From NCBI RefSeq assembly GCF_900172315.1, contig NZ_FWFV01000003.1:1-64000 (forward strand): a stretch of DNA of 64,000 nucleotides, given 5' to 3'. The notes below the pieces were generated by a model, which worked only from the letters and a program-made list of their open reading frames with translations, did no database searches and was not told where the DNA came from. This document shows positions 1-64,000 of this stretch, piece after piece. The stretch comes from Palleronia marisminoris. Lineage in GTDB: Bacteria > Pseudomonadota > Alphaproteobacteria > Rhodobacterales > Rhodobacteraceae. The first letter of the stretch is position 1. Each line of letters opens with the position of its first letter. The translations under genes were made by a program, and so were the position numbers.

Positions 1-114
1 GATTTCGTGGTAGACCAGGTGAAAGCCGGAGCCTCCATCATCGGCCTCTACCCGGCCACGGACGAAAGCAACCTCCAGCGCTTCGCAGAGTGGCGACAAG
101 CCAAAGGGCGCTGA
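1..114 (+). CDS. C-terminal end of a gene, possibly RraA family (partial)
   Basis: The window opens inside a reading frame that ends with TGA at 112-114, leaving 37 residues. The tail contains GASIIGLYPATDE followed by a charged FAEWRQAKGR end. This resembles the end of RraA-family proteins (RNase E regulator-like / HMG aldolase-like), which often sit beside dicarboxylate or sugar-acid transporters such as the TRAP genes downstream. The assignment rests on a short tail and on context, so it is tentative. A strong hairpin follows the stop. Confidence 0.4.
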   Translation, partial: DFVVDQVKAGASIIGLYPATDESNLQRFAEWRQAKGR

Positions 115-560
115 CAAGGGGCGCGGCGATCGATCGGTCGCCGCGTCAGCCATTCAAACACCGATTGCCTCTGTGACCGGGTCCAACGCTTCGGTGAATT
201 GGCTGCGGCCCCGGTGTCCCAGCCTCTAATGGCAGCGTGGGCTCAACGCTGCCTTGCCGCGCCGCAGTTTTCCCGATGCGGCCGTGCGCCCCCGACCAGA
301 TGGTCACATCCTGTCCGACCGTCAGCTGAAGTCGTCAATCACGCGCCATGTGTCCTGCGGGGCCTGCGGCCGGTGTTCGAGATCATCGCTTCCTGACCGC
401 CCGGTAAGCTCCAACCGAAACTGCGGCAGGCACTTTGCCGACAATCTGTTGACACGCCGATTTCATGCGACCCACCATCATTCATCCGTCGCGCCTGAGC
501 AGGCGCGCGCGGTCGGCAAAAGAAAACGTCGCAACGACGACAGAAACGACAGGGAAGCTC
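115..560. other. 446-nt gap without a convincing gene
   Basis: No open frame here has plausible protein character. Besides the hairpin at 122-145, there is a second 8-bp inverted repeat (GGCAGCGT at 231-238, ACGCTGCC at 246-253, 7-nt loop). A TTGACA at 449-454 could be a -35 element for the TRAP operon, but no good -10 lies 16-18 nt after it. The gap presumably holds the dctP promoter and operator. Confidence 0.4.
122..145 (+). terminator. Hairpin terminator candidate after the first gene
   Basis: CGCGGCGA at 122-129 pairs perfectly with TCGCCGCG at 138-145 across an 8-nt loop, starting 7 nt after the stop codon of the partial gene. There is no T-run after it, so it may be a Rho-assisted or mRNA-end-protecting hairpin rather than a classical intrinsic terminator. 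Confidence 0.5.
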
Positions 561-1535
561 ATGACCGGAATCACGACCACCAGGCTGTTCACCGCACTTC
601 TCGCAACTGCGGCCGCGCCCGCCGCGGCCGAAACCTGGGACATGCCGACGCCCTATGGCGACAGCGTCTTCCACACCCAGAACATCACCCAATTCGCCGA
701 GGACGTGGCTGAGGCGACGGATGGAGAGTTAGAGATCACCGTCCACTCCGCCGGCTCGCTCTTCGGGCATCCCGAGATCAAGGACGCGGTGCGCCGGGGA
801 CTCGCCCCGATCGGCGAGACGCTGATGTCGCGGCTCGAGAACGAGGACCCGCTCTTCGGCATCGACTCCGTTCCCTTCCTCGCGGCGAGCTACGAAGAGG
901 CCCAGGCCCTGTGGGACGCATCGCGCCCCGCCATCGAAGAGCGCCTGGCCGAACAGGGGCTGACGCTTCTCTATGCCGTGCCGTGGCCGGGGCAGAGCCT
1001 TTACACGCAAGAGCCGGTCGAAAGTGTCTCGGATCTCGAAGGGACGGCCTTCCGCGCCTACAATGCCGCGACCGAGCGGCTCGCCACGCTGATGGGGGCG
1101 GTGCCGACCCAGATCGAGACCGGAGACATCGCCACGGCGTTCGCGACCGGCCGGGCCGACGCGATGATCACCTCGCCCTCCACCGGCGTCTCGTCGCAGG
1201 CTTGGGATTTCGTCTCGACCTACACCGAACTCGAGGCCTGGCTGCCCAAGAACATGGTGATCGTAAACACCTCTGCGTTCGACGCCCTACCCGAAGAGGT
1301 GCAGACCGCGGTGATGGAGGCCGCCGAAGCCGCCGAAACGCGTGGTTGGGAGATGTCCGAGGCGGAAACCGCGGCGCAGGTCGCAGCGCTCGAAGAGAAC
1401 GGGATGCAGGTGGTGCAACCGTCGGAAACCCTTGCGGCGGAACTGGCCGAGATCGGCGATACGATGACCGCCGAGTGGACCGAGCAGGCCGGTGAGGACG
1501 GACAGGCGGTGATCGAGGCCTACCGGTCGGAATGA
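561..1535 (+). CDS. TRAP transporter substrate-binding protein (DctP family)
   Basis: A 324-residue periplasmic binding protein of a tripartite ATP-independent transporter. The start at 561 follows AGGGAAG and gives a short basic N-terminus and a hydrophobic signal ending in AAPAAAE. An in-frame ATG at 465 would add 32 residues ahead of the signal and is unlikely. The mature protein has the DctP fold pattern, with the conserved AFRAYN arginine region near residue 175 that usually contacts a carboxylate ligand. It leads a dctPQM operon, with a hairpin between it and the small membrane subunit. Substrate is unknown; organic acids are the family norm. Confidence 0.88.
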   Translation: MTGITTTRLFTALLATAAAPAAAETWDMPTPYGDSVFHTQNITQFAEDVAEATDGELEITVHSAGSLFGHPEIKDAVRRGLAPIGETLMSRLENEDPLFGIDSVPFLAASYEEAQALWDASRPAIEERLAEQGLTLLYAVPWPGQSLYTQEPVESVSDLEGTAFRAYNAATERLATLMGAVPTQIETGDIATAFATGRADAMITSPSTGVSSQAWDFVSTYTELEAWLPKNMVIVNTSAFDALPEEVQTAVMEAAEAAETRGWEMSEAETAAQVAALEENGMQVVQPSETLAAELAEIGDTMTAEWTEQAGEDGQAVIEAYRSE

Positions 1536-1542
1536 TCGTCAA

Positions 1543-1570
1543 CCGGGGCCGCGCTTTCCGGCGGTCCCGG
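1543..1570 (+). terminator. Intercistronic hairpin, dctP-dctQ gap
   Basis: CCGGGGCCGC at 1543-1552 pairs with GCGGTCCCGG at 1561-1570 (one G-T wobble, 8-nt loop). A run of nine C follows at 1582-1590. It begins 8 nt after the binding-protein stop, and probably terminates part of transcription or protects the dctP mRNA end so that binding protein exceeds permease. Confidence 0.5.
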
Positions 1571-1606
1571 CATCCGCTTTGCCCCCCCCCTCGCCCGGAG
1601 CGCCTG

Positions 1607-2158
1607 ATGCGACTGTTCCTCGACCGGCTCTATGCCGGCGCCCTCCTTCTGTCCGCGGCAGGGTTCGCTGCCATCGCCGCGCTCGTCCTGTTCCAGGTCG
1701 TCGGCCGCCTGATCGACCGCGTCGCGCGCCTGATGGGCGTCGCACCGCCCGGGCTGACCGTTCCCTCGCTCGCCGAGCTTGGGGGGTTCCTGTTCGTGGC
1801 CGCCGTGGCACTGGGTCTTGCCGGAACCTTCGTCAGGGGGGGCCATGTCCGCGTCTCGTTGCTGACGCGCGCGCTGCCGTCTCGGGTCAGCCGGGCGCTT
1901 TCGGCGGCGGTGGCGGCCGTGGCTGCGGGCCTGTCGCTGTTCGCCACCTGGTCAAGCTGGCTTCAGGCCGTCGATAGCTGGACCTTCGACAGCGTCAGCT
2001 TCGGGATGCTGCGCATTCCGCTCTGGCTGCCCCAGGGGGCGATGACGCTGGGGCTCGCGCTGCTGACGGTGGCTCTGGTCGACGCGTTGGTCGTGCTGCT
2101 GCGCGGCGGAGCGCCCTCCTACGAGGTCGCCGAGGCCGAATTCGGGGAAGACGCCTGA
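1607..2158 (+). CDS. TRAP transporter small permease (DctQ family)
   Basis: A 183-residue membrane protein with about four hydrophobic segments, the normal architecture of the DctQ subunit that links the binding protein to the large permease. The start at 1607 gives MRLFLDRLYAG leading straight into the first membrane segment. The upstream in-frame start at 1532 would add an arginine/proline-rich stretch encoded by the intercistronic hairpin and C-run and is rejected. The stop overlaps the next start (TGATG), so translation is coupled to dctM. Confidence 0.85.
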   Translation: MRLFLDRLYAGALLLSAAGFAAIAALVLFQVVGRLIDRVARLMGVAPPGLTVPSLAELGGFLFVAAVALGLAGTFVRGGHVRVSLLTRALPSRVSRALSAAVAAVAAGLSLFATWSSWLQAVDSWTFDSVSFGMLRIPLWLPQGAMTLGLALLTVALVDALVVLLRGGAPSYEVAEAEFGEDA

Positions 2159-3453
2159 TGGAGATCGCGACGCTCGCGCCGATCCTGGTCGTCCTGCTCT
2201 TCTGTGCCCTCGCCGCCGGCCTCTGGATCGGCTTCGCCCTCATCGTCGTCGGGCTGGTCGCGATGGCCGCGGCCTCGTCCGCCCCCGTGACGCTGGTCTT
2301 CGCCACCCGCGTCTGGGGTGGGCTGACCGTATGGGACCTGACCGCGCTGCCGATGTTCATCTGGATGGGCGAGATCCTGGTGCGCTCGCGCCTGTCGGCG
2401 GACATGTTCGCGGGCCTCGCGCCGTTCACCAGGTATCTTCCGGGGCGGCTGCTGCATGTCAACGTCATGGGCTGTGCGCTGTTCGCGGCCGTCTCGGGCT
2501 CGTCCGCGGCAACGACGGCAACGATCGGCCGGATGTCGGTGCCCGAGCTGACCGCCCGCGGCTACGACCCGCGCATCGCGATCGGCACGCTTGCCGGATC
2601 GGGCACGTTCGGCTTCCTGATCCCGCCCTCGATCATCCTGATCGTCTACGGTGCCGCGACCGAGCAGTCGATCGCCCGCCTGTTCCTTGCCGGCCTGATG
2701 CCGGGGCTGATGCTGGCCGTCCTGTTCTCGGGCTACATCATGCTTTGGGCGCTGACCCATGCCTCCGCCATGCCCGCCGACGAGCCTGCGGCTGCGGATG
2801 ACAAGCGCGCCATCCTCCGCCTGCTTCCGGTCGTGGGGCTGATCGTCGCTGTCATCGGTTCGATCTACGCCGGCATCGCCTCGCCGACCGAAGCGGCGGT
2901 GATCGGTGTCGCGGGGGCGCTGATCCTGGCCTCGGCGACTGGCGCGCTGGACTGGCTCGGCGCGCGAGAGGCGCTGCTGGCCGCCACCCAGACGACCTGC
3001 ATGATCGCCTTCATCCTGGCCGGCGCGGCGTTCCTCACCGTCGCCATGGGATATACCGGGATCCCGCGCGCGCTCGCCGCCTGGATCGCGGGGATGGGGC
3101 TTTCCGCCTACGCGCTTCTTGCGGCGCTGACGGTGTTCTTCGTCGTCATGGGAATGTTCCTGGACGGCATCTCGATCGTGGTGCTGACCGTGTCGATCAT
3201 CATGCCGATGGTGCTCGCGGCGGGCATCGACCCGATCTGGTTCGGCGTCTTCCTTGTCCTTGTCGTCGAGATGAGCCAGATCACGCCGCCCGTGGGCTTC
3301 AACCTCTTCGTCCTCCAGAAGATCACGGGGCGCGACATCCTTACCCTTGCCGCCTACGCCGCCCCGTTTTTCGGCCTTCTGGTTCTGGCCGTCATTCTTC
3401 TGGCGGCCTTCCCCCAGATCGCCCTGTGGCTGCCCGGAACGATGCTGAACTGA
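2158..3453 (+). CDS. TRAP transporter large permease (DctM family)
   Basis: A 431-residue, twelve-segment-type ion-coupled permease that forms the translocation channel of the TRAP system. Typical family stretches are visible: SGSSAATTATIGRMSVPEL near residues 118-136, GFLIPPSIILIVYG near 156-169, and the C-terminal ITPPVGFNLFVLQ near 375-387. Length and motifs are normal for DctM. It closes the dctPQM operon, and an inverted repeat follows about 60 nt after the stop. Confidence 0.92.
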   Translation: MEIATLAPILVVLLFCALAAGLWIGFALIVVGLVAMAAASSAPVTLVFATRVWGGLTVWDLTALPMFIWMGEILVRSRLSADMFAGLAPFTRYLPGRLLHVNVMGCALFAAVSGSSAATTATIGRMSVPELTARGYDPRIAIGTLAGSGTFGFLIPPSIILIVYGAATEQSIARLFLAGLMPGLMLAVLFSGYIMLWALTHASAMPADEPAAADDKRAILRLLPVVGLIVAVIGSIYAGIASPTEAAVIGVAGALILASATGALDWLGAREALLAATQTTCMIAFILAGAAFLTVAMGYTGIPRALAAWIAGMGLSAYALLAALTVFFVVMGMFLDGISIVVLTVSIIMPMVLAAGIDPIWFGVFLVLVVEMSQITPPVGFNLFVLQKITGRDILTLAAYAAPFFGLLVLAVILLAAFPQIALWLPGTMLN

Positions 3454-3514
3454 GGATCTCCCCACGGACCATGCACCTGGCATGGTGCCGCCGAAACCCC
3501 GCCCGGCTCCTTCG

Positions 3515-3544
3515 CGCAATCTCCGGAACGTTTTGGAGATTGCG
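3515..3544 (+). terminator. 10-bp perfect inverted repeat after dctM
   Basis: CGCAATCTCC (3515-3524) and GGAGATTGCG (3535-3544) are perfect inverted repeats around a 10-nt loop. Position after dctM suggests a terminator. The lack of a T-run, and a location about 105 nt ahead of the next promoter, leave a regulator-binding role open. Confidence 0.4.
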
Positions 3545-3648
3545 TCTTGTGGCTCCGCAACATGCTCCTGTCGCTGCCTCCTTAGCCGCCGTTCAGCTGA
3601 AAGCTGCGGCGAGCGCTCCGCTGCGCGAAGATCGGCTCAAGCCATTGT

Positions 3649-3677
3649 TGACAGACTCACGATTTGCGCCCTAGCCT
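3649..3677 (+). promoter_or_regulatory. Sigma70-type promoter for the peptide-ABC operon
   Basis: A consensus -35 TTGACA (3649-3654) is followed after 17 nt by TAGCCT (3672-3677), an alphaproteobacterial-style weak -10. The binding-protein gene starts 39 nt further on, with AAGGGAGG as its ribosome binding site. This is motif recognition only. Confidence 0.5.
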
Positions 3678-3715
3678 ATTCTTGCGGAATATATAACATT
3701 ATAAGGGAGGTTCGC

Positions 3716-5227
3716 ATGAACTGCTTCAGGAATACGCGCACGTGCCTGTCCGTCGCCGCGCTGGCTACGGTCGTCGGCGCCCCGCTTGCCGCGCAGACGA
3801 CGGTCGATGTCGCGATCATCGGCGAGGCCGACACGTTCGACCCGATGGTTTCCACCAAGGACGTGGTGTCGATCGTCACCCAGCACTTCGTCGAGACCCT
3901 CTACACCTTCGACGACAGCTGGGCCGTCGTCCCGCTTCTTGCCGCCGACATGCCGCAGATCAGCGAGGACGGCCTGACCTACACGATCCCCCTGCGCGAA
4001 GGCGTGACCTTCCACGACGGATCCACCATGGACAGCGCCGATGTCGTCGGGTCGATCGAACGCTGGCTCGAGCTCGCGACGCGCGGCCGGTCGATCGCGG
4101 ACAAGGTCGAAAGCGTCGAGGCGACGGGCGAGCACGAAGTCACGATCTCCCTTTCCGCACCCTACGCGCCGCTCTTGTCGCTTCTGGCGTTCTCGAACTC
4201 GGCCGCTGCGGTCTACCCCGAGGAGATCCTCGCCGAGACGATCGAAAACGTCGTCGGCACCGGCCCCTACAAGATCGCAGAGCACGCGCCCGACCAATAT
4301 CTTCAGCTGACCCGCTTCGAGGACTACACCCAACCGACCGGCGCGGCCGAGCGTCAGCAGACCCCAGACGAAATCCGCTTCGTTCCGGTGCCCGACCCCA
4401 ACACGCGGGTCGAAGGCCTTCTGTCGGGTCAGTTCGACTTCGCCGACAGCCTGCCGGCCGAAAGTTTCGCGCGCGTAGAATCCTCGGACGTGGCGGAGCC
4501 GCTGGTGCTGGAACCGTTCGGCTGGCCGCTCTTCGCGATCAACCACAAGCAGGGCCTGCTGACCGACAAGACGCTCCGGCAGGCGGTTCAAGCCGCCCTT
4601 CCCCATGACGACATGCTGTTCGCAGCCTTCGGCGACGACACCTTCTTTCAGGTGGACGGCGCGCAATATCCCGAAGGCTGGACGTGGCAGACCGACGCCG
4701 GCACCGACCTCTACAACCAGAACGACCTCGAGAAAGCCTCGGCGCTCCTCGAAGAGGCGGGCTACGATGGAACGCCGCTGCGCATCCTCACCTCGCGCCA
4801 GTACGAGTTCCACTACAAGATGGCCGAGGTTGCGCAGATGGCGCTCGAGGCGGCGGGGTTCGACGTCGACATGACTGTTGTGGACTGGGCGACGCTCAGC
4901 CAGCAGCGGGACGATCCGACCATGTGGGACATCTACATCACCCACTCGCCCTTCCTGCCCGAGCCGTCGCTGACCTCGACCTTCTTCTCGACCTCCCGCG
5001 AGGGGTGGGCGAACCCCGAGAAGGAAGAGCTGCTGACCGCCTTCACGACCGAGACCGATCCCGAGGCGCGGAAGGAGATCTTCGCGGACATCCAGCAGAT
5101 CGTGCTGGACGATGTCGGCTTCATCAAGATCGGCAACTTCAACTCGCTGCAGGGCAAGTCGACGGCGCTGAGCGGCGTGGAAGCTGCCCCGTGGCCTCAG
5201 TTCTGGAACGCCTCGGTCGCGGAATGA
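3716..5227 (+). CDS. Peptide-type ABC transporter substrate-binding protein (SBP family 5)
   Basis: A 503-residue family 5 (DppA/OppA-like) periplasmic protein. The start at 3716 has an excellent AAGGGAGG site and a signal peptide ending at GAPLAAQ. The body shows family 5 hallmarks: ADTFDPMVSTKD just after the signal, LREGVTFHDGSTMDSADVVGS in the first lobe, and VGTGPYKI in the middle. It heads an operon of two permeases, a deacetylase, two ATPases and a Rid protein, so the ligand may be an N-acylated amino compound rather than an ordinary peptide; that is inference from context. Confidence 0.88.
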   Translation: MNCFRNTRTCLSVAALATVVGAPLAAQTTVDVAIIGEADTFDPMVSTKDVVSIVTQHFVETLYTFDDSWAVVPLLAADMPQISEDGLTYTIPLREGVTFHDGSTMDSADVVGSIERWLELATRGRSIADKVESVEATGEHEVTISLSAPYAPLLSLLAFSNSAAAVYPEEILAETIENVVGTGPYKIAEHAPDQYLQLTRFEDYTQPTGAAERQQTPDEIRFVPVPDPNTRVEGLLSGQFDFADSLPAESFARVESSDVAEPLVLEPFGWPLFAINHKQGLLTDKTLRQAVQAALPHDDMLFAAFGDDTFFQVDGAQYPEGWTWQTDAGTDLYNQNDLEKASALLEEAGYDGTPLRILTSRQYEFHYKMAEVAQMALEAAGFDVDMTVVDWATLSQQRDDPTMWDIYITHSPFLPEPSLTSTFFSTSREGWANPEKEELLTAFTTETDPEARKEIFADIQQIVLDDVGFIKIGNFNSLQGKSTALSGVEAAPWPQFWNASVAE

Positions 5228-5235
5228 CCGAACAG

Positions 5236-5260
5236 GGGCGCGCGCGACCGGTGCGCGCCC
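5236..5260 (+). terminator. Intercistronic hairpin after the SBP gene
   Basis: GGGCGCGC (5236-5243) pairs perfectly with GCGCGCCC (5253-5260) around a 9-nt loop, 8 nt after the binding-protein stop and before the permease. It belongs to the recurring set of such hairpins in this window. Confidence 0.5.
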
Positions 5261-5279
5261 ACTCCCGCCGGAGCTGCCC

Positions 5280-6221
5280 ATGACCCGTTATCTCATAAAG
5301 CGCCTCGTCGGCCTCGTCGTCGTCATCTTCCTGGTGCTGACGATCGCCTTCATCATTGTCCGCCTCGCGCCCGGGGACCCTGCGGCGCTGATGCTGGGGC
5401 CGGATGCCACGACCGAAGACGTGGCCGAACTGCGGACGCGGCTGGGGCTCGATCGGCCGATCTACGTGCAGTACCTGACATTCGTGGCCAATGCGGCGCA
5501 GGGCGATCTTGGCGACAGCCTGTTCTTCAACGCGCCGGTGCTCGAGGTGCTTGCCGCGCGGGCGGAACCGACGATCTTCCTGGCCCTCTTCTCGCTGATC
5601 TTCGCGCTCGTGATCGCGGCGCCGATCGGGATCTATGCCGCCTACCGGCACGGTTCGGCCACGGATCAGGGCGCAATCTCGACTGCCATGCTGGCCGCTT
5701 CGGTGCCCAGCTTTCTGACCGGCCTGATCTTCCAGCGCTACCTTGCCACCGAACTCGGCTGGTTCCCCGCGTCGGGCTACGGCGGCCCGGACGCGAGCTT
5801 CCTCGAGCGGATGGGCCACCTCATTCTGCCCTCCATCGTGCTGGGCATCACGAATTCCGCGTTGATCCTGCGGTTCACGCGCGCCTCGATGCTGGACATC
5901 CTGGGCGAGGACTATGTCCGTACTGCGCGAGCCAAGGGCATGACCGAGCGGCGCGTCGTCCTGCGTCACGCGCTGAAGAACGCCGGCATCCCGATCATCA
6001 CCGTGGTCGGCCTGACCTTCGCGCTGCTGGTTTCGGGCGCGGTCGTGACCGAGCGCGTGTTCAACCTGCCCGGCCTCGGAAATCTCGTCGTCAACGCGGT
6101 GTTGCGGCGCGACTACCCGATCATCCAGGGGACGCTGATCGTGGTCGCCGCCCTCTACGTCCTGGTGAACCTGCTGACCGACCTGCTGTACCTCGTCGTC
6201 GACAAAAGGGTGAAGCTCTGA
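5280..6221 (+). CDS. ABC transporter permease (DppB type)
   Basis: A 313-residue inner-membrane permease of the dipeptide/oligopeptide/nickel family. It opens with the classic MTRYLIKRLVGLVVVIFLV first helix and PGDPAALM loop. The cytoplasmic coupling region EDYVRTARAKGMTERRVVLR near residues 210-230 contacts the ATPases. It pairs with the next gene as a heterodimer and overlaps it by one base (TGATG). Confidence 0.92.
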   Translation: MTRYLIKRLVGLVVVIFLVLTIAFIIVRLAPGDPAALMLGPDATTEDVAELRTRLGLDRPIYVQYLTFVANAAQGDLGDSLFFNAPVLEVLAARAEPTIFLALFSLIFALVIAAPIGIYAAYRHGSATDQGAISTAMLAASVPSFLTGLIFQRYLATELGWFPASGYGGPDASFLERMGHLILPSIVLGITNSALILRFTRASMLDILGEDYVRTARAKGMTERRVVLRHALKNAGIPIITVVGLTFALLVSGAVVTERVFNLPGLGNLVVNAVLRRDYPIIQGTLIVVAALYVLVNLLTDLLYLVVDKRVKL

Positions 6222-7078
6222 TGGCCGCAACCCTTTCAGCCGAGCCGAACTTCTTCGGGGCCCTGATCTCACGCAAATCCGTGCTGGTCGCGCTGGTCAT
6301 CTTCGTGGCAGTCGTCGGAATCAGCTTCCTGTCCCCGCTGATCTCGCCCACGAACCCGGACGCGATGTCGGTGCGCAGCCGCCTGTTGCCGCCCGGAAGC
6401 GAGGGCTACCTGCTGGGCGCCGATGCCTTCGGGCGGGACGTGCTGTCGCGGCTGCTCTTCGCCGGGCGGGTGTCCCTGACCATCGGCCTCGGCGTCGCGA
6501 TCGTATCGTCGGTCATCGGCATCCTGATCGGCCTGCTGGCCGGCTTCTTCCAACGGCTCGACACGCCCCTGTCCCGGCTGATCGACGCGATGATGGCCTT
6601 TCCCGACATCCTTCTGGCGCTCAGCCTCGTGGCGATCTTCGGCGGGTCCATGACCAACGTGATCCTCGCGCTGTCCATCGTCTATGCGCCGCGCATCGCG
6701 CGCATCGTGCGAGCTTCGACGCTCGTGATCCGCGTCCTGCCGTATGTCGAGGCGGCGCGGGCGCTGGGGACGCGGACACATGTGATCATGTGGACGCATG
6801 TCCTGCGCAACACGATCTCGCCGATCCTCGTGCAGGCCACCTTCATCTTCGCCTACGCCATGTTGGCCGAGGCCGGCCTGTCGTTCCTGGGCGTCGGCGT
6901 CGATCCCGAAACGCCGACCTGGGGCACCATGGTCAACGAAGGCCGGCAGTATATCGACCAGGCGTTCTTCCTCGTTCTCATTCCGGGTCTCGCGATCTCG
7001 ATCTCGGTGCTCTCGCTCCAGCTCGTGGGCGACGGGCTTCGCGATGCGCTCGACCCACGCCTTGCCAAGGAGACCTGA
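6221..7078 (+). CDS. ABC transporter permease (DppC type)
   Basis: A 285-residue partner permease with the DppC-type amino-terminal extension (LISPTNPDAMSVRSRL), the GADAFGRDVLSRLLFAGR loop near residues 66-83, and an EAARALGTRTHVIMWTHVL coupling helix. The stop abuts the ATG of the deacetylase gene with no gap, so the enzyme is made as part of the transporter operon. Confidence 0.92.
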   Translation: MAATLSAEPNFFGALISRKSVLVALVIFVAVVGISFLSPLISPTNPDAMSVRSRLLPPGSEGYLLGADAFGRDVLSRLLFAGRVSLTIGLGVAIVSSVIGILIGLLAGFFQRLDTPLSRLIDAMMAFPDILLALSLVAIFGGSMTNVILALSIVYAPRIARIVRASTLVIRVLPYVEAARALGTRTHVIMWTHVLRNTISPILVQATFIFAYAMLAEAGLSFLGVGVDPETPTWGTMVNEGRQYIDQAFFLVLIPGLAISISVLSLQLVGDGLRDALDPRLAKET

Positions 7079-8182
7079 ATGGCGCTCACCCTGAAGAACT
7101 TCCGAGCCGCGGGGCTCGGGGCGGACACGATCCACATCGGGGATGACGGTCGCATCGCCGAGGGCGCGGCCCCCGATGCCCGGCAGATCGATTGCGGCGG
7201 GGCCTTCCTGTCGATAGGCTGGTCCGACCTGCACGTCCATGTCTGGCACGGTGGCACCGACATCTCCGTCCGCGCCTCGCAGGCCGGGCGGCCCACCGGC
7301 GTCACCAGCATGGCCGACGCCGGGTCCGCCGGAGAGGCCACCTTCCACGGCCTGCGCGAATACGTGATCGAGCCGCAATCCGAGACGATCCGCGCGTTTC
7401 TCAACATCGGCTCGATCGGCCTCGTCGCCTGCAACCGCGTGCCCGAGCTGATCGACCTGCGCTCCATCGACGTGGACCGCACGCTGGAGGTGGTCGAGGC
7501 GAACCGCGACGTGATCTGCGGCATCAAGGTGCGCGCCAGCGGCGTGATCGTCGGCGCCTGGGGCATCACCCCCGCCAAGATCGCCAAGCGCGTGGCCGAG
7601 ATCAGCGGGCTGCCCCTGATGGTCCATGTCGGCGAACCGCCCCCCCTGATCGACGAGGTCTTCGACATCCTGACCGAGGGCGACATCGTCACCCATTGCT
7701 TCAACGGCAAGCGCGCAGGCTCGATCTCCGACACCAGGGCGCTCTGGGCGCAGGCCAAGCGGCTGGCGGCCGAGGGCATCCGCATGGATGTGGGGCACGG
7801 TCAGGCGTCTTTCGACTTCGACGTGGCGCGCCGCGCCATCGCGGACGGGCTGACACCGTTCTCGGTCTCGACCGACCTGCACCTGAGGAACATCGACGGC
7901 CCGGTCCACGACATGGCGACCACGATGTCGAAGCTGCTGGCGGTGGGGCTGCCGTTCGACGACCTGATCGCCGCCGTGACCGAACGGCCCCGCTCGGTCC
8001 TCGGGCTCGAGGCGTGCCCGGCGGTCGGCGACCGCGCCGACTTCACCGTCTTCGACCTCGTGGAATCGGATGTCGTCACCCATGACAGCGGCGGCAAGAC
8101 TCTCACGCTCGACAAGATGTTCGAGCCGCGGATGACGATTCTGGGCACCGACGTGCAGGACGCGTCACGGAGGGTGGGATGA
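7079..8182 (+). CDS. Amidohydrolase/deacetylase, cog3964 (EF_0837/Atu3266-like) family
   Basis: A 367-residue cytoplasmic amidohydrolase-superfamily enzyme. Likely metal and catalytic residues are all present: His52 and His54 (DLHVH), Lys150 (GIKVR, a candidate carboxylated lysine), His183, His206 (VTHCFNG) and Asp266 (STDLHLR). Characterised relatives such as Atu3266 and EF0837 hydrolyse N- or O-acetyl groups of D-configured or (R)-mandelate-like substrates; the natural substrate is not settled. The gene lies between the permease and ATPase genes and overlaps the next start (ATGA), so its substrate is almost certainly what the importer brings in. Dihydroorotase naming would be misleading. 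Confidence 0.8.
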   Translation: MALTLKNFRAAGLGADTIHIGDDGRIAEGAAPDARQIDCGGAFLSIGWSDLHVHVWHGGTDISVRASQAGRPTGVTSMADAGSAGEATFHGLREYVIEPQSETIRAFLNIGSIGLVACNRVPELIDLRSIDVDRTLEVVEANRDVICGIKVRASGVIVGAWGITPAKIAKRVAEISGLPLMVHVGEPPPLIDEVFDILTEGDIVTHCFNGKRAGSISDTRALWAQAKRLAAEGIRMDVGHGQASFDFDVARRAIADGLTPFSVSTDLHLRNIDGPVHDMATTMSKLLAVGLPFDDLIAAVTERPRSVLGLEACPAVGDRADFTVFDLVESDVVTHDSGGKTLTLDKMFEPRMTILGTDVQDASRRVG

Positions 8183-9183
8183 CCGAGACGATCCTCGACG
8201 TGCGCGACCTTCGGGTCGCGTTCGGTGCCCGACGCGGTGAAGTGACTGCTTTGCGCGACGTCAGCTTTACCCTTGGGCGGGGCCGGACGCTGGCCCTTGT
8301 GGGCGAAAGCGGGTCGGGGAAGTCGGTGACGTCGCTGTCCCTGATGGGACTTCTGCCGCCGAACGGCCGGATCTCGGGCGGGCAGTTGCTGTTCACCGAT
8401 CGGAACGGCCGGACCCGCGACCTGTCGACGTTGAAACAGCGCGACTTCCGCGCCCTGCGCGGCCCTGAACTGTCGATGATCTTCCAGGAGCCGATGTCGT
8501 CGCTGAACCCCCTGTTCACCATCGGCGATCAGATCGGCGAGATGCTGTGGCTGCACGTCCCGATGAGCGATGCCGACCGGCGCAAGCGCGTGATCGAGAT
8601 GCTGGAGCTGGTCGAGATTCCCGCCGCCGCCTCGCGGGTCGATCAGTACCCTCACGAGCTCTCCGGGGGGATGCGCCAGCGCGTGATGATCGCGATGGCG
8701 ATCATCTGCGAGCCGCGCCTTCTGATCGCGGATGAACCGACCACGGCGCTCGACGTGACGATCCAGGCGCAGATCCTGGACCTCATGCGGCGCCTGCAGT
8801 CCGACCTTGGGATGTCGATCCTGTTCATCACCCACGACATGGGCGTCGTCGCGGAAATGGCCGATGACGTGGCGGTGATGTATGCGGGCGCGGTCGTCGA
8901 GGAAGCGCCGGTCGACCGGATTTTCGACCACACGCGGCATCCCTACACGCAGGGGCTTCTGGCCTCGATCCCCCGACCCGGACGCGCGCATGGCGAGCGG
9001 CTCGTCCCGATCCCGGGAACCGTTCCGCCGCTGACCGCCTTGCCGCCGGGCTGCGCCTTCGCGCCCCGCTGTCCCTTCTCGGAGCCGCGATGCGACAAGC
9101 CGGTGCAGTTGTCGCGAAAGGCTGCGGATCACCGGGCAGCCTGCATCCTCGACACCCTGCCTGCACGACCGGTGCCGGCATGA
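8179..9183 (+). CDS. ABC transporter ATP-binding protein (DppD type)
   Basis: A 334-residue ATPase of the peptide/nickel import family. Walker A is GESGSGKS near residues 47-54, the Q-loop is [13 protein letters not shown], the signature is LSGGMRQR near 161, and Walker B is [12 protein letters not shown]. The C-terminal oligopeptide-transporter domain carries the cysteine-containing [18 protein letters not shown] segment often seen in this family. It drives import through the two permeases upstream and overlaps the second ATPase start. Confidence 0.92.
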
Positions 9184-10160
9184 CCGAGCCCCTTCTCCGG
9201 ATCCGCAACCTTTCCAAGCATTTCCCCACGCCCCGCGGCACCGTGCGGGCGGTCGAGGATGTCAGCTTCGACATCCCCCGCGGCTCGATCACCGGGCTGG
9301 TCGGCGAGTCGGGCTCGGGGAAGACCACGCTGGGCCGCACGATCCTGCGGCTGACCGAGCCGACCTCCGGCCAGACCATCTTCGACGGGCAGGACCTCAA
9401 CTCGCTGGAACCGGCCGCGATGCGGCTGATGCGCCGCCGGATGCAAATTATCTTTCAGGACCCGGTGAGTTCGCTGAACCCGCGCCTCAAGGTCGAACAG
9501 GTGATCGCCGAAGGACTCGCCGCCCACGGGATCGGCAAGCGGGCCGAGCGTCGCAAACGCGTCGCCGCACTGCTTGAAGAGGTCGGCCTTCAGGCGGACC
9601 ACATGCGCCGCTATCCCCACGAGTTCTCGGGCGGGCAGCGCCAGCGCATCGGCATCGCCCGCGCCCTGGCTCTGGAGCCGGAGTTCATCGTCGCGGACGA
9701 AAGTGTCTCGGCGCTCGACGTGTCGATCCAGGCGCAGGTGCTGAACCTGCTTCTGGAGCTGCGCGAGCGTCGCAACCTGACCATGCTCTTCATCGCGCAC
9801 GACCTGTCGGTCGTCGAATATCTCTGCGACCGGATTGCCGTGATGTACCTCGGCCGCGTGATGGAGTTCGGCCCCGGAGCGGCCGTCAGCACAAGGCCGA
9901 TGCACCCCTACACGCAGGCGCTCAACTCGGCGATCCCGCGCCCCGATCCCCATGCCGTGCGTGACCGCGAGATCCTGACCGGCGACATCCCCTCGCCGCT
10001 CGATCCTCCGTCGGGTTGCGTGTTCCGCACCCGCTGCCCAATCGCGCGCGACATCTGCGGACAGTCGCGCCCCGACCCGCAGGAGGTCGGCGTCGAACAT
10101 CACTCCTATTGCAAGAGAATCGAGGCCCTGAATGAACGACGTGCAAGTGAAGACGCCTGA
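9180..10160 (+). CDS. ABC transporter ATP-binding protein (DppF type)
   Basis: A 326-residue second ATPase, with Walker A GESGSGKTT, Q-loop IIFQDPVSSLNPR, signature [15 protein letters not shown] and Walker B EFIVADESVSALD, where Ser replaces the more usual Pro-Thr. The C-terminal domain has the GCVFRTRCPIARDIC cysteine segment. The start at 9180 overlaps the DppD stop (ATGA); a longer frame from 9090 lies inside DppD and is not needed. Its end overlaps the Rid gene by 29 bases. Confidence 0.92.
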   Translation: MTEPLLRIRNLSKHFPTPRGTVRAVEDVSFDIPRGSITGLVGESGSGKTTLGRTILRLTEPTSGQTIFDGQDLNSLEPAAMRLMRRRMQIIFQDPVSSLNPRLKVEQVIAEGLAAHGIGKRAERRKRVAALLEEVGLQADHMRRYPHEFSGGQRQRIGIARALALEPEFIVADESVSALDVSIQAQVLNLLLELRERRNLTMLFIAHDLSVVEYLCDRIAVMYLGRVMEFGPGAAVSTRPMHPYTQALNSAIPRPDPHAVRDREILTGDIPSPLDPPSGCVFRTRCPIARDICGQSRPDPQEVGVEHHSYCKRIEALNERRASEDA

Positions 10161-10614
10161 AGACCGGTTGAAGGAGTTGGGCGTCCATTTGCCGGAAGGG
10201 CCGCCGGAACCGATCGGCGCCTTCACCAACGTGCGACGCGCCGGCGACCTTCTCTACGTCTCGGGCCAGGGACCCGTCGAGGCCGACGGAACCCTCCACG
10301 TGGGCAAGGTCGGCGACGATGTCACGGCAGAGGCGGCACAGGAACATGCGCAGCTCGTGGCGGTGAACATCCTCGCCGCGCTGAAGGCCCATTGCGGTGA
10401 GTTGTCCCGCGTGACCGGCGTGGTGAAGCTGCTCGGCCTCGTGAACGCCCACCCGGATTTCGAACGCCATCCTTTCGTGATCGACGGCGCGTCGAACCTG
10501 CTCGCCAAAGCGTTCGGGGAAGCCGGCGTCCATTCGCGCTCGGCCTTCGGGGTCTCGTCGCTTCCGCGGCGGATCACTGTCGAAATCGAGGCGATCTTCG
10601 AGATCGACAGCTGA
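10132..10614 (+). CDS. RidA/YjgF-family protein (enamine/imine deaminase-like)
   Basis: A 160-residue Rid-superfamily protein with LLYVSGQGP at about residue 42 and a C-terminal RRITVEIEAIFEI strand. Rid proteins hydrolyse reactive enamine/imine intermediates released by PLP enzymes, or in some subgroups catalyse steps in dedicated pathways. Its position directly downstream of the importer and close to a PLP lyase-like gene (11468-12673) fits such a role. The start at 10132 has GAGG six bases upstream; GTG at 10141 is an alternative. It is longer than RidA proper, so it is probably another Rid subfamily. Confidence 0.82.
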   Translation: MNDVQVKTPEDRLKELGVHLPEGPPEPIGAFTNVRRAGDLLYVSGQGPVEADGTLHVGKVGDDVTAEAAQEHAQLVAVNILAALKAHCGELSRVTGVVKLLGLVNAHPDFERHPFVIDGASNLLAKAFGEAGVHSRSAFGVSSLPRRITVEIEAIFEIDS

Positions 10615-10616
10615 TG

Positions 10617-11396
10617 TCAGCCCGGACGATGCACCCCCATGGCGCGTTCGACATTCGCGGCGGCAGCGCGGACCTCGGTCTCGATCTCGCTGAGCCGGCG
10701 CTCGACGCGATGTTTCGGCATGACCACCGACAGCGTCAGGATGCAGGCCCCCGTTTCGTCACGCACCGGCGCGGCGATGCAGGCGACCTCGTTCTCGGAG
10801 GTGTTGATCTGCACCGACAGGCCCGCCTCGTAATCCGCGCGGCTTTCCCGGCCCAGCTTCGCGGGGTCCGTCTCGGCCAACCCAGTCTCGGAGGGCTGCG
10901 CGCAGGCCGCGAAGGCGGCGATCCGTTCGTCGTCGGGAAGATGGCCCAGCAGAAGCCGTCCCGAGGCCGTCCAGTTCAACGGCACCCGCGTGCCGACGTC
11001 GGAGGTGACGCGGAAGTGCCCCTCGCCCTCGGCCATTCCGATCACAGCCATGCTGCCCTCGTCGCGGGCGCAGATCTGGACCATCTCGCCGGTGCGGCGG
11101 CTGAGTTCATGCATCTCGCGCTCGGCCTCGGCATAGGCGTTCATGCGCGCCCGATATGCCAGCCCGTAGCGCATCACGCGCGGACCGAGCCAGATACGCC
11201 CCCCGTGCGCGCGCGTCAGCATCCCACGCTCGACCAGCTCGTCGATCAGCCGGTAGATCGTCGACGCCGGAGCACCCGCGGCCTTCGCCAGCTCATAGGC
11301 CGTCAAAGGCGCCATACGCTCGGACAGGATGTCCATTACCTGAAGCGATCGATCGATGCCGCTGGTGCGCTGGCGGGCGGGTTTCTGGCCGTCCAA
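10617..11396 (-). CDS. IclR-family transcriptional regulator (TTG start)
   Basis: A 259-residue IclR regulator. The N-terminal winged helix-turn-helix spans about residues 10-75 (LTAYELAKAAGAPASTIYRLIDEL), followed by the ligand-binding GAF-like domain. The start is placed at TTG 11396 because GGAGG stands seven bases upstream on the minus strand; an in-frame upstream start would precede this site with an atypical extension. It is convergent with the Rid gene (2-nt gap) and divergent from the PLP enzyme gene, which it probably controls, perhaps with the importer operon. A TGGAA-N5-TTCAA site lies in the divergent gap. Confidence 0.85.
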   Translation of the reverse strand: MDGQKPARQRTSGIDRSLQVMDILSERMAPLTAYELAKAAGAPASTIYRLIDELVERGMLTRAHGGRIWLGPRVMRYGLAYRARMNAYAEAEREMHELSRRTGEMVQICARDEGSMAVIGMAEGEGHFRVTSDVGTRVPLNWTASGRLLLGHLPDDERIAAFAACAQPSETGLAETDPAKLGRESRADYEAGLSVQINTSENEVACIAAPVRDETGACILTLSVVMPKHRVERRLSEIETEVRAAAANVERAMGVHRPG

Positions 11397-11435
11397 GGGG
11401 AATCCTCCGGTTGTCCGGGTCGAGTTACGCAGTAA

Positions 11436-11450
11436 TGGAACAACATTCAA
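11436..11450. promoter_or_regulatory. Putative IclR-type operator
   Basis: TGGAA (11436-11440), five bases, TTCAA (11446-11450) form an imperfect palindrome resembling the TGGAA-N5-TTCCA pattern of IclR-family sites. It sits in the 71-nt gap between the divergent IclR and PLP-enzyme genes, 18 nt before the latter's start. Confidence 0.4.
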
Positions 11451-11467
11451 GAAAGCAGGAGCCCGAC

Positions 11468-12673
11468 ATGGCCGCATCCCTCGACTGGACCTGGCACGAC
11501 GCCAACGGCGTCTCGCGCGTGATCAACGTCTCGGGGACCATGACGTCGCTCGGCGGGTCGGTCACGGCCCCGAAGGTCGCCCAGGCGACTGCCGACGCGA
11601 TGACGCGCTTCGTCCGCATCCACGAGATGCAGGCGCACGCTTCGCAGACCATCGCCGCCCTCACCGGGGCCGAGGCCGGGTTCCTGACGGCTTCGGCCAG
11701 CGCCGGGATCACCCTCGCCCTGGCCGGTACGATGACGGGCCTGTCGCCCGCCGCCGTCGAGGCCTTGCCGAAGTCGCCGGGCCCCAGAAATGCCGTCGCC
11801 ATCCAACTGGGCCACATGTGCGAATACGGAGCACCCGTGACGACCGCGATAACGCTTGCCGGCGGCACCGTGCGTCCGGTCGGGCAATCCACCGTTGCCG
11901 CCGACTACCAGCTCGAGGCCGCCTGCGACGAGACCTGCACCGCCGCGCTCTATGTCGTGTCGCACCACGTCGTGCACTACGGCCAGATCCCGTTCGCTCG
12001 CTTCGCCGAGATTGCGCATGACAAGGGCGTGCCGGTGATCGTGGACGCGGCGTCGGAATACGATCTGCGCGGGTTCATCGAACAAGGTGCGGACATCGCG
12101 ATCTATTCCGGCCACAAGTTTCTCGGCGGGCCGACCAGCGGCATCGTCGCGGGGCGAAAGGACCTGGTGCGAGCCGCCTACCTGCAGAACATCGGCGTCG
12201 GTCGCGGGATGAAGATCGGCAAGGAAAGCATCGCGGGCGCGATCGCCGCTATGAAGCTCTGGATGGAGCGTGACCACGAAGCCATCCGCGCCGACGAACG
12301 GGCGGCCCTCGAACTCTGGTCAGAGGCGTTGGCGCCGCTTTCCGGGATCACCCCCCGGATCGTCGCCGATCCGACCGGAAATCCGCTTGACCGGCTCCAG
12401 GTCGAGGTCGATGCCCAGACGGCAGGTGCCTCGGCAGCGACCTTCGCACGCGCCTTGGGAGAACGCGATCCGGCACTCATCGTGCGCGGGCACGAGGTCG
12501 AGCTGGGGTATTTCCAGCTCGATCCCTGCAATCTCCGTCCCGGCCAGGCGAAGGCGGTTGCCGATGCGCTGACGGAGACGCTGTCGAATGGACGTGCTTT
12601 GCAGGAACGACCCGAAGATCTGTCCGCCGCTCGCAACGGGGGAGTCGAAGGCTACTTGAACTGGCTTACCTAG
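11468..12673 (+). CDS. PLP-dependent SelA/DgaE-like lyase or transferase
   Basis: A 401-residue fold-type I PLP enzyme related to the SelA-like family that includes D-glucosaminate-6-phosphate ammonia-lyase DgaE. The PLP lysine is in SGHKFLGGPTSG near residue 218, and VIVDAASEYDLRGF supplies the cofactor-binding Asp. No selenocysteine machinery is visible nearby, so selenium transfer is unlikely. The start at 11468 follows GCAGGAG; the longer frame from 11156 is antisense to iclR and is rejected. SelA-like genes of this kind are known neighbours of cog3964 deacetylases (EF_0837/EF_0838 pair), as here. A beta-elimination releasing ammonia through an enamine would suit the neighbouring Rid protein. 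Confidence 0.75.
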   Translation: MAASLDWTWHDANGVSRVINVSGTMTSLGGSVTAPKVAQATADAMTRFVRIHEMQAHASQTIAALTGAEAGFLTASASAGITLALAGTMTGLSPAAVEALPKSPGPRNAVAIQLGHMCEYGAPVTTAITLAGGTVRPVGQSTVAADYQLEAACDETCTAALYVVSHHVVHYGQIPFARFAEIAHDKGVPVIVDAASEYDLRGFIEQGADIAIYSGHKFLGGPTSGIVAGRKDLVRAAYLQNIGVGRGMKIGKESIAGAIAAMKLWMERDHEAIRADERAALELWSEALAPLSGITPRIVADPTGNPLDRLQVEVDAQTAGASAATFARALGERDPALIVRGHEVELGYFQLDPCNLRPGQAKAVADALTETLSNGRALQERPEDLSAARNGGVEGYLNWLT

Positions 12674-13524
12674 GCGACGCTTTCTGGTGCCAGCACGCCC
12701 GTATCCGAGATCACCAGAAGCTCGAAGGTGACGCAGACGACGTTGTCGCGTGCGAGCGGGCCTTCCTCGAAGCCTCCGGAAAAGCCGATCGATGCTCCGG
12801 CCAGTTCGACCGCGTCACCTCGTATTCGGCATGTATCAAGCAACACCTCGGTCGCGTAGCTTTCGATCGTCCGACCGCCCTCGAACGATGTCCCGATCAA
12901 ACTTCCGAGCCCCATCACGCGCCCGTCGACGATTCCGTTCAGGCGGGCGACCTCGCGAATACCGTCGTGGAGGGAGACGTTCGGCCGGATCGTCACGAGC
13001 ATTGCATTGGGGTGCCCGACACGCTCCGTTTGCACGGGTCGGAATAGGGAAAACTCGGTCTCGGCATCGTCTGCGACTTCGAGCCGGGCACCCGAAAGTG
13101 CCCACATCTCAGCCTCCGCGCCGGTGTCGAGGAACGTCTCGTGAGACAGCAGGTGCCCCATGTGCAGGCCGCCAGCCTCGTCCTGCCAGATGCCGTGAAC
13201 ATGGGCGAAGGGCTGGCCGTTCTTCCGCCCCAGATGCGCACCGGCACGAACGATCCTCGCATTCTCCAGCGTCGCAGGGGCACTGTACCAGGCGGCGTGC
13301 CCGTCTCCGGGCGCCGGGGCGGGACGAACGAAGGAAAGCCGTCGCGCGGCAAGGTCCCTCAACACGAACCACCCCGCCCCGCCCTCTGCCGCCTCGTGGA
13401 GGGCGTCGAGAAGCGGTAGGTCGGATCGCAGGTGCACGTGCGTCCCGGTCGCCCGGCAAGGAACGGTCGAAATCCGCTCCGCGGCGACTTGCCCCGGGTG
13501 GTCGATACGGGGAAGGTCAGCCAT
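12670..13524 (-). CDS. Tandem PPC/DUF296-domain protein
   Basis: A 284-residue soluble protein. Its first half carries the PPC/DUF296 hallmark FAHVHGIW...GLHMGHLLSHETF with His108, His110, His121, His124 and His128, able to bind a metal. The second half repeats a related pattern (GRVMGLGSLIGTSF near residue 200, then a C-terminal strand VCVTFELLVI). PPC domains occur in AT-hook proteins and in bacterial proteins of unclear metabolic function; there is no AT-hook here. It is the last gene of an iclR-thiolase-acyl-CoA synthetase operon and overlaps the synthetase by 8 bases, arguing for a metabolic role. Stop codon shares CTAG with the convergent PLP gene. Confidence 0.7.
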   Translation of the reverse strand: MADLPRIDHPGQVAAERISTVPCRATGTHVHLRSDLPLLDALHEAAEGGAGWFVLRDLAARRLSFVRPAPAPGDGHAAWYSAPATLENARIVRAGAHLGRKNGQPFAHVHGIWQDEAGGLHMGHLLSHETFLDTGAEAEMWALSGARLEVADDAETEFSLFRPVQTERVGHPNAMLVTIRPNVSLHDGIREVARLNGIVDGRVMGLGSLIGTSFEGGRTIESYATEVLLDTCRIRGDAVELAGASIGFSGGFEEGPLARDNVVCVTFELLVISDTGVLAPESVA

Positions 13525-15085
13525 CGCCGATCTCGCCCCGTGCGAGAAGTTCGGCGCGGATCATCTTCTTCGTGATCTTGCCGTAAGCCGATTTCGGCAT
13601 CTCGTCCCAGAAAACGACCTTCTTCGGGATCTTGTACCGCGCCAGCCGCTCGCCCAGCCACTCGAGAAGCGCGGTCGCGTCAGGGGCCGTTCCGCGCGCC
13701 ACGCAGACGGCGATTCCGACCTCGCCCCACTGTGGATCGGGCACGCCCAGAACGGCCGTCTCGCTGATGTCGGGGTGGAGCAGGATCTTCTCCTCGATCT
13801 CGCGCGGATAGATGTTCGAGCCGCCCGAGATGTACATGTCGGACGCGCGCCCCGTGAGGTAGAGGAACCCCTCGGCATCCATGTGGCCGAGATCGCCGGT
13901 CAGGAACCAGCCGTCGCGGAAGCTCTTGGCATTTGCCTCGGGATTGTCGTGGTAACCGGCGAAGACAGCCGGGCCGATCACCGCGACCTCGCCCGTCTGG
14001 CCGGGCGCGCATTCGCGGCCCTGGGCATCTTGCACCGCGACCTGCATCCCCGTGCGGGCAAAGCCGCAGGTGCCGATGCGCATCGCGGCGTCGTCCGCTG
14101 AATGGTGGGCAGGCGGAAGAACGGTGATGTTGCCGGTCACTTCGCCCAAGCCGAAATACTGTACGAGCACCGGGCCAAGAACCTCCAGCGCCCGTCGTTG
14201 GTCGGCGCGGTACATCGGGGCGCCGGCGTAGATCACGTAGCGCAGACTGCAATGATCGTGGGCGTGGACGGCCTCGTGCTCGACCAGCATCTTCACGATG
14301 GTCGGCACGGTAAACATGTTGGTGACGCGCCACTCCTCCACCAGCGCCCAGATTTCGGCCGGGTCGAATCGGGGCGCGGCCGGCAGGATCGTCTTCACCC
14401 CGTGCGCCACCTGCGCGAGTTGATGGACGCCCGCCCCGTGCGACAGTGGCGCCACCACGAGCGAGGCATCCTCGGGTCCGGTCCCGGGCATCAGGTCGCA
14501 CAGGTGGTTCGTGACGACGAAGGCCATCTGGCCGTGGGTCAGGACCGCCGCCTTGGGCTTGCCGGTCGTGCCGGAGGTGAAGAAGAACCACGCCGGATCG
14601 TCGCGATCGACGGCGACCGCGGGAACATCGGCGTTCGCATGGGCGGCGAGCAGGGCCTCGTAGTCGTCGACTCCAATGCCGCCTATCGCCACCCTGAAGG
14701 TTATCGTTTCGGCGCAAGCCGCGACGTGATCGGGGAACTCGGCCCCCACGAGCAGACCTTTGGCCCCCGACGATGCCGCCAGCCACGCGACGTCTTCCGG
14801 CGTCTGCCGAAAGTTGGCGGGCACCCAGACGACGCCAAGCTTCCAGCAGGCGAAGGCGGCCTCGAACATCTGGTTGCAGTTCGCGGACTGGACGAGGATC
14901 CGGTCGCCCTTCCGCATCCCGTAGCGGTCGCGCAGAGCGGCGGCGAATGCCGTGGCGCGGGCCTCGATCTCGGCCCAGGACCAGCGCGACGCGCCCCACA
15001 CGAGGCCGATCTCGTCCGGATGGCGCCGTGCCGTTTCCGTCAGGAAATGCGACAGGTTCATCACCCGGGTCGAGACGGGCTGCAT
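13517..15085 (-). CDS. Acyl-CoA synthetase (AMP-dependent ligase)
   Basis: About 522 residues of the ANL superfamily, activating a carboxylate to its acyl-CoA through an acyl-adenylate. The phosphate loop is FFTSGTTGKPKAAVLT, the A5-type motif is YFGLGEVTG, the hinge is TGDLGHMD...YLTGRASDMYISGG, and the catalytic lysine is in PKSAYGKITKKM near the end. The start is uncertain: 15085 overlaps the thiolase end, while 15061 (MNLSHFLTET) fits relatives better; neither has a strong ribosome site. Substrate class (fatty, aromatic or other) cannot be read from the sequence. Confidence 0.85.
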   Translation of the reverse strand: MQPVSTRVMNLSHFLTETARRHPDEIGLVWGASRWSWAEIEARATAFAAALRDRYGMRKGDRILVQSANCNQMFEAAFACWKLGVVWVPANFRQTPEDVAWLAASSGAKGLLVGAEFPDHVAACAETITFRVAIGGIGVDDYEALLAAHANADVPAVAVDRDDPAWFFFTSGTTGKPKAAVLTHGQMAFVVTNHLCDLMPGTGPEDASLVVAPLSHGAGVHQLAQVAHGVKTILPAAPRFDPAEIWALVEEWRVTNMFTVPTIVKMLVEHEAVHAHDHCSLRYVIYAGAPMYRADQRRALEVLGPVLVQYFGLGEVTGNITVLPPAHHSADDAAMRIGTCGFARTGMQVAVQDAQGRECAPGQTGEVAVIGPAVFAGYHDNPEANAKSFRDGWFLTGDLGHMDAEGFLYLTGRASDMYISGGSNIYPREIEEKILLHPDISETAVLGVPDPQWGEVGIAVCVARGTAPDATALLEWLGERLARYKIPKKVVFWDEMPKSAYGKITKKMIRAELLARGEIGDG

Positions 15086-15086
15086 C

Positions 15087-16256
15087 TCAGGAGACCCGCT
15101 CGAGGATCGAGGCGTAGTTCGCGACCGCGGCACCACCCATGTTGAAGACGCCGCCCAGGTGCGCGCCGGGGATCTGCATTCCCTCTGCCTCGTTCATCAG
15201 CTGCATCGCCGCCATGACGTGCATCGACACGCCCGTCGCGCCGATCGGGTGGCCCTTGGACTTCAGCCCGCCCGAGGGGTTCACCGGCAGGCGGCCGTCC
15301 TTCGCCGTCCACCCTTCGCGGATGGCGCGCGCGCCCTGCCCCGGCTCGGTCAGTCCCATCGCCTCGTATTCCAGCAACTCGGCCACGGTGAAGCAGTCGT
15401 GGGTCTCGACCAGCGACAGGTCCTCGAGAGTAACACCCGCCTGCGCGAAGGCAGCCTCCCACGCGCGGCGGGCCCCGTCGAAGCGGGTCACGTCGCGGCG
15501 CGACAGGGCGAGGGGCTCGTTCGTGTGGGTCCGGGCGCGGAAGGCGATGGCGCGCTCCAACCCCTCGGCAACCTCGGGCGCTGCCAGAACAAGCGCGGCC
15601 GCGCCGTCCGACACCAGCGAGCAATCCGTGCGCCGCAGCGGCCCCGCCACCGCCGGATTCCTGTCGGATACCGTGTTGCAGAAGGCCACGTCGAAGCTGC
15701 GCTGCATGTGGGCGAACGGGTTGGCCATGCCGTTGGCGTGGTTCTTCGCGGCGATCATGGCCAGCTCTTCCGACTTGTCGCCGTGTTTCTGGAAGTAGCT
15801 TGCCGCGATCTGCCCGAAGAGGCCCGCAAAGCCACCCGTCACGGCACTTTCTTCCTTGCGATACGAGGCGCCCAACAGGATGTCACCCACCTCGACGCCG
15901 GGCGTTGCCGTCATCTTCTCGGCCCCCACGACCAGTGCAACCTTGCCGCGGCCGCTGGCGATGAAGTCCATCGCCCCGTGAAGCGCCGCGGACCCGGTGG
16001 CGCAGGCGTTCTCGTAGCGGGTCGATGGCACGCGGGCGAGGCGCTCGTCGCCCATGCCGACAAGCGCGCCCTGGAAGTCCTGGTCCGAGAAGCCGTTGTT
16101 GAAGACGCCCACGAAGATGCCGTCGACATCCTCGGCCGGGATGCCGGCATGGGTGAGCGCGGGTCCGGTGACCTCGGCCATGAGCGCCTCGGTATCGGGG
16201 GCGCCGGACTTGCCGAAGGCGGTGTGGGCCCACCCGACGATATAGGGATCGGTCAT
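15087..16256 (-). CDS. Thiolase-family protein (SCP2/lipid-transfer type)
   Basis: A 389-residue thiolase-superfamily enzyme of the SCP2/non-specific lipid-transfer type. The nucleophile Cys85 lies in YENACATGSAA; His286 is in ETHDCF, and GHPIGATG holds His336. Such enzymes carry out thiolytic cleavage, or in Ltp types retro-aldol cleavage, of CoA esters. Ltp-type enzymes often need a DUF35 (OB-fold) partner, which is absent here; the PPC-domain gene occupies that place in the operon. It follows iclR by 15 nt, with GGAGGAG before its ATG. Confidence 0.85.
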   Translation of the reverse strand: MTDPYIVGWAHTAFGKSGAPDTEALMAEVTGPALTHAGIPAEDVDGIFVGVFNNGFSDQDFQGALVGMGDERLARVPSTRYENACATGSAALHGAMDFIASGRGKVALVVGAEKMTATPGVEVGDILLGASYRKEESAVTGGFAGLFGQIAASYFQKHGDKSEELAMIAAKNHANGMANPFAHMQRSFDVAFCNTVSDRNPAVAGPLRRTDCSLVSDGAAALVLAAPEVAEGLERAIAFRARTHTNEPLALSRRDVTRFDGARRAWEAAFAQAGVTLEDLSLVETHDCFTVAELLEYEAMGLTEPGQGARAIREGWTAKDGRLPVNPSGGLKSKGHPIGATGVSMHVMAAMQLMNEAEGMQIPGAHLGGVFNMGGAAVANYASILERVS

Positions 16257-16271
16257 TGTCTCATCTCCTCC

Positions 16272-17057
16272 TCAGGGTCTTTCGCGGCGCAGCCTGGTTT
16301 CGACCTCCGCCGCCTCGCGCGCCAGAAGGGCCGCGAGTTCGGCTTCGCGGGGCGGCTGCATCCGGCTTTCGACGGCGGCCAGCGACAGTGCTCCTGCGAC
16401 CGTCCCGTCCCCTCGGCGAAGGGCGACGCCGATGCCCCAGCTTCCGGCGACGATCCGGCCGGGGTTGAGCGCATGGCCGCGGGCGCGGGTCCTCTCGATG
16501 TCTGCGCGCAAGATATGCGGCGCATAGTCCGGGTAGTCCGCGGGAAGATGCGGAGAGATGTCGGCGAGCACCGCCTCGACCTCGGCATCGGGAAGCGCTG
16601 CGAGCATGGCAAGCGACCCCGCTCCGACCCCCAAAGGATGCTGCGCTCCGGCGGTCAGGGCGTGGGTGCGGATCGGATAGCTGCCCTCCTGTCGGTGCAG
16701 GCAGATGGCGAAGGACCCCCGGCGCATGGTCACGAACGCGGTGTCGCCACTGTCCCGCGCGAGGCGGGCGACCGCGTCGGCAGCGATCTCGAGCAGGCCG
16801 TGGCGCGGCGAGGCCAGCGCGCCAAGGACGTAGCATTCCTCGCCCAGGTGGTAGTGCCGCGTGGCCGGGTCCTGCTCGATCAGCCTGCTGCGCATCAGGG
16901 CCATCAGAAGGCGCCGCACCGTCGGTTTTTCAAGCCCGGAGGCCGTCACCAGGTCGACCAGCGAAGCACCGTCCTCCCCGCGCGGCCCCACGAGGCGCAG
17001 CAGAAGAAGCGCCCGGTCGACGCTCTGCGCACCACTCGGCCCGGTCATCCGGTTCAT
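16272..17057 (-). CDS. IclR-family transcriptional regulator
   Basis: A 261-residue IclR regulator, with N-terminal winged helix (LVDLVTASGLEKPTVRRLLMALMRSRLI, about residues 30-58) and C-terminal effector domain. The start at 17057 follows a GGAAGTTGAGG purine tract; the longer frame to 17177 runs through the divergent control region. It heads the thiolase/synthetase/PPC operon and faces the second TRAP operon across 147 nt containing a TTTCCGGAAA palindrome. It probably controls both arms in response to the imported acid or its CoA product. Confidence 0.87.
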   Translation of the reverse strand: MNRMTGPSGAQSVDRALLLLRLVGPRGEDGASLVDLVTASGLEKPTVRRLLMALMRSRLIEQDPATRHYHLGEECYVLGALASPRHGLLEIAADAVARLARDSGDTAFVTMRRGSFAICLHRQEGSYPIRTHALTAGAQHPLGVGAGSLAMLAALPDAEVEAVLADISPHLPADYPDYAPHILRADIERTRARGHALNPGRIVAGSWGIGVALRRGDGTVAGALSLAAVESRMQPPREAELAALLAREAAEVETRLRRERP

Positions 17058-17125
17058 ATGGTGGACCTCAACTTCCTGCTTGCCGTCACCCGATCGGTAC
17101 GACTTTCCCCCGAGCGTGGAGAGAG

Positions 17126-17135
17126 TTTCCGGAAA
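17126..17135. promoter_or_regulatory. TTTCCGGAAA palindrome, putative IclR operator
   Basis: A perfect 10-bp palindrome midway in the divergent gap between iclR (17057) and the TRAP binding-protein gene (17205). TTTCC/GGAAA half-sites resemble those used by IclR-family proteins. No other inverted repeat in the gap stands out. Confidence 0.4.
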
Positions 17136-17204
17136 TGCAAGTTTATCTTGCCCCGCGCCGCCGGGTCTGATCCACATTGTGAAAAGCTCTGGGAGGAGAA
17201 CGCG

Positions 17205-18209
17205 ATGAACAAGGCAATCGCGGCCGGTCTGGCCGGCATTCTAGCGACGACCATGCTGTCCCCGGTGTCAGCCGAGACGCTGCGCCTGTCCCATAACACG
17301 GGCGACACGACCACGTGGCACCAAGGGGCCGAGCGCTTCGGCGAGCTTCTGGCCGAGAAGACCGGCGGCGACTACGACGTGCGCGTGTTCCCCAACGCCC
17401 AGCTGTCCGGCGGCGACCAGATGCGCCAGGCCGAGATGGTGGGCCGCGGCGCGCTGGACCTCGTCGTGACCTCGGCGATCAACGTCACGCCGCTGGTGCC
17501 CGAGATGGCGGTCTTCTCGCTGCCTTATCTCTACGCCAACTACGACCAGGTGGACGCGACGACGCAGGGCGCACCTGCCGAGCTGCTCGAGGACATCCTC
17601 CGCGAAAAGGGCATCGAAGTTCTGGCGTGGGGCGAGAACGGCTTCCGCGAGGTCACGAACAACGTCCGCCCGATCAAGTCGCCCGATGACATGGCTGGCC
17701 TGAACATGCGCGTCGCGGGTCCGATGTATATCGACGTGATGAACGCGCTCGGCGCCAATCCCCAGCAGATGCAGTGGGGCGAGACGCTGACCGCGCTGCA
17801 ACAGGGCGTGGTCGACGGGCAGGAGAACCCGATCGGCGCCGTCATCATCCCCCAGCAGGTCTACGAGATGCAGGATTACCTGACGACCTGGCACTATTCC
17901 TACGACCCGATCTTCCTCGGCGTCTCGAAGGAGCGGTGGGACGCGTTCGACGCCGAGACGCAGGAGGCCATGCGCGCCGCCGCCGAAGAGGCGATGACCT
18001 ACCAGCGCGAGATCACCCGCGAAGGCACGGCCAAGGGCGTCGACTTCCTGCGCGAGCAGGGCATGGAGGTCTATGAGCCCACTGAGGAAGAGCTTCAGGC
18101 CTTCCGCGAGGCGACCCAGCCCGCCTTCGACGAATGGGCCGACCGCGTGGGCGAGGACATCGTCGGCGCGTTCCGGGATGCCATCGCCAAGGCCGGCGAC
18201 GCCAGCTGA
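17205..18209 (+). CDS. TRAP transporter substrate-binding protein (DctP family)
   Basis: A 334-residue periplasmic DctP-type protein with a signal peptide ending at LSPVSAE and a GGGAGGAG site before ATG 17205. Conserved segments include the first-lobe ETLRLSHNTGDTTTWHQGA, GLNMRVAGPMYIDVMNALGANP with the ligand-contacting arginine near residue 168, and the VVDGQENPIG motif of the DctP family near 204. Divergent from the iclR/thiolase operon, so the ligand is probably a carboxylate that the acyl-CoA synthetase then activates. Confidence 0.92.
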   Translation: MNKAIAAGLAGILATTMLSPVSAETLRLSHNTGDTTTWHQGAERFGELLAEKTGGDYDVRVFPNAQLSGGDQMRQAEMVGRGALDLVVTSAINVTPLVPEMAVFSLPYLYANYDQVDATTQGAPAELLEDILREKGIEVLAWGENGFREVTNNVRPIKSPDDMAGLNMRVAGPMYIDVMNALGANPQQMQWGETLTALQQGVVDGQENPIGAVIIPQQVYEMQDYLTTWHYSYDPIFLGVSKERWDAFDAETQEAMRAAAEEAMTYQREITREGTAKGVDFLREQGMEVYEPTEEELQAFREATQPAFDEWADRVGEDIVGAFRDAIAKAGDAS

Positions 18210-18213
18210 CCTT

Positions 18214-18235
18214 GCGCGGCCCTGTGGGGCCGCGC
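18214..18235 (+). terminator. Intercistronic hairpin, second TRAP operon
   Basis: GCGCGGCCC (18214-18222) pairs perfectly with GGGCCGCGC (18227-18235) around TGTG, beginning four bases after the binding-protein stop. It is the same arrangement as at 1543-1570. Confidence 0.55.
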
Positions 18236-18255
18236 TCCTCCCGAAAGGACGCCAC

Positions 18256-18747
18256 TTGCGGTTCTTCCTGCGCGAGTTCGAGAAGATCGTCTGCGCCGCG
18301 CTCTTCCTGGGCATGACGGCGATCGGCTTCGTGAACGTGGTCATCCGCTACGGCACCAATTACTCGTTCGCCGCCACCGAAGAGCTTCTGACCAACGGCT
18401 TCCTCCTGCTCACCGTGTTCGGCGCGGCCATCGCCGCCCGCCGGGGTGAGCATCTGGCGGTGACCATCGTTCAGGACTCGCTGCCGAAACGGCTGGCGCA
18501 GGCGGTCTTCCTGATCTCGGTCCTCCTCAGCGTCGTTCTTCTGGCGGCCTCGGCATGGTTCTCGTGGCAGGTGCTGATCAACCTGTGGAACAACGGGATG
18601 CGCAGCTATGGGCTGGGCCTGCCCGCGTGGTGGTACCAGGCCGCCCTGCCCTTCGGCTTCGCTCTGGTGATCGTCCGCTATCTGCAGCACGCGGCCGAGA
18701 CTGCCGGCGCGCCCCGCGCCGAGCCGCCGGCCACCCCCGATGTCTGA
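18256..18747 (+). CDS. TRAP transporter small permease (DctQ family, TTG start)
   Basis: A 163-residue protein with four hydrophobic segments and the DctQ-type VVIRYGTNYSFAATEELL loop near residues 29-46. No ATG fits: the TTG at 18256, preceded by GAAAGGA, yields an N-terminus RFFLREFEKIV that leads directly into the first membrane helix. A longer frame from 18073 lies inside the binding-protein gene. The end overlaps the large permease start by 8 bases. Confidence 0.85.
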   Translation: MRFFLREFEKIVCAALFLGMTAIGFVNVVIRYGTNYSFAATEELLTNGFLLLTVFGAAIAARRGEHLAVTIVQDSLPKRLAQAVFLISVLLSVVLLAASAWFSWQVLINLWNNGMRSYGLGLPAWWYQAALPFGFALVIVRYLQHAAETAGAPRAEPPATPDV

Positions 18748-20056
18748 GATCCTCGGCCTCGGCGCCGGCACACAGATGATCGTCGTGTTCTTCGTGCTGA
18801 TGGCGCTGCGGGTGCCGGTCGCCTTCGCGCTGGGCCTCTCCGCCATCTACGCGATGTGGCGGATCGGCTTCGGCCTCGACCTTGCCGGGGACCTGATCGC
18901 CACGGGGATCGCCAGATACGCGCTGCTCGCCATCCCCTTCTTCATCCTCGCCGGCGCTCTCATGGGCACGCTCGGGATCGCGGAGCGGATGATCCGCTTC
19001 TTCCGCGTGCTGATCGGCGGACTGCCCGGCGGCATGGGCGTCGTGGGCACGGTCGTGTGCCTGTTCTGGGGCGCTGTCTCCGGCTCGGGGCCGGCATCGG
19101 TCGCGGCGATCGGCCCGATGATCATCAAGGGCATGGAGGAGGACGGCTATCCCCGCGCGGTCGGTGCGGCGCTGGTCTGCACGGGTGCCGCGTTCTCCAT
19201 CGTGATCCCGCCTTCCATCGGGCTCGTCATCTACGGCGTCATCGCCGAGACGTCGATCTCGGCACTGTTCATCGCGGCGATCCTGCCGGGGCTCTTCATG
19301 GGGCTCATCATGCTGGTCGTGCTGCCCTTCGTGAAGACGAAGGGGCGCGACACGCTCGACCGCCTTTCCCCTGCCCCCGAAAGCGAAGGCTACTGGCGCG
19401 ACCTCGGCCGCACCTTCCGCGAGTCCTTCTGGGGGTTGATGACCCCCGTCGTGATCCTGGGCGGCATCTACTCCGGCGTCTTCACCCCGACCGAGGCCGC
19501 GCTGGTCGCCACGGTCTACGCGCTGGGCGTCGGGGCCTTCGCCTACGGGACGCTGACATGGCGCACGCTCTACGACGCGCTGACGGACGCGGCGTCCTCG
19601 TCGGCGGTAGTCATGCTGGTGGTCGCCTACGCGAGCCTGTTCGGCTGGGTCGTGACGGTCGAGGATCTGGTCGGCCAGTACTCGACGCAGCTTCTGGGCC
19701 TGTCCGAAAGTTCCGCGGTCATCCTGCTCGTCATCATGGTGATCCTGCTGGTCGCGGGGATGTTCATGGATCCGGTCACCGTGATGTTCATCTCGCTTCC
19801 GATCTTCATGCCGGTGGTGCGCGAGCTGGGCTGGGCCCCGGTCTGGTTCGGCGTCCTGGTGATGGTGAACCTCGCCATCGGCCTCATCACGCCGCCCGTC
19901 GGCATCAACCTCTACGTCGCCGCCAACGTGACCCGCCTGCCCATCGAGCGCATCGCACGCGCGGCCCTTCCATTCCTTCTCATCAGCCTCTTCGGGCTTG
20001 CGGTCATCGCCGCCTGGCCGGGGCTGTCGCTGTACCTCGTGGATGCGCTGAGGTGA
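18740..20056 (+). CDS. TRAP transporter large permease (DctM family)
   Basis: A 438-residue membrane permease, with the family segments WGAVSGSGPASVAAIGPMII near residues 111-130, FSIVIPPSIGLVIYG near 152-166, PTEAALVA near 250, and NLAIGLITPPVGINLYVAANVTR near 375-397. Length is normal. It completes the second TRAP operon and is convergent with anmK, with only an 18-nt gap and no clear terminator. Confidence 0.93.
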   Translation: MSEILGLGAGTQMIVVFFVLMALRVPVAFALGLSAIYAMWRIGFGLDLAGDLIATGIARYALLAIPFFILAGALMGTLGIAERMIRFFRVLIGGLPGGMGVVGTVVCLFWGAVSGSGPASVAAIGPMIIKGMEEDGYPRAVGAALVCTGAAFSIVIPPSIGLVIYGVIAETSISALFIAAILPGLFMGLIMLVVLPFVKTKGRDTLDRLSPAPESEGYWRDLGRTFRESFWGLMTPVVILGGIYSGVFTPTEAALVATVYALGVGAFAYGTLTWRTLYDALTDAASSSAVVMLVVAYASLFGWVVTVEDLVGQYSTQLLGLSESSAVILLVIMVILLVAGMFMDPVTVMFISLPIFMPVVRELGWAPVWFGVLVMVNLAIGLITPPVGINLYVAANVTRLPIERIARAALPFLLISLFGLAVIAAWPGLSLYLVDALR

Positions 20057-20074
20057 CGCGAGGGTCGGCGGGCA

Positions 20075-21193
20075 CTATCCGCCGGCAATGCAGCCCGCGG
20101 TCATGGGATCGGAGACGCCCGTCGTCCCGGGGAACGTCGCCGGCAGATCGCGCAGTCGGCGCAAGGCGAGGAAGGCGAAACACTGTGCCTCGATTGCGTC
20201 GCCCTGCCAGCCCACGTCCTCTGCCTGGTCGACGCGAACCCCGGCGTAGTCTTCAAGCATGCGAAGGAGGGTCGGGTTATGCCGCCCTCCGCCACAGACG
20301 ATCAGGCGCGTGGGCCGCTCGGGAAGCAGGTCCAGCCCGCGCCCCACGGCCGCGGCGGTGAACGCCGTCAATGTCGCGGCCCCATCCTCGGGAGAGAGGT
20401 CCAGCGCCCACTCGTAGCCGAAATCGAACCGGTCGAGCGACTTCGGATAGGGCCGGGCAAGGTAGGCGTGATCGAGCCGGGACCGCAGCCGCGCCTCGTC
20501 TACCTGCCCCGCGGCGGCAAGCTGCCCGCCGCGATCCATTTCCCCCAGTCCAAGATGCGCCACCAGGTCGTTGATCGGCGCGTTCGCAGGCCCCGTGTCA
20601 AAGGCGATCAGCGCGCCACTCGGGTCGCGCGCGGTCACGTTGGCCACTCCGCCCAGGTTCAGGACCGCCGTGCCGTCGCTGGCGCCCAGATCGTCCAGGA
20701 GCGCCCCATGAAAGACGGCCGACAGCGGCGCGCCCTGCCCGCCCGCCGCCATGTCCCCGCTGCGGAAATCGTAGACGACCGTGGTGCCGAGGATCCCTGC
20801 CATCAGCGCCCCGTCGCCGAGTTGGCGGGTTCGCCCAAGACGCCCGGGCTCCGGGGCGCGATGCAGGACCGTCTGGCCGTGGAAGCCCACGGCGGCGATG
20901 TCATCCATGCTCAACCCGGCCTCCGCGACCAAGGTGCGGACAGCCTCGGCCTGGGCGCGCGTGATGCGGTCTTCGGCCACGGCGAAAAGCTCCGGTTCGG
21001 GTCCGTCAAAGGCCCAGGCGCGGGCGGCGGAGAGGCACTCGGCCAGCAGATCGCGCGTCTCGCGGTCGTAGGGGGCAAGCGTGTAGCGCCCGAACTCGGT
21101 TACCCGCACGCCGTCGCTGCGCAGAAGCGCCACGTCGATATTCCCGTCGAGCACGGTTCCGGTCATCAAGCCGACGGTCCAGGCAGGTTCCAT
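20075..21193 (-). CDS. anmK: Anhydro-N-acetylmuramic acid kinase
   Basis: A 372-residue cytoplasmic kinase that opens the 1,6-anhydro ring of anhMurNAc and phosphorylates it to MurNAc-6-phosphate in cell-wall recycling. The N-terminal phosphate-binding GLMTGTVLDG is in the usual place, DFRSGDMAAGGQGAPL near residues 142-157 is the AnmK active-site signature, and LIVCGGGRHNPTLL lies near the C-terminus. The product is the substrate of MurQ, encoded in the same operon at 27225-28151. It is the last gene, 4 nt after the serine hydrolase. Confidence 0.92.
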   Translation of the reverse strand: MEPAWTVGLMTGTVLDGNIDVALLRSDGVRVTEFGRYTLAPYDRETRDLLAECLSAARAWAFDGPEPELFAVAEDRITRAQAEAVRTLVAEAGLSMDDIAAVGFHGQTVLHRAPEPGRLGRTRQLGDGALMAGILGTTVVYDFRSGDMAAGGQGAPLSAVFHGALLDDLGASDGTAVLNLGGVANVTARDPSGALIAFDTGPANAPINDLVAHLGLGEMDRGGQLAAAGQVDEARLRSRLDHAYLARPYPKSLDRFDFGYEWALDLSPEDGAATLTAFTAAAVGRGLDLLPERPTRLIVCGGGRHNPTLLRMLEDYAGVRVDQAEDVGWQGDAIEAQCFAFLALRRLRDLPATFPGTTGVSDPMTAGCIAGG

Positions 21194-21197
21194 GACG

Positions 21198-22169
21198 TCA
21201 ATCTCCGTTCAGGGCGTCGCCCACCTGCCGTCGCAGATCGACGATCCGGCTTTCGGCGTGACGAGTGGGGTGGACGCGGTTGGTCAGCAGGGTCCAGGCG
21301 CGGCCGGCCGCGAAGTCGAGCCAGAGGCCCGTGCCGGTAAAGCCGGTATGCCCGATAGTGCCGGCCGAACAGGCGTCGCCGCCGTTCCATCCGGGGTGGC
21401 GTCTCTCCCACCCTTGGGTGCGGGTCTCGGATAGCGGCTCACCGATCAGACCGGGGCCGCGCTCGAGCAGCCCCTGAGCGAAGTCGAGAACCGCCGCGCC
21501 GGTCCCGAAGAGACCCGCATGCCCGGACCCACGAAGGGCGTGGCAGTTCTCGTCATGCACCTCTCCACGGATCAGCCGGCCGCGCCACGAACAGAACTCG
21601 GTCGGCGCGCATTCCCCGGCGGCAGGCGAGAACGTGAAGCCGGGGCCGGGATCCATCTCATGGATGCCCTTCCCCTCGAGCCGTTCGAGCGCAATGCCCA
21701 GAAGGATGTAGTTGATGTCGGAATAGACCGGCGCGTCCAGCCTGCGCCATTCGCGCTGCAGAACGAACGCCCGCAGCGTGGCGGGGTCGCTGCCGTAGGT
21801 ATAGATCGGTTCGACCGCGGGGAACGGCGTCTGGTGCCCGAGGCACTGGCGGAACGTCACCTGCCGCTCCCACGCCGTCATGTCGTATTGGCGCAGGTCG
21901 GGGATCACCGAGGTCAGCGGCGCATCGAGGTCGAGCCGACCCGCACGCGCGTGGTCCAGGATGCGCTCGGTCGTGAAGATCACCTTCGTCAGCGAGGCAA
22001 GGTCGAACACCGTGTCCTCGCGCATCGGCTCTTCGGATGGCACCAGCGCCGAGAGGCCCCGCGCCGCCAGACGCCGTTCGCCGCCCTCGATCACGCCGAG
22101 GACGGCGCCGGGGATGCGGCCTGCCGCGATGGCCGCGTCGATCAGGTCGAGGGCGCTGTCGAAGCTCAT
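21198..22169 (-). CDS. S12-family serine hydrolase, candidate cytoplasmic muropeptide amidase
   Basis: A 323-residue beta-lactamase-fold (S12/class C-like) hydrolase. Catalytic elements are Ser59-x-x-Lys62 (SLTK), Tyr149-Ser-Asp151 (YSD) and His274-Thr-Gly276 (HTG). The RGEVHDEN...GHAGLFGTG stretch (about residues 201-224) is the signature I associate with S12 hydrolases found beside NagZ/MurQ genes; AmiE (YbbE) of the Bacillus subtilis murQ operon is, as I recall, such an enzyme. No signal peptide, so it should act in the cytoplasm, between importer and AnmK, for example removing the peptide from anhMurNAc-peptides. Start: ATG 22169 after GGAGGAAAC, overlapping the ATPase stop (ATGA). A beta-lactamase or esterase label is possible but fits context less. 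Confidence 0.78.
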   Translation of the reverse strand: MSFDSALDLIDAAIAAGRIPGAVLGVIEGGERRLAARGLSALVPSEEPMREDTVFDLASLTKVIFTTERILDHARAGRLDLDAPLTSVIPDLRQYDMTAWERQVTFRQCLGHQTPFPAVEPIYTYGSDPATLRAFVLQREWRRLDAPVYSDINYILLGIALERLEGKGIHEMDPGPGFTFSPAAGECAPTEFCSWRGRLIRGEVHDENCHALRGSGHAGLFGTGAAVLDFAQGLLERGPGLIGEPLSETRTQGWERRHPGWNGGDACSAGTIGHTGFTGTGLWLDFAAGRAWTLLTNRVHPTRHAESRIVDLRRQVGDALNGD

Positions 22170-23869
22170 GACGTTTCCTCCGTCGCGATGTGGTGGTCGG
22201 GGCCGATCTGGCGCCAGGTCTGCGGGGGCGCGGTGAAGCCGACGGGGCGCAGCAGCGAAGCCACGTCCTCGGTGTCGATCGCATAGTCGATCCGGCGCCG
22301 GTCGATCGATGGAATGGCCGCGATCAGCTTCTGGGTATAGGGATGGCGCGGGTCGGACAGGACCTCCTGCGCCGCGCCCATCTCGACGATCCGCCCGGCA
22401 TAGAGCACGGCGACGCGATGCGCGATCCGTTCGACCACCGCCATGTCGTGCGACACGAAAAGATAGGCGAGCCCGAACTCGCGCTGCAGATCGATCAACA
22501 GCTCCAGTACCCGGGCCTGAACCGACACGTCCAGCGCCGAGACCGCCTCGTCCAGTACCAGGACCCGCGGATTGAGCATCAGCGCCCGCGCAATGCACAG
22601 CCGCTGGCGCTGCCCGCCCGAGAACTCGTGCGGGAAGCGGTCCAGATCGGCGGGAAGCTCCACCCGCGCCAGAAGCGTGTGCATCCGGTCCAGCACCGTA
22701 TCATCGACCCGCTGACCGGCAGCGATCACCGGCTCGGCCAGAAGCGCGCGGACGGTCATCCGGGGATTGAGCGAGGCGTTCGGGTTCTGGAACACCATCT
22801 GCACCGCCGACCGCCCCTCGGTGTCGATCTGCCCCGCAGATGGCCGCACGAGGTCGAGGATCGCGCGCGCCGTGGTCGATTTGCCCGAGCCGCTTTCGCC
22901 GACGATCCCCAGCGTCTCGCCCGGCACGAGGTCGAACGAGACGCCGTCCACCGCATGAACCACGCCGCGGGTCCGGCGCAGGAAGCCACCGCCGACCGGG
23001 AAGCGCACGCTCAGGTCGCGGACGCTCAGCGCAGAGGTCCGCCCGTCGCGCGTGCCGTCCCGGCGCACGGCCTGCCCAGCGCGGAAATGCGGCACCGCGT
23101 CCAGCAGATGGCGGGTGTAGTCGTGCGACGGGTGGTCGAGGACCCGGTCGATCGGACCGCTTTCCACCGCGCGCCCGCCCTGCATCACCAGCACCCGGTC
23201 CGCCAGCCCCGCGACGAGGCCGATGTCATGGGTGATGAAGATCAGCCCCGCGCCCGTCTCGCGCTGCAACTCCGCCAGTAGCGCCATGATCTGCGCCTGG
23301 ATCGTGACGTCGAGCGCGGTCGTCGGCTCGTCCGCGATCAGCAGGCGCGGCTCGCCCGCCAGCGCCATCGCGATCATCACCCGCTGAAGCATACCGCCCG
23401 ACATCTGGTGCGGAGCCTGGTCCAGCCGCCGCGCGGCATCGGGGATGCGCACCCGGTCGAGCGCCCGGATCGACGCCTGCCGCACGGCGCGGCCGCTCAG
23501 CCCGTGCTGCTTGCGGAAGATCTCGTCGATCTGCGCGCCGACCTTCAACACCGGGTTGAGCGAGGTCATCGGCTCCTGGAAGATCATCCCGATCTCGCGC
23601 CCGCGCAGGCGCTGCATCTCTGCCTCGGTCGCAGTGGCGACATCGATCCGTTCGTCGAAGACCGCCCGCCCGCCGAGGATCCGGCCACCGCCGAAATCCA
23701 CCAGCCGGTTGACGGCCATCGCGGTGACGGACTTGCCGGACCCGCTTTCGCCGACGATGGCGAGTGTCTCGCCCGCTGCCACCTCGAAGCTGACGCCGTG
23801 GACCACTTCGGTCTCGTGGCCGGACTTGCCGAAGCCCACGCGCAGATCCTCGACCGACAGAAGCGTCAT
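22166..23869 (-). CDS. Fused dual ATP-binding protein of a peptide-type ABC importer
   Basis: A 567-residue protein with two complete ATPase domains, equivalent to DppD plus DppF (as in YejF or GsiA). The first has GESGSGKS near residue 40, signature MSGGMLQR and [12 protein letters not shown]; the second has GESGSGKS near 338, signature FSGGQRQR and [12 protein letters not shown]. The start at 23869 overlaps the permease stop (ATGA); the much longer frame beginning at 24406 is antisense-like permease sequence and is rejected. It powers the two permeases upstream in the murQ-anmK operon. Confidence 0.9.
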
Positions 23870-24705
23870 CCCAAGGCCCTCCGCGTGCGCGGGTCGAAGA
23901 CGTCGCGCAGCGCGTCGCCCAGCAAGTTGAAGCCCAGCACCGCCAGCATGATGACCACCGCCGGGAAGATCAGCATCCACGGCGCCGTCTCCATCAGGTT
24001 GCGGCTGTCGGACAGCATCAGACCCAGCGACGGGCTGGGCGGCTGCGTCCCGAGGCCAAGGAAGCTCAGCGCCGCCTCGGTCAGAAGCGCCCAGGCCAGC
24101 GCCAGCGTGATCTGCACCGTCAGGGGGGCCACGAGGTTCGTCAGAAGGTGCCGTGTCAGGATGTAGCGCCGCGAACTGCCGAAGGTCCGCGCCGCATCCA
24201 CGAAGCTGCGGGTCTTCAGGGACAGCGCGGGGCCGCGCACGACGCGGGTGAAGATCGGCGTGTAGACGATGGCGATGGCCACGATCGAGGTGTCGATCCC
24301 CGGCCCGTGGATCGCCACGATCAGCAGCGCCAGGAGGATCGCCGGGAAGGACAGCAGCACGTCCATCGCCCGCATCACCGCCCCATCCCAGAGCTTTTCG
24401 AACCATGCCGCCGTCAGCCCGAGCACGGTGCCGACCACGGTTGCCAGCCCGACCGACAGAAGCGCGACCGCGAAGGACTGGCCGATCCCGACCATCAGGC
24501 GGCTCAGGATGTCGCGGCCGAACAGGTCCGTCCCCATCCAGTAGGTCGCGCCCGGTGCCTGTAACCGCGCCAGCCGGTCCTGCGCCAGCGGGTCATGCGG
24601 CGTCAGCCCGGTCAACCCGAGGATCGCCGCGACAGCGAAGACCGCGATGACGCACGCGCCGATCCTGCCAGAGCCGTGGCGCAGAAGCGCGCCGAGAAAC
24701 GACAT
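23866..24705 (-). CDS. ABC transporter permease (DppC type), murQ operon
   Basis: A 279-residue inner-membrane permease with the DppC features GLTGLTPHDPLAQDRL near the N-terminus, GTDLFGRDILSRLMVGIGQ near residues 58-76 and a FVDAARTFGSSRRYILTRHLL coupling helix near 172-192. It has TGATG coupling to the preceding DppB-type gene and ATGA coupling to the following ATPase gene, so all importer parts are stoichiometrically linked. Confidence 0.9.
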   Translation of the reverse strand: MSFLGALLRHGSGRIGACVIAVFAVAAILGLTGLTPHDPLAQDRLARLQAPGATYWMGTDLFGRDILSRLMVGIGQSFAVALLSVGLATVVGTVLGLTAAWFEKLWDGAVMRAMDVLLSFPAILLALLIVAIHGPGIDTSIVAIAIVYTPIFTRVVRGPALSLKTRSFVDAARTFGSSRRYILTRHLLTNLVAPLTVQITLALAWALLTEAALSFLGLGTQPPSPSLGLMLSDSRNLMETAPWMLIFPAVVIMLAVLGFNLLGDALRDVFDPRTRRALG

Positions 24706-25664
24706 CAGCTCTCTCCGTAGCGAATTCGGGGGTCGAGCGCGGCGTAGGCCAGGTCGACGATCAGGTTCACGACGAGGAAGTTGAAGGCGATGAACAGGAC
24801 GACCCCCTGGACCAGCGCATAGTCGCGCTGCAGGATCGCATCCAGCACCACCCGCCCCAGCCCCGGCAGCGCGAAGATCTGCTCGACGATGACCGCTCCG
24901 CCCAGCAGGTAGCCGAACTCGACCCCGCTGAGGGTCACCACCGGGATCAGCGCGTTCGGCAGCGCGTGCCGCCAGATGACGTAAGATTGCGAGAACCCCT
25001 TGGACCGCGCCGTGCGGACGTAGTCCTCACCGAGGATATCGAGCATCGCGGCCCGCGAGATCCGCGTCACCGCAGCGGCGAAGGCGGTGCCGAGCGCCAG
25101 CGCGGGCAGGATCAACTGCGCCAGGTTGCCAAGCGGATCCTCGGTCAGGGGGACGAAGCGGCCCATTGTCGGCAAGGTGCCGAAACCCACCGACAGCACG
25201 TAGATCGCAAGTAGGGCCAGGACGAAGTTCGGGGTCGATTGGCCGATCATCGCGAAGATCCGGACGACCAGGTCCGATGGCCGCTCGACCCGCGTGGCGG
25301 CGAAGACGCCGGCGGGCAGGCCGATCAGAAGCGCGATCAGCATCGACAGCAGCGCCAGTTCCAGCGTCAGCGGAAAGCGTTCCATGATGATCTGCGACAC
25401 CGGCTGACCATAGGTGACCGAAAGCCCCAGATCCCCCTGCAGCAGGCCGATCAACCAGCGCCCGTATTGGACCACCCAGTTCTGGTCGAGCCCGAAATAG
25501 GCCGCCAGCGACTCGCGCTGCGCCGGGGTCAGAAGGCCGGACTCGGTGCCCAGCATCGCCGTGATGGCGTCGCCGGGCACGAGCCGGATGGCCACGAAGA
25601 CGAAGACCGAGACGCCCAGCATAACGAGCGGGAACATCAGCAACCGGCGCAGGACGTAGTTCAT
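24705..25664 (-). CDS. ABC transporter permease (DppB type), murQ operon
   Basis: A 319-residue permease starting MNYVLRRLLMFPLVMLGVSVFVF, with the RLVPGDAI loop and the GEDYVRTARSKGFSQSYVIWRHALPN coupling region near residues 210-235. It follows the binding-protein gene by 28 nt. This is the one binding-protein/permease junction in the window where I see no strong hairpin. Confidence 0.9.
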   Translation of the reverse strand: MNYVLRRLLMFPLVMLGVSVFVFVAIRLVPGDAITAMLGTESGLLTPAQRESLAAYFGLDQNWVVQYGRWLIGLLQGDLGLSVTYGQPVSQIIMERFPLTLELALLSMLIALLIGLPAGVFAATRVERPSDLVVRIFAMIGQSTPNFVLALLAIYVLSVGFGTLPTMGRFVPLTEDPLGNLAQLILPALALGTAFAAAVTRISRAAMLDILGEDYVRTARSKGFSQSYVIWRHALPNALIPVVTLSGVEFGYLLGGAVIVEQIFALPGLGRVVLDAILQRDYALVQGVVLFIAFNFLVVNLIVDLAYAALDPRIRYGES

Positions 25665-25692
25665 GCGGCCCCCTCGGGCGTCTCGGGGTCGA

Positions 25693-27198
25693 TCACTCGG
25701 ACAGGGTCACGTCGACCAACCCGAAGAGCGAGCCGGTCGGCGTCGCCTCGAAGCCCTCCACGCCATCACGCTGTGCCGTGTAGGTGTAGCCGGTATAGAG
25801 CCAGACCCACGGCGCCATCTCGGCGAGGTGGCGTTCGAACTCGGCGAAGATCTCCTTGCGGGCCGCTTCGTCCGTCTCGACCCGCCCCTCTTGCATCAGA
25901 CTGTCGAGCGTGTCGTCGATGTAGTTGGCGACGTTCTGGAGGTTGCCGTCCTTGGTCCAGTAGCGGTTGTACATGGTGTAGGGATCGGCCCGCCCGCCGT
26001 TCAGTGCCACGGCCATGTCGAAATCGCCGGCCAGCCAGCTGTCGACGTAGACGTTCATCTCCTGCATCTCGATGGACAGGTCGATGCCGATCTCGGCCAG
26101 CTGCGACTGGATCAACTGCGCCTCGGCGGCGGCGGTCGGCGGCTCGCCGTTCGCGGCCATGATCGTGGCCGAAAAGCCGTCTGCATAGCCCGCCTCGGTC
26201 AGAAGCTGTCGGGCGCGGTCCTGGTCCTGCTCGTAGCAGAACAGGGTCGACGGATCGTTGCGATAGGCCGGCGACGTCAGCGGCCCCGTGACCTCTCCCT
26301 CGCCCAGCAGGGCGGCATCGAGGATATCCTGCCGGTCGAGCGCGCAGGAGATCGCCTGCCGCACCTTCAACTCGCCCATCGGCGCGCGCGAGGCGTTGAG
26401 CTGCAGCACGTGGTAGCTGAGCGTCGGCGCAGTGTTCAGCTCGAGCCCGTCCGCGCGCGGCACCAGCGTCGCCACCAGCGGGTCGTTCAGAAGCGCGAAA
26501 TCCGCCTGCCCGGCACGAAGCGACGCCAGGATCGCCGTCTCGTCGGGCAGGATGCTGACCTCGATCCCGTCATAGGCGATGCCGCCGCCGTGCCAGTCCT
26601 CGTAGACCGAGAGGCTCGCATTGGCGTTCGGCGTGCGCTGCTCCAGCGTGAAGGGACCGGAGCCCATGATCTCGGTGCCGACGGTGCCCGCCTCGATCGC
26701 CGAAGCCGGGACGATGGCGGCGTTGATCGACCCCATGCCGTTCAGGATCGGCACGTTCGGCCCGTCGAGCTGGAAGACAACGGTGTGTTCATCGGGCGTT
26801 TCGATGCCGGTGATCGAGGTGTAGTTCGCCCGCGCCGAGGCACCCGTCGCCTCATCGAGGATCCTCTCGAACGAGGCCTTCACGTCCGCAGCGGTGACCG
26901 GGCTGCCATCGTGGAAAGTCGCTTCGGGGTCGAGCCGGAAGGTCAGCGTGGTGGCGTCGTCCGAGAACTCCCAGCTTTCGGCAATGGCGGGCTGGATCTC
27001 GAGGTTCGGACCCAGCCGCACCAGCGGTTCATACAGCAGTTCCAGCAGCCGGATCGACGCGAAGGCCGTCTGGGTGTGCGGGTCGAGGCCGGTCGCGTCC
27101 TGCGACCACGCCACGTTCAGCGTCTGCGCGCCAAGCGGTGCCGCGATCCCGGCAGCACCGATGGCGACGGCCGAAACGAGGGTCCTTGCGATGGTCAT
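25693..27198 (-). CDS. Peptide-type ABC substrate-binding protein, murQ operon
   Basis: A 501-residue family 5 binding protein with signal peptide ending at APLGAQ. The start at 27198 follows GGGAGATATGAC, and the longer frame into murQ is rejected. Family segments are visible: ATGLDPHTQTAFASIRLLELLYEPL, TFHDGSPVTAADVKASFERI and IMGSGPFTLEQ. Encoded between murQ and the permeases, so the ligand is inferred to be a MurNAc-containing compound such as a muropeptide or anhydromuropeptide. Two other peptide-type systems, MppA-Opp and YejABEF, are known to import cell-wall peptides, so the family is capable of it. Confidence 0.87.
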   Translation of the reverse strand: MTIARTLVSAVAIGAAGIAAPLGAQTLNVAWSQDATGLDPHTQTAFASIRLLELLYEPLVRLGPNLEIQPAIAESWEFSDDATTLTFRLDPEATFHDGSPVTAADVKASFERILDEATGASARANYTSITGIETPDEHTVVFQLDGPNVPILNGMGSINAAIVPASAIEAGTVGTEIMGSGPFTLEQRTPNANASLSVYEDWHGGGIAYDGIEVSILPDETAILASLRAGQADFALLNDPLVATLVPRADGLELNTAPTLSYHVLQLNASRAPMGELKVRQAISCALDRQDILDAALLGEGEVTGPLTSPAYRNDPSTLFCYEQDQDRARQLLTEAGYADGFSATIMAANGEPPTAAAEAQLIQSQLAEIGIDLSIEMQEMNVYVDSWLAGDFDMAVALNGGRADPYTMYNRYWTKDGNLQNVANYIDDTLDSLMQEGRVETDEAARKEIFAEFERHLAEMAPWVWLYTGYTYTAQRDGVEGFEATPTGSLFGLVDVTLSE

Positions 27199-27224
27199 GT
27201 CATATCTCCCTGTGGATGGTGCAG

Positions 27225-28151
27225 TCAGGCGGGGTTGCTCCCCGCACGCTCGATGGCGCGACGCAGGACGCCGTCCTCGGTCTCGAGTACGGCGCGGGCC
27301 GCGCCGATGTCGAGGCTGCTCATCTGCATGAGGATGGCCAGCTTCACGTTGCCGCCGCTGGCGCCGAGCAGCGCGCGTGCCTCGTCCTCGGGACAGCCCG
27401 TGACCTCCATGACGATGTCGACGGCGCGTTCCGCCAACTTGCGGTTCGAGACCGAGAGGTCGACCATCAGGTTGCCGTAGGTCTTGCCGATGCGGATCAT
27501 GCTGGCGGTGCTGAGCATGTTCAGCACCATCTTCTGCGCCGTGCCCGATTTCAGGCGGGTCGAGCCGGTCAGGACCTCGGCGCCGACTACGGGCGAGATG
27601 GCGATATCCGCCAGCTTGGCGATGATCGAGCCGGGGTTGCACGACAGCGCCACGGTGCCCGCCCCGATCCGGCGCGCGTGGTCCAGCGCGCCGATAACGT
27701 AGGGGGTCTTGCCGCTGACCGCGATGCCCACGATCACGTCCCTGTCGGTCGAATCGAGCGCCGCGAGGTCCTCCGCACCCTGCTCGGCGTCGTCCTCGGC
27801 GTCCTCGACAGAAAGGCGCAGCGCATGGTCGCCGCCGGCGATGAGCCCCACGACCATGCCGGGCGGGACCGAGAAGGTCGGCACGCATTCCGAGGCATCG
27901 AGCACCCCGAGACGTCCGCTCGTTCCGGCGCCGACATAGATCAGGCGCCCGCAGTTTTCGAAGGCCGCGACGATCCGATCCACGGCGCGGGCGATCGCGG
28001 GAAGCTCGGTTCGGACCGCTTCGGCCACGCGCGCGTCCTCGGAATTCATCAGGGCGACGATGTCCGCGGCCGGCAGGCGGTCGATCTCGGTGGTGCGGGG
28101 ATTTCGACCCTCGGAGACCAGGTTGCGAAGGTCCTGCGACGCGGCGGACAT
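27225..28151 (-). CDS. murQ: N-acetylmuramic acid 6-phosphate etherase
   Basis: A 308-residue SIS-domain enzyme that cleaves the D-lactyl ether of MurNAc-6-phosphate to give GlcNAc-6-phosphate and D-lactate. The core [19 protein letters not shown] (about residues 70-88) carries the active-site glutamate, and [17 protein letters not shown] and [21 protein letters not shown] are family hallmarks. It leads the importer-hydrolase-AnmK operon from its own promoter, about 90 nt after the sugar ABC operon. The product feeds NagA and NagB encoded at 34414-36303. Confidence 0.95.
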
Positions 28152-28175
28152 GGCGGCTCTCCTTCAGTTCGTGGA

Positions 28176-28205
28176 AGCCTAGGTTCGTTCCGTTCCCACA
28201 GTCAA
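28176..28205 (-). promoter_or_regulatory. Putative promoter of the murQ operon
   Basis: On the minus strand TTGACT (28205-28200) and TAGGCT (28181-28176) are separated by 18 nt, 24 nt before the murQ ATG. The spacer contains a GGAACGGAACGAAC repeat that could bind a regulator. Motif-based only. Confidence 0.4.
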
Positions 28206-28244
28206 AGCGATTTGCGGGTTGCGGGGGCGCGCCCTGGCGAAGTT

Positions 28245-29333
<1,089 letters not shown>

Positions 29334-29337
29334 TGGT

Positions 29338-30207
29338 TTATCCTTTTACCGCGCCTGCCGTGATCCCCGAGATGAGCTGCCGCGAGAAGATCGCGTAGAG
29401 CACCAGAACCGGAAGGATCGCGATGGAGAGCGAGGCGAGGACCGCGCTCCAGTTGACGGTGTATTGTCCGATGAATTGCTGCACGCCCAGGGTCACGGTC
29501 TTGGTCGCATCCGACGAGGCGAGGATCAGCGGGAACCACAGGTCGTTCCAGATCGGGATCATCGAGAAGACGGCCACCGTCGCGAGGACGGGGCGGATCA
29601 GCGGCAGCACGACCTCGAAGAAGATGCGGTATTCCGACAGCCCGTCCACGCGGGCGCAGTCCTTGATGTCGCGCGAGAGGGTCCGCATGAACTCGGTCAG
29701 GATGAAGATCGCGACCGGCAGCCCTTGGGCGGTGTAGACGAGGATCAGCGAGACCAGCGTGTTCACCAGGCTCAGGTCCACCATCAGCTGAAGGATCGCG
29801 ACGGTGCCCAGCCGGATCGGGACCATGATGCCGAGGATCAGGTAGACGCCGAGCAGCGTGTTCAGCTTGAAGCGGTATTCCGACAGCGCGTGCGCCGCCA
29901 TCGCCCCGCAGAGCAGGATCAGGAACAGCGACACGATCGTCACGATCAGCGAGTTTCCGTAATAGAGCAGGAAGTTGCCCTGGTTCAGGACGGTCGCGTA
30001 GCCCTCGGTGCTGAAGGTCTCGGCGGTGGGAAGCGCCAGGGGTTCGGTGAAGATGCCGCGGCGGTTCTTGAACGAGTTCAGCACCACGATCACAACCGGG
30101 AAGATCGCGATGAGCGTGTAGGTCAGGAGGACGGCGTGGACCCCGGCCGCTGTGCCGATGCGCCCCATCCGGCCGCGCCGCGCGCGGGTGGTGTCGACGG
30201 TGTTCAT
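29338..30207 (-). CDS. Sugar ABC transporter permease (MalG type)
   Basis: A 289-residue inner-membrane permease with about six hydrophobic segments and the EAA-loop DCARVDGLSEYRIFFEVVLPLIRP near residues 187-210 that docks on the ATPase. AGGAGCG precedes the ATG. It partners with the MalF-type permease immediately upstream. Confidence 0.9.
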   Translation of the reverse strand: MNTVDTTRARRGRMGRIGTAAGVHAVLLTYTLIAIFPVVIVVLNSFKNRRGIFTEPLALPTAETFSTEGYATVLNQGNFLLYYGNSLIVTIVSLFLILLCGAMAAHALSEYRFKLNTLLGVYLILGIMVPIRLGTVAILQLMVDLSLVNTLVSLILVYTAQGLPVAIFILTEFMRTLSRDIKDCARVDGLSEYRIFFEVVLPLIRPVLATVAVFSMIPIWNDLWFPLILASSDATKTVTLGVQQFIGQYTVNWSAVLASLSIAILPVLVLYAIFSRQLISGITAGAVKG

Positions 30208-30217
30208 GGGGCGCTCC

Positions 30218-31186
30218 TCACATCTCGTAGCGGGTCAGGCGGCGCTGCACGCCGACGAGGTAGAGGCCGACGCCGATCAGGATGATGAAGAACATCATGC
30301 AAGCCACGGTGGCGCCCATGTAGATGTCGCCGATCTGGGTCTGCTGCCCGAAGAAGGTGCGGAACATCAGCGTGCCCATGATGTCGGTGGAATAGTCCGG
30401 CGGCCCCAGCACCCCCTGGATCGAGTAGATCAGGTCGAAGGCGAGGGTGAAGTTGCCGATATAGGTCAGGATCGCCACGATCCCGAGTGTCGGCAGGATC
30501 AGCGGCAGCTTGACCTTCCAGAAGATCGCGGCGCCCGACAGCCCGTCCACCCGCGCGGCGTCCAGAAGCTCGTCCGGGATCGACAGGAGGGCCGCGTAGA
30601 TCAGCATCATCGGGATGCCGACATACTGCCAGACCGAGATCATCGACACCGCCGTCAGCGCCGACCCTTCCAGCCCCAGCCACGGCGCATAGAGCCAGCC
30701 CAGCCCCACGGCGGCCATCATGCCCTCGGCCACGCCCCAGAGGGGGGACAGGATCAGCTCCCACACGAAGCCGACGATGACGACGGACAGAAGCGTCGGC
30801 ACGAAGATCAGCGTGCGGTAGGCGCCTCCGAACCGGGGCGCCAGCGACAGGAGCGCGGCCAGCAGGAGGCCCAGCGGGTTCTGCACGACCATGTGGATGA
30901 AGAAGAGGATCAGGTTGTTCCAGAGCGCGTTCCAGAACCGAACGGCCCAGTTCGCGTCGAAGAGAAGCCGCGCGTAGTTCCCCAGGCCCGTCCAGACGGC
31001 GCTGCCATCGGGTTGGCCGGCGAAGAGGCTGAGGCGCAGGCTTTCGACCAGCGGATAGATCGAGAAGACCGTGTAGATCAACACGGCCGGCGCGAGGAAG
31101 ACGACGATATGCGTGATCCCGCCGGTCTTGCGGCGACGGCGCGTCGTGGGCTTGCGGCCGGTCGCGTCCGAGACGATCTCGGTCAT
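30218..31186 (-). CDS. Sugar ABC transporter permease (MalF type)
   Basis: A 322-residue permease with a basic cytoplasmic N-terminus (GRKPTTRRRRK), about six membrane segments and the EAA-loop DAARVDGLSGAAIFWKVKLPLILP near residues 230-253. It follows the binding-protein gene after a 58-nt gap containing a strong hairpin. Confidence 0.9.
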   Translation of the reverse strand: MTEIVSDATGRKPTTRRRRKTGGITHIVVFLAPAVLIYTVFSIYPLVESLRLSLFAGQPDGSAVWTGLGNYARLLFDANWAVRFWNALWNNLILFFIHMVVQNPLGLLLAALLSLAPRFGGAYRTLIFVPTLLSVVIVGFVWELILSPLWGVAEGMMAAVGLGWLYAPWLGLEGSALTAVSMISVWQYVGIPMMLIYAALLSIPDELLDAARVDGLSGAAIFWKVKLPLILPTLGIVAILTYIGNFTLAFDLIYSIQGVLGPPDYSTDIMGTLMFRTFFGQQTQIGDIYMGATVACMMFFIILIGVGLYLVGVQRRLTRYEM

Positions 31187-31209
31187 GGGCGGTCCTTCGA
31201 AAAGGGATG

Positions 31210-31236
31210 CGCCCGCCCCCTTTCGGGACGGGCGCG
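31210..31236 (-). terminator. Intercistronic hairpin after the amino-sugar SBP gene
   Basis: On the minus strand GCGCCCGTCCC, a GAAAG loop, then GGGGCGGGCGC form an 11-bp stem with one wobble, followed by ATCCCTTTTC. It is the best terminator-like of the intercistronic hairpins because of the T-rich tail. Confidence 0.6.
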
Positions 31237-31244
31237 GTCCGGGA

Positions 31245-32504
31245 TCAGTCCTGCTGCGGCTCGTACCAGGACTCGAGGCCCTGCTGCATCTCGGCCGCCG
31301 CTTCCTGAGGCGTCATCGTCTCGTTCAGGACGTTGGCCGACACCACCCACATCTCGTTCTCGAGGTTGGGCTCGCCGCGCGACAGGATCTGGGCGGCAAC
31401 GCGAACGGTCGACTCGCAGTCCTGCCGGAAGGACAGGAACTCCTGCGCGAGGGGGTTCTCGACCGCGAACTCGGCGTTCGACAGCGAGAAGAAGCCGGGC
31501 AGCGCAAGGGTGTAAAGCTCGGCGAACTCGGCGCTGGCGGCCCAGTCGAGGAAGGTGCGCGCGGCCTCGGGGTGATCGGTCGAGGCGTTCATGCCGACGC
31601 CGATGTCGGTGTGGTCCGAGATGTAGCAGGTGTCGCCCTCGGCCGAGACGGGTGGCGGAAATGCTCCCATCTCGAAGAAGGCCTGGTCGGTGAAGCCGGT
31701 GATCTCCCACGAGCCGGCGGGATAGATCGCGGCACGGCCCAGCGTGAACAGGTTCTGGCTGTCCGAGTAGCCCTGCGCCTGGTACGCGTCACCCATGTAG
31801 TCGGACCAGCGCGCCATCTGCTCGTAGGGGGCGACGAATTCCTCGTCGGTGAACTCGGCGGTGCCGTCGATCAGGGCCTGCCGGCCTTCCTCGCCCTTCC
31901 AGTAGGTCGGGCCGATATTGGTATAGACGGTCTGCGCCGCTTCCCACTGGTCGGCGCTGCCCAGCGCGAGCGGGATGTAGGTGCCGTCTTCCTTGATCGC
32001 GTCGAGGACGGCGAAGAATTCCTCGACCGTTTTGGGCTCTTCGAGACCCAGTTCGGTGAAGGCGTCGGCGTTGTAGATGAAGCCGTGGATGACCGACGCC
32101 ATGGGCACGCAGAAGACCTGTGCGCCGTCATCGGTGGACCAGGCGGCCTTGGCGAAATCGGGGAAGTTCGACAGCCCTTCGAGGTCCGTGATGTCTGCAA
32201 GCTGCCCGCGCTGGAACAGCGGCAGAGAGCCATCGAACGGCCGGCAGGTGATCAGGTCGCCGGCGGTGCCGCCTTCGAGCCGGGCGTTCAGCGCGGCGTT
32301 GTATTCGGTCGGCGCGGTCGGGGTGAACTCGAGGTTGATGTCGGGGTGCTGCTCCTCGAAGGCCGGGATCAGGACCTCGTCCCAGATCGCCTGGTCCTCG
32401 GCGCGCCAGCTTTCAATGGTCAGCGTGACCTCTTGCGCGATCGCGCCGCCGGCGGCGAGGCAGAGGGCGGCCGCGGCCGTCGTCTTCATCATGATGTGCT
32501 TCAT
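31245..32504 (-). CDS. Sugar ABC transporter substrate-binding protein (family 1), probably amino-sugar
   Basis: A 419-residue periplasmic binding protein with signal peptide ending at GGAIAQE and GGGAG before ATG 32504. Type-1 sugar-binding segments include FEEQHPDINLEFTP, GLEEPKTVEEFFAVLDAIKEDG and GRAAIYPAGSWEI. Divergent from nagK-nagQ-nagA-nagB with a shared operator region, so GlcNAc or chito-oligosaccharides are the likely ligand. The in-frame extension upstream of 32504 covers the GC-rich leader and is rejected. Confidence 0.88.
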   Translation of the reverse strand: MKHIMMKTTAAAALCLAAGGAIAQEVTLTIESWRAEDQAIWDEVLIPAFEEQHPDINLEFTPTAPTEYNAALNARLEGGTAGDLITCRPFDGSLPLFQRGQLADITDLEGLSNFPDFAKAAWSTDDGAQVFCVPMASVIHGFIYNADAFTELGLEEPKTVEEFFAVLDAIKEDGTYIPLALGSADQWEAAQTVYTNIGPTYWKGEEGRQALIDGTAEFTDEEFVAPYEQMARWSDYMGDAYQAQGYSDSQNLFTLGRAAIYPAGSWEITGFTDQAFFEMGAFPPPVSAEGDTCYISDHTDIGVGMNASTDHPEAARTFLDWAASAEFAELYTLALPGFFSLSNAEFAVENPLAQEFLSFRQDCESTVRVAAQILSRGEPNLENEMWVVSANVLNETMTPQEAAAEMQQGLESWYEPQQD

Positions 32505-32685
32505 CTCGCACTCCCTGTTCTGTTTTGGCCTGGTCTTCCCGCGCGGCCCCGCAGCAGGCGCGGAACCGGCGGCCGGCGCGCGCCAGGGACGCGCCGAAGC
32601 AGTGCGGCGACCCCTCCCGCGTCCGCCGCCTGTTCGGGAAAACCCGGCTTTGGCGGTCGAAGTCGGAGAATCGCTGACACGTTCG
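32505..32685 (-). other. Long 5-prime leader of the amino-sugar ABC operon
   Basis: About 180 nt lie between the binding-protein ATG and the predicted minus-strand promoter. It is GC-rich, has no credible small gene, and I recognise no riboswitch class in it. It may simply be an untranslated leader. Confidence 0.3.
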
Positions 32686-32714
32686 AGCATTGCCGATGGC
32701 CGGACCATTATCAA
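32686..32714 (-). promoter_or_regulatory. Putative promoter of the amino-sugar ABC operon
   Basis: On the minus strand TTGATA (32714-32709) is followed after 17 nt by AATGCT (32691-32686). The -35 overlaps the CAAGACCAA half-site at 32712-32720, suggesting direct repression there. Confidence 0.35.
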
Positions 32715-32760
32715 GACCAATGTCGCCATCCTCCAATACCAATCGCCGCCTTTGGTATTG
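32712..32760. promoter_or_regulatory. Operator region between nag genes and the ABC operon (putative NagQ sites)
   Basis: CAATACCAA (32734-32742) and TTGGTATTG (32752-32760) are perfect 9-bp inverted repeats around 9 nt. A third related half-site, CAAGACCAA (32712-32720), lies exactly 22 nt upstream of the first, two helical turns. The TGGT/ACCA core is typical of HutC-type GntR regulators of amino-sugar genes, and such a regulator is encoded at 33704-34417. Sites overlap predicted promoters on both sides. Confidence 0.6.
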
Positions 32761-32786
32761 CCGTCGGCGTAGCTGGACTGTAGGGT
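32758..32786 (+). promoter_or_regulatory. Putative promoter of nagK-nagQ-nagA-nagB
   Basis: TTGCCG (32758-32763), 17 nt, TAGGGT (32781-32786), with AGGAG ahead of the nagK ATG. The -35 overlaps the right arm of the inverted repeat. Confidence 0.35.
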
Positions 32787-32817
32787 TCAGATGCGAGCGT
32801 AGGAGCGTGGACCAGTC

Positions 32818-33714
32818 ATGCGCCAAATGATCGACGTGGTCGTCATCGACGGGGGCGGCACCGGAACGCGCCTCCGCGCCCTTGGCGCCGACGGCACCTC
32901 CGTGGCCGAGGCCACATCGGGTCCGTCGAGCCTGACGCTCGGCGTCGAGCAGGCCTGGCGCAACGTCGCCGCAGGCCTCGACGCGCTTGGCGACGGTTCG
33001 GACCTCACCGGAGCGCGCCTCGTCTGCGGGCTGGCGGGCGGGCGCTCTCGTGAACGGCAGGCGCAGTTCCGTGCTCTGGGCCGCGACGCCACCACCGACA
33101 TCGTCATCGTGACCGACGGCTTCGCCTCTTTGCTGGGGGCGCATGGCGGCCAGCCCGGAGTGGTGCTCGCCGTGGGAACGGGCGTCGCCGCCTACGCTCT
33201 TGGCCGGGACGGCCGCGTGTCGAGCGCCAGCGCGTGGGGCTTCAGCATCGGCGACGAGGGCAGCGGCGCCTGGATCGGCCGGCGCGCCGTATCGCTCCTG
33301 TCCCGGCACATGGACGGTCGGCTCAGCGAGACCTCGGCGCTCTTCGACGCGCTCCGGTCGCGTGTCGGCGGCGATTTCGATGCGGTGCAGACTTGGCTCT
33401 CGAACGCCAACGCTACCAAGTTCGCCAGCCTCGCCCCCGTTGTGATCGACACCGCTGCCGCCGGGGATGACGTCGCCATGGGCATCATGCACGATGCCAC
33501 TGCCGAGCTTGAGCTCGCAATTGCGGCCATCGACGATGGCGGGCCGATCTCGCTTCTCGGCGGGCTTGCACCGGTGTTCGCCACCCGTCTCTCGGACCGG
33601 CTGGCCGCGCGCCTGAGGCCACCGCAGGGCAACGCGCTCGACGGGCTCGCGCTGATGGCGCGGCGCGGCTGGCGGGACGAGGTCGTCCCGGGGGAGCAGC
33701 ATCATGATGGGTGA
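32818..33714 (+). CDS. nagK: N-acetylglucosamine kinase (BadF/BadG/BcrA/BcrD type)
   Basis: A 298-residue ASKHA-fold kinase of the BadF/BadG group, not the ROK-type NagK of enterics. It has the phosphate-1 loop VIDGGGTGTRLRALGADG near residues 9-26, a second phosphate motif LAVGTGVAAYALGRDG near 118-133, and the adenosine-site ISLLGGLAPVF near 242-252. It would phosphorylate imported GlcNAc at C6. It is the first gene of the nag operon and overlaps the GntR gene by 11 bases. Confidence 0.83.
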   Translation: MRQMIDVVVIDGGGTGTRLRALGADGTSVAEATSGPSSLTLGVEQAWRNVAAGLDALGDGSDLTGARLVCGLAGGRSRERQAQFRALGRDATTDIVIVTDGFASLLGAHGGQPGVVLAVGTGVAAYALGRDGRVSSASAWGFSIGDEGSGAWIGRRAVSLLSRHMDGRLSETSALFDALRSRVGGDFDAVQTWLSNANATKFASLAPVVIDTAAAGDDVAMGIMHDATAELELAIAAIDDGGPISLLGGLAPVFATRLSDRLAARLRPPQGNALDGLALMARRGWRDEVVPGEQHHDG

Positions 33715-34417
33715 GGCCCCCGACAGCCGCGTGCCCCGCTACCGCGAACTGTCGGATCAGATCGCCCGGCAGATCGAGGACGGAGACCTCGCCCCCGGCG
33801 CCGCACTGCCGCCCGAGCGCACGCTGGCCGAGCTTCATGGCGTCAGCCGCGTGACCGTGCGCAAGGCCATGGAGACGCTCAGCGGCCGCGGCCTGATCGA
33901 ACAGCGCCGCGGCGCGGGCACCTTCGTCTCGAAACGGGTGTCGCAGCCGCTTTCGGTCCTGACCAGCTTTTCCGAGGACGTCGCCGCGCGCGGCATGGTT
34001 GCCAAGTCGCGCCTCGTCCATAGCGGCGTCGGCCGTGCCAGCCCCGAGGAAGTCATCGGCCTCGGTCTCGCACCGGGCCACCCGGTCACGCGCATCATCC
34101 GGTTGCGGTCGGCCGACGGCCAGCCCCTCGCGCTCGAGGCCGCGACCGTTCTGAACGTGGCGCTGCCCGATCCCTCGCTCGCGTCGGATTCGCTCTACGC
34201 CACGCTGGCGGAGCGGGGCATGCGCCCCGTCCGCGCCGTCCAGCGCCTGACCGCCATCGCCATCGACGCCTATGCGGCCGGCCTTCTTGAGGTCGAGCCC
34301 GGGGCGCCTGCCCTTCTCATCACCCGCATCGGCTATACGGCCGAGGATCGCGCGGTCGAGTTCACCCGCTCGACCTTCCGTGGCGATCGCTGGGATTTCG
34401 TAGCGGAGCTGTCATGA
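33704..34417 (+). CDS. nagQ: GntR/HutC-family regulator of amino-sugar genes
   Basis: A 237-residue regulator with N-terminal GntR winged helix (PPERTLAELHGVSRVTVRKAMETLSGRGLI, residues about 33-62) and C-terminal UTRA effector domain. Relatives NagQ/NagR/YvoA sense amino-sugar phosphates such as GlcNAc-6-phosphate. It is encoded inside the nag operon, so it probably autoregulates through the TTGGTATTG sites upstream. The NagQ name is by context and family. Confidence 0.82.
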   Translation: MMGEAPDSRVPRYRELSDQIARQIEDGDLAPGAALPPERTLAELHGVSRVTVRKAMETLSGRGLIEQRRGAGTFVSKRVSQPLSVLTSFSEDVAARGMVAKSRLVHSGVGRASPEEVIGLGLAPGHPVTRIIRLRSADGQPLALEAATVLNVALPDPSLASDSLYATLAERGMRPVRAVQRLTAIAIDAYAAGLLEVEPGAPALLITRIGYTAEDRAVEFTRSTFRGDRWDFVAELS

Positions 34418-35514
34418 CCAGCCATATCGACGGATCAATCCTCACCCCCGGCGGATGGGTCGCTGGCCGCCTGACCCACGACGCGCGGATCGACAGCGTC
34501 GAGGGCGACGGCATGGCTGCACCGAAGCCGCCCTACGTGCTGCCCGGCTTCGTGGACTGCCATGTCCACGGCGGCGGCGGCGCGGACATGATGGAAGGGG
34601 CCGAGGCCATTCGCACGGCCGCCCGGCTCCACGCGCAGCACGGCACGACTGCGTTCTGCCCCACCTCGGTGACCGCCCCGATCGAGGACCTGGATGCCTT
34701 CCTCGACGCCGTCGCAACCGTCATGGCCGACCCGCCGAAGGACGGTGCGTGGGTGCTCGGCGCGCATCTGGAAGGGCCGTTCCTCAACCCCGACAAGCTG
34801 GGTGCACAGCCCCCCTTCGCCCGCCCCGCCGACGCTGAACAGCTGAGGGCCTGGACCAAGCGCGCGACGATCCGCATCATGACCTTCGCCCCCGAGATGG
34901 ACGAGGGCGACGCGCTGTTCGACGCGCTCACCGCGGCGGAGATCCGGGCGCAGCTGGGCCATTCGCTTTGCGACTACGCGCAGGGCAAGGCGGCGCTGGA
35001 GCGGGGCGCGGGCATCACCCACCTCTTCAACGCGATGAGCGGCATCGCCCATCGGGGCAACGGTCTCTGCGGTGCTGCCTTCGCCCATGGCGACTACGCC
35101 GAAATCATCCCCGACCTGATCCACCTCGAGGCCGGCGCGATCCTTGCGGGGCGGCGAGCGATCCCGAACCTCTACGGCGTGACCGACGCCACCGCGGGCG
35201 CGGGCATGCCGGACGGGGCCTACCGCCTAGGCTCCTACGACGTGCAGAAGGCCTACGGCGCGATGCGGCTGGCCGACGGCACGCTGGCGGGGTCGGCGCT
35301 GACCATGGATGTGGCGCTGCGCAACCTCGTGGGCATCGGCCTGCCGCTGGACGAGGCGGCGCGGCGGCTTTCGACCGTTCCCGCCGACTGGCTCGGCCTC
35401 AGCGATATCGGGCGGCTCGCCCCCGGCGCGCGGGCCGACATCCTCGTCCTGGACGAGACGCTCACCCTGACGCGCGTCATCTCGGGCGGCCACGACATCC
35501 TGACGCCGAGGTAA
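34414..35514 (+). CDS. nagA: N-acetylglucosamine-6-phosphate deacetylase
   Basis: A 366-residue amidohydrolase converting GlcNAc-6-phosphate to glucosamine-6-phosphate and acetate. Motifs in order: CHVHGGGGADMM near residues 49-60, AHLEGPFLNP near 117-126, LGHSLCDYAQG near 186-196, THLFNAMSGI near 206-215 and GVTDATAGAGMPDG near 256-269 with the catalytic Asp. It overlaps the regulator gene by 4 bases and lies 3 nt before nagB. Confidence 0.94.
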   Translation: MTSHIDGSILTPGGWVAGRLTHDARIDSVEGDGMAAPKPPYVLPGFVDCHVHGGGGADMMEGAEAIRTAARLHAQHGTTAFCPTSVTAPIEDLDAFLDAVATVMADPPKDGAWVLGAHLEGPFLNPDKLGAQPPFARPADAEQLRAWTKRATIRIMTFAPEMDEGDALFDALTAAEIRAQLGHSLCDYAQGKAALERGAGITHLFNAMSGIAHRGNGLCGAAFAHGDYAEIIPDLIHLEAGAILAGRRAIPNLYGVTDATAGAGMPDGAYRLGSYDVQKAYGAMRLADGTLAGSALTMDVALRNLVGIGLPLDEAARRLSTVPADWLGLSDIGRLAPGARADILVLDETLTLTRVISGGHDILTPR

Positions 35515-35517
35515 TCC

Positions 35518-36303
35518 ATGGAAGTGATCCCCTGCCCCGACCGGGATCGGGCCGTGGCCCTGACCGCCCGCATCATCGAAACCCGCCTGCGCGCCAAGCC
35601 CGACCTGGTCCTTGGCCTCGCCACCGGCCGCACGATGGAAGAGGTCTATGCCCGCCTCGTCGCCAGCGGCGTGTCCTTCGCACGGTGCACCACGTTCAAC
35701 CTGGACGAATATGTCGGCCTGCCGCCCGACGACCCCAACTCCTACGCCAGCTACATGCGCCACCACCTGTTCGACCACGTGGATATCGACCCGGCACGCA
35801 CCCATCTGCCAGACGGGATGGCGAGCGACCTGACCGCCGCCGCCGCCGATTACGAGGCGCGGATCACAGCGGCGGGCGGCATTGACCTGCAGCTTCTGGG
35901 CATTGGCGAAGCCGGCCATATCGGCTTCAACGAGCCCCTCTCGGCGCTCCGCTCCCGCACCCGCGACAAGATCCTGACGCCGACGACGCGCCGACAGAAC
36001 GCCGGCATGTTCGGCGGCAACGAAGAGGCCGTCCCGAAACGCGCCCTGACCATGGGCGTCGGCACGATCCTCGACACCCGCGAGCTGGTGCTTCTGGCGT
36101 CGGGCGCCGCCAAGGCGGGCATCGTAGCCCGCGCGGTCGAGGGGCCGCTGACCGCGCGGGTCAGCGCCTCGGCGATCCAGCTTCACACCTCGTGCAAGGT
36201 CGTCCTCGACGCCGAGGCCGCCGCCGGGCTCGAGGATATCGACTATTACCGTTTCGTCTGCCGCAACGAGGAAAAGTGGGACAACTGCCGCGACCTTCTC
36301 TGA
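35518..36303 (+). CDS. nagB: Glucosamine-6-phosphate deaminase
   Basis: A 261-residue aldose-ketose isomerase/deaminase making fructose-6-phosphate and ammonia. The LGLATGRTMEEVYARL loop, FNLDEYVGLPPDDPNSY with the catalytic Asp, and GIGEAGHIGFNEP with the active-site His and Glu are all present. It ends the nag operon; a hairpin lies between it and the convergent aldehyde dehydrogenase gene. Confidence 0.95.
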   Translation: MEVIPCPDRDRAVALTARIIETRLRAKPDLVLGLATGRTMEEVYARLVASGVSFARCTTFNLDEYVGLPPDDPNSYASYMRHHLFDHVDIDPARTHLPDGMASDLTAAAADYEARITAAGGIDLQLLGIGEAGHIGFNEPLSALRSRTRDKILTPTTRRQNAGMFGGNEEAVPKRALTMGVGTILDTRELVLLASGAAKAGIVARAVEGPLTARVSASAIQLHTSCKVVLDAEAAAGLEDIDYYRFVCRNEEKWDNCRDLL

Positions 36304-36360
36304 TCCGGCCCCAGCGCGTGGCACCCGGTCGCGGCAGGCGGGAAGCTGCATGACGGTGTT

Positions 36361-36385
36361 GCGGGCCCGCATCGCGCGGACCCGC
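36361..36385. terminator. Hairpin between convergent nagB and aldehyde dehydrogenase genes
   Basis: GCGGGCCCGC (36361-36370) and GCGGACCCGC (36376-36385) pair with one mismatch around a 5-nt loop in the 96-nt convergent gap. Probably a shared terminator. Confidence 0.4.
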
Positions 36386-36399
36386 CTGATCGCGCTCGT

Positions 36400-37848
36400 T
36401 CAGATCGGATAGTGGAGCGGTCCGTCCTGCAGGGTGATCCACCGAAGGTCGGTGAATTCGGCGATCCCCCAGTTCCCGCCGAAGCGTCCGTAGCCCGAGG
36501 CCTTGACGCCGCCGAAGGGCATCTGCGCCTCGTCATGGACCGTCGGGCCGTTGACGTGGCAGATGCCGGCTTCGATCCGGCGCGCCACCGCGAGCGCCCG
36601 CATGGTGTCCCGCCCGAAGACCGCCGAGGACAGGCCCAGTTCGCTCTCGTTCGCAATCCGCACGGCCTCGTCCTCCGATCCGGCGCGGATGATCGCCGCC
36701 ACGGGGCCGAAGCTTTCCTCGGTATAGAGGCGCATGTCGGGGGTGACGTGATCCAATGCGGCGGCGTTCAGGATCGGGCCCTCGCCGCCGCCGGCGATCA
36801 GGGTCGCGCCCTTCTGCTCGGCGTCGCGGATCAGGTCGCGCACGCGGTCGGCGGCGCCCTGGTCCACCAGCGCGCCCAACGGCGCGCTGCCGTCGCGCGG
36901 ATCGCCGGCCGTCAGCTCGGCCACCTTCTTCGCGAAGGCCTCGACGAAGCGGTCGCCGATGTCACCGACGGTGATGATCCGCTCGGTCGACATGCAGATC
37001 TGGCCCTGGTTCATGTAGGCGCCGAAGGCCGCGGCCGCGACGGCCGCCTCGATATCGGCGTCGTCCAGCACGATCAGCGGCGCCTTGCCGCCCAATTCCA
37101 GCAGCGCGGGCTTGAGGTGGCGGGCCGACAGCTCGCCGATGATCCGGCCCACGCGGGTCGAGCCGGTGAAGTTCACCCGCCGCACCGCCGGGTTGGCGAT
37201 CAGCGCCTCGACAATCTTGGGCGCGTCCTCGGGGTCGTTCGAGATCGCGTTGACCACGCCTTCCGGGAAGCCGGCCTCGGCGACGGCCTCGACGATCAGG
37301 GCGTGGACGCGGGGGCAGAGCTCCGACGACTTCATCACCACGGTGTTGCCGCAGGCCAAGGGCGTCGCGATGGCCCGCACGCCAAGGATCACCGGGGCGT
37401 TCCAGGGGGCCATGGCCAGCACGACGCCGGCCGGCTGGCGGATCGCCATGGCCGTCGTGCCGGGGCGGTTCGAGGGGATGACCTCGCCCTTGATCTGGGT
37501 GGTCAGGCTGGCTGCCTCGAGCAGCATGTCGGCGGCGAGCATGACGTTGAAGCGTGCCCAGCCCTCGGTCGCGCCGATCTCTTCCTTCATGGCGGCGACG
37601 ATGTCGTCGGCGCGGGCCTTCAGGTTCTCGGACGCGGCGAGCAGCTTCTTGCGGCGTTCCGCCGGGGTGGTCTGGGACCAGGCGGGAAAGGCGCGGGCGG
37701 CGGCGTCCACGGCGCGCGTCGCATCCTCGATCGAGGCGGCGGCGGCCTTGGTCGCGTCCTCGCCCGTGATGGGGTTCTTGCGCGTGAAGCTGCGCCCGTC
37801 CGAGGCGGCGGTGTAGGTTCCACCGATATAGAGGTTCAGGGTGTCCAT
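36400..37848 (-). CDS. Aldehyde dehydrogenase, salicylaldehyde/vanillin dehydrogenase-like
   Basis: A 482-residue NAD(P)-dependent aldehyde dehydrogenase. The catalytic Cys lies in NQGQICMSTERI near residue 285, and the general base Glu in LELGGKAP near 251. The C-terminal HDEAQMPFGGVKASGYGRFGG matches the aromatic-aldehyde subgroup (salicylaldehyde or vanillin dehydrogenases) better than betaine- or succinate-semialdehyde types. AAAGGAG precedes the ATG. It is the last gene of a Liv-type ABC operon, which may import an aromatic or related compound. Confidence 0.82.
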   Translation of the reverse strand: MDTLNLYIGGTYTAASDGRSFTRKNPITGEDATKAAAASIEDATRAVDAAARAFPAWSQTTPAERRKKLLAASENLKARADDIVAAMKEEIGATEGWARFNVMLAADMLLEAASLTTQIKGEVIPSNRPGTTAMAIRQPAGVVLAMAPWNAPVILGVRAIATPLACGNTVVMKSSELCPRVHALIVEAVAEAGFPEGVVNAISNDPEDAPKIVEALIANPAVRRVNFTGSTRVGRIIGELSARHLKPALLELGGKAPLIVLDDADIEAAVAAAAFGAYMNQGQICMSTERIITVGDIGDRFVEAFAKKVAELTAGDPRDGSAPLGALVDQGAADRVRDLIRDAEQKGATLIAGGGEGPILNAAALDHVTPDMRLYTEESFGPVAAIIRAGSEDEAVRIANESELGLSSAVFGRDTMRALAVARRIEAGICHVNGPTVHDEAQMPFGGVKASGYGRFGGNWGIAEFTDLRWITLQDGPLHYPI

Positions 37849-37862
37849 GTTCGGGCTCCTTT

Positions 37863-38585
37863 TCAGGTTTCGGAAGCCATGGCCCCGCCAAGGAAGGCGC
37901 GCACCACGGCGGGATCGGATCGCAGCTCGGCCGCGGGGCCCGAGCCGGTGACGCGCCCAGCTTCGACGAGATAGGCGAAATCGGCCAGCGCCAAGGTGGC
38001 GCGGGCGTTCTGCTCGACGACCAGCACCGTCAGGCCGGTGTCGCGGATGCGCTTGAGCGCGGCGAAGACCTCCTTCGCGACGATGGGCGCAAGGCCGAGC
38101 GACGGTTCGTCCAGCAGCAGAAGCTTGGGAGCGGACATGAGCGCCCGCCCGATGGCCACCATCTGCTGCTCGCCCCCCGACATGGTGCCGGCAATCTGCG
38201 CGCGGCGCTCGGCCAGACGGGGGAAAAGCTCGAACACGTCGGCCCGCATGCCGTCGGCCGAAGCGCGGGCGCGCTCGGGGATGGCGCCGAGGCTGAGGTT
38301 GTCGGCGACCGTCAGGGCCGGAAAGATGCCCCGCCCCTCGGGCACGATGGCGATGCCGCGCTCGACCAGCGCGTGGGTCGGCACGTCTGCCAGCGACTGC
38401 CCTTCAAAGGCGATGTCGCCGCCCTGTGTCGGAATCCGGCCGGCGATCGCGTTCAGAAGCGACGATTTTCCTGCCCCGTTCGCCCCCAGGATTGCCACCA
38501 TCTGGCCGGCCCCGACCTTCAGCGACACGCCCTCGAGCGCGACGTGCTTGCCGTAGCGGACGCGCAGATCGCGAACCTCAAGCAT
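37863..38585 (-). CDS. Branched-chain-type ABC transporter ATPase (LivF type)
   Basis: A 240-residue ATPase with Walker A GANGAGKSS near residues 34-42, signature MSGGEQQMVAIGRAL and Walker B LLLLDEPSLGLAP. Size and lack of C-terminal domain fit LivF. It overlaps the LivG-type gene by 8 bases. The substrate of HAAT-family systems ranges over amino acids, aromatics and amides. Confidence 0.9.
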   Translation of the reverse strand: MLEVRDLRVRYGKHVALEGVSLKVGAGQMVAILGANGAGKSSLLNAIAGRIPTQGGDIAFEGQSLADVPTHALVERGIAIVPEGRGIFPALTVADNLSLGAIPERARASADGMRADVFELFPRLAERRAQIAGTMSGGEQQMVAIGRALMSAPKLLLLDEPSLGLAPIVAKEVFAALKRIRDTGLTVLVVEQNARATLALADFAYLVEAGRVTGSGPAAELRSDPAVVRAFLGGAMASET

Positions 38586-39306
38586 CTTCGTCCTCCCCGA
38601 GATAGGCGGCGATCACGGCGGGATCGGACAGCGCCGCCCCCGTCGCCTCGTCGGCGATCAGGCGGCCCGAGTTCATCACCAGCACGCGCGGGCACAGCGC
38701 CCGGACCGCGTCCATGATGTGCTCGACCATCAGGATCGAGATGCCCGAGCGGGTCAGGCTGCGGATCAGCTCGATCCCTTCCTGCAACTCGGTCGGGTTC
38801 AGCCCGGCGAGCCATTCGTCCAGCAGCAGCACCTTGGGCTCGGCCGCGATGGCGCGGGCGAGTTCGAGTCGTTTCTGGTCGATATAGGTCAGGTCCGCCG
38901 CCGCCGCGTTGGCGCGATCGGCAAGGCCGACCGTCGCAAGCGCCTCTTCGGCGACCCGGCGCGCGGCCGAGCCCCAGTGCGACGAGGACCCGAAGACGGC
39001 TGTGATCATCACGTTCTCGATCAGCGTCAGCGACGGCAGCGTGCGCACCAGTTGGAACGTGCGGGCCACCCCGGCGCGGGCGATGAGGTCGGGCCGCCGC
39101 CCCGAAAGCTGCACCGATCCCAGCGCGATCCGGCCAGCACTCGGCGGCAACGCGCCCGAAATCAGGTTGATCAGCGTCGTCTTGCCCGAACCGTTCGGCC
39201 CCAGCAGCCCCGCAATCTCGCCCGATCCGAGGGTGAAGCTGACGTCGTTCACCGCCCTCAGGCCGCCGAAATCCTTGCGGGCGTTGTCCACGATCAGGTC
39301 GGTCAT
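38578..39306 (-). CDS. Branched-chain-type ABC transporter ATPase (LivG type)
   Basis: A 242-residue ATPase with Walker A GPNGSGKTTLINLISG near residues 35-50, the LivG-type ARTFQLVRTLPSLTLIENVM segment, and Walker B VLLLDEWLAGLNPTEL, where Trp replaces the usual Pro after Glu. The signature region reads LTYIDQKRLELARAI rather than LSGGQ, as is common in this subgroup. The start at 39306 overlaps the LivM stop; a longer upstream frame is rejected. Confidence 0.9.
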   Translation of the reverse strand: MTDLIVDNARKDFGGLRAVNDVSFTLGSGEIAGLLGPNGSGKTTLINLISGALPPSAGRIALGSVQLSGRRPDLIARAGVARTFQLVRTLPSLTLIENVMITAVFGSSSHWGSAARRVAEEALATVGLADRANAAAADLTYIDQKRLELARAIAAEPKVLLLDEWLAGLNPTELQEGIELIRSLTRSGISILMVEHIMDAVRALCPRVLVMNSGRLIADEATGAALSDPAVIAAYLGEDEDA

Positions 39307-40217
39307 GCCGCGGCCCTCAGCTTTCTGGCGCGCAGTCGATCCACCCCGGCCAACACGCCTTCCGGCAGCGCGAAGACGACCCCGATGAACAGGAGACCCA
39401 TGAAGATCGAGTAGGTGTCGGGGAAGTTGGCCGACAACCACTCGAAGGTCAGGAACAGCGGCACCGCACCCAGCGCCGGACCCACGAGCCGGTTCGCCCC
39501 GCCCAGCAGCGCCATGATCACGGTCAGGAAGCTGACGGTGGGATTGAAGACGATCGAGGGCTCGACATAGACCCACCGGGGCGAGACGATCGCACCTGCC
39601 AGGGTCAGGATCACGGATGACAGGACGAAGGCGATCAGCTTGGTCCGCGCAAGGTTGATGCCGGAATGGGCCGCGACCGTCTCGTCGTCGCCGACGACGC
39701 GCAGGGCCAGACCCAGCGGCCGGCGGTGGATCCAGGCCGTCAGCCCGATCGTCACCGCGGCCAGCGCCAGCATCTGCCAGTAGATGCCTCGCGCCGAGAT
39801 ATCGAGAAAGATGTAGCGCCCCAGCGTGCCGGTCACGTTGACCTCGTACCAGGTGATGAGCTGGCGGACGAGCTCCGAGAGGCCGAAGGTGAAGATCACG
39901 AAATAGACCCCGGCCAGCCGCAGCGTGGACAGCCCGACGACAAGCGCCATCGCCCCGCCGATCAGCGCCGCCACCAGCAGCACCAGCGGATAGGGCAGCA
40001 CCTCGTTCAGGACGGCGACGACATAGGCGCCGGTGCCGTAGAACGCGACGGTCGCCAGCGAGATGTAGCGGGTGTAGCCCGAGAACAGCGCCCAGGCCGA
40101 GGCGAGCGTGACATAGGTCACCGCCCCGATCATCAGGCCAAGGCCGTATTCCGAGACGAAGCCCGGCAGCGCGGCAAGGACCACGAGCCCCGCGAGGGGA
40201 AGAAGCAAGCGTGTCAT
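39303..40217 (-). CDS. Branched-chain-type ABC transporter permease (LivM type)
   Basis: A 304-residue membrane protein with about nine hydrophobic segments and the LivM-type LGLALRVVGDDETVAAHSGINLARTKLIAFVLS region. GGGAGGGG precedes its ATG. It forms the channel with the LivH-type protein encoded just upstream. Confidence 0.88.
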   Translation of the reverse strand: MTRLLLPLAGLVVLAALPGFVSEYGLGLMIGAVTYVTLASAWALFSGYTRYISLATVAFYGTGAYVVAVLNEVLPYPLVLLVAALIGGAMALVVGLSTLRLAGVYFVIFTFGLSELVRQLITWYEVNVTGTLGRYIFLDISARGIYWQMLALAAVTIGLTAWIHRRPLGLALRVVGDDETVAAHSGINLARTKLIAFVLSSVILTLAGAIVSPRWVYVEPSIVFNPTVSFLTVIMALLGGANRLVGPALGAVPLFLTFEWLSANFPDTYSIFMGLLFIGVVFALPEGVLAGVDRLRARKLRAAA

Positions 40218-40218
40218 T

Positions 40219-41082
40219 TCAGCCCCTCCCGAACAGGCCCTGGGGCCGCCACAGCAGAACGATCAGGAAGATCAGGAAGGTTGCGGCCATCGTCAGGCCG
40301 GGGTCGATGGTGGTGGACACGAAGGTCTCGATCAGCCCCAGGGCGAGCCCGGCGATCAGCGCGCCCGCGACGTTGCCGACCCCGCCCATGATGACGATGA
40401 CGAGGGCCTTCATGGTGAAGACCACGCCCCCGGTCGCCGAGAAGGTCTGGTACATCGCCACCGACACGCCCCCCGCGGCCGCCAGCGCGGTGCCGAGCGC
40501 AAAGCCCTGCCGCGCCACGCGGTTCACGTCGATCCCCACCAGCGGGGCAGATCCCGGCGTCAGAGCCACGGCACGCATCACGAGGCCCCACCGCGTGCGC
40601 GCCAGCGCCCAGATCAGCGCTCCGGCGGCCACCACGCAGATGCCGAAGGCGATCAGCCGGTTCAGCGCGACCGAAACGCCGAACACGTTCACGCCCCGGT
40701 CCAGATACGAGATCGAGGTGAAGTTCGCCCCGAAGGATACCAGCAGGACGCCCTGGATCAGGAACAGAAGCCCAAAGGTCGCGAGGATCGAGTCGATCTC
40801 CAGCCGTCCCCGGCTTTCGGAACGGGCGACCAGGGGGCGCATCATGACGGTGTAGAGTACCCACCCCAGCGCGTAGCCCGCGGGCACGACGGCGATCAGC
40901 GCGGCCAGCGGCGGGATGCCCGCCGCCTGGAACGCGGCGACGACGACGAAGGCCGCGATGAGGGTCAGCTCGCCATAGGCGAGGTTCATGATGCGGGCGA
41001 TCCCGTATTGCAGGGTCAGGCCCAACGCGAGAAGCGCGTAGGTGCCGCCCAGCACGAGGCCGAGGATGAGCGTCGTCAGCAT
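40219..41082 (-). CDS. Branched-chain-type ABC transporter permease (LivH type)
   Basis: A 287-residue permease beginning MLTTLILGLVLGGTYALLALGLTLQYGIARIMNLAYGEL, the standard LivH N-terminus. I prefer ATG 41082; a TTG at 41097 would add five residues but has no ribosome site. The coupling loop RWGLVMRAVALTPGSAPLVGIDVNRV lies near residues 170-195. It follows the binding-protein gene after a strong hairpin. Confidence 0.88.
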   Translation of the reverse strand: MLTTLILGLVLGGTYALLALGLTLQYGIARIMNLAYGELTLIAAFVVVAAFQAAGIPPLAALIAVVPAGYALGWVLYTVMMRPLVARSESRGRLEIDSILATFGLLFLIQGVLLVSFGANFTSISYLDRGVNVFGVSVALNRLIAFGICVVAAGALIWALARTRWGLVMRAVALTPGSAPLVGIDVNRVARQGFALGTALAAAGGVSVAMYQTFSATGGVVFTMKALVIVIMGGVGNVAGALIAGLALGLIETFVSTTIDPGLTMAATFLIFLIVLLWRPQGLFGRG

Positions 41083-41105
41083 GTCGATCCGATGCAAAAG
41101 GGTGG

Positions 41106-41132
41106 GCGCGGGCCGGCCGATGCGGCCCGCGC
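41106..41132 (-). terminator. Intercistronic hairpin after the Liv-type SBP gene
   Basis: GCGCGGGCCG and CGGCCCGCGC form a perfect 10-bp stem with a 7-nt loop. On the minus strand it is followed by CCACCCTTTT, a fair terminator tail, between the binding-protein stop and the LivH start. Confidence 0.55.
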
Positions 41133-41142
41133 GAAGGGCGAT

Positions 41143-42360
41143 CTACCAGTCGGGCTTGGGTATGACCGGCGCGACCGCCCCATCCTTGTCGGCCGGGCCG
41201 ACGGCGCGGAACGCCCCGTCCTGCCATTGGCCGACCCACCAGAGGTCACGCAGCTGGTTGTTCTCGAGCTGCACCTCGCCGATGATCGTGTCGAAGGTGC
41301 CCGATGCCAGCTCTTCGGACAGCGCCTCCTTGTCGAGGCCGACCCGCTCGATCGCCTGCTCGAGCATCTCGAGCGAGGCGTAGGTGATTGCCGAGGCCCA
41401 GCTGTCGGGCGGCTGACCCACGAACTCGGTATGGCGTTCGAAGTAGTCCTGGATCTCGGGCGAGTCGGCGTTCACGCCACCGACGGCCATGACCCCGTCG
41501 GGCTGGCCATTGGCGATGTCGGGATAGACCGGGAAGGCCCCGCCGACGCCGACATAGAAGACCGCCGGGTTGTAGCCCATGGATTGCGCGGTCTTGGTCA
41601 TGCCGAAGCTGCCCGGCGGGTACGAGAACGCCACGAAGCTGTCGGCCCCCGAGGATTGCGCTTCGCTGAGGATGGCGGCGAAGTCCGAAGTGCCCAGCGG
41701 ATAGGTCTCGTCATAGACCAGCTCGAACCCGGCCTCTTCGAAAGCCGGCCGTGCTGCTTTGATCAGGTCGATGCCGAAGCCGTCCGCGACCGAGACCACG
41801 GCGACCTGGTTGTTGATCGTGCCTGCATCAAGCGCCCCCTTCAGCACGTCGACCAGCCCGCTGGCGTAGTCGTGCCCGCCGCCCAGCATCCAGAAGCTGC
41901 GATCCCACCGATCGGCGAATTGCGGCGCCATGTCCGTCACCGAGGTCGCCGCGAGCTGCGGATAGCCGAAGCGCGCGAACAGGGGTGCAGCGGCGAGGTT
42001 CGAGCCGGTGCCCCATGGCGGCAGGATCAGGTCGACCTCGTCCTGCGAGGCCAGACGCTCGATCGCGCGGACGAGGTCCTCGTTGGACGAACGGTCGTCG
42101 TATTCGATTACCTCGATCATCCGCTGCGATCCGTCGGGCATGGTCAACCCGCCGGCCTCGTTCACGTCGCGGACCCACAGCTCGTAGTTGGGGATGGTGG
42201 TGATACCGGCCCCTGTCGCGTTCGCGCCGGTGCGGGCGACGGCGTAGCCGATGGTGACCGGGTCCTCCTGCGCCGTTGCCGTACCGGCGGCGAGGGCGAG
42301 GCCCGAGGAAGCGGTCAGCGCAAGGATGCGCAGCGCGCCACGGCGCGTCATTCTGGTCAT
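41143..42360 (-). CDS. Branched-chain-type ABC substrate-binding protein
   Basis: A 405-residue periplasmic-binding-protein type I (LivJ/AmiC-like) protein. The N-terminus MTRMTRRGALRIL is a Tat-like twin-arginine signal, with cleavage likely after TATAQ. GGGAGGA precedes ATG 42360. The first lobe shows TIGYAVARTGANATGAG, typical for this family. It leads an operon of SBP, LivH, LivM, LivG, LivF and aldehyde dehydrogenase, divergent from an AraC regulator. Confidence 0.88.
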   Translation of the reverse strand: MTRMTRRGALRILALTASSGLALAAGTATAQEDPVTIGYAVARTGANATGAGITTIPNYELWVRDVNEAGGLTMPDGSQRMIEVIEYDDRSSNEDLVRAIERLASQDEVDLILPPWGTGSNLAAAPLFARFGYPQLAATSVTDMAPQFADRWDRSFWMLGGGHDYASGLVDVLKGALDAGTINNQVAVVSVADGFGIDLIKAARPAFEEAGFELVYDETYPLGTSDFAAILSEAQSSGADSFVAFSYPPGSFGMTKTAQSMGYNPAVFYVGVGGAFPVYPDIANGQPDGVMAVGGVNADSPEIQDYFERHTEFVGQPPDSWASAITYASLEMLEQAIERVGLDKEALSEELASGTFDTIIGEVQLENNQLRDLWWVGQWQDGAFRAVGPADKDGAVAPVIPKPDW

Positions 42361-42461
42361 AGCAATCCTCCCAAGTTGCTCCGTCAGGCGAAGCATATCT
42401 GCCGACCGATGGACGGACCGGCCAGCGTACCGGAGACGCTATCGCGAAGCCGGGGGGCAGG

Positions 42462-42492
42462 AAATGCACTCCTGTGGCGATGATTTGCATTT
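42462..42492. promoter_or_regulatory. AAATGCA/TGCATTT inverted repeat, putative AraC-family operator
   Basis: AAATGCA (42462-42468) and TGCATTT (42486-42492) are perfect inverted half-sites 24 nt apart in a locally AT-rich patch between the divergent Liv-type SBP gene and the AraC gene. The upstream candidate ATG of the regulator (42464) lies inside the first half-site, which argues for the later start. Confidence 0.4.
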
Positions 42493-42532
42493 TTGCTGGC
42501 AGTCCGACGCGACTTGCGGCACGAATGCCGCC

Positions 42533-43384
42533 ATGCCTCCGCCCCCCTTCCGCAATGCCCCGATCCGCGTGCAGCGTATCCGCAGCCCGCTGACCCGCGC
42601 GGCCTACGCGCTTCATTCCGGGACCGCGTATTTGCTGGTGCTCTCGGCCGGCACGGTTCGGCTCGGTGCTTGGAACGAGGCGGGGATCGAGGGACCTCGG
42701 CTCTGGTGGCGCGCAGAGGCCGCGCCCACCGAGCTGCTGGCCGAGGCAGGGACGCGGGCGACGCTCCTCTCGATCCCCGACCTCGTCCTTGCGCAATCCC
42801 TTCCCGCGGCGCAGATGGGGGAGACCGTGCGCCAGGCGCTGCGTCAGGATCTTTCGCTTCCGGGCGCCGACAACGACCGCATGCTGCCCCTCATCGACGG
42901 ACTCGAGGCCGAGCTTTCCGCTGGCGAACCAGGGGCCGAGGTCGCCGCACGCTACTACCTCGCGCTGGTTCTCACCCATGTCTGGCGCCGCGCGCGGACG
43001 GAGCTTCTGACCCAGGGCACCACGGCCGAGGGGCTTGCCGAACGATTCGTGCTACTGGCCACGCAACACGCCCGCCAGCACTGGACGGTCGCAGACTACG
43101 CCCGCGCGATCGGCGTCAGCCGCGACCGGCTCGGATCGGCCGTGAAAGGGGCGACCGGATTTTCCCCGCAGGCTTATCTGCACCGCCACCTCATCCGCGA
43201 AGCGTCCGAACTGCTGGTCGGGACCGGCACGCCGATCGGCACCATCGCCTTCCGCCTCGGGTTCGCCGATCCGGCCTATTTCACTCGCTTTTTCTCGCGC
43301 GCCGTCGGCGTCAGCCCGTCCCGCTTCCGAGCCGCCGCAAAGCGCCCGCCGAACACCGAAAGCTCGTATGCGGCTTGGCCGTAG
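42533..43384 (+). CDS. AraC-family transcriptional regulator
   Basis: A regulator of about 283 residues with a C-terminal double helix-turn-helix: ARAIGVSRDRLGSAVKGATGFSPQAYLHRHLIREASELL then IGTIAFRLGFADPAYFTRFFSRAVGVSPSRFR. The N-terminal half is a cupin-like effector domain. The start is uncertain: ATG 42464 has GGGGGGCAGGA upstream but lies within an inverted repeat and would add a Cys-rich, non-domain leader; ATG 42533 lacks a clear ribosome site. It is divergent from the Liv-type operon, which it likely controls. Confidence 0.85.
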   Translation: MPPPPFRNAPIRVQRIRSPLTRAAYALHSGTAYLLVLSAGTVRLGAWNEAGIEGPRLWWRAEAAPTELLAEAGTRATLLSIPDLVLAQSLPAAQMGETVRQALRQDLSLPGADNDRMLPLIDGLEAELSAGEPGAEVAARYYLALVLTHVWRRARTELLTQGTTAEGLAERFVLLATQHARQHWTVADYARAIGVSRDRLGSAVKGATGFSPQAYLHRHLIREASELLVGTGTPIGTIAFRLGFADPAYFTRFFSRAVGVSPSRFRAAAKRPPNTESSYAAWP

Positions 43385-43392
43385 TCTTACGC

Positions 43393-43415
43393 GAGATGCC
43401 CGGGCAGCGCATCTC
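43393..43415 (+). terminator. Terminator candidate after the AraC gene
   Basis: GAGATGC (43393-43399) pairs with GCATCTC (43409-43415), followed by CTTCT. It sits 9 nt after the AraC stop in the convergent gap with the VOC gene. Confidence 0.45.
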
Positions 43416-43499
43416 CTTCTGCGGCCGACGGCTGGGTTCCCAGCATGAGCATCGGCCGTGGCGTTCCGTTCGCATCACGCGGGGAGCCTCCGCGACGGG

Positions 43500-43925
43500 T
43501 CAGGTCGGCAGCGCATCCGTCGCATATCCGGCGGCATGCTCTCCGACAGGAGGAATGGGAGTGATGAGATCGATCAGCACCCCGTTCGGGTCGCGAAAGA
43601 TGACGTGGCGCTGGCCGAACGGCTCGTCGCGCAGGCTCTTGGCCACTGGCACGCCCATCTCGCGCAGCCGGGCCTCCTCGGCATCGACGTTCTCGACCTC
43701 GAAGTTGAGGATCAGTCCGCGCGTTTCGCCGCGACCCTCGGGCGGAATCGTCTCATGGTCGTGGCGCAGGATCGCAAGGTTCACGGTCTCGTCGAAATCC
43801 TGCTGCAAGTGGACGTACCAATCGCTTTCGAAAAGCGCGCGGAACCCGAAGTGCTTGCGGTAGAACGCGCTGGTGCCTGCGACATCGGCAGTCTGGATCA
43901 CGGGATGGTACTGGGTTGCGCGCAT
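43500..43925 (-). CDS. VOC (glyoxalase/bleomycin-resistance-fold) protein
   Basis: A 141-residue vicinal-oxygen-chelate protein with the two beta-alpha-beta-beta-beta repeats: [31 protein letters not shown] at the N-terminus and [24 protein letters not shown]...[14 protein letters not shown] in the second half. Function within the superfamily cannot be assigned. The start at 43925 has GGAGG seven bases upstream. It is divergent from a TetR gene, its likely repressor. Confidence 0.8.
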
Positions 43926-43950
43926 CGCGGCGCCTCCGGGTTGAATTTTC

Positions 43951-43967
43951 ATACAATGTGCATGTAT
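43951..43967. promoter_or_regulatory. ATACA-N7-TGTAT inverted repeat, putative TetR operator
   Basis: Half-sites ATACA (43951-43955) and TGTAT (43963-43967) lie in the 69-nt divergent gap between the VOC and TetR genes. A second, weaker pair TACA (43977-43980)/TGTA (43992-43995) runs up to the TetR start codon. Confidence 0.35.
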
Positions 43968-43994
43968 CATAGCGCCTACATAAAGACAAGGTGT

Positions 43995-44609
43995 ATGCAA
44001 GTGACAGCGCGAGACGAGGACGCCCCCGAAAGCGCGTCGCGGCGAACCCAGGCCGAGCGGCGCAGCGCGACGCGGGCGCAGCTCATGGACGCGGCACGCG
44101 CGCTGTTCGTCGCCAAGGGATACGCCGACACCGGCACGCCGGAGATCGTCGCGGCGGCGGGGGTGACGCGCGGCGCGCTATACCACCACTTCGCCGACAA
44201 GGCGGACCTGTTCCGCGCGGTCTGCGCCCGAGAAGCAGAGGTTGTCGGCAAGGTGATCGATGACGCGACGCGCGACCTCGACGATCCCGCGCAAGCGATA
44301 AGGGTTGGGTCGGTGGCCTATTTCGATGCCATGAGCGTGCCCGGCCGGTCCCGTCTCCTGCTGCTCGATGTACCGGCGGTGCTCGGCCGTGACGAGGCGA
44401 CAGGACTCACCCTGGGCGAGGGCCGCGCGCAGTTGCGCGAAGGCCTCGCGGATGCGCTACCGGACGCCGGGGGCGGCGAGCTCGAGGCAATGACCGACAT
44501 CCTGTCCGCAGCCTTCGACCGGACCGCCCTCGCCATCGCCGAGGGAGCCGACAGGAGGACCTACATCGATGCGATGCTGGGGATCGTGGAACGAGCGACG
44601 GCGCGATGA
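43995..44609 (+). CDS. TetR-family transcriptional regulator
   Basis: A 204-residue regulator with the TetR helix-turn-helix at residues about 17-65 ([47 protein letters not shown]), followed by an all-helical ligand domain. The start at 43995 gives a short basic N-terminus; the ribosome site is weak (ACAAGG). It is divergent from the VOC gene and probably represses it. Confidence 0.88.
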
Positions 44610-44760
44610 GGCGGTTTTCCGGATCGATTTCAGTGGCCGCACGATCTTGAAACCAGATCGGGACGGAGCGCCCCACCGTTCCTTCCCGGCCGGTTCCACG
44701 GTCCGTCCGTCTGCAACTGCCGGCCTAACCGCGGCGGCATCGGCGTCGCCCCGCGCTCGA

Positions 44761-45243
44761 TCAGCCCCCGCGGCGCGCGGCCTCGATCGCGGCGACGTCG
44801 ATCTTCGTCATCTCCATCATCGCCTCGAAGGCCCGCTTGGCCTCGTCTCCACCTGCGGCGAGGGCGTCCGTCAAGACCCGCGGCGTAATCTGCCAGGAGA
44901 TCCCCCACTTGTCCTTGCACCACCCGCAGACGCTTTCCTGGCCGCCATTTCCGACGATGGCTGTCCAGTAGCGGTCCGTCTCGGCCTGATCCTCGGTCGA
45001 GACCTGGAACGAGAATGCCTCGCTGTGCTTGAACGCCGAGCCGCCGTTCAGCCCGATGCACGGGATACCGAGGACCGTGAAGCCGACCGTCAGCACGTCG
45101 CCCGCCTTGCCGGATGGGAAGTCGGCGGGGGCGCGGTGGACGGCGCTCACGGTGCTGTCGGGGAAGGTCTCGGCATAGAAGCGGGCGGCCGCTTCGGCGT
45201 CGCCCTCATACCAGAGGCAGATCGTGTTCTTCGGGACGGCCAT
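44761..45243 (-). CDS. VOC family protein, PhnB/3-demethylubiquinone-methyltransferase-like
   Basis: A 160-residue protein of the PhnB-like VOC subgroup often mislabelled 3-demethylubiquinone-9 methyltransferase. Recognisable stretches are NTICLWYEGDAEAAARFYAETFPDS at the N-terminus and CGWCKDKWGISWQITPRVLTDAL near residues 106-128. It has no methyltransferase fold. Its ATG directly abuts the stop of the tandem DUF1428 gene, so the two form an operon. Confidence 0.8.
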   Translation of the reverse strand: MAVPKNTICLWYEGDAEAAARFYAETFPDSTVSAVHRAPADFPSGKAGDVLTVGFTVLGIPCIGLNGGSAFKHSEAFSFQVSTEDQAETDRYWTAIVGNGGQESVCGWCKDKWGISWQITPRVLTDALAAGGDEAKRAFEAMMEMTKIDVAAIEAARRGG

Positions 45244-45969
45244 TCACGTGCCTTTCGCGGTGTCGAAAAGCGGCTCGAACCCCGCCCACATCATCCGCAT
45301 GCCGTCGAAGGGCATGGATGACATGTCCATGTCGCCCATCTCGGCCTCCATCGCCCTGGCGGCGGCGTCGCAGGTGGCGCGGTCGGGCCAGGCCACCCAG
45401 CTGAACATGGGGACTTCACCATCCTCGGCCTTCACCGCGCGGTAGAGGTCGGTCTTCTTGCCGCGCGGGACGTCCTCGCCCCAGCCCTCGACCATGTTGG
45501 TGGCGCCGCCCTTCTGGAACATCTTCCAGCCCTCGTCGGCCATCTCGGCATAGGCGGCCTTGTTCCCTTCGGGTACCGCCAGCAGGAAGCCCTGGTAGTA
45601 GCCGGCGCCGTTGCGGCTGCCGCCCTCGTAGACCGGCGAGAACCCCCCGTAGATCATCCGGCTGCCGTCGAAGGGCATCTCCGGCACGTCCTTCATCGCC
45701 GGGTCGTCCTGCAACTTCTGGAACGCGGTGTCCGCGGTCGACTTCTCCGGCCATTCGATCCACGAGAACACGATGGCCTCGCCGTCCTTCGCATCCACGG
45801 CTCCGTAGAAATCGGTGACCTTTCCCTTGGGGACGTCCACCCCCCATGTCTCGACCATACGGGTGGCGCCATGGGATTTGAAAAGCGGCCAGACGGCCGT
45901 GACATGTTCGACGTATTCTTCCTTGTTTGCGGCCGGGACAGCGGCCACCGAGCCCGTGAAGTAGCTCAT
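45244..45969 (-). CDS. Tandem DUF1428 (dimeric alpha-beta barrel-like) protein
   Basis: A 241-residue protein made of two copies of a DUF1428 domain that is normally a single protein of about 115 residues. Repeat 1 (residues 1-120) has SYFTGSVAAVPAANKEEYVEH, WGVDVPKGKVTDFYGAV and MPFDGSRMIYGGF; repeat 2 (121-241) has GYYQGFLLAVPEGNKAAYAEM, WGEDVPRGKKTDLYRAV and MPFDGMRMMWAGF. Single DUF1428 chains usually dimerise, so the fusion probably forms that dimer internally. Biochemical function is unknown. The start at 45969 is used; a longer frame crosses the operator region. Confidence 0.82.
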   Translation of the reverse strand: MSYFTGSVAAVPAANKEEYVEHVTAVWPLFKSHGATRMVETWGVDVPKGKVTDFYGAVDAKDGEAIVFSWIEWPEKSTADTAFQKLQDDPAMKDVPEMPFDGSRMIYGGFSPVYEGGSRNGAGYYQGFLLAVPEGNKAAYAEMADEGWKMFQKGGATNMVEGWGEDVPRGKKTDLYRAVKAEDGEVPMFSWVAWPDRATCDAAARAMEAEMGDMDMSSMPFDGMRMMWAGFEPLFDTAKGT

Positions 45970-45992
45970 GGGGAACACCTTGTTTTGAGATC

Positions 45993-46012
45993 CAAGTGGC
46001 GAATCCCACTTG
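45993..46012. promoter_or_regulatory. CAAGTGG-N6-CCACTTG inverted repeat, putative HxlR operator
   Basis: A perfect 7-bp inverted repeat (45993-45999 and 46006-46012) in the divergent gap between the DUF1428 operon and the HxlR-type gene. AAGT/ACTT-cored palindromes are common for HxlR/MarR-like regulators. Confidence 0.45.
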
Positions 46013-46064
46013 CAGCCGCATCGTGTTCCGGGCAGTAGCAAAAAACAACTGAAAGTTATGCAAG

Positions 46065-46721
46065 CTGACCGAGCAGGCAAAGAACCCCCGCATCCGCTAT
46101 GACGAAGGATGCCTCGCGGCCCATGCCCTCAACCTCGTCGGAGACCGATGGGCGCTGCTGGTCGTGCGCGAATTGATGTTCGCGCCCAAGCGGTTCCAGA
46201 TGATCCGTGCGGGACTGCCGGGCGTCACGGCCAGCGTGCTGACCGGCCGACTGGCGCAGCTGGCCCAGGCCGGCGTCGTGGATCACGACGAGCGGTCGAG
46301 CATCTACGCGCTGACGGATGCGGGCCGCGGTTTGCTTCCGGTTCTCGAGGCGCTCTGCCAGTGGGCATTGATGGTACCGGGGCATGATCCGGCCCGCTTC
46401 ATCAGCCCGTCGGCGCTCATGATCTCGATGGGTGTGAACCTGGTTCCTGACCTGGCGGAGGGGCGCCGCGCGCGCGCAGGTTTCGATTTCGGCGGCGAGG
46501 CGTTCGAGATGCAACTGGATAAGGGGCGGCTCCGGACCAACCCTGTCAGCGAGCCCGATGCGCCCTTCCTTCTGAAGGGAAGTGGCAATACCATGGCGGT
46601 CGCCGTCTATGGCAGCACGCCCCTGCCGATGCTGGCCGCCAAGGGGGTGGTCGGTGTCGAGGGCGACGTCGCGGCGGCGGCGGAGTTCGTTTCCCTCTTC
46701 AGGCTCGACCGGGGCAAGTGA
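46065..46721 (+). CDS. HxlR-family regulator with C-terminal SCP2-like domain (start anomalous)
   Basis: The coding frame open from 46053 to 46721 encodes an HxlR winged helix (YDEGCLAAHALNLVGDRWALLVVRELMFAPKRFQMI and following) and a C-terminal sterol-carrier-like region. No ATG, GTG or TTG precedes the helix in frame: the first GTG is at 46164, inside it. CTG 46065 would give an N-terminus reading MTEQAKNP. Alternatively ATG 46058 would be in frame if one C were missing from the CCCCC run at 46085-46089. It probably controls the divergent DUF1428/VOC operon. Confidence 0.65.
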   Translation: MTEQAKNPRIRYDEGCLAAHALNLVGDRWALLVVRELMFAPKRFQMIRAGLPGVTASVLTGRLAQLAQAGVVDHDERSSIYALTDAGRGLLPVLEALCQWALMVPGHDPARFISPSALMISMGVNLVPDLAEGRRARAGFDFGGEAFEMQLDKGRLRTNPVSEPDAPFLLKGSGNTMAVAVYGSTPLPMLAAKGVVGVEGDVAAAAEFVSLFRLDRGK

Positions 46722-46874
46722 TCCGCGCGGCGGTCGAGCGCCTGCGGCAGAAGGCCGGTCCGAGCCATACCGCGACGCTCTGGGAGTAGTGCACGAAAAC
46801 GCAATCCGCCGTTTGCGAATTACACACCCCGACCGTCGAAGGGCGCGTCCAGCGCGAAGAAGACGCCCTAGCGT

Positions 46875-46903
46875 AGCTTGCCGACCCTCTCGGCCGGCAA
46901 GCT
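46875..46903. terminator. Bidirectional terminator between HxlR and ribose-type operon
   Basis: AGCTTGCCGACC (46875-46886), CTCTC loop, GGCCGGCAAGCT (46892-46903): a 12-bp stem with one wobble in the convergent gap. CTTGGT follows on the plus strand. A separate 12-bp perfect palindrome, CGAGACGTCTCG, lies at 46929-46940. Confidence 0.55.
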
Positions 46904-46959
46904 CTTGGTATTGCTCGGGCGCTGGAAGCGAGACGTCTCGTCCCCGCCCGATCACCCGA

Positions 46960-47892
46960 TCAGTAGGGGCTGTCTTCGAAGTAGAAGCTTTCGGCGTTCT
47001 CCTGCGTGATCAGCTCGGACGCGATGATGAAGTCGCCCGAAACCGGCAGCCCTTCGTTCATCACCGCCAGCGCCGTCAGCTCGATCGCCGTCGAGATCAT
47101 TGAGGGCGGATAGGTCACGTCGACGGGCACCATGGTGTCACCCTCGGACACGCGCTGGACCATCTCCTTCATGCCGGCGCCGCCGACGACCCACATCTCG
47201 TCGGTACGGTCGGCCTGTTCGATCGCGGCAATGGCACCCACCGCCATGTCGTCATCCGAGGCCCAGACGGCGTCGATCTCGGGGTAGCGGGACAGGTAGT
47301 CCTGCATCACCGTGAAGGCGTCGTCGCGGCTCCAGTTGCCGTGCTCCATGGCGAGGATCTCGATCCCCGACCCTTCGAGCGCGCCCTGGAACGCCTCGAC
47401 CCGCTCGTTGTCGATGGTGGTCGGGATGCCGCGCAGGACGACGACCTTCGCACCCTCTTCAAGGTTCTCGACGAAGTATTCGCCGGCGATGCGGCCGAAG
47501 CTTTCGTTGTCACCAGCCACGTAGAGATCCTCGATCCCCTCCTGGCTGAGGCCGCGATCCACGACCGTCACCCAGGTGCCGCTCTCGGCGATGCGCTGGA
47601 TCGGACCGGTCAACGGCTCGCTTTCGAAGGGCAGCACGACAAGCGCGTCGATGTTGCGCGTGGCGACCATGTCCTCGAGATCCGAGACCTGCGTGCCGGG
47701 ATCGGGGGTGGTGGTTAGCACGAAGTCCAGATCCTCGTACTGCTCTTCCAGCCGCTCGACGGTCCGCTCGGCGTGGAAGTTCAGCGCGCCCGCCCAGCCA
47801 TGGGTCGCGGCGGGGATCGAGACGCCGATGGTCTCGGCCGACAGCGGCATGGCGAGGCCGACGAGGGCCGTGGTCAGTGCAAGACGTTTCAT
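46960..47892 (-). CDS. Sugar ABC substrate-binding protein (RbsB type)
   Basis: A 310-residue periplasmic binding protein of the ribose/xylose type with signal peptide ending at PLSAE and GGGAGG before ATG 47892. Features are IGVSIPAATHGWAGAL at the mature N-terminus, IDALVVLPFESEPLTGPIQRI in lobe 1, and AVWASDDDMAVGAIAAIEQA in the hinge/lobe 2 region. Unusually it is the last gene of its operon, downstream of the ATPase and permease. Confidence 0.9.
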   Translation of the reverse strand: MKRLALTTALVGLAMPLSAETIGVSIPAATHGWAGALNFHAERTVERLEEQYEDLDFVLTTTPDPGTQVSDLEDMVATRNIDALVVLPFESEPLTGPIQRIAESGTWVTVVDRGLSQEGIEDLYVAGDNESFGRIAGEYFVENLEEGAKVVVLRGIPTTIDNERVEAFQGALEGSGIEILAMEHGNWSRDDAFTVMQDYLSRYPEIDAVWASDDDMAVGAIAAIEQADRTDEMWVVGGAGMKEMVQRVSEGDTMVPVDVTYPPSMISTAIELTALAVMNEGLPVSGDFIIASELITQENAESFYFEDSPY

Positions 47893-47918
47893 GGTTAATC
47901 CTCCCAGATGTTTACGGG

Positions 47919-48911
47919 TTATTCCGCGCCGCCCTTGCGTTGCAGGACGACCGCGAGAATGATGATGATGCCTTGGATGGCACCGTTGAGATACGGGCTG
48001 ACCATGTCGGTCAGGTTCAGGATGTTGCCGATCAGGCTGAGGATCAGGACGCCCACGACGGTGCCCCAGACCCGGCCGAAGCCGCCCTTCAGCATCGTGC
48101 CGCCGATGATGACCGCCGCGATCGCCTCGAGCTCCCACAACAGTCCGGTCGAGGCCGAGGCCGAGCCCAGGCGCGGGACGTACATCACCACCGCGACGCC
48201 GACGAGCAGGCCCAGAAGCACGTAGGTCATGGTCTTCACGCGCTTGACGGCGACGGTCGAGTAGCGCGCGACCGTCTCGTTCGAACCGATGGCGGCACAG
48301 TGGCGGCCGAAGGCGGTGTGGCGCATGACGATCTCGCCCAGGATCGCGACGATGGCGAAGACGATGATCGGCCAGCTGATCCCGAAGATGCCGCCGTAAT
48401 AGACCGGGCGGTAGAGCTCGCGCATGGCGAAATCCAGGGACAGCGTGCCCCCGTCCGCAAGCCAGGTCACGAGGCTGCGATAGATGCCCATGGTGCCGAG
48501 CGTCACGATGAACGCCTCGATCCCTGCCTTCGTCACCAGCAAGCCGTTGACTGCCCCCGCGACGAGGCCCGCCGCGAGGGCCACCAGCACCCCCACCGCG
48601 ATGACGCCGTAGCCGCCGCCCATCGACGGAAGGACCGTGTTCATCACCAGGATCGCCAGCCCTGCGATGAAGGCTGCCATCGAGCCGACCGACAGGTCGA
48701 GGCCCCCGGCCGTGATGACGAAGGTCATGCCGACCGCGATGATGCCGATGAAGGCCGAGCGGGCGAGGACGTTGGTGATGTTGCCGTAGCTGAGGAAGTT
48801 GGGGTTCAGCAGGATCCCGATCACGATCAGCGCGACCAGCGCCAGGATCGGCCCCAGCACGGTCAGGTCGATCTTCATGCCGCCTGTGCGGTTCGTGGTC
48901 GCGGTGCTCAT
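47919..48911 (-). CDS. Sugar ABC transporter permease (RbsC type)
   Basis: A 330-residue membrane protein with about eight to ten hydrophobic segments and the RbsC hallmarks GMTFVITAGGLDLSVGSMAAF near residues 62-82, TAFGRHCAAIGSNETVARYS near 198-217, and GGTMLKGGFGRVWGTVVGVLIL near 273-294. It probably forms a homodimer with the RbsA-type ATPase. Overlaps the ATPase stop by 4 bases. Confidence 0.93.
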   Translation of the reverse strand: MSTATTNRTGGMKIDLTVLGPILALVALIVIGILLNPNFLSYGNITNVLARSAFIGIIAVGMTFVITAGGLDLSVGSMAAFIAGLAILVMNTVLPSMGGGYGVIAVGVLVALAAGLVAGAVNGLLVTKAGIEAFIVTLGTMGIYRSLVTWLADGGTLSLDFAMRELYRPVYYGGIFGISWPIIVFAIVAILGEIVMRHTAFGRHCAAIGSNETVARYSTVAVKRVKTMTYVLLGLLVGVAVVMYVPRLGSASASTGLLWELEAIAAVIIGGTMLKGGFGRVWGTVVGVLILSLIGNILNLTDMVSPYLNGAIQGIIIILAVVLQRKGGAE

Positions 48912-50407
48912 GCCGCATCCTCCCTTGCGACCGACAGGCCCGTGGCCAGCCGGATGACGTTCTGTTCCGTGACCTCGTCGCCCTCGAGCTCGCCGGTGAT
49001 CTTGCCGCCATGCATCACGTAGACGCGGTCGGCGAGGCCGATGAGTTCGGGCATCTCGGACGAGATGACGATGATCGAGAGGCCATCGCCGGCGAGGCGG
49101 TGGATCAGTTCGTAGATCTGCTGCTTGGTGCCGATGTCGATGCCGCGTGTCGGCTCGTCGATGACGACCACATCAGGATCGGCCAGCATCACCTTGGCCA
49201 GCAACAGTTTCTGCTGATTCCCGCCCGACAGGTTGCCGACCTTCATGTCCCGTTGCGGGGCGCGGATGTCGTAATCCTCGATGGCCTTGGTCAGGGCCGC
49301 GTCCTCGGCCTTGCGGTCGATCAGGGGCTTGGCGAAGCGGTGCAACACGCCCAGCGTCAGGTTCTCGCGCAGCGTCTTTTCCAGCAGCAGCCCGGCGCCC
49401 TTGCGATCCTCGGTCAGATAGACGAAGCCGCGCTTTCGTGCCTCGGCCACATCGCCCGCGGGCAGGGTCTCGCCCTTCAGCCGCACCTCGCCCGACCGGT
49501 TGCGCAGGCCCACCAGCGCCTCGACCAACTCGGTCCGACCTGCGCCGACAAGGCCGCCAATCCCGAGGATCTCGCCCTTGCGTAGGGTCACCGACGCACC
49601 CTCGACCGCGCGTCCGGAGGTGACGTTCGATGCTTCCAGCACCACCTCTCCGCCGCCCTTTCGCTTGGGCGGGAACAGATCGGACACCTCGCGGCCGACC
49701 ATTGCGGCGGCCATCGAATCCTCGGTGAAGTCGGCCACCGGACCATGCGCGACCACCTCGCCGTCGCGCAAGACAGTCACGCGGTCGGCGATCTCCATGA
49801 TCTCGTCAAGCTTGTGCGAGGTGAAGAGGATCGCTGCCCCCTCCTCGCGCAGGCGGCGGACCTGCTTGAACAGCACCTTCGCCTCGGAGCCGGTCAGCAC
49901 CGCCGTCGGCTCGTCCATGATCAGGACGCGCAGGTTGCGCGACAGGGCCTTGGCGATCTCGACCATCTGCTTGTCAGGCACCGAGATCGACGAGACGCGC
50001 CGCGTCGGCGCCACGCGGCATTCCAGCGACTGCATCAGCTCGGCGGTCTTCGCCTGCATCTTCTTGTGGTCGAGGAAAAACCGCCCCGTCATCTCGCGCC
50101 CGAGGAAGATGTTTTCCTCGACGGTCAGGTGCTCGGCCAGGTTGAACTCTTGATGGATCATCACGATCCCCCGCGCCTCGGCGTCGTCCGAGGACGCGAA
50201 GCGCACGGGTTCGCCATCGACGCGCACGGCACCGTCCGTCGCCGACAGGTAGCCGGCGAGGATCTTCATCATCGTCGACTTGCCGGCGCCGTTCTCGCCG
50301 ATCAGCGCGTGGACCTCGCCGGGGCGGAGGTCGAAATCCACCCCGTGCAAGACCTCGATCGGGCCGAAGCTCTTCGAGACGGAATCGAGCGCGAGCGCGG
50401 GAGTCAA
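48908..50407 (-). CDS. Sugar ABC transporter ATP-binding protein (RbsA type, TTG start)
   Basis: A 499-residue duplicated ATPase. Domain 1 has Walker A GENGAGKSTMMKIL near residues 37-50 and Walker B VLIMDEPTAVL; domain 2 has the degenerate P-loop VGAGRTELVEAL normal for RbsA, signature LSGGNQQKLLLAKVM near 395 and VVVIDEPTRGIDIG. The only good start is TTG 50407, which overlaps the upstream stop as TTGA, so its translation is coupled to the oxidoreductase gene. Confidence 0.93.
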   Translation of the reverse strand: MTPALALDSVSKSFGPIEVLHGVDFDLRPGEVHALIGENGAGKSTMMKILAGYLSATDGAVRVDGEPVRFASSDDAEARGIVMIHQEFNLAEHLTVEENIFLGREMTGRFFLDHKKMQAKTAELMQSLECRVAPTRRVSSISVPDKQMVEIAKALSRNLRVLIMDEPTAVLTGSEAKVLFKQVRRLREEGAAILFTSHKLDEIMEIADRVTVLRDGEVVAHGPVADFTEDSMAAAMVGREVSDLFPPKRKGGGEVVLEASNVTSGRAVEGASVTLRKGEILGIGGLVGAGRTELVEALVGLRNRSGEVRLKGETLPAGDVAEARKRGFVYLTEDRKGAGLLLEKTLRENLTLGVLHRFAKPLIDRKAEDAALTKAIEDYDIRAPQRDMKVGNLSGGNQQKLLLAKVMLADPDVVVIDEPTRGIDIGTKQQIYELIHRLAGDGLSIIVISSEMPELIGLADRVYVMHGGKITGELEGDEVTEQNVIRLATGLSVAREDAA

Positions 50408-51528
50408 ATGTCCAGCTCCGTCCAGGCCGCGTCGTTTTCCGAGGATTGCACGCAGGCCGCGACGAAGGCCACGCCCTCGACCCCGTCCACCACGTCGGGC
50501 AGAAGCCCCCGGTCCCCGCCGCGGATCGCGCGGGCGGCGTCATTGTAAAGGGTCGCGAAGGCTTCGAGATACCCCTCGGGATGACCGGCGGGGATACGTG
50601 CGCCCGCGCCGCTCGTGCCCGGGCCACCGCGCGTCAGGCGGCGCGTCGGCTCGTTCAAGGGCGTGTAGTGCAGCGCGTTCGGGTCCTCCTGGAACCACTG
50701 AAGGCCGCCCTTCTCACCGAAGACCCGCAGGCGCAGTCCATTCTCGTGACCCGGCGCAACCTGGCTGCACCAGAGCATTCCCTTGGCCCCGCCCTCGAAG
50801 CGCAGCATCACGTGGGCGTTGTCGTCCAAGCGCCGTCCCGGCACGAATGCCGACAGATCGGCGGCCAACCGGTCGAGCTTCAGCCCCGTGACGAACCGCG
50901 CGAGGTGGAAGGCGTGGGTGCCGATATCGCCCGTCGCCCCCCCTGCCCCGGCGCGCTCGGGATCGGCGCGCCACTCGGCCTGCTTCACGCCCTGCTCTTC
51001 GACGGCCTCGGCCATCCAGTCCTGCGGATATTCGACCTGCACCACCCGGATCGCACCCAGATCGCCCCGCGCGACCATCTCGCGCGCCTCGCGGACCAGC
51101 GGATAGCCCGAGTAGTTATGTGTCAGGATGAACAGCGCGCCAGAACCTTGAGCGACCTCGCGCAGCGCCTTCGCCTCGTCCAGCGTTGCCGAAAGCGGCT
51201 TGTCGCAGATGACGTGGATGCCCAGTTCGAGGAACGCCTTGGCCACGGGGACGTGCAGGTGGTTCGGCGTGCAGATGGAGACCGCCTCGATCCCGTCGTC
51301 GCGGGCGGCCTCGGCGCGGGCCATCTCGGCCCAGTCGGAATAGGTCCGGTCGGGTGCGATGCCGACGGCGGCGGCGCTTTCCTCGGCCCGTTCGGGCGTC
51401 GAGGACAAGGCCCCGGCGACCAGCACGAACTGCCCGTCGATGCGCGACGCGATGCGGTGGACGTCGCCGATGAAGGCGCCGACGCCGCCGCCGACCTGGC
51501 CCAGGCGGATGGGAATGTGCCGTTCCAT
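50404..51528 (-). CDS. Gfo/Idh/MocA-family oxidoreductase
   Basis: A 374-residue NAD(P)-dependent sugar or polyol dehydrogenase-type enzyme. The Rossmann GQVGGGVGAFIGDVH is at the N-terminus, CTPNHLHVPVAKAFLELGIHVICDKPLS near residues 97-120 holds the usual catalytic Lys (DKP in place of EKP), and GDIGTHAFHLARFVTGL near 180-196 supplies the His. Operon partners (TIM-barrel isomerase and ribose-type importer) match inositol or uncommon-sugar catabolic cassettes. Confidence 0.88.
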   Translation of the reverse strand: MERHIPIRLGQVGGGVGAFIGDVHRIASRIDGQFVLVAGALSSTPERAEESAAAVGIAPDRTYSDWAEMARAEAARDDGIEAVSICTPNHLHVPVAKAFLELGIHVICDKPLSATLDEAKALREVAQGSGALFILTHNYSGYPLVREAREMVARGDLGAIRVVQVEYPQDWMAEAVEEQGVKQAEWRADPERAGAGGATGDIGTHAFHLARFVTGLKLDRLAADLSAFVPGRRLDDNAHVMLRFEGGAKGMLWCSQVAPGHENGLRLRVFGEKGGLQWFQEDPNALHYTPLNEPTRRLTRGGPGTSGAGARIPAGHPEGYLEAFATLYNDAARAIRGGDRGLLPDVVDGVEGVAFVAACVQSSENDAAWTELDI

Positions 51529-51530
51529 GC

Positions 51531-52583
51531 TCAGAGCCCCAGCAGCTTGCGGTTCGTTGCGTCGCCCGATCCGCCCCCGGCGAAATCGTCGAAGGCGCGG
51601 TCGGTCACGCGGATGATGTGGTCGCGGGTGAAGGCTGCCCCTTCACGGGCACCGTCCTCCGGATGTTTCAGCGCGCATTCCCACTCGACCACGGCCCAGC
51701 CGTCGAACCCGTGCGACGTCAGCTTCGAGAACACCGCGCCGAAATCGACCTGTCCGTCGCCGGGGCTGCGGAAGCGGCCCACGCGGTCCACCCAGCCCTG
51801 GTAGCCGCCATAGACGCCTTGCCGGCCATTGGGGCGGAACTCGGCATCCTTGACGTGGAACATCGAGATCCGCTCGGCATAGATGTCGATATGGTCGAGG
51901 TAATCGAGGCCCTGCAGCACGAAATGCGAGGGGTCATAGAGCAGCCGCGCCCGGGGATGCTGGTCCACCCGGTCGAGGAACATCTCGTAGCTGATCCCGT
52001 CATGGAGGTCTTCGCCCGGATGCAGCTCGAAGCAGACGTCGACGCCCTTCTCCTCGGCATGGTCGAAGATCGGGCGCCAGCGGCGGGCGAGTTCGTCGAA
52101 GGCGGTCTCGATCAGCCCGGCAGGGCGTTGCGGCCACGGATAGACGAAGGGCCAGGCCAGAGCGCCCGAGAAGGCGGCGATCTTGGTCAGGCCGAGGTTG
52201 GCCGAGGCGTCGATCGTCTTGCGCATCTGGTCCACGGCCCACTCGGTGCGGGCGTCGGGCTTGCCGCGGATCGCCTCGGGGACGAACCCGTCGAAGGCCG
52301 CGTCATAGGCCGGGTTCACCGCGACGAGCTGGCCCTGCATGTGGGCCGCCAGCTCGGTGATCTCGACGCCCGCCTCGCCGGCCTTGCCCTTCAGCTCGTC
52401 CGCATAGTCGCGCGAGGTCGCCGCGCGGTCGAGATCCATCAGCCGCGCCTCGATCGTGGGGACCTGAACGCCGGCATAGCCGCACTCGGCCGCCCATGCG
52501 GTCAGCCCCTCGAAACTGTTGAACGGTGCCGTGTCACCGACGAATTGCGCAAGAAAAAGGCCGGGGCCCTTGATGGTCTTCAT
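51531..52583 (-). CDS. Sugar phosphate isomerase/epimerase-like TIM barrel
   Basis: A 350-residue xylose-isomerase-like TIM-barrel (AP2-endonuclease 2 fold). Candidate metal ligands lie in CFELHPGEDLHDG (Glu/His), LLYDPSHFVLQG (Asp/His), FHVKDAEFRP and the late AVVEWEC. Members include inosose dehydratases and keto-sugar isomerases. The start at 52583 is preceded by GGGGAGGATAC; an upstream in-frame start would run into the LacI promoter region. It is the first gene of the operon divergent from lacI. Confidence 0.85.
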   Translation of the reverse strand: MKTIKGPGLFLAQFVGDTAPFNSFEGLTAWAAECGYAGVQVPTIEARLMDLDRAATSRDYADELKGKAGEAGVEITELAAHMQGQLVAVNPAYDAAFDGFVPEAIRGKPDARTEWAVDQMRKTIDASANLGLTKIAAFSGALAWPFVYPWPQRPAGLIETAFDELARRWRPIFDHAEEKGVDVCFELHPGEDLHDGISYEMFLDRVDQHPRARLLYDPSHFVLQGLDYLDHIDIYAERISMFHVKDAEFRPNGRQGVYGGYQGWVDRVGRFRSPGDGQVDFGAVFSKLTSHGFDGWAVVEWECALKHPEDGAREGAAFTRDHIIRVTDRAFDDFAGGGSGDATNRKLLGL

Positions 52584-52624
52584 GTATCCTCCCCTCGACC
52601 ATGGCGCATGCTCCACCCGCGCCA

Positions 52625-52638
52625 TGTAATCGGTTTCA
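52625..52638. promoter_or_regulatory. LacI-family operator 1
   Basis: TGTAATCGGTTTCA fits the LacI-family consensus TGNAANCGNTTNCA, except for T for A at one variable position, with the central CG. It lies 42 nt upstream of the isomerase ATG in the divergent gap with the LacI gene. Confidence 0.6.
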
Positions 52639-52655
52639 TACCAGTCTGCACAGGA

Positions 52656-52669
52656 TGAAAACCTTTACA
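52656..52669. promoter_or_regulatory. LacI-family operator 2
   Basis: TGAAAACCTTTACA fits the same consensus except for C in place of the central G. Its centre is 31 nt from operator 1, about three helical turns, so two regulator dimers could bind the same face. Confidence 0.5.
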
Positions 52670-52720
52670 AGCCCCCCCGGCTCTGCTTTCCGGATCATGT
52701 CATCAGGGAGATCGGACCCA

Positions 52721-53746
52721 GTGAGACAAGAGCGCGCTGCGCGGATCAAGGACGTCGCCCGGATCGCGGGAGTCTCGACCGCGACGGTCAGCCGCACGCT
52801 GTCGAATCCCGATATCGTCTCCGAGGAAACCCGCCGCTCCGTTCTCGCCGCGGTCAAGGCGACGCGCTATTCCGCCAATGTCGCGGCGCGCAACCTGCGG
52901 CGCCAGCAGGCCGGTGGTGTGCTGGCGCTGGCCCCGAACCTGGCCAACCCGTTCTTTTCCGAGATCCTCGCCGGCATGTCCGAGGCGCTGGCCGAGCGAA
53001 GATTGAACCTGATCGTCGCCGACACCCAGTTCGGCGGCTCGTCGCAACTGGTCCAGTACGCCGACCGCTCGCGCGCGGATGGTCTGCTGATCCTCGACAG
53101 CCGGCTCGATCCTGCGCTGTTCGCCGGCGCCCAATGTCCACCCATCGTGCAGGTCTGCGAAGAGATCGAGGGACTGCAATCGCCCCGGGTCGTCGCCGAC
53201 AACGCGGGCGGTGCCGCCGCCGCCGTCGCGCATCTGGTCGAGCTTGGGCATACCCGGATCGCCCGCCTTGCCGGTCCGCCCGACAACAGCCTGACCCGCT
53301 GGCGTGACGCCGGGTTTCGCCGTGGGATGGACGCAGCCGGCCTCTCCGGGCGCGGCGACTGGCACCTGACCGGCGATTTCTCGATGGAATCGGGCCGCAC
53401 CGCCGCCGCCCGCCTGCTCGCCCTGCCCGACCGCCCCAGCGCCATCGTCTGCGACAATGACGAGATGGCCTGCGGCCTTATGAGCGCGCTGATCCGCAGC
53501 GGCATCGACATCCCCGGCGACATCGCGGTGGCGGGGTTCGACGATATCGAACTGTCCCGCCACCTCACGCCGACCCTCACGACCGTCCACCAGCCCCGCC
53601 GGCGGATCGGGCGCGAGGCGGTCCGTCAGCTTTTGCTGGCGATCGACGGCGCCGATGTCGCGGAACGCACCGTGATCCCCTGTACCCTCGTCCCCCGGCA
53701 AAGCACGCTGGGGCGGGAGGCTCTTTCCGATCAGGCTGCGTCGTAG
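52721..53746 (+). CDS. LacI-family transcriptional regulator
   Basis: A regulator of about 341 residues. The N-terminal helix-turn-helix ARIKDVARIAGVSTATVSRTLSNPDIVSEETR is followed by the hinge helix (AARNLRRQQ) and a periplasmic-binding-protein-like effector domain ending in the VAGFDDIELSRHLTPTLTTVHQP signature. I prefer GTG 52721, with GGGAG ten bases upstream; ATG 52697 has no ribosome site. It is divergent from the ribose-type operon with two operators between. The 3-prime end overlaps the convergent DUF411 gene by 16 bases. Confidence 0.9.
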   Translation: MRQERAARIKDVARIAGVSTATVSRTLSNPDIVSEETRRSVLAAVKATRYSANVAARNLRRQQAGGVLALAPNLANPFFSEILAGMSEALAERRLNLIVADTQFGGSSQLVQYADRSRADGLLILDSRLDPALFAGAQCPPIVQVCEEIEGLQSPRVVADNAGGAAAAVAHLVELGHTRIARLAGPPDNSLTRWRDAGFRRGMDAAGLSGRGDWHLTGDFSMESGRTAAARLLALPDRPSAIVCDNDEMACGLMSALIRSGIDIPGDIAVAGFDDIELSRHLTPTLTTVHQPRRRIGREAVRQLLLAIDGADVAERTVIPCTLVPRQSTLGREALSDQAAS

Positions 53747-54195
53747 CTGCTGAAGACCTCGGCGCTGCCGTCCTTCAGGACGAGGAACACGTCATAGGCC
53801 TCGCGCTCGTCCTCGGGGCCCATGCCGGGGCTGCCGTAGGGCATCCCGGGCACCGCAAGGCCCACGGCATCCGGACGCTCGGCGAGCAGGCGGCGGATGT
53901 CGGCGGGCGGCACATGGCCTTCGATCATGTAGCCCTCGATCTGCCCGGTATGGCACGAGTGCATGTCCTGCGGGATGCCGCTGTCCAGCTTGTGCTGGAT
54001 CAGGGCAGTGCCGAAGCTGTTCTCGGTGGTCACCTCGAAGCCCTCGGCCTTCAGGATCTCGACCCAACCGGTGCAGCACCCGCAGTTCCGGTCCTTCAGC
54101 ACGTGGATCCCGGGCGCGGTTGCGGCCGCGAGCGGCGTCGTCGCGGCGAGGGCGGCCGCACAGGCGAGCAGGTGGCGGCGGGTCATGTCGGTCAT
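53731..54195 (-). CDS. DUF411 metal-binding periplasmic protein
   Basis: A 154-residue exported protein. The N-terminus MTRRHLLACAAALAATTPLAAA is a Tat- or Sec-type signal. The mature part has DRNCGCCTGWVEILKAEGFEV, the DUF411 CxCC-type metal site, then HSCHTGQIEGYMIEGHVP with a conserved Cys/His pair. DUF411 genes accompany copper and other metal resistance loci. It lies 27 nt downstream of the Zn/Cd ATPase in the same operon; GAGGAG precedes its ATG. Confidence 0.85.
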   Translation of the reverse strand: MTDMTRRHLLACAAALAATTPLAAATAPGIHVLKDRNCGCCTGWVEILKAEGFEVTTENSFGTALIQHKLDSGIPQDMHSCHTGQIEGYMIEGHVPPADIRRLLAERPDAVGLAVPGMPYGSPGMGPEDEREAYDVFLVLKDGSAEVFSSYDAA

Positions 54196-54222
54196 GGTGG
54201 ACTCCTCGTGTCGATCTCGGAC

Positions 54223-56454
54223 TTATGTAGCGGCTGCGGCCGTCTCAACGCGCCGGGGCATTTTGGCGCGGCCTTCCCGCCCCGGCCGGAAACCCAGCAG
54301 GCGCAGAGCGTTGAGCGTGACCAGCACCGTCGCGCCCGTGTCGGCGAGGATCGCGATCCACAACCCGGTGATCCCGAAGATGGTGGTCACGAGGAACACT
54401 CCCTTGAGGCCCAGCGCGATCGCGACGTTCTGCCGGATATTCGCCATCGTGGCCCGGGCAAGGCGGATCTTGCCCGGCACGTCACCCACGCGGTTCCGCA
54501 GGATCGCAGCATGAGCGGTCTCCAGCGCCACGTCGGTGCCCGATCCCATCGCCACGCCCACATCCGCCACGGCGAGCGCCGGCGCGTCGTTGATCCCGTC
54601 ACCGACGACCATCACCTGTGCCCCGCGCCCAAGCTTCTGAACCTCGCTCACCTTGTCCGCCGGCAGCAGCCCCGCCCGATACTCGATGTCGAGGCCCCCG
54701 GCGATCGCCGCGGCCGCGCGCGCGTTGTCGCCGGTGAGCATGATCGGAGTGATGCCCATGCCGCGCAACTGTCGCACGGCGTCCGCCGCATCGGCCCGCG
54801 GCTCGTCCCGCAGGGCGATCAGGCCGAGCGGCGCGGCCTCGCGCCAGACGATCACGACCGTCTTGCCTTCCCTCTCGAGCGCCTCGACCTGCGCGCGGTC
54901 GCGGTCGCTGAGAACCCCGGCCTCTTCCGCAAGTCGAGGCGAGCCCACGGTGACGACGGCGCCATCTATCACCCCTTCGGCGCCCTTGCCCGGGATGGCG
55001 CGGGCCGAGGTCGCGGCCGGCACGGTCACGCCGTCTTCCTCGGCGCGTGCGAGGATGGCCTTGCCCAGCGGGTGGCTTGCCCCGGCCTCGACCCCCGCCG
55101 CCAGTGCCAGCACCTCGGCCCCGGCGGAGGGCACCACATCCGTCACGCGCGGGCGGCCGTGGGTCAGCGTTCCGGTCTTGTCGAAGGCGACATGCGTGAT
55201 CCGGGCCGCCGCCTCGATCACCGCGCCGCCCTTCATCAGAAACCCGTTCCGCGCGCCCGCCGACAGCGCCGAGGCGATGGCGGCCGGTACCGAGATCACC
55301 AGCGCGCAGGGGCAACCGATGAGCAGCAGGGCGAGCGCGCGATAGGTCCACTCGCCCCAGGCCTGCCCGAAGCCGAGCGGTGGCACGATGGCGACCAGCA
55401 GCGCGGCCCCCACCACGGCCGGCATGTAGACCCGGCTGAACCGGTCGATGAACCGCTCGGTCGGCGCACGCGCAGTTTCGGCCTCTTCCACAAGGCGGAC
55501 GATGCGCGCGATGGTGTTGTCCTCGGCCCGCTTCGTGACGCGCACGCGCAGTGCGGCCTCGGCGTTGATCGAGCCGGCGAAAACCTCCGCCCCCGGCTCT
55601 TTCAGGCTGGGAACGCTTTCGCCGGTCACGGGGCTTTCGTCGACGCCCGAGATTCCATCGATCACCTCTCCGTCGGCCGGAACGCGGTCGCCCGGGCGGA
55701 CCAGCACGACCTGCCCGATCCGCAGGCTGTCGGCCGGAACTTCCCGCGTACGGCCGCCCGACTCGAGCAGCGCCGTCTTCGGCACCAGCCGGGCCAGCGC
55801 CCGGATGCCGTCGCGCGCCTTGCTGGACGCAAGTCCCTCGAGCATCTCGCCCACGGCAAAAAGGAAGACCACCAGCGCCGCCTCTTCCGCCGCGCCGATG
55901 AAAAGGGCCCCTCCGGCGGCGATGGTCATCAGCATCTCGATGGTGAAGGGCATCCCCGCGCGTGCCATTGCCAAGGCGCGCCGCGCGACGGGGAACAGGC
56001 CGATCAGCGTCGCCAAAATAAACGCCCATTGCGCGACCTGTTCCGAGAAGACCAGGTGCACCGCCCAGGCCGCCGCCAGCAATGCGCCGGTCCCGAGCAG
56101 AAGCCGCCCCTTCGACGTCGCGTGCCACGCAGGCGGCGTCACCTCTTCCGCGGGACGGGGCGCCGGTTCGGCCGGAAAGGCGCCGTCCGGCAGCACGAAG
56201 CCGCCCTTCGGCTTCTCGGGCGCGGCACCCTTGGCGGAGATGCCGAAGCCGATGGCCCGCACCGCGGTCTCGACCCGATCGGTCGAGGTGCGGCTTTCGT
56301 CGAGCGTCAGCCGCAGGCGCTCGGCCATGAGCGCCACCTCGACACCCTCGACCCCCGGCAACCGCTCGACCGCGCCGCGCACCTTGCCCGCGCAGGCCCC
56401 GCAATCCATGCCCGTCACGCGCCACTCGATCTGCCTTGATCCGCCGTCCGCCAA
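54223..56454 (-). CDS. zntA: Zn/Cd/Pb-exporting P1B-type ATPase (TTG start)
   Basis: A 743-residue heavy-metal efflux ATPase. It has an N-terminal HMA domain with GMDCGACAGKV (CxxC near residues 18-21), TGES-type SPVTGESVPSL, the membrane CPC site (GCPCALVIS), phosphorylation motif DKTGTLTHG, SHPLGKAIL, and VVGDGINDAPALA. The final membrane segment carries LADTGATVLVTLNALRLL, whose Asp is the second Zn/Cd ligand of ZntA-type pumps; this argues against copper. The start is TTG 56454 with AGGAGAG upstream. A MerR-type promoter precedes it. Confidence 0.92.
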   Translation of the reverse strand: MADGGSRQIEWRVTGMDCGACAGKVRGAVERLPGVEGVEVALMAERLRLTLDESRTSTDRVETAVRAIGFGISAKGAAPEKPKGGFVLPDGAFPAEPAPRPAEEVTPPAWHATSKGRLLLGTGALLAAAWAVHLVFSEQVAQWAFILATLIGLFPVARRALAMARAGMPFTIEMLMTIAAGGALFIGAAEEAALVVFLFAVGEMLEGLASSKARDGIRALARLVPKTALLESGGRTREVPADSLRIGQVVLVRPGDRVPADGEVIDGISGVDESPVTGESVPSLKEPGAEVFAGSINAEAALRVRVTKRAEDNTIARIVRLVEEAETARAPTERFIDRFSRVYMPAVVGAALLVAIVPPLGFGQAWGEWTYRALALLLIGCPCALVISVPAAIASALSAGARNGFLMKGGAVIEAAARITHVAFDKTGTLTHGRPRVTDVVPSAGAEVLALAAGVEAGASHPLGKAILARAEEDGVTVPAATSARAIPGKGAEGVIDGAVVTVGSPRLAEEAGVLSDRDRAQVEALEREGKTVVIVWREAAPLGLIALRDEPRADAADAVRQLRGMGITPIMLTGDNARAAAAIAGGLDIEYRAGLLPADKVSEVQKLGRGAQVMVVGDGINDAPALAVADVGVAMGSGTDVALETAHAAILRNRVGDVPGKIRLARATMANIRQNVAIALGLKGVFLVTTIFGITGLWIAILADTGATVLVTLNALRLLGFRPGREGRAKMPRRVETAAAAT

Positions 56455-56495
56455 ATTCGCTCTCCTGTCGACTCACCTGCGACTGTCGAGGGACA

Positions 56496-56526
56496 GAGAT
56501 AGGACCTCTACCAGCTGTAGGTTCAA
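56496..56526 (-). promoter_or_regulatory. MerR-type promoter of the Zn/Cd ATPase operon
   Basis: On the minus strand TTGAAC (56526-56521) and TATCTC (56501-56496) are separated by 19 nt, the stretched spacer typical of MerR-activated promoters. The spacer holds a dyad with ACCT...AGGT ends. Confidence 0.65.
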
Positions 56527-56549
56527 GCCCCTCGCGAGCCACCGGCTTC

Positions 56550-56586
56550 TTGTCGGGCGACGTTGCCTATCCTACAGTCACTGTAG
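56550..56586 (+). promoter_or_regulatory. Promoter and operator of the merR gene
   Basis: TTGTCG (56550-56555), 17 nt, TACAGT (56573-56578). The -10 lies inside a perfect 7-1-7 palindrome CTACAGT-C-ACTGTAG (56572-56586), which the MerR protein may use for autorepression. AAGGAGAG then precedes the ATG. Confidence 0.55.
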
Positions 56587-56600
56587 ACAAGGAGAGCCCC

Positions 56601-57029
56601 ATGCTATCCATCGGCACGCTCGCGAAGCGGACCGGCACGAAGGTGCAGACGATCCGCTACTACGAACAGATCGGCCTCATGCCCGAGCCCGGGCGCACCG
56701 AGGGCGGCCAGCGCCGCTATGGCGAGGCCGGGTTGGACCGGCTGGCCTTCATCCGACACGCGCGGCAGCTCGGGTTTTCGCTGGAAGCGATCCGGGAACT
56801 GCTGGAGCTGTCCGACAGCCCCGAACGCTCCTGCGCCGAGGTGGACGCGGTGGCCCAGAGGCAGTTGCGCGAGGTCGAGGCGCGGATCACGCGGCTCGAG
56901 GCGCTGAGGGCCGAACTCCGCCGGATGGTCGCCGAGTGCGACCGCGACCGCGTGGCGGATTGCCGCGTCCTTGAAGTGCTGCGCGACCATGAGGAGTGCC
57001 TGACCGATCACGGCAAGGCCACGTCGTGA
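56601..57029 (+). CDS. MerR-family metal-responsive regulator (ZntR/CadR/PbrR type)
   Basis: A 142-residue regulator with N-terminal MerR helix-turn-helix (SIGTLAKRTGTKVQTIRYYEQIGLMPEPGR), a dimerisation coiled coil, and cysteines placed as in ZntR/CadR: one before the long helix (RSCAEVD), and later ECDRDRVADC and EEC. It would activate the divergent ATPase promoter on binding Zn, Cd or Pb. The stop overlaps a GTG that opens a ynfA remnant. Confidence 0.9.
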   Translation: MLSIGTLAKRTGTKVQTIRYYEQIGLMPEPGRTEGGQRRYGEAGLDRLAFIRHARQLGFSLEAIRELLELSDSPERSCAEVDAVAQRQLREVEARITRLEALRAELRRMVAECDRDRVADCRVLEVLRDHEECLTDHGKATS

Positions 57030-57140
57030 TCCCGGCCGGCCTGCTCTACCCGCTCGCCGCGCTGGCCGAGATCGCCGGCTGCTTCGCCGTCTGGCGTGGT
57101 GGCGCGGTGCCTCGCTGTTCTGGCTGGTGCCGGGCACCTA
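57026..57140 (+). pseudogene. ynfA: ynfA (UPF0060) fragment, frameshifted and truncated
   Basis: GTG 57026 overlaps the merR stop and starts a frame reading AGLLYPLAALAEIAGCFAVWR, the N-terminal helix of the YnfA/UPF0060 small membrane family. The frame is then lost: the expected GASLFWLVPG continuation appears from about 57106 in another frame, and the original frame stops at 57151. The remaining half of the gene is missing; the sequence passes directly into a ccoI fragment. YnfA proteins are normally about 108 residues. Confidence 0.7.
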
Positions 57141-57297
57141 TAACTGCGTAGCGATCCCGCTGGCCGTGGCGGGCTTCGTGACGCCGCTAATGGCCGCGCT
57201 CGCGATGTCGGGCTCGTCGAACGTCGTCGTCACCAACTCGATCCGGCCCGCGCGCCGGGCTCGTCCCGCACCAGCAACGCAGGAGGGCTTCGCATGA
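57141..57297 (+). pseudogene. ccoI: C-terminal remnant of ccoI/fixI (cbb3 oxidase copper ATPase)
   Basis: After the ynfA fragment, in the frame of its shifted part, the sequence reads YNCVAIPLAVAGFVTPLMAALAMSGSS, the last membrane segment region of a CcoI/FixI copper P-type ATPase, then a basic tail ending at TGA 57295-57297. The stop overlaps the ccoS ATG (ATGA) exactly as expected for ccoI-ccoS. The preceding roughly 90 percent of ccoI is absent, so this is a deletion remnant. Confidence 0.75.
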
Positions 57298-57476
57298 GCG
57301 TCCTCGCCCTCTTGATTCCCACCAGCATCATCCCGGGGCTGATCGGCCTAAGCGCCTTCCTGTGGAGCATGCGCGACGGCCAGTATGAGGATCTCGACGG
57401 CTCGGCCGAGCGTGTCCTGCTGGACGAGGAGGACCGGCCCCTTCCCTCCCGTACCGACGAGTCGGACGAGCGCTAG
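57294..57476 (+). CDS. ccoS: cbb3-type cytochrome oxidase assembly protein CcoS
   Basis: A 60-residue single-membrane-span protein: hydrophobic LLIPTSIIPGLIGLSAFLWS, then DGQYEDLDGSAERVLLDEEDRP, the conserved CcoS tail. It looks intact, but its partners are not: ccoI and ccoN nearby are remnants. Its stop shares CTAG with the convergent DUF2189 fragment. It may be a non-functional orphan, or serve another cbb3 locus elsewhere. Confidence 0.85.
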   Translation: MSVLALLIPTSIIPGLIGLSAFLWSMRDGQYEDLDGSAERVLLDEEDRPLPSRTDESDER

Positions 57477-57668
57477 TCGGGGCGGAAGAACACGCGCTCT
57501 CCGCGGCTGACGCGAATGGCGCGGTAGGCGTGCCAGGTGGCGTGGCCCAGCAAGGGGAAGATCACGATCAGCCCCAGCAGCCCCGTCAGAAGCGACACCG
57601 CGAACAGCGCGACGACGATGGCGCCCCACATGATCATGACGCCCAGATTGTTCCACACCAGCACAAGC
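57473..57668 (-). pseudogene. C-terminal fragment of a DUF2189 membrane protein
   Basis: About 60 codons encode LVWNNLGVMIMWGAIVVALFAVSLLTGLLGLIVIFPLLGHATWHAYRAIR and a short tail, the last two membrane segments of DUF2189 proteins, which are normally about 250 residues. Upstream the frame runs directly into cytochrome oxidase subunit sequence rather than DUF2189 sequence, so it is a deletion fusion. Confidence 0.65.
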
Positions 57669-58247
57669 CAGAAGGCTGCATACCACTCGGCCTCGGCGTA
57701 TTCCTTCGACTGGTGTTGCCCATCAGGTAGCCGCTGACCGCGATCAGCACGGAGAGTTGGTAGCCCAGCAGCGCGAATTATGATCTGAACTGCCCCGCCA
57801 GCCGCGCCCGGCCGGTATGCTGCATGACGTGGAACGACGTGGCGATCAGGGCCGTGCCGCCGAAGCCGAAGATCACGCCGGGCGTGTGCGCGGGGCGCAA
57901 GCGCCCGAAACTCGCCCAGGGCGCGTCGAAGGTCGGGTCCGGCCAGGCCAGAGGGTAGGCCACCCAGAGGCCGAAGAGCATTCGGACGAGCGTCCAGACC
58001 ATGGCAAGGATGATCCCGACCTTGATCGGGTCGTCGTAGTATTCGTCGTAGATATCCGGCGAGGGCTCGGGCTCGTCCAGCTTCGACAGCACCGGAAAGA
58101 ACAGGAGCGCGCAGAATCCGAGGACGAGGAAGCCGTGCACTACGAATGCATCACCCGTCCCGGCCACGGCCTTCGCGAGCTCCACGAGCCGATGAACAGG
58201 ACAACGAGGGCCGACTGACGCTCGCCCTGGGTTAGATTCGCGATCAT
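57668..58247 (-). pseudogene. ccoN: ccoN N-terminal fragment with three lesions, fused to DUF2189 tail
   Basis: Starting at ATG 58247 (GGAGTTGAGA upstream), pieces of cbb3 oxidase subunit I can be read: a first membrane segment up to about 58194, then after a one-base shift VELAKAVAGTGDAFVVHGFLVLGF...YYDDPIKVGIIL...FGRLRPAHTPGVIFGFGGTALIATSFHVMQ. There is an in-frame TAA at 57780-57778, then FALLGYQLSVLIAVSGYLMG, another shift near 57711-57714, and SKEYAEAEWYAAFWL before joining the DUF2189 tail. The remaining two thirds of ccoN and all of ccoO, ccoQ and ccoP are absent. Confidence 0.78.
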
Positions 58248-58403
58248 TCTCAACTCCTGAACGTAGTCTCAGAGGAACGATTCCCGATCATCGCACGGCC
58301 GTGAACAGCGCAGCAGTCGACTTTCAGGCGACGAAGTCCGTGGTGTCCGAACCCTTCGCGGGGCGGCGAAACAGCCGGTATCGCGCATGTTTCAAAGCAG
58401 CCC

Positions 58404-58443
58404 CGGTTACCGATCTGTCACGAAATCGAAGCGGGCCCGTCAC
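58404..58443 (+). promoter_or_regulatory. Possible PHO box upstream of ugpB
   Basis: CGGTTAC (58404-58410), CGAT, CTGTCAC (58415-58421) resembles the tandem CTGTCAT-N4-CTGTCAT PhoB box, and another CCGTCAC (58437-58443) lies exactly 22 nt after the second unit, in phase with the 11-nt repeat. The unit between them is degenerate. It is 52 nt upstream of the ugpB start, fitting phosphate control of ugp genes. Confidence 0.4.
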
Positions 58444-58494
58444 GGGCTGCGACTACGCGTCGCCGCGGGATAATTCGCTAGAGGGACAAGCGAC

Positions 58495-59790
58495 ATGATG
58501 AAGACCGCGACGACAACGATCGCATTCACCCTGACCGCAACGACGGTCATGGCGCAAACCGATATCAGCTGGTGGCACGGCATGGGCGGCCGCAACGGCG
58601 AGGTGATCAACGAGATCTCCCAGCAGTTCAACGACGCTCAGCAGGATTGCAAGCTGACGCCCGTCTCGCGCGGCACCTACGAAGAGGCCCTGTCCTCGGG
58701 CATCGCCGCCTTCCGTTCGGGCGAGCAGCCGAACATCCTGCAGGTGTTCGACGCCGGTGCCGCGACGATCATCGCCGCCGAGGGCGCGACGATCCCCGCC
58801 GAGGACCTGATCACCGGCGCGGGCGAAGAGTTCGACCGTGACGCCTTTATCGCCGGCGTGCGCAACTTCTACGCCGACAGCGACGGCAAGTTCATCGGCA
58901 TGCCGTTCAATTCGTCGGCGCCGATCCTCTACTACAACGAGGCCGCGCTGGAAGAAGCCGGCGTCGAGCCGCCGAAGACCTGGGAAGAGTTCGAGGAAGC
59001 CGCCCCCGCCCTGAAAGAGGCCGGCTACCTGCCGATGACCGCCTCGCAGCTGACCTGGATGATGGTCGAGAACTTCAAGTCGCGGAACAACCAGCAATTC
59101 GCGACGAACAACAACGGCTACGACAGCGTCGAAGGCACCGAGATCATCGTCAACGACGAGAACCAGGTGATGATGTTCGAGAAGCTGAAAGCATGGGCTG
59201 ATGACGGGCTCTATGGCTTCTACGGCGCCGGCTGGGCCGACAACCTCAAGCCTTTCGAGGAAGGCGAGGCCGCGATGTGGATCGGCTCGTCCGGGTCCTT
59301 CGGCGGGTTGCAGCAATCGGCCGATTTCGACTTCTCGGCCGTCCACATGCCCTACTGGGACGCAATCGAAGGCGCCGGCACCCAAAGCTTCATCGGCGGT
59401 GCGGCCCTGTTCGCGATGTCGGGCAAGTCGGACGAGGAAAACGCCTGCACGGCGCAGTTCTTCACCTTCCTGACCTCGCCGGAAACGCAGGTCTACTACC
59501 ACAAGAACACCGGCTACGTGCCCGTCACCGAAGCCGCGTACGAGCTGGCCAAGAGCCAGGGCTACTATGACGAGCAGCCGGTCGCCGAAGTCGGCATCCA
59601 GCAGCTGATGCTGGACGGCGGCGAATGGTCCAAGGGCTACCGCATGGGCTTCTACCCCCAGATCCGCACCGTGATGGAGCGCGAGTTCAACCGCATCTTC
59701 TCGAACGAGGTCGAGGTGCAGGACGCCTTCGACACGATCCAGACCGAGGGCAACGCGCTTCTGGCGCGCTTCGCCAAGACCTCGAGCTGA
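58495..59790 (+). CDS. ugpB: sn-glycerol-3-phosphate ABC substrate-binding protein
   Basis: A 431-residue periplasmic binding protein with signal peptide ending at TTVMAQ. It matches the UgpB pattern along its length: ISWWHGMGGRNGEVINEIS at the N-terminus, GIAAFRSGEQPNILQVFDAGAATI, MPFNSSAPILYYNEAAL, SSGSFGGLQQ, FIGGAALFAM, HKNTGYVPVTEAAYELAKSQGYY, and MGFYPQIRTVMEREF. GAGGGACAAGC precedes ATG 58495 (58498 is equally possible). It leads ugpBAEC. Confidence 0.9.
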   Translation: MMKTATTTIAFTLTATTVMAQTDISWWHGMGGRNGEVINEISQQFNDAQQDCKLTPVSRGTYEEALSSGIAAFRSGEQPNILQVFDAGAATIIAAEGATIPAEDLITGAGEEFDRDAFIAGVRNFYADSDGKFIGMPFNSSAPILYYNEAALEEAGVEPPKTWEEFEEAAPALKEAGYLPMTASQLTWMMVENFKSRNNQQFATNNNGYDSVEGTEIIVNDENQVMMFEKLKAWADDGLYGFYGAGWADNLKPFEEGEAAMWIGSSGSFGGLQQSADFDFSAVHMPYWDAIEGAGTQSFIGGAALFAMSGKSDEENACTAQFFTFLTSPETQVYYHKNTGYVPVTEAAYELAKSQGYYDEQPVAEVGIQQLMLDGGEWSKGYRMGFYPQIRTVMEREFNRIFSNEVEVQDAFDTIQTEGNALLARFAKTSS

Positions 59791-59810
59791 GCGACACGCT
59801 CTGAACGACG

Positions 59811-59840
59811 GGCGGGTCCGGGCAACAGCCCGGGCCTGCC
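59811..59840 (+). terminator. Intercistronic hairpin, ugpB-ugpA gap
   Basis: GGCGGGTCCGGGC (59811-59823), AACA, GCCCGGGCCTGCC (59828-59840) form a 13-bp stem with minor mispairing, followed by TTCTCC, 21 nt after the binding-protein stop. It belongs to the recurring intercistronic set. Confidence 0.55.
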
Positions 59841-59861
59841 TTCTCCATTGGGGCCTTCCAA

Positions 59862-60833
59862 ATGACCGACATGACCGTCCGCACTAGGTCCGCAGACCGC
59901 GCGCTTCTGCTGCGCCTGCGCGCCTGGTACTCCGCCGAGACGCCGAACCCCGCCAAGCGCGTGCAGTTCGACCGCCCGCTGACGCCGTGGCTTTTCCTGA
60001 TGCCGCAACTCGCGGTGGTGGTGATCTTCTTCTACTGGCCCTCGGTCCAGGCCGTGACCTCGTCCTTCTACATCGAGGATCCGTTCGGCTTCGGCGCGAC
60101 CTTCGTCGGGATGGAGAACTACACCGGCGCCGTTACCTCCAGCCAGTACGCCGGCACGGCCGCCTTCACCGCGTTCTTCTGCATCGTGGTGACGGCGCTG
60201 TCGCTGGGGCTGGGGCTGCTGCTGGCCGTGAAGGCCGACAAGGTGATCCGAGGCGCATCCAGCTACAAGACGGCGCTGATCTCGGTCTACGCGATCGCGC
60301 CGCCGGTGGCCGGGCTGATCGGCATGATGTTCTTCGACATGCACATGGGCCCGATCAAGGACCTGGCGGCGTTCTTCGGCCATGACCTGCGGGTCGGCAT
60401 CGACTACTGGGACACCGCCGGCGCGCTGGTCACGATCTCGGTCTGGAAGCAGATCCCCTACAATTTCATCTTCTTCCTGTCGGGGCTGCAGGCCGTCCCG
60501 GTTTCGGTCCGCGAGGCCGCGCTGATCGACGCGCGCTCAGGGTGGAGGCGCTTTCGCGACGTAACCCTGCCGCTGCTTGCACCAACCGCGTTCTTCCTGC
60601 TGGTGATCAACATCACCTACGCGATGTTCGACACCTTCCCGATCTTCGACGTGGTGCTGAAGGACAAGCCCGCCAACAACCCGATGACGCTGGTCTACAA
60701 GGTCTATCTCGACGGGTTCAAAGGCAACGACATCGGAGGGTCCTCCGCGCAGTCGGTGATCCTGATGGTCGTCGTCGCGGCGCTGACCGTGATGCAGTTC
60801 CGGTTCCTCGAACGCCGCGTCCATTACGGGTGA
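59862..60833 (+). CDS. ugpA: sn-glycerol-3-phosphate ABC permease
   Basis: A 323-residue inner-membrane permease with a basic N-terminus, LTPWLFLMPQLAVVVIFFYWPSVQAV as first helix, and the EAA-loop EAALIDARSGWRRFRDVTLPLLAP near residues 217-240. FPIFDVVLKDKPANNP near 255-270 is a UgpA-typical loop. Start 59862 or 59871. It pairs with the UgpE permease encoded next. Confidence 0.9.
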   Translation: MTDMTVRTRSADRALLLRLRAWYSAETPNPAKRVQFDRPLTPWLFLMPQLAVVVIFFYWPSVQAVTSSFYIEDPFGFGATFVGMENYTGAVTSSQYAGTAAFTAFFCIVVTALSLGLGLLLAVKADKVIRGASSYKTALISVYAIAPPVAGLIGMMFFDMHMGPIKDLAAFFGHDLRVGIDYWDTAGALVTISVWKQIPYNFIFFLSGLQAVPVSVREAALIDARSGWRRFRDVTLPLLAPTAFFLLVINITYAMFDTFPIFDVVLKDKPANNPMTLVYKVYLDGFKGNDIGGSSAQSVILMVVVAALTVMQFRFLERRVHYG

Positions 60834-60834
60834 C

Positions 60835-61680
60835 ATGATGCAGAAGGTAAAACCCCTCGACCACCTGATCCTGATCCTCGGCACACTGTTCCTGATGGCG
60901 CCGGTGGTGATGGCGCTGATGTCTTCGACCCACGACCCGGTCGATATCCATTCCAACGGGCTTTACTTCACGCCCGGCAGCAACGGGGCTGCGACTTACG
61001 GCAAGGTGCTGACACACAAGGGCGGCTTCACCGGCGACGTCACCGGCATGACCATGCTGATGAATTCCATGATCATGGGGATCGGTTTTGCGGTCGGAAA
61101 GGTCGTGCTGTCGATGATGGCAGCCTATGCGCTGGTCTATTTCCGCTTCCGGTTCGCCACGCTGCTTTTCTGGATGATCTTCACGACGCTGCTGCTGCCG
61201 CTGGAGGTGCGGATCATGCCGTCCTACCAGGTCATGTCGAAGCTGGGCCTCCTGAACAGCTATACCGGGCTGATCGTGCCCCTGCTGGCATCGGCCACGG
61301 GGACGTTCTTCTTCAGGCAGTTCTTCCGCTCGGTCCCCGACGAGATGCTGGAGGCCGCCCGGATCGACGGGGCGGGGCCGTTCAAGTTCTTCATCGACAT
61401 CCTGGTGCCGCTGTCGCGGACGATGATGGCGGCGATCTTCATCATCATGTTCATCTACGGCTGGAACCAGTATCTCTGGCCGCTGCTTATGACGACGGAC
61501 GAGAGCTTCTACACTCTCATGCGCGGCATCAAGTCGATCCTGCAGGTGTGGATCGGCAGCCAGATCCCCGATTACAACGAAGCCTTCGCCCTTGCCGTGC
61601 TGGCGATGATCCCGCCCGTCGCGGTGGTGGTGATCTTCCAGCGCATGTTCATCAAGGGCCTGACGGAAAGCGACAAGTAA
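60835..61680 (+). CDS. ugpE: sn-glycerol-3-phosphate ABC permease
   Basis: A 281-residue permease starting [19 protein letters not shown], with the UgpE-type loop [22 protein letters not shown] near residues 29-50 and the EAA-loop [23 protein letters not shown] near 173-195. It begins one nucleotide after the ugpA stop and overlaps the ugpC start (TAATG). Confidence 0.9.
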
Positions 61681-62753
61681 TGGCACATCTCTCCCTTAGA
61701 GGCGTCGGCAAGACCTATGCGGGCGGCACCTCCGCCGCCGTGTCGGGCATCGACATCGAGATCGCGGATGGCGAGTTCATCGTCCTCGTCGGACCATCGG
61801 GCTGCGGCAAGTCCACGCTTCTGCGCATGGTCGCGGGGCTGGAAACGATCAGCACCGGCGAGGTCCGCATCGGCGACCGGGTGGTCAACCAGCTCGACCC
61901 GGCCGAGCGCGACATCGCGATGGTGTTCCAGAACTACGCGCTCTACCCGCACATGAGCGTGCGGGACAACATGGCGTACGGGCTGAAGAACCGCGGACAG
62001 TCCAAGGCCGTCATCGCCGAGCGCGTGGCCGAGGCGGCGCGGATGCTGGAACTGGGGCCATATCTCGACCGCAAGCCGCGCGCCCTGTCCGGCGGCCAGC
62101 GCCAACGTGTGGCCATGGGCCGCGCCATCGTCCGCCAGCCCGCCGCGTTCCTGTTCGACGAGCCGCTGTCGAACCTCGACGCCAAGCTGCGCGTGTCGAT
62201 GCGGATGGAGATCCGCAAGCTGCAGAAGCGCCTCGGGACAACGTCGCTTTACGTGACCCACGACCAGCTCGAGGCGATGACGCTGGCCGACCGGCTGGTG
62301 GTGCTGAACGGCGGCCGGGTCGAACAGATCGGCGCGCCGCTCGAGATCTACCGCAAACCCGCCTCGACCTTCGTCGCCTCGTTCATCGGCGCGCCGGCGA
62401 TGAGCCTGCTCGACGCGCATGTCGAGGGTGGCGCGATTACGCTCGAAGATCACGCCCTCGCCCGGATCGGCAACCCGGCCGGCCCGGTCATCCTGGGCCT
62501 GCGCGCCGAGGACATCCGCATCGCCGATCACGGTATTCCCATGGCCGTCGAGCATGTCGAAGAGCTGGGCGCGCAGCGTATCGTCCATGGCACCATCGGC
62601 GGCCAACCCCTCGCGGTGATCGACACGGGCGAAGCCGCGGTGCAGGATGCGGTTCTCGTGTCCATCGACCCCGACCGGCTGCACCTCTTCGATACCGCGA
62701 CCGGTCGGCGGATCGAGAAGCACCTGCATCCCACGCCGGAGCCTGCCCTGTGA
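61680..62753 (+). CDS. ugpC: sn-glycerol-3-phosphate ABC ATP-binding protein
   Basis: A 357-residue MalK/UgpC-type ATPase with Walker [11 protein letters not shown]-loop [13 protein letters not shown], signature [15 protein letters not shown] and Walker [12 protein letters not shown], plus the C-terminal OB-fold domain ([27 protein letters not shown]). Its stop overlaps the GTG of the phosphatase-like gene, so that gene is the fifth member of the operon. Confidence 0.9.
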
Positions 62754-63742
62754 TCCGCGACACCACCCCTGCCCTGCCGATCCCCGGCCCCAAGGACCTC
62801 GCCCTGCACGACCTGCCGCGCGATATCGCCACCCATGACGCCCACATGGCGAGCGTTCCGGGGATGAACCTGATCGAGGTCGGCGGGCACGGCGCCACGC
62901 CGCTGCCCCTGCCGATCACGGTCGGCGCCTGGAACTTGGAGCGCTGCCTGTTCCCTGAAGCCTCGGCGCGTCAGATGGCTGACTGCGATGTCCTGTTGGT
63001 CTCCGAGATGGACTACGGCATGGCCCGGACCGGCCAGCGCAACACGACCCGCGACATGGCCGAGGCGCTCGGCACGGGCTACGCCTACGCGGCGGAGTTC
63101 CTGGAACTCGGCCTCGGCTCGCCGGTCGAGCGCGAGTTCTGCACCGACGAATTCAACGCCCGCGGCTACCACGGCAACGGGCTGATGGCGAAGACCGCGC
63201 TGCAGTCGCCCTTCGCCGTCAGGCTCTGGGGCAAGCGGCAGTGGTTTTCGGATGCCGAGCAGCCGCGACTGGGCGAGCGGATCGCCCTGGGCGCGACCAT
63301 CCAGACCGAGGCGGGTCCGATCATGATGATCTCCACCCACCTCGAAAGCGCCTGCGGACCGGATCATCGCGAGGCGCAGGTTGCGGGCCTGCTGGAGGTG
63401 ATCGACCGCGAGTTCCCCGGCCTGCCCTGCCTCATCGGCGGCGACCTCAACACCGGGAACCACAACGACGGCGATTGGCGGGCCGAGGGCCTGTTCGACG
63501 CGGCCCGCGCGGCGGACTTCACGGCCCATGGCGGACCCGAGGACCAGCCGACCACCCGCCCCAGCCTCATCACCCGCTGGCCCGAGCGCGCGATGAAGCT
63601 CGACTGGTTCCTGACCCGCGGCCTTCGGCTGGGCGAGACCGGGATCCGCCCGTCGCTGGACGAGACCGGCCGACCGCTTTCCGACCATGATGCCATCGTG
63701 ACCACGGTTCTGGAGCTGCTGCCGGCCGCGCGCGGGGATTGA
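62750..63742 (+). CDS. Endonuclease/exonuclease/phosphatase-fold protein in the ugp operon
   Basis: A 330-residue protein of the EEP superfamily (DNase I-like fold). Candidate catalytic elements are [10 protein letters not shown] (Asn) near residue 62, the acidic VSEMDYG near 84, ISTHLES near 193, GGDLNTGNH near 230 and the C-terminal LSDHDAI near 309. The fold covers phosphodiesterases, phosphatases and nucleases. No signal peptide, so cytoplasmic. GTG 62750 overlaps the ugpC stop (GTGA). Where enteric operons carry the glycerophosphodiesterase UgpQ, this unrelated fold occupies the place, suggesting it cleaves an imported glycerophosphodiester; this is inference. Confidence 0.75.
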
Positions 63743-63793
63743 ACGGGGCGGTCGGACCGACCACCTGTGACCTTCACCTCGCCCGGTAAAGGC

Positions 63794-64000
63794 ATGACCG
63801 ACATCTCTTTTCGCGAACAGATCGCCGGCCTCGGCGCCGTTGCACTCGCGCGCCGCCTGATCGGCGCGGCGCTTCTGGTCCGCGGCGCGGGCGGCATCGT
63901 CATCGAGACCGAGGCCTACGCGCAGGACGACCCCGCCTCCCACAGCTTTCGCGGCCCGACCAGGCGAAACGCCTCGATGTTCGGCCCGGCGGGGCACGCC
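63794..64000 (+). CDS. DNA-3-methyladenine glycosylase (AAG/MPG type), 5-prime part
   Basis: The frame from ATG 63794 runs off the window with 69 codons. It reads [52 protein letters not shown], the N-terminal catalytic region of AAG/MPG alkyladenine glycosylases, with the active-site Glu in ETEAY and the His in ASHS. It would excise alkylated purines in base-excision repair. A GGTCGG-A-CCGACC palindrome (63750-63762) lies between it and the ugp operon. Confidence 0.85.

Follow-up and report, generated by a model that had tools for sequence, protein, structure and literature searches.

A minus-strand operon of seven genes in Palleronia marisminoris appears, on balance, to be a non-PTS, ABC-driven counterpart of murR/murQ-murP-yfeW of Escherichia coli, serving the accessory scavenging of wall fragments. 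It lies in the window, i.e., the whole stretch of 64,000 nucleotides that was analysed (contig NZ_FWFV01000003.1, positions 1 to 64,000). The arrangement of murQ, importer, S12 hydrolase and anmK genes given in a preliminary description was borne out: all seven open reading frames are present where it had placed them, tightly packed, with intergenic gaps of -4 to +28 bp (Table 1). Its view of a dedicated system for uptake and catabolism of (anhydro)MurNAc compounds is the likeliest reading, with muropeptide-type compounds as the presumed ligands of the importer.

The reactions of MurQ, AnmK, NagA and NagB are known from these families. In the proposed pathway, the periplasmic SBP would capture small (anhydro)muramyl-peptides, i.e., anhMurNAc-peptides and possibly MurNAc- or GlcNAc-anhMurNAc-peptides, which would be imported in unphosphorylated form by the B and C permeases and the fused ATPase. 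A cytoplasmic S12 hydrolase would cleave the lactyl-L-Ala amide and thus free the sugar of its peptide. AnmK would convert anhMurNAc to MurNAc-6-P, the BadF kinase could form the same product from MurNAc, MurQ would yield D-lactate and GlcNAc-6-P, and the latter would pass via NagA and NagB to fructose-6-P. The upstream CUT1 importer would probably supply a GlcNAc-type sugar to the same lower pathway. The role of the operon would be accessory, not that of a general recycling route.

Gene content of the operon and its neighbours

Table 1. Features of the operon and of the adjoining genes (positions in the window; bits, profile scores).
Feature	Position	Strand	Basis
anmK, anhydro-N-acetylmuramic acid kinase	20075..21193	-	NF007141 464 bits, cut-off 352; one of two genome copies
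S12-family serine hydrolase, proposed (anhydro)MurNAc-L-Ala amidase	21198..22169	-	PF00144; SxxK motif
Fused dual ATPase, peptide-type importer	22166..23869	-	two ABC_tran stretches and oligo_HPY
Importer permease C	23866..24705	-	PF00528; Opp/Nik C-type models below cut-off
Importer permease B	24705..25664	-	PF00528 and BPD_transp_1_N; Opp2B 329 bits, cut-off 350
Family-5 SBP, signal-peptide-like start (by inspection)	25693..27198	-	PF00496
murQ, MurNAc-6-phosphate etherase	27225..28151	-	TIGR00274 399 bits, cut-off 302
Gap of 93 bp; divergent murR/rpiR at the same place in close relatives	28152..28244	-	not matched within the window
CUT1 sugar importer ATPase, UgpC/MalK type	28245..29333	-	domain and family profiles
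CUT1 permease	29338..30207	-	PF00528; GlcU/UgpE/MalG models below cut-off
CUT1 permease	30218..31186	-	PF00528; UgpA/GlcT models below cut-off
CUT1 SBP	31245..32504	-	SBP_bac_1/SBP_bac_8; weak TIGR03850 (50 bits) and NgcE (35 bits), far below cut-offs
BadF/BcrA-type kinase, NagK/MurK-like	32818..33714	+	PF01869; NagK_SO3507 106 bits, below cut-off 370
GntR/UTRA regulator	33704..34417	+	profile matches
nagA-like, GlcNAc-6-P deacetylase	34414..35514	+	TIGR00221 208 bits, just under cut-off 226
nagB, GlcN-6-P deaminase	35518..36303	+	TIGR00502 252 bits, over cut-off 237

In profile scans MurQ and AnmK scored above the cut-offs of their families; they are 51% and 36% identical to the respective E. 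coli proteins. Profile matches identify the importer as a family-5 ABC system of the Dpp/Nik/Opp type. A promoter scan returned no promoters, and a terminator scan five terminator-like sites versus 4.1 expected. The gene cluster is wider than previously described: a CUT1 importer, whose ligand is putatively an amino sugar, shares the strand of murQ and stops 93 bp short of that gene, and beside it lies a divergent block of nagK-like, GntR, nagA and nagB genes.

Like murR/murQ-murP-yfeW of E. coli, the operon combines MurQ with an S12 protein in what would be muramic acid catabolism. It differs in that AnmK is encoded inside the operon, that family-5 ABC genes occupy the transporter slot held by the PTS gene murP in E. 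coli, and that the S12 protein has no evident signal peptide (by inspection). A divergent MurR/RpiR repressor, which is a mark of murQ-type operons, gave no tblastn match within the window at E ≤ 1e-10; among 80 related loci (see below), 72 contain such a gene, including those of Citreimonas and Palleronia.

Hydrolase and substrate-binding protein

The hydrolase belongs to family S12 (PF00144, 108.5 bits versus a cut-off of 27), and residues S59/K62, with the SxxK motif, Y149-S150 and H274-T275-G276 were invariant in an alignment of 33 sequences (32 orthologues and the window protein). It is not a member of the YfeW/PBP4B group, as judged by PRK03642 (51 versus 385 bits), a separate branch in the tree and 27% identity to E. 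coli YfeW. A fold search led to the broad beta-lactamase/esterase superfamily. Both the bond specificity and the cytoplasmic location of the enzyme are putative. AmiE of Bacillus subtilis, which we take to be a member of S12, offers a parallel. Its gene has been described as encoding a MurNAc-L-Ala amidase and is situated in the cluster murQRP-amiE-nagZ-ybbC, where, as in the window with its proposed amidase, murQ and an amidase gene occur together; the B. subtilis cluster differs by a PTS transporter, an amidase described as extracellular and a description without AnmK (PMC5061867).

In sequence and fold searches with the window SBP, the solved structure of lowest E-value was AgaA with agropinic acid, presumably a sugar-amino-acid conjugate. 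The likeness to the opine-binding proteins AgaA and MoaA is limited by an identity of about 28% (AgaA) and by the linkage of the window SBP to MurQ and AnmK. The entry 5u4o had a better TM-score to the SBP model than AgaA, and the YliB/GsiB, DppA and NikA types matched nearly as well. The ligands of family-5 SBPs are highly varied, and the model of moderate quality (pLDDT 78) leaves the ligand unfixed.

Relatives and versions in other lineages

The relatives compared were the best 80 named loci of 390 recruited via the SBP orthologue, most of them rhizobial; 34 SBP orthologues and the window protein were aligned. MurQ was adjacent to the SBP in all 80 loci, which represent several families. 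Both S12 and anmK were present in 75; four of the other five end at a contig end (thus 75 of 76 uncut loci), and locus L099 contains importer and MurQ without S12 or AnmK. Where both occurred, AnmK was downstream of S12 on the same strand (75/75), and 64 of the 80 loci contained a BadF kinase. For control, ten other family-5 SBP loci of the own genome and two distant SBP loci of relatives were examined (stretches of 7.6 to 19.9 kb); none of the 12 contained MurQ, AnmK or S12 at E ≤ 1e-8, and therefore the linkage to MurQ exceeds chance. That the importer merely shares the operon and is otherwise an ordinary one for oligopeptides, dipeptides or metallophores would be consistent with the scores of its parts against models of the Nik, Gsi, Dpp and Opp types, but the linkage to MurQ across several families and the similar gene sets in other lineages make this explanation very improbable.

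Such sets, in different gene order, were found in Mariluticola (including DgcA), in the actinomycetes Embleya and Nonomuraea and in Deinococcus (D. radiodurans and Deinococcus KNUC1210; nagZ and a BadF kinase also occur in KNUC1210). The epimerase of Embleya was detected by blastp and, below cut-off, by an NCBIfam scan; a tblastn check gave no match. The SBPs of Deinococcus and of locus L159 cluster with paralogues of their own genomes, and at least three label changes are forced on the SBP tree, which has long branches according to a warning by the tool. In two alphaproteobacterial loci (Sphingobium and L156) an AmpG-family permease (TIGR00901, 320 and 342 bits, just under the cut-off of 350) stands in the importer's place beside the same S12 clade; AmpG is of MFS type, the window transporter an ABC system. 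The two S12 proteins fall inside a group of S12 sequences with 100/100 support whose other members are linked to ABC genes; AnmK was not seen in the stretch read of either locus, nor MurQ in L156. The best clue to muropeptide-like compounds as the cargo of the importer is this exchange. No matches to E. coli NagZ, AmpG, LdcA and YcjG or to Mariluticola DgcA were obtained in the 80 loci and the window (E ≤ 1e-10), and hence the hints from nagZ, epimerase and AmpG stem from other lineages.

Alternatively, the importer could be a non-PTS analogue of MurP for free MurNAc and/or anhMurNAc, with S12 acting on another wall product, e.g., O-acetyl groups or stem peptides. The operon position corresponds to that of murP, AnmK and BadF would be the kinases which an ABC system needs to replace PTS phosphorylation, and the S12 protein YfeW is present in a PTS-type murQ operon, too. 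Yet the importer is of peptide rather than CUT1 sugar type, the same S12 clade occurs beside AmpG-family permeases, and genes for NagZ and L-Ala-D/L-Glu epimerase-family proteins in other versions suggest GlcNAc- and peptide-bearing substrates; we regard uptake of free sugars as rather unlikely.

The system is patchy in distribution. An SBP orthologue (at 91%) was found in one of 148 other sampled genomes of the family, with up to ten candidates scored per genome; conservation across Rhodobacterales, for which the preliminary description had proposed a search, therefore does not hold within the family, and the notion of a family-wide system was rejected. In the class, S12 was present in 17 of 385 genomes at E ≤ 1e-25, the own genome included and two being YfeW-like. 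In five of 14 loci of the class sample (L164-L168), the S12-AnmK pair was accompanied by no importer recognisable as family-5 or AmpG-type. S12 without AnmK and without a family-5 importer occurs in L169, where an MFS gene is present, and in D. deserti.

Recycling genes elsewhere in the genome

The absence of AmpG noted earlier for the window extends to the whole genome (TIGR00901, no matches at E ≤ 0.01). That of nagZ is confined to the window (E. coli NagZ, E ≤ 1e-10), since a NagZ-like GH3 gene (198 bits, cut-off 207) is found elsewhere. The genome search also revealed a second anmK at G000:C22:457169 and a yejB gene (531 bits, cut-off 445) with a neighbouring family-5 SBP and YejE-like permease. 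Another SBP, on contig C6, is 33% identical to the neighbour of yejB; no YejB-like permease was found on that contig. Position and mutual similarity suggest that both SBPs are of YejA type. The ampD gene is largely deleted: only short gene ends, named by eye, seem to align. An assembly gap was rejected as explanation, as the contig is continuous from the gatA side to the rnpB flank (both identified by eye).

Searches for AnmK and Amidase_2 covered 49 carrier genomes, i.e., the own genome and 48 others, with most MAGs and near-duplicates avoided and L054 left out. A single AnmK was present in 40 of the 49 (in the L099 genome outside the locus read). All 48 other carriers retain an Amidase_2 gene, and thus a general replacement of AmpD by S12 was rejected; S12 may cleave a different bond. 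In three Martelella genomes the Amidase_2 matches were weaker (1e-23 to 1e-25), perhaps not representing true AmpD.

These data bear on the suggestion that the importer replaces AmpG in the general peptidoglycan recycling of the organism. The missing AmpG match, the loss of most of ampD, which implies a changed recycling route in this genome, and the single AnmK of most carriers speak for it. Against it, the genome keeps the yej genes with a second such SBP, the NagZ-like gene and another AnmK, and the system is rare in the family and its S12 in the class, although the order is reported to be without AmpG (PMC9790009). A housekeeping role is thus not supported and appears improbable. YejBEF-YepA has been demonstrated as a substitute for AmpG in Agrobacterium and reported as widespread in Rhodobacterales (PMC9790009, in part). 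This muropeptide importer of AmpG-less alphaproteobacteria is likewise a family-5 ABC system (same source, in part); the window importer differs by its operonic catabolic enzymes, its permease subfamily (109 bits versus the YejB cut-off of 445) and its SBP branch, which in a tree without named YejA or YepA lies apart from the two presumed YejA-type SBPs of this genome, with a 100/100 branch between them.

The proposed scavenging operon supplies a candidate importer for the uptake of wall sugars in bacteria that lack AmpG or MurP, together with a possible cytoplasmic amidase that does not belong to the AmpD family. Streptomyces coelicolor recycles MurNAc without a MurP orthologue (PMC5061867, in part), and the mycobacterial MurNAc transporter was called unknown in a 2026 preprint (PMC13041923, in part). 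It is plausible, and put forward tentatively, that a third kind of muropeptide importer exists after AmpG and YejBEF-YepA, in which a catabolic S12-AnmK-MurQ cassette acquired family-5 ABC systems on at least two occasions, one importer clade being common to Alphaproteobacteria and actinomycetes, with S12 as cytoplasmic anhydromuramyl-peptide amidase. If so, the version found in actinomycetes could be the missing MurNAc transporter of those that have no MurP.

Genes of the operon and their neighbours

The seven minus-strand genes listed in the preliminary description were recovered as open reading frames, and family scans assigned their products to MurQ, a substrate-binding protein (SBP) of family 5, two permeases, a fused ATPase, a serine hydrolase of family S12 (PF00144) and AnmK; intergenic spacing is -4 to +28 bp. 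Missed in that account were a CUT1 sugar importer, which ends 93 bp upstream of murQ, and a divergent block encoding, according to family scans, a BadF-type kinase, a GntR/UTRA regulator, a NagA-like protein and NagB. No murR/RpiR gene was found in the window, including the gap at 28152–28244 (tblastn, E ≤ 1e-10); in Citreimonas and Palleronia abyssalis, murQ is separated from the CUT1 genes by murR. Since it is absent here, we infer that the CUT1 and murQ operons may now be transcribed as one. Two other transport loci were noted: one with a second family-5 SBP and related permease, where the ORFs which follow may be the remainder of that importer, and a TRAP-type locus convergent to anmK, with an IclR-like regulator ahead of it (by eye, from translations).

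Coordinates of features in the window, in loci around SBP or S12 genes of relatives or the own genome (L) and on contigs of the own genome (C)
Feature	Location	Strand	Remarks
anmK to murQ, seven genes	20075–28151	minus	
CUT1 importer	28245–32504	minus	same strand as murQ
BadF/GntR/NagA/NagB block	32818–36303	plus	
Second family-5 SBP and permease	3482–9183	plus	
TRAP-type transporter	16272–20056	plus	IclR-like regulator on minus strand
MurA homologue	L083:6641–7897		TIGR01072, 543 bits
GNAT continuous with AnmK ORF	L055:8020–8460		
GNAT continuous with AnmK ORF	L078:17149–17589		
GNAT continuous with AnmK ORF	L086:9695–10135		
Other family-5 SBP near YcjG match	C13 439039–440499 (L183:11093–11497)		partial match, 33%, 135 aa
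Largely deleted ampD	C26, ~47.2 kb (L137)		

Gene content of related loci

A scan by SBP alignment yielded 390 relatives, and the best 80 were retained with organism names. These are mostly Rhizobiales, including Mesorhizobium, Rhizobium, Neorhizobium, Nitratireductor, Martelella, Roseibium and Devosia, with some Rhodobacterales and one Pelagibius. In the flanks of these best 80 of 390 loci, MurQ and each permease were always present (80/80), the ATPase was found in 79, and S12 and AnmK in 75 each. Four of the five loci without the latter pair stop at a contig end (in L115 the start of S12 remains); L099 alone lacks both. AnmK followed S12 on the same strand in all 75 loci bearing both, as would be expected if the product of S12 were the substrate of AnmK. 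MurQ, AnmK and S12 were found at E ≤ 1e-8 in none of 12 control loci (ten around further family-5 SBPs of the own genome, two from distant relatives), in one of which (L188) the SBP itself was not re-found at this threshold, while another (L192) spans only 7.6 kb. Among the papers listed from the open-licence literature, at most 20 per search, none was recognisable, by title and start of abstract, as describing the gene set; subscription papers fall mostly outside this scope, and this is no proof.

Further partners among the 80 loci (tblastn, E ≤ 1e-10) were MurR/RpiR (72, with the closest relatives among them), a BadF kinase (64), a homologue of the wall-synthesis enzyme MurA within or next to the operon (63) and a GNAT acetyltransferase beside anmK (43), which was without a match in the window. 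GNAT and AnmK form one continuous ORF in three loci (Pfam confirms two). According to PMC10838918, MdaA of A. tumefaciens removes the N-acetyl group from anhMurNAc ends; thus, the operon-linked GNAT might re-acetylate anhydromuramic acid. The S12 gene is divided over two ORFs, through error or decay, in L045 and L086 (Nitratireductor aquibiodomus and Pelagibius, respectively).

Other gene orders were also found. A Mariluticola plasmid carries anmK-S12-ATPases divergent from SBP-permeases-GntR-DgcA, with no murQ among the genes annotated in this region. Embleya and Nonomuraea possess SBP, permeases, ATPase, MurQ, AnmK and a distant S12, and Embleya also an epimerase homologue beneath all cut-offs. 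Deinococcus KNUC1210 shows the order anmK-S12-nagZ-SBP-permeases-BadF-murQ-GntR, and D. radiodurans a looser group of such genes. Fourteen further S12 loci from the class sample (L156–L169) contained, in the fetched stretches, AnmK (12), family-5 SBP (7) and MurQ (5); in one, L156, an AmpG-family permease takes the place of the importer. The order in Sphingobium yanoikuyae is murQ-GntR-AmpG-family permease-S12; nagA and genes for a SIS protein and D-lactate dehydrogenase are neighbours, and no AnmK occurs in the stretch. In D. deserti and L169, S12 is without such partners, and adjoins an MFS gene in the latter.

Recycling genes elsewhere and distribution

The importer had been proposed to replace AmpG. 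The window forms the beginning of contig C12 of the own genome (3.75 Mb, 99.79% complete). A genome-wide check gave no AmpG match (TIGR00901), and six control genomes, including E. coli and Caulobacter, did match. Of the other genes to be searched for, a NagZ-like GH3 gene (NF003740, 198 bits, under the cut-off of 207) and yejB, over its cut-off, are present, the latter beside a YejE-like permease (418 bits, cut-off 439) and a family-5 SBP; an SBP on contig C6, which is without a YejB-like match, is 33% identical to this SBP. The Amidase_2 domain of AmpD, found in 142 of 149 family genomes, gave no match here; ampD is largely deleted at a place where the contig is continuous, and is retained in G066 of the same genus. 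A second AnmK (contig C22, 42% identity to that of the operon) faces an ORF read by eye as tyrS. The YcjG-like gene (L-Ala-D/L-Glu epimerase) and SBP on C13 possibly form a stem-dipeptide route.

An SBP orthologue was found in 1/148 other family genomes (91% identity); two more contain SBPs of 34–35% identity, without linked enzymes in the stretches read. The gene set is thus not conserved in Rhodobacteraceae, and with YejB, a NagZ-like protein and a second AnmK present, a general replacement of AmpG appears unlikely. S12 occurs in 17/385 class genomes, own included (E ≤ 1e-25), two of which (L170, L171) group with YfeW (support 87/90). SBPs of 60–80% identity are found in 15 Rhizobium/Allorhizobium plasmid records. 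The system is accessory in distribution.

Enzyme, binding protein and probable substrate

In the S12 protein, S59-x-x-K62, Y149-S150 and H274-T275-G276 are kept in 33 aligned sequences; inspection revealed no evident signal peptide, and the predicted structure (pLDDT 90) has a beta-lactamase/esterase fold. It would plausibly be an amidase. The solved relative of the SBP with the lowest E-value, by phmmer and Foldseek, was AgaA with agropinic acid, which would fit a sugar-amino-acid ligand; 5u4o had a better TM-score than AgaA, and MppA ranked lower.

In trees, the SBP groups with two actinomycete SBPs (support 100/99), apart from ten own-genome paralogues, which are joined by Deinococcus SBPs and that of L159; L157 is unplaced. 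At least three changes of linkage label are forced, with long branches flagged by the tool, so that joins may be false. Two AmpG-linked S12 proteins fall inside a set of eight (100/100) whose other members are ABC-linked; thus, members of a single enzyme clade neighbour transporters of two types, one being of the muropeptide permease family. Muropeptides, a likely ligand, are preferred mainly on this ground. Since AmpG-linked loci were without AnmK in the stretches read, confidence was lowered slightly for both readings that follow. Repeated recruitment of family-5 importers, as a third kind of importer, to an S12-AnmK-MurQ cassette, with S12 as cytoplasmic anhydromuramyl-peptide amidase, is put forward tentatively. 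Somewhat better favoured is the proposal as a whole, in which (anhydro)muramyl-peptides would be imported by the ABC system, cleaved by S12 and passed through AnmK to catabolism by MurQ. That the operon serves muramic-acid catabolism and includes an ABC importer is well supported; together with the CUT1 importer and the divergent block, it would allow conversion of muramic acid to fructose-6-phosphate.
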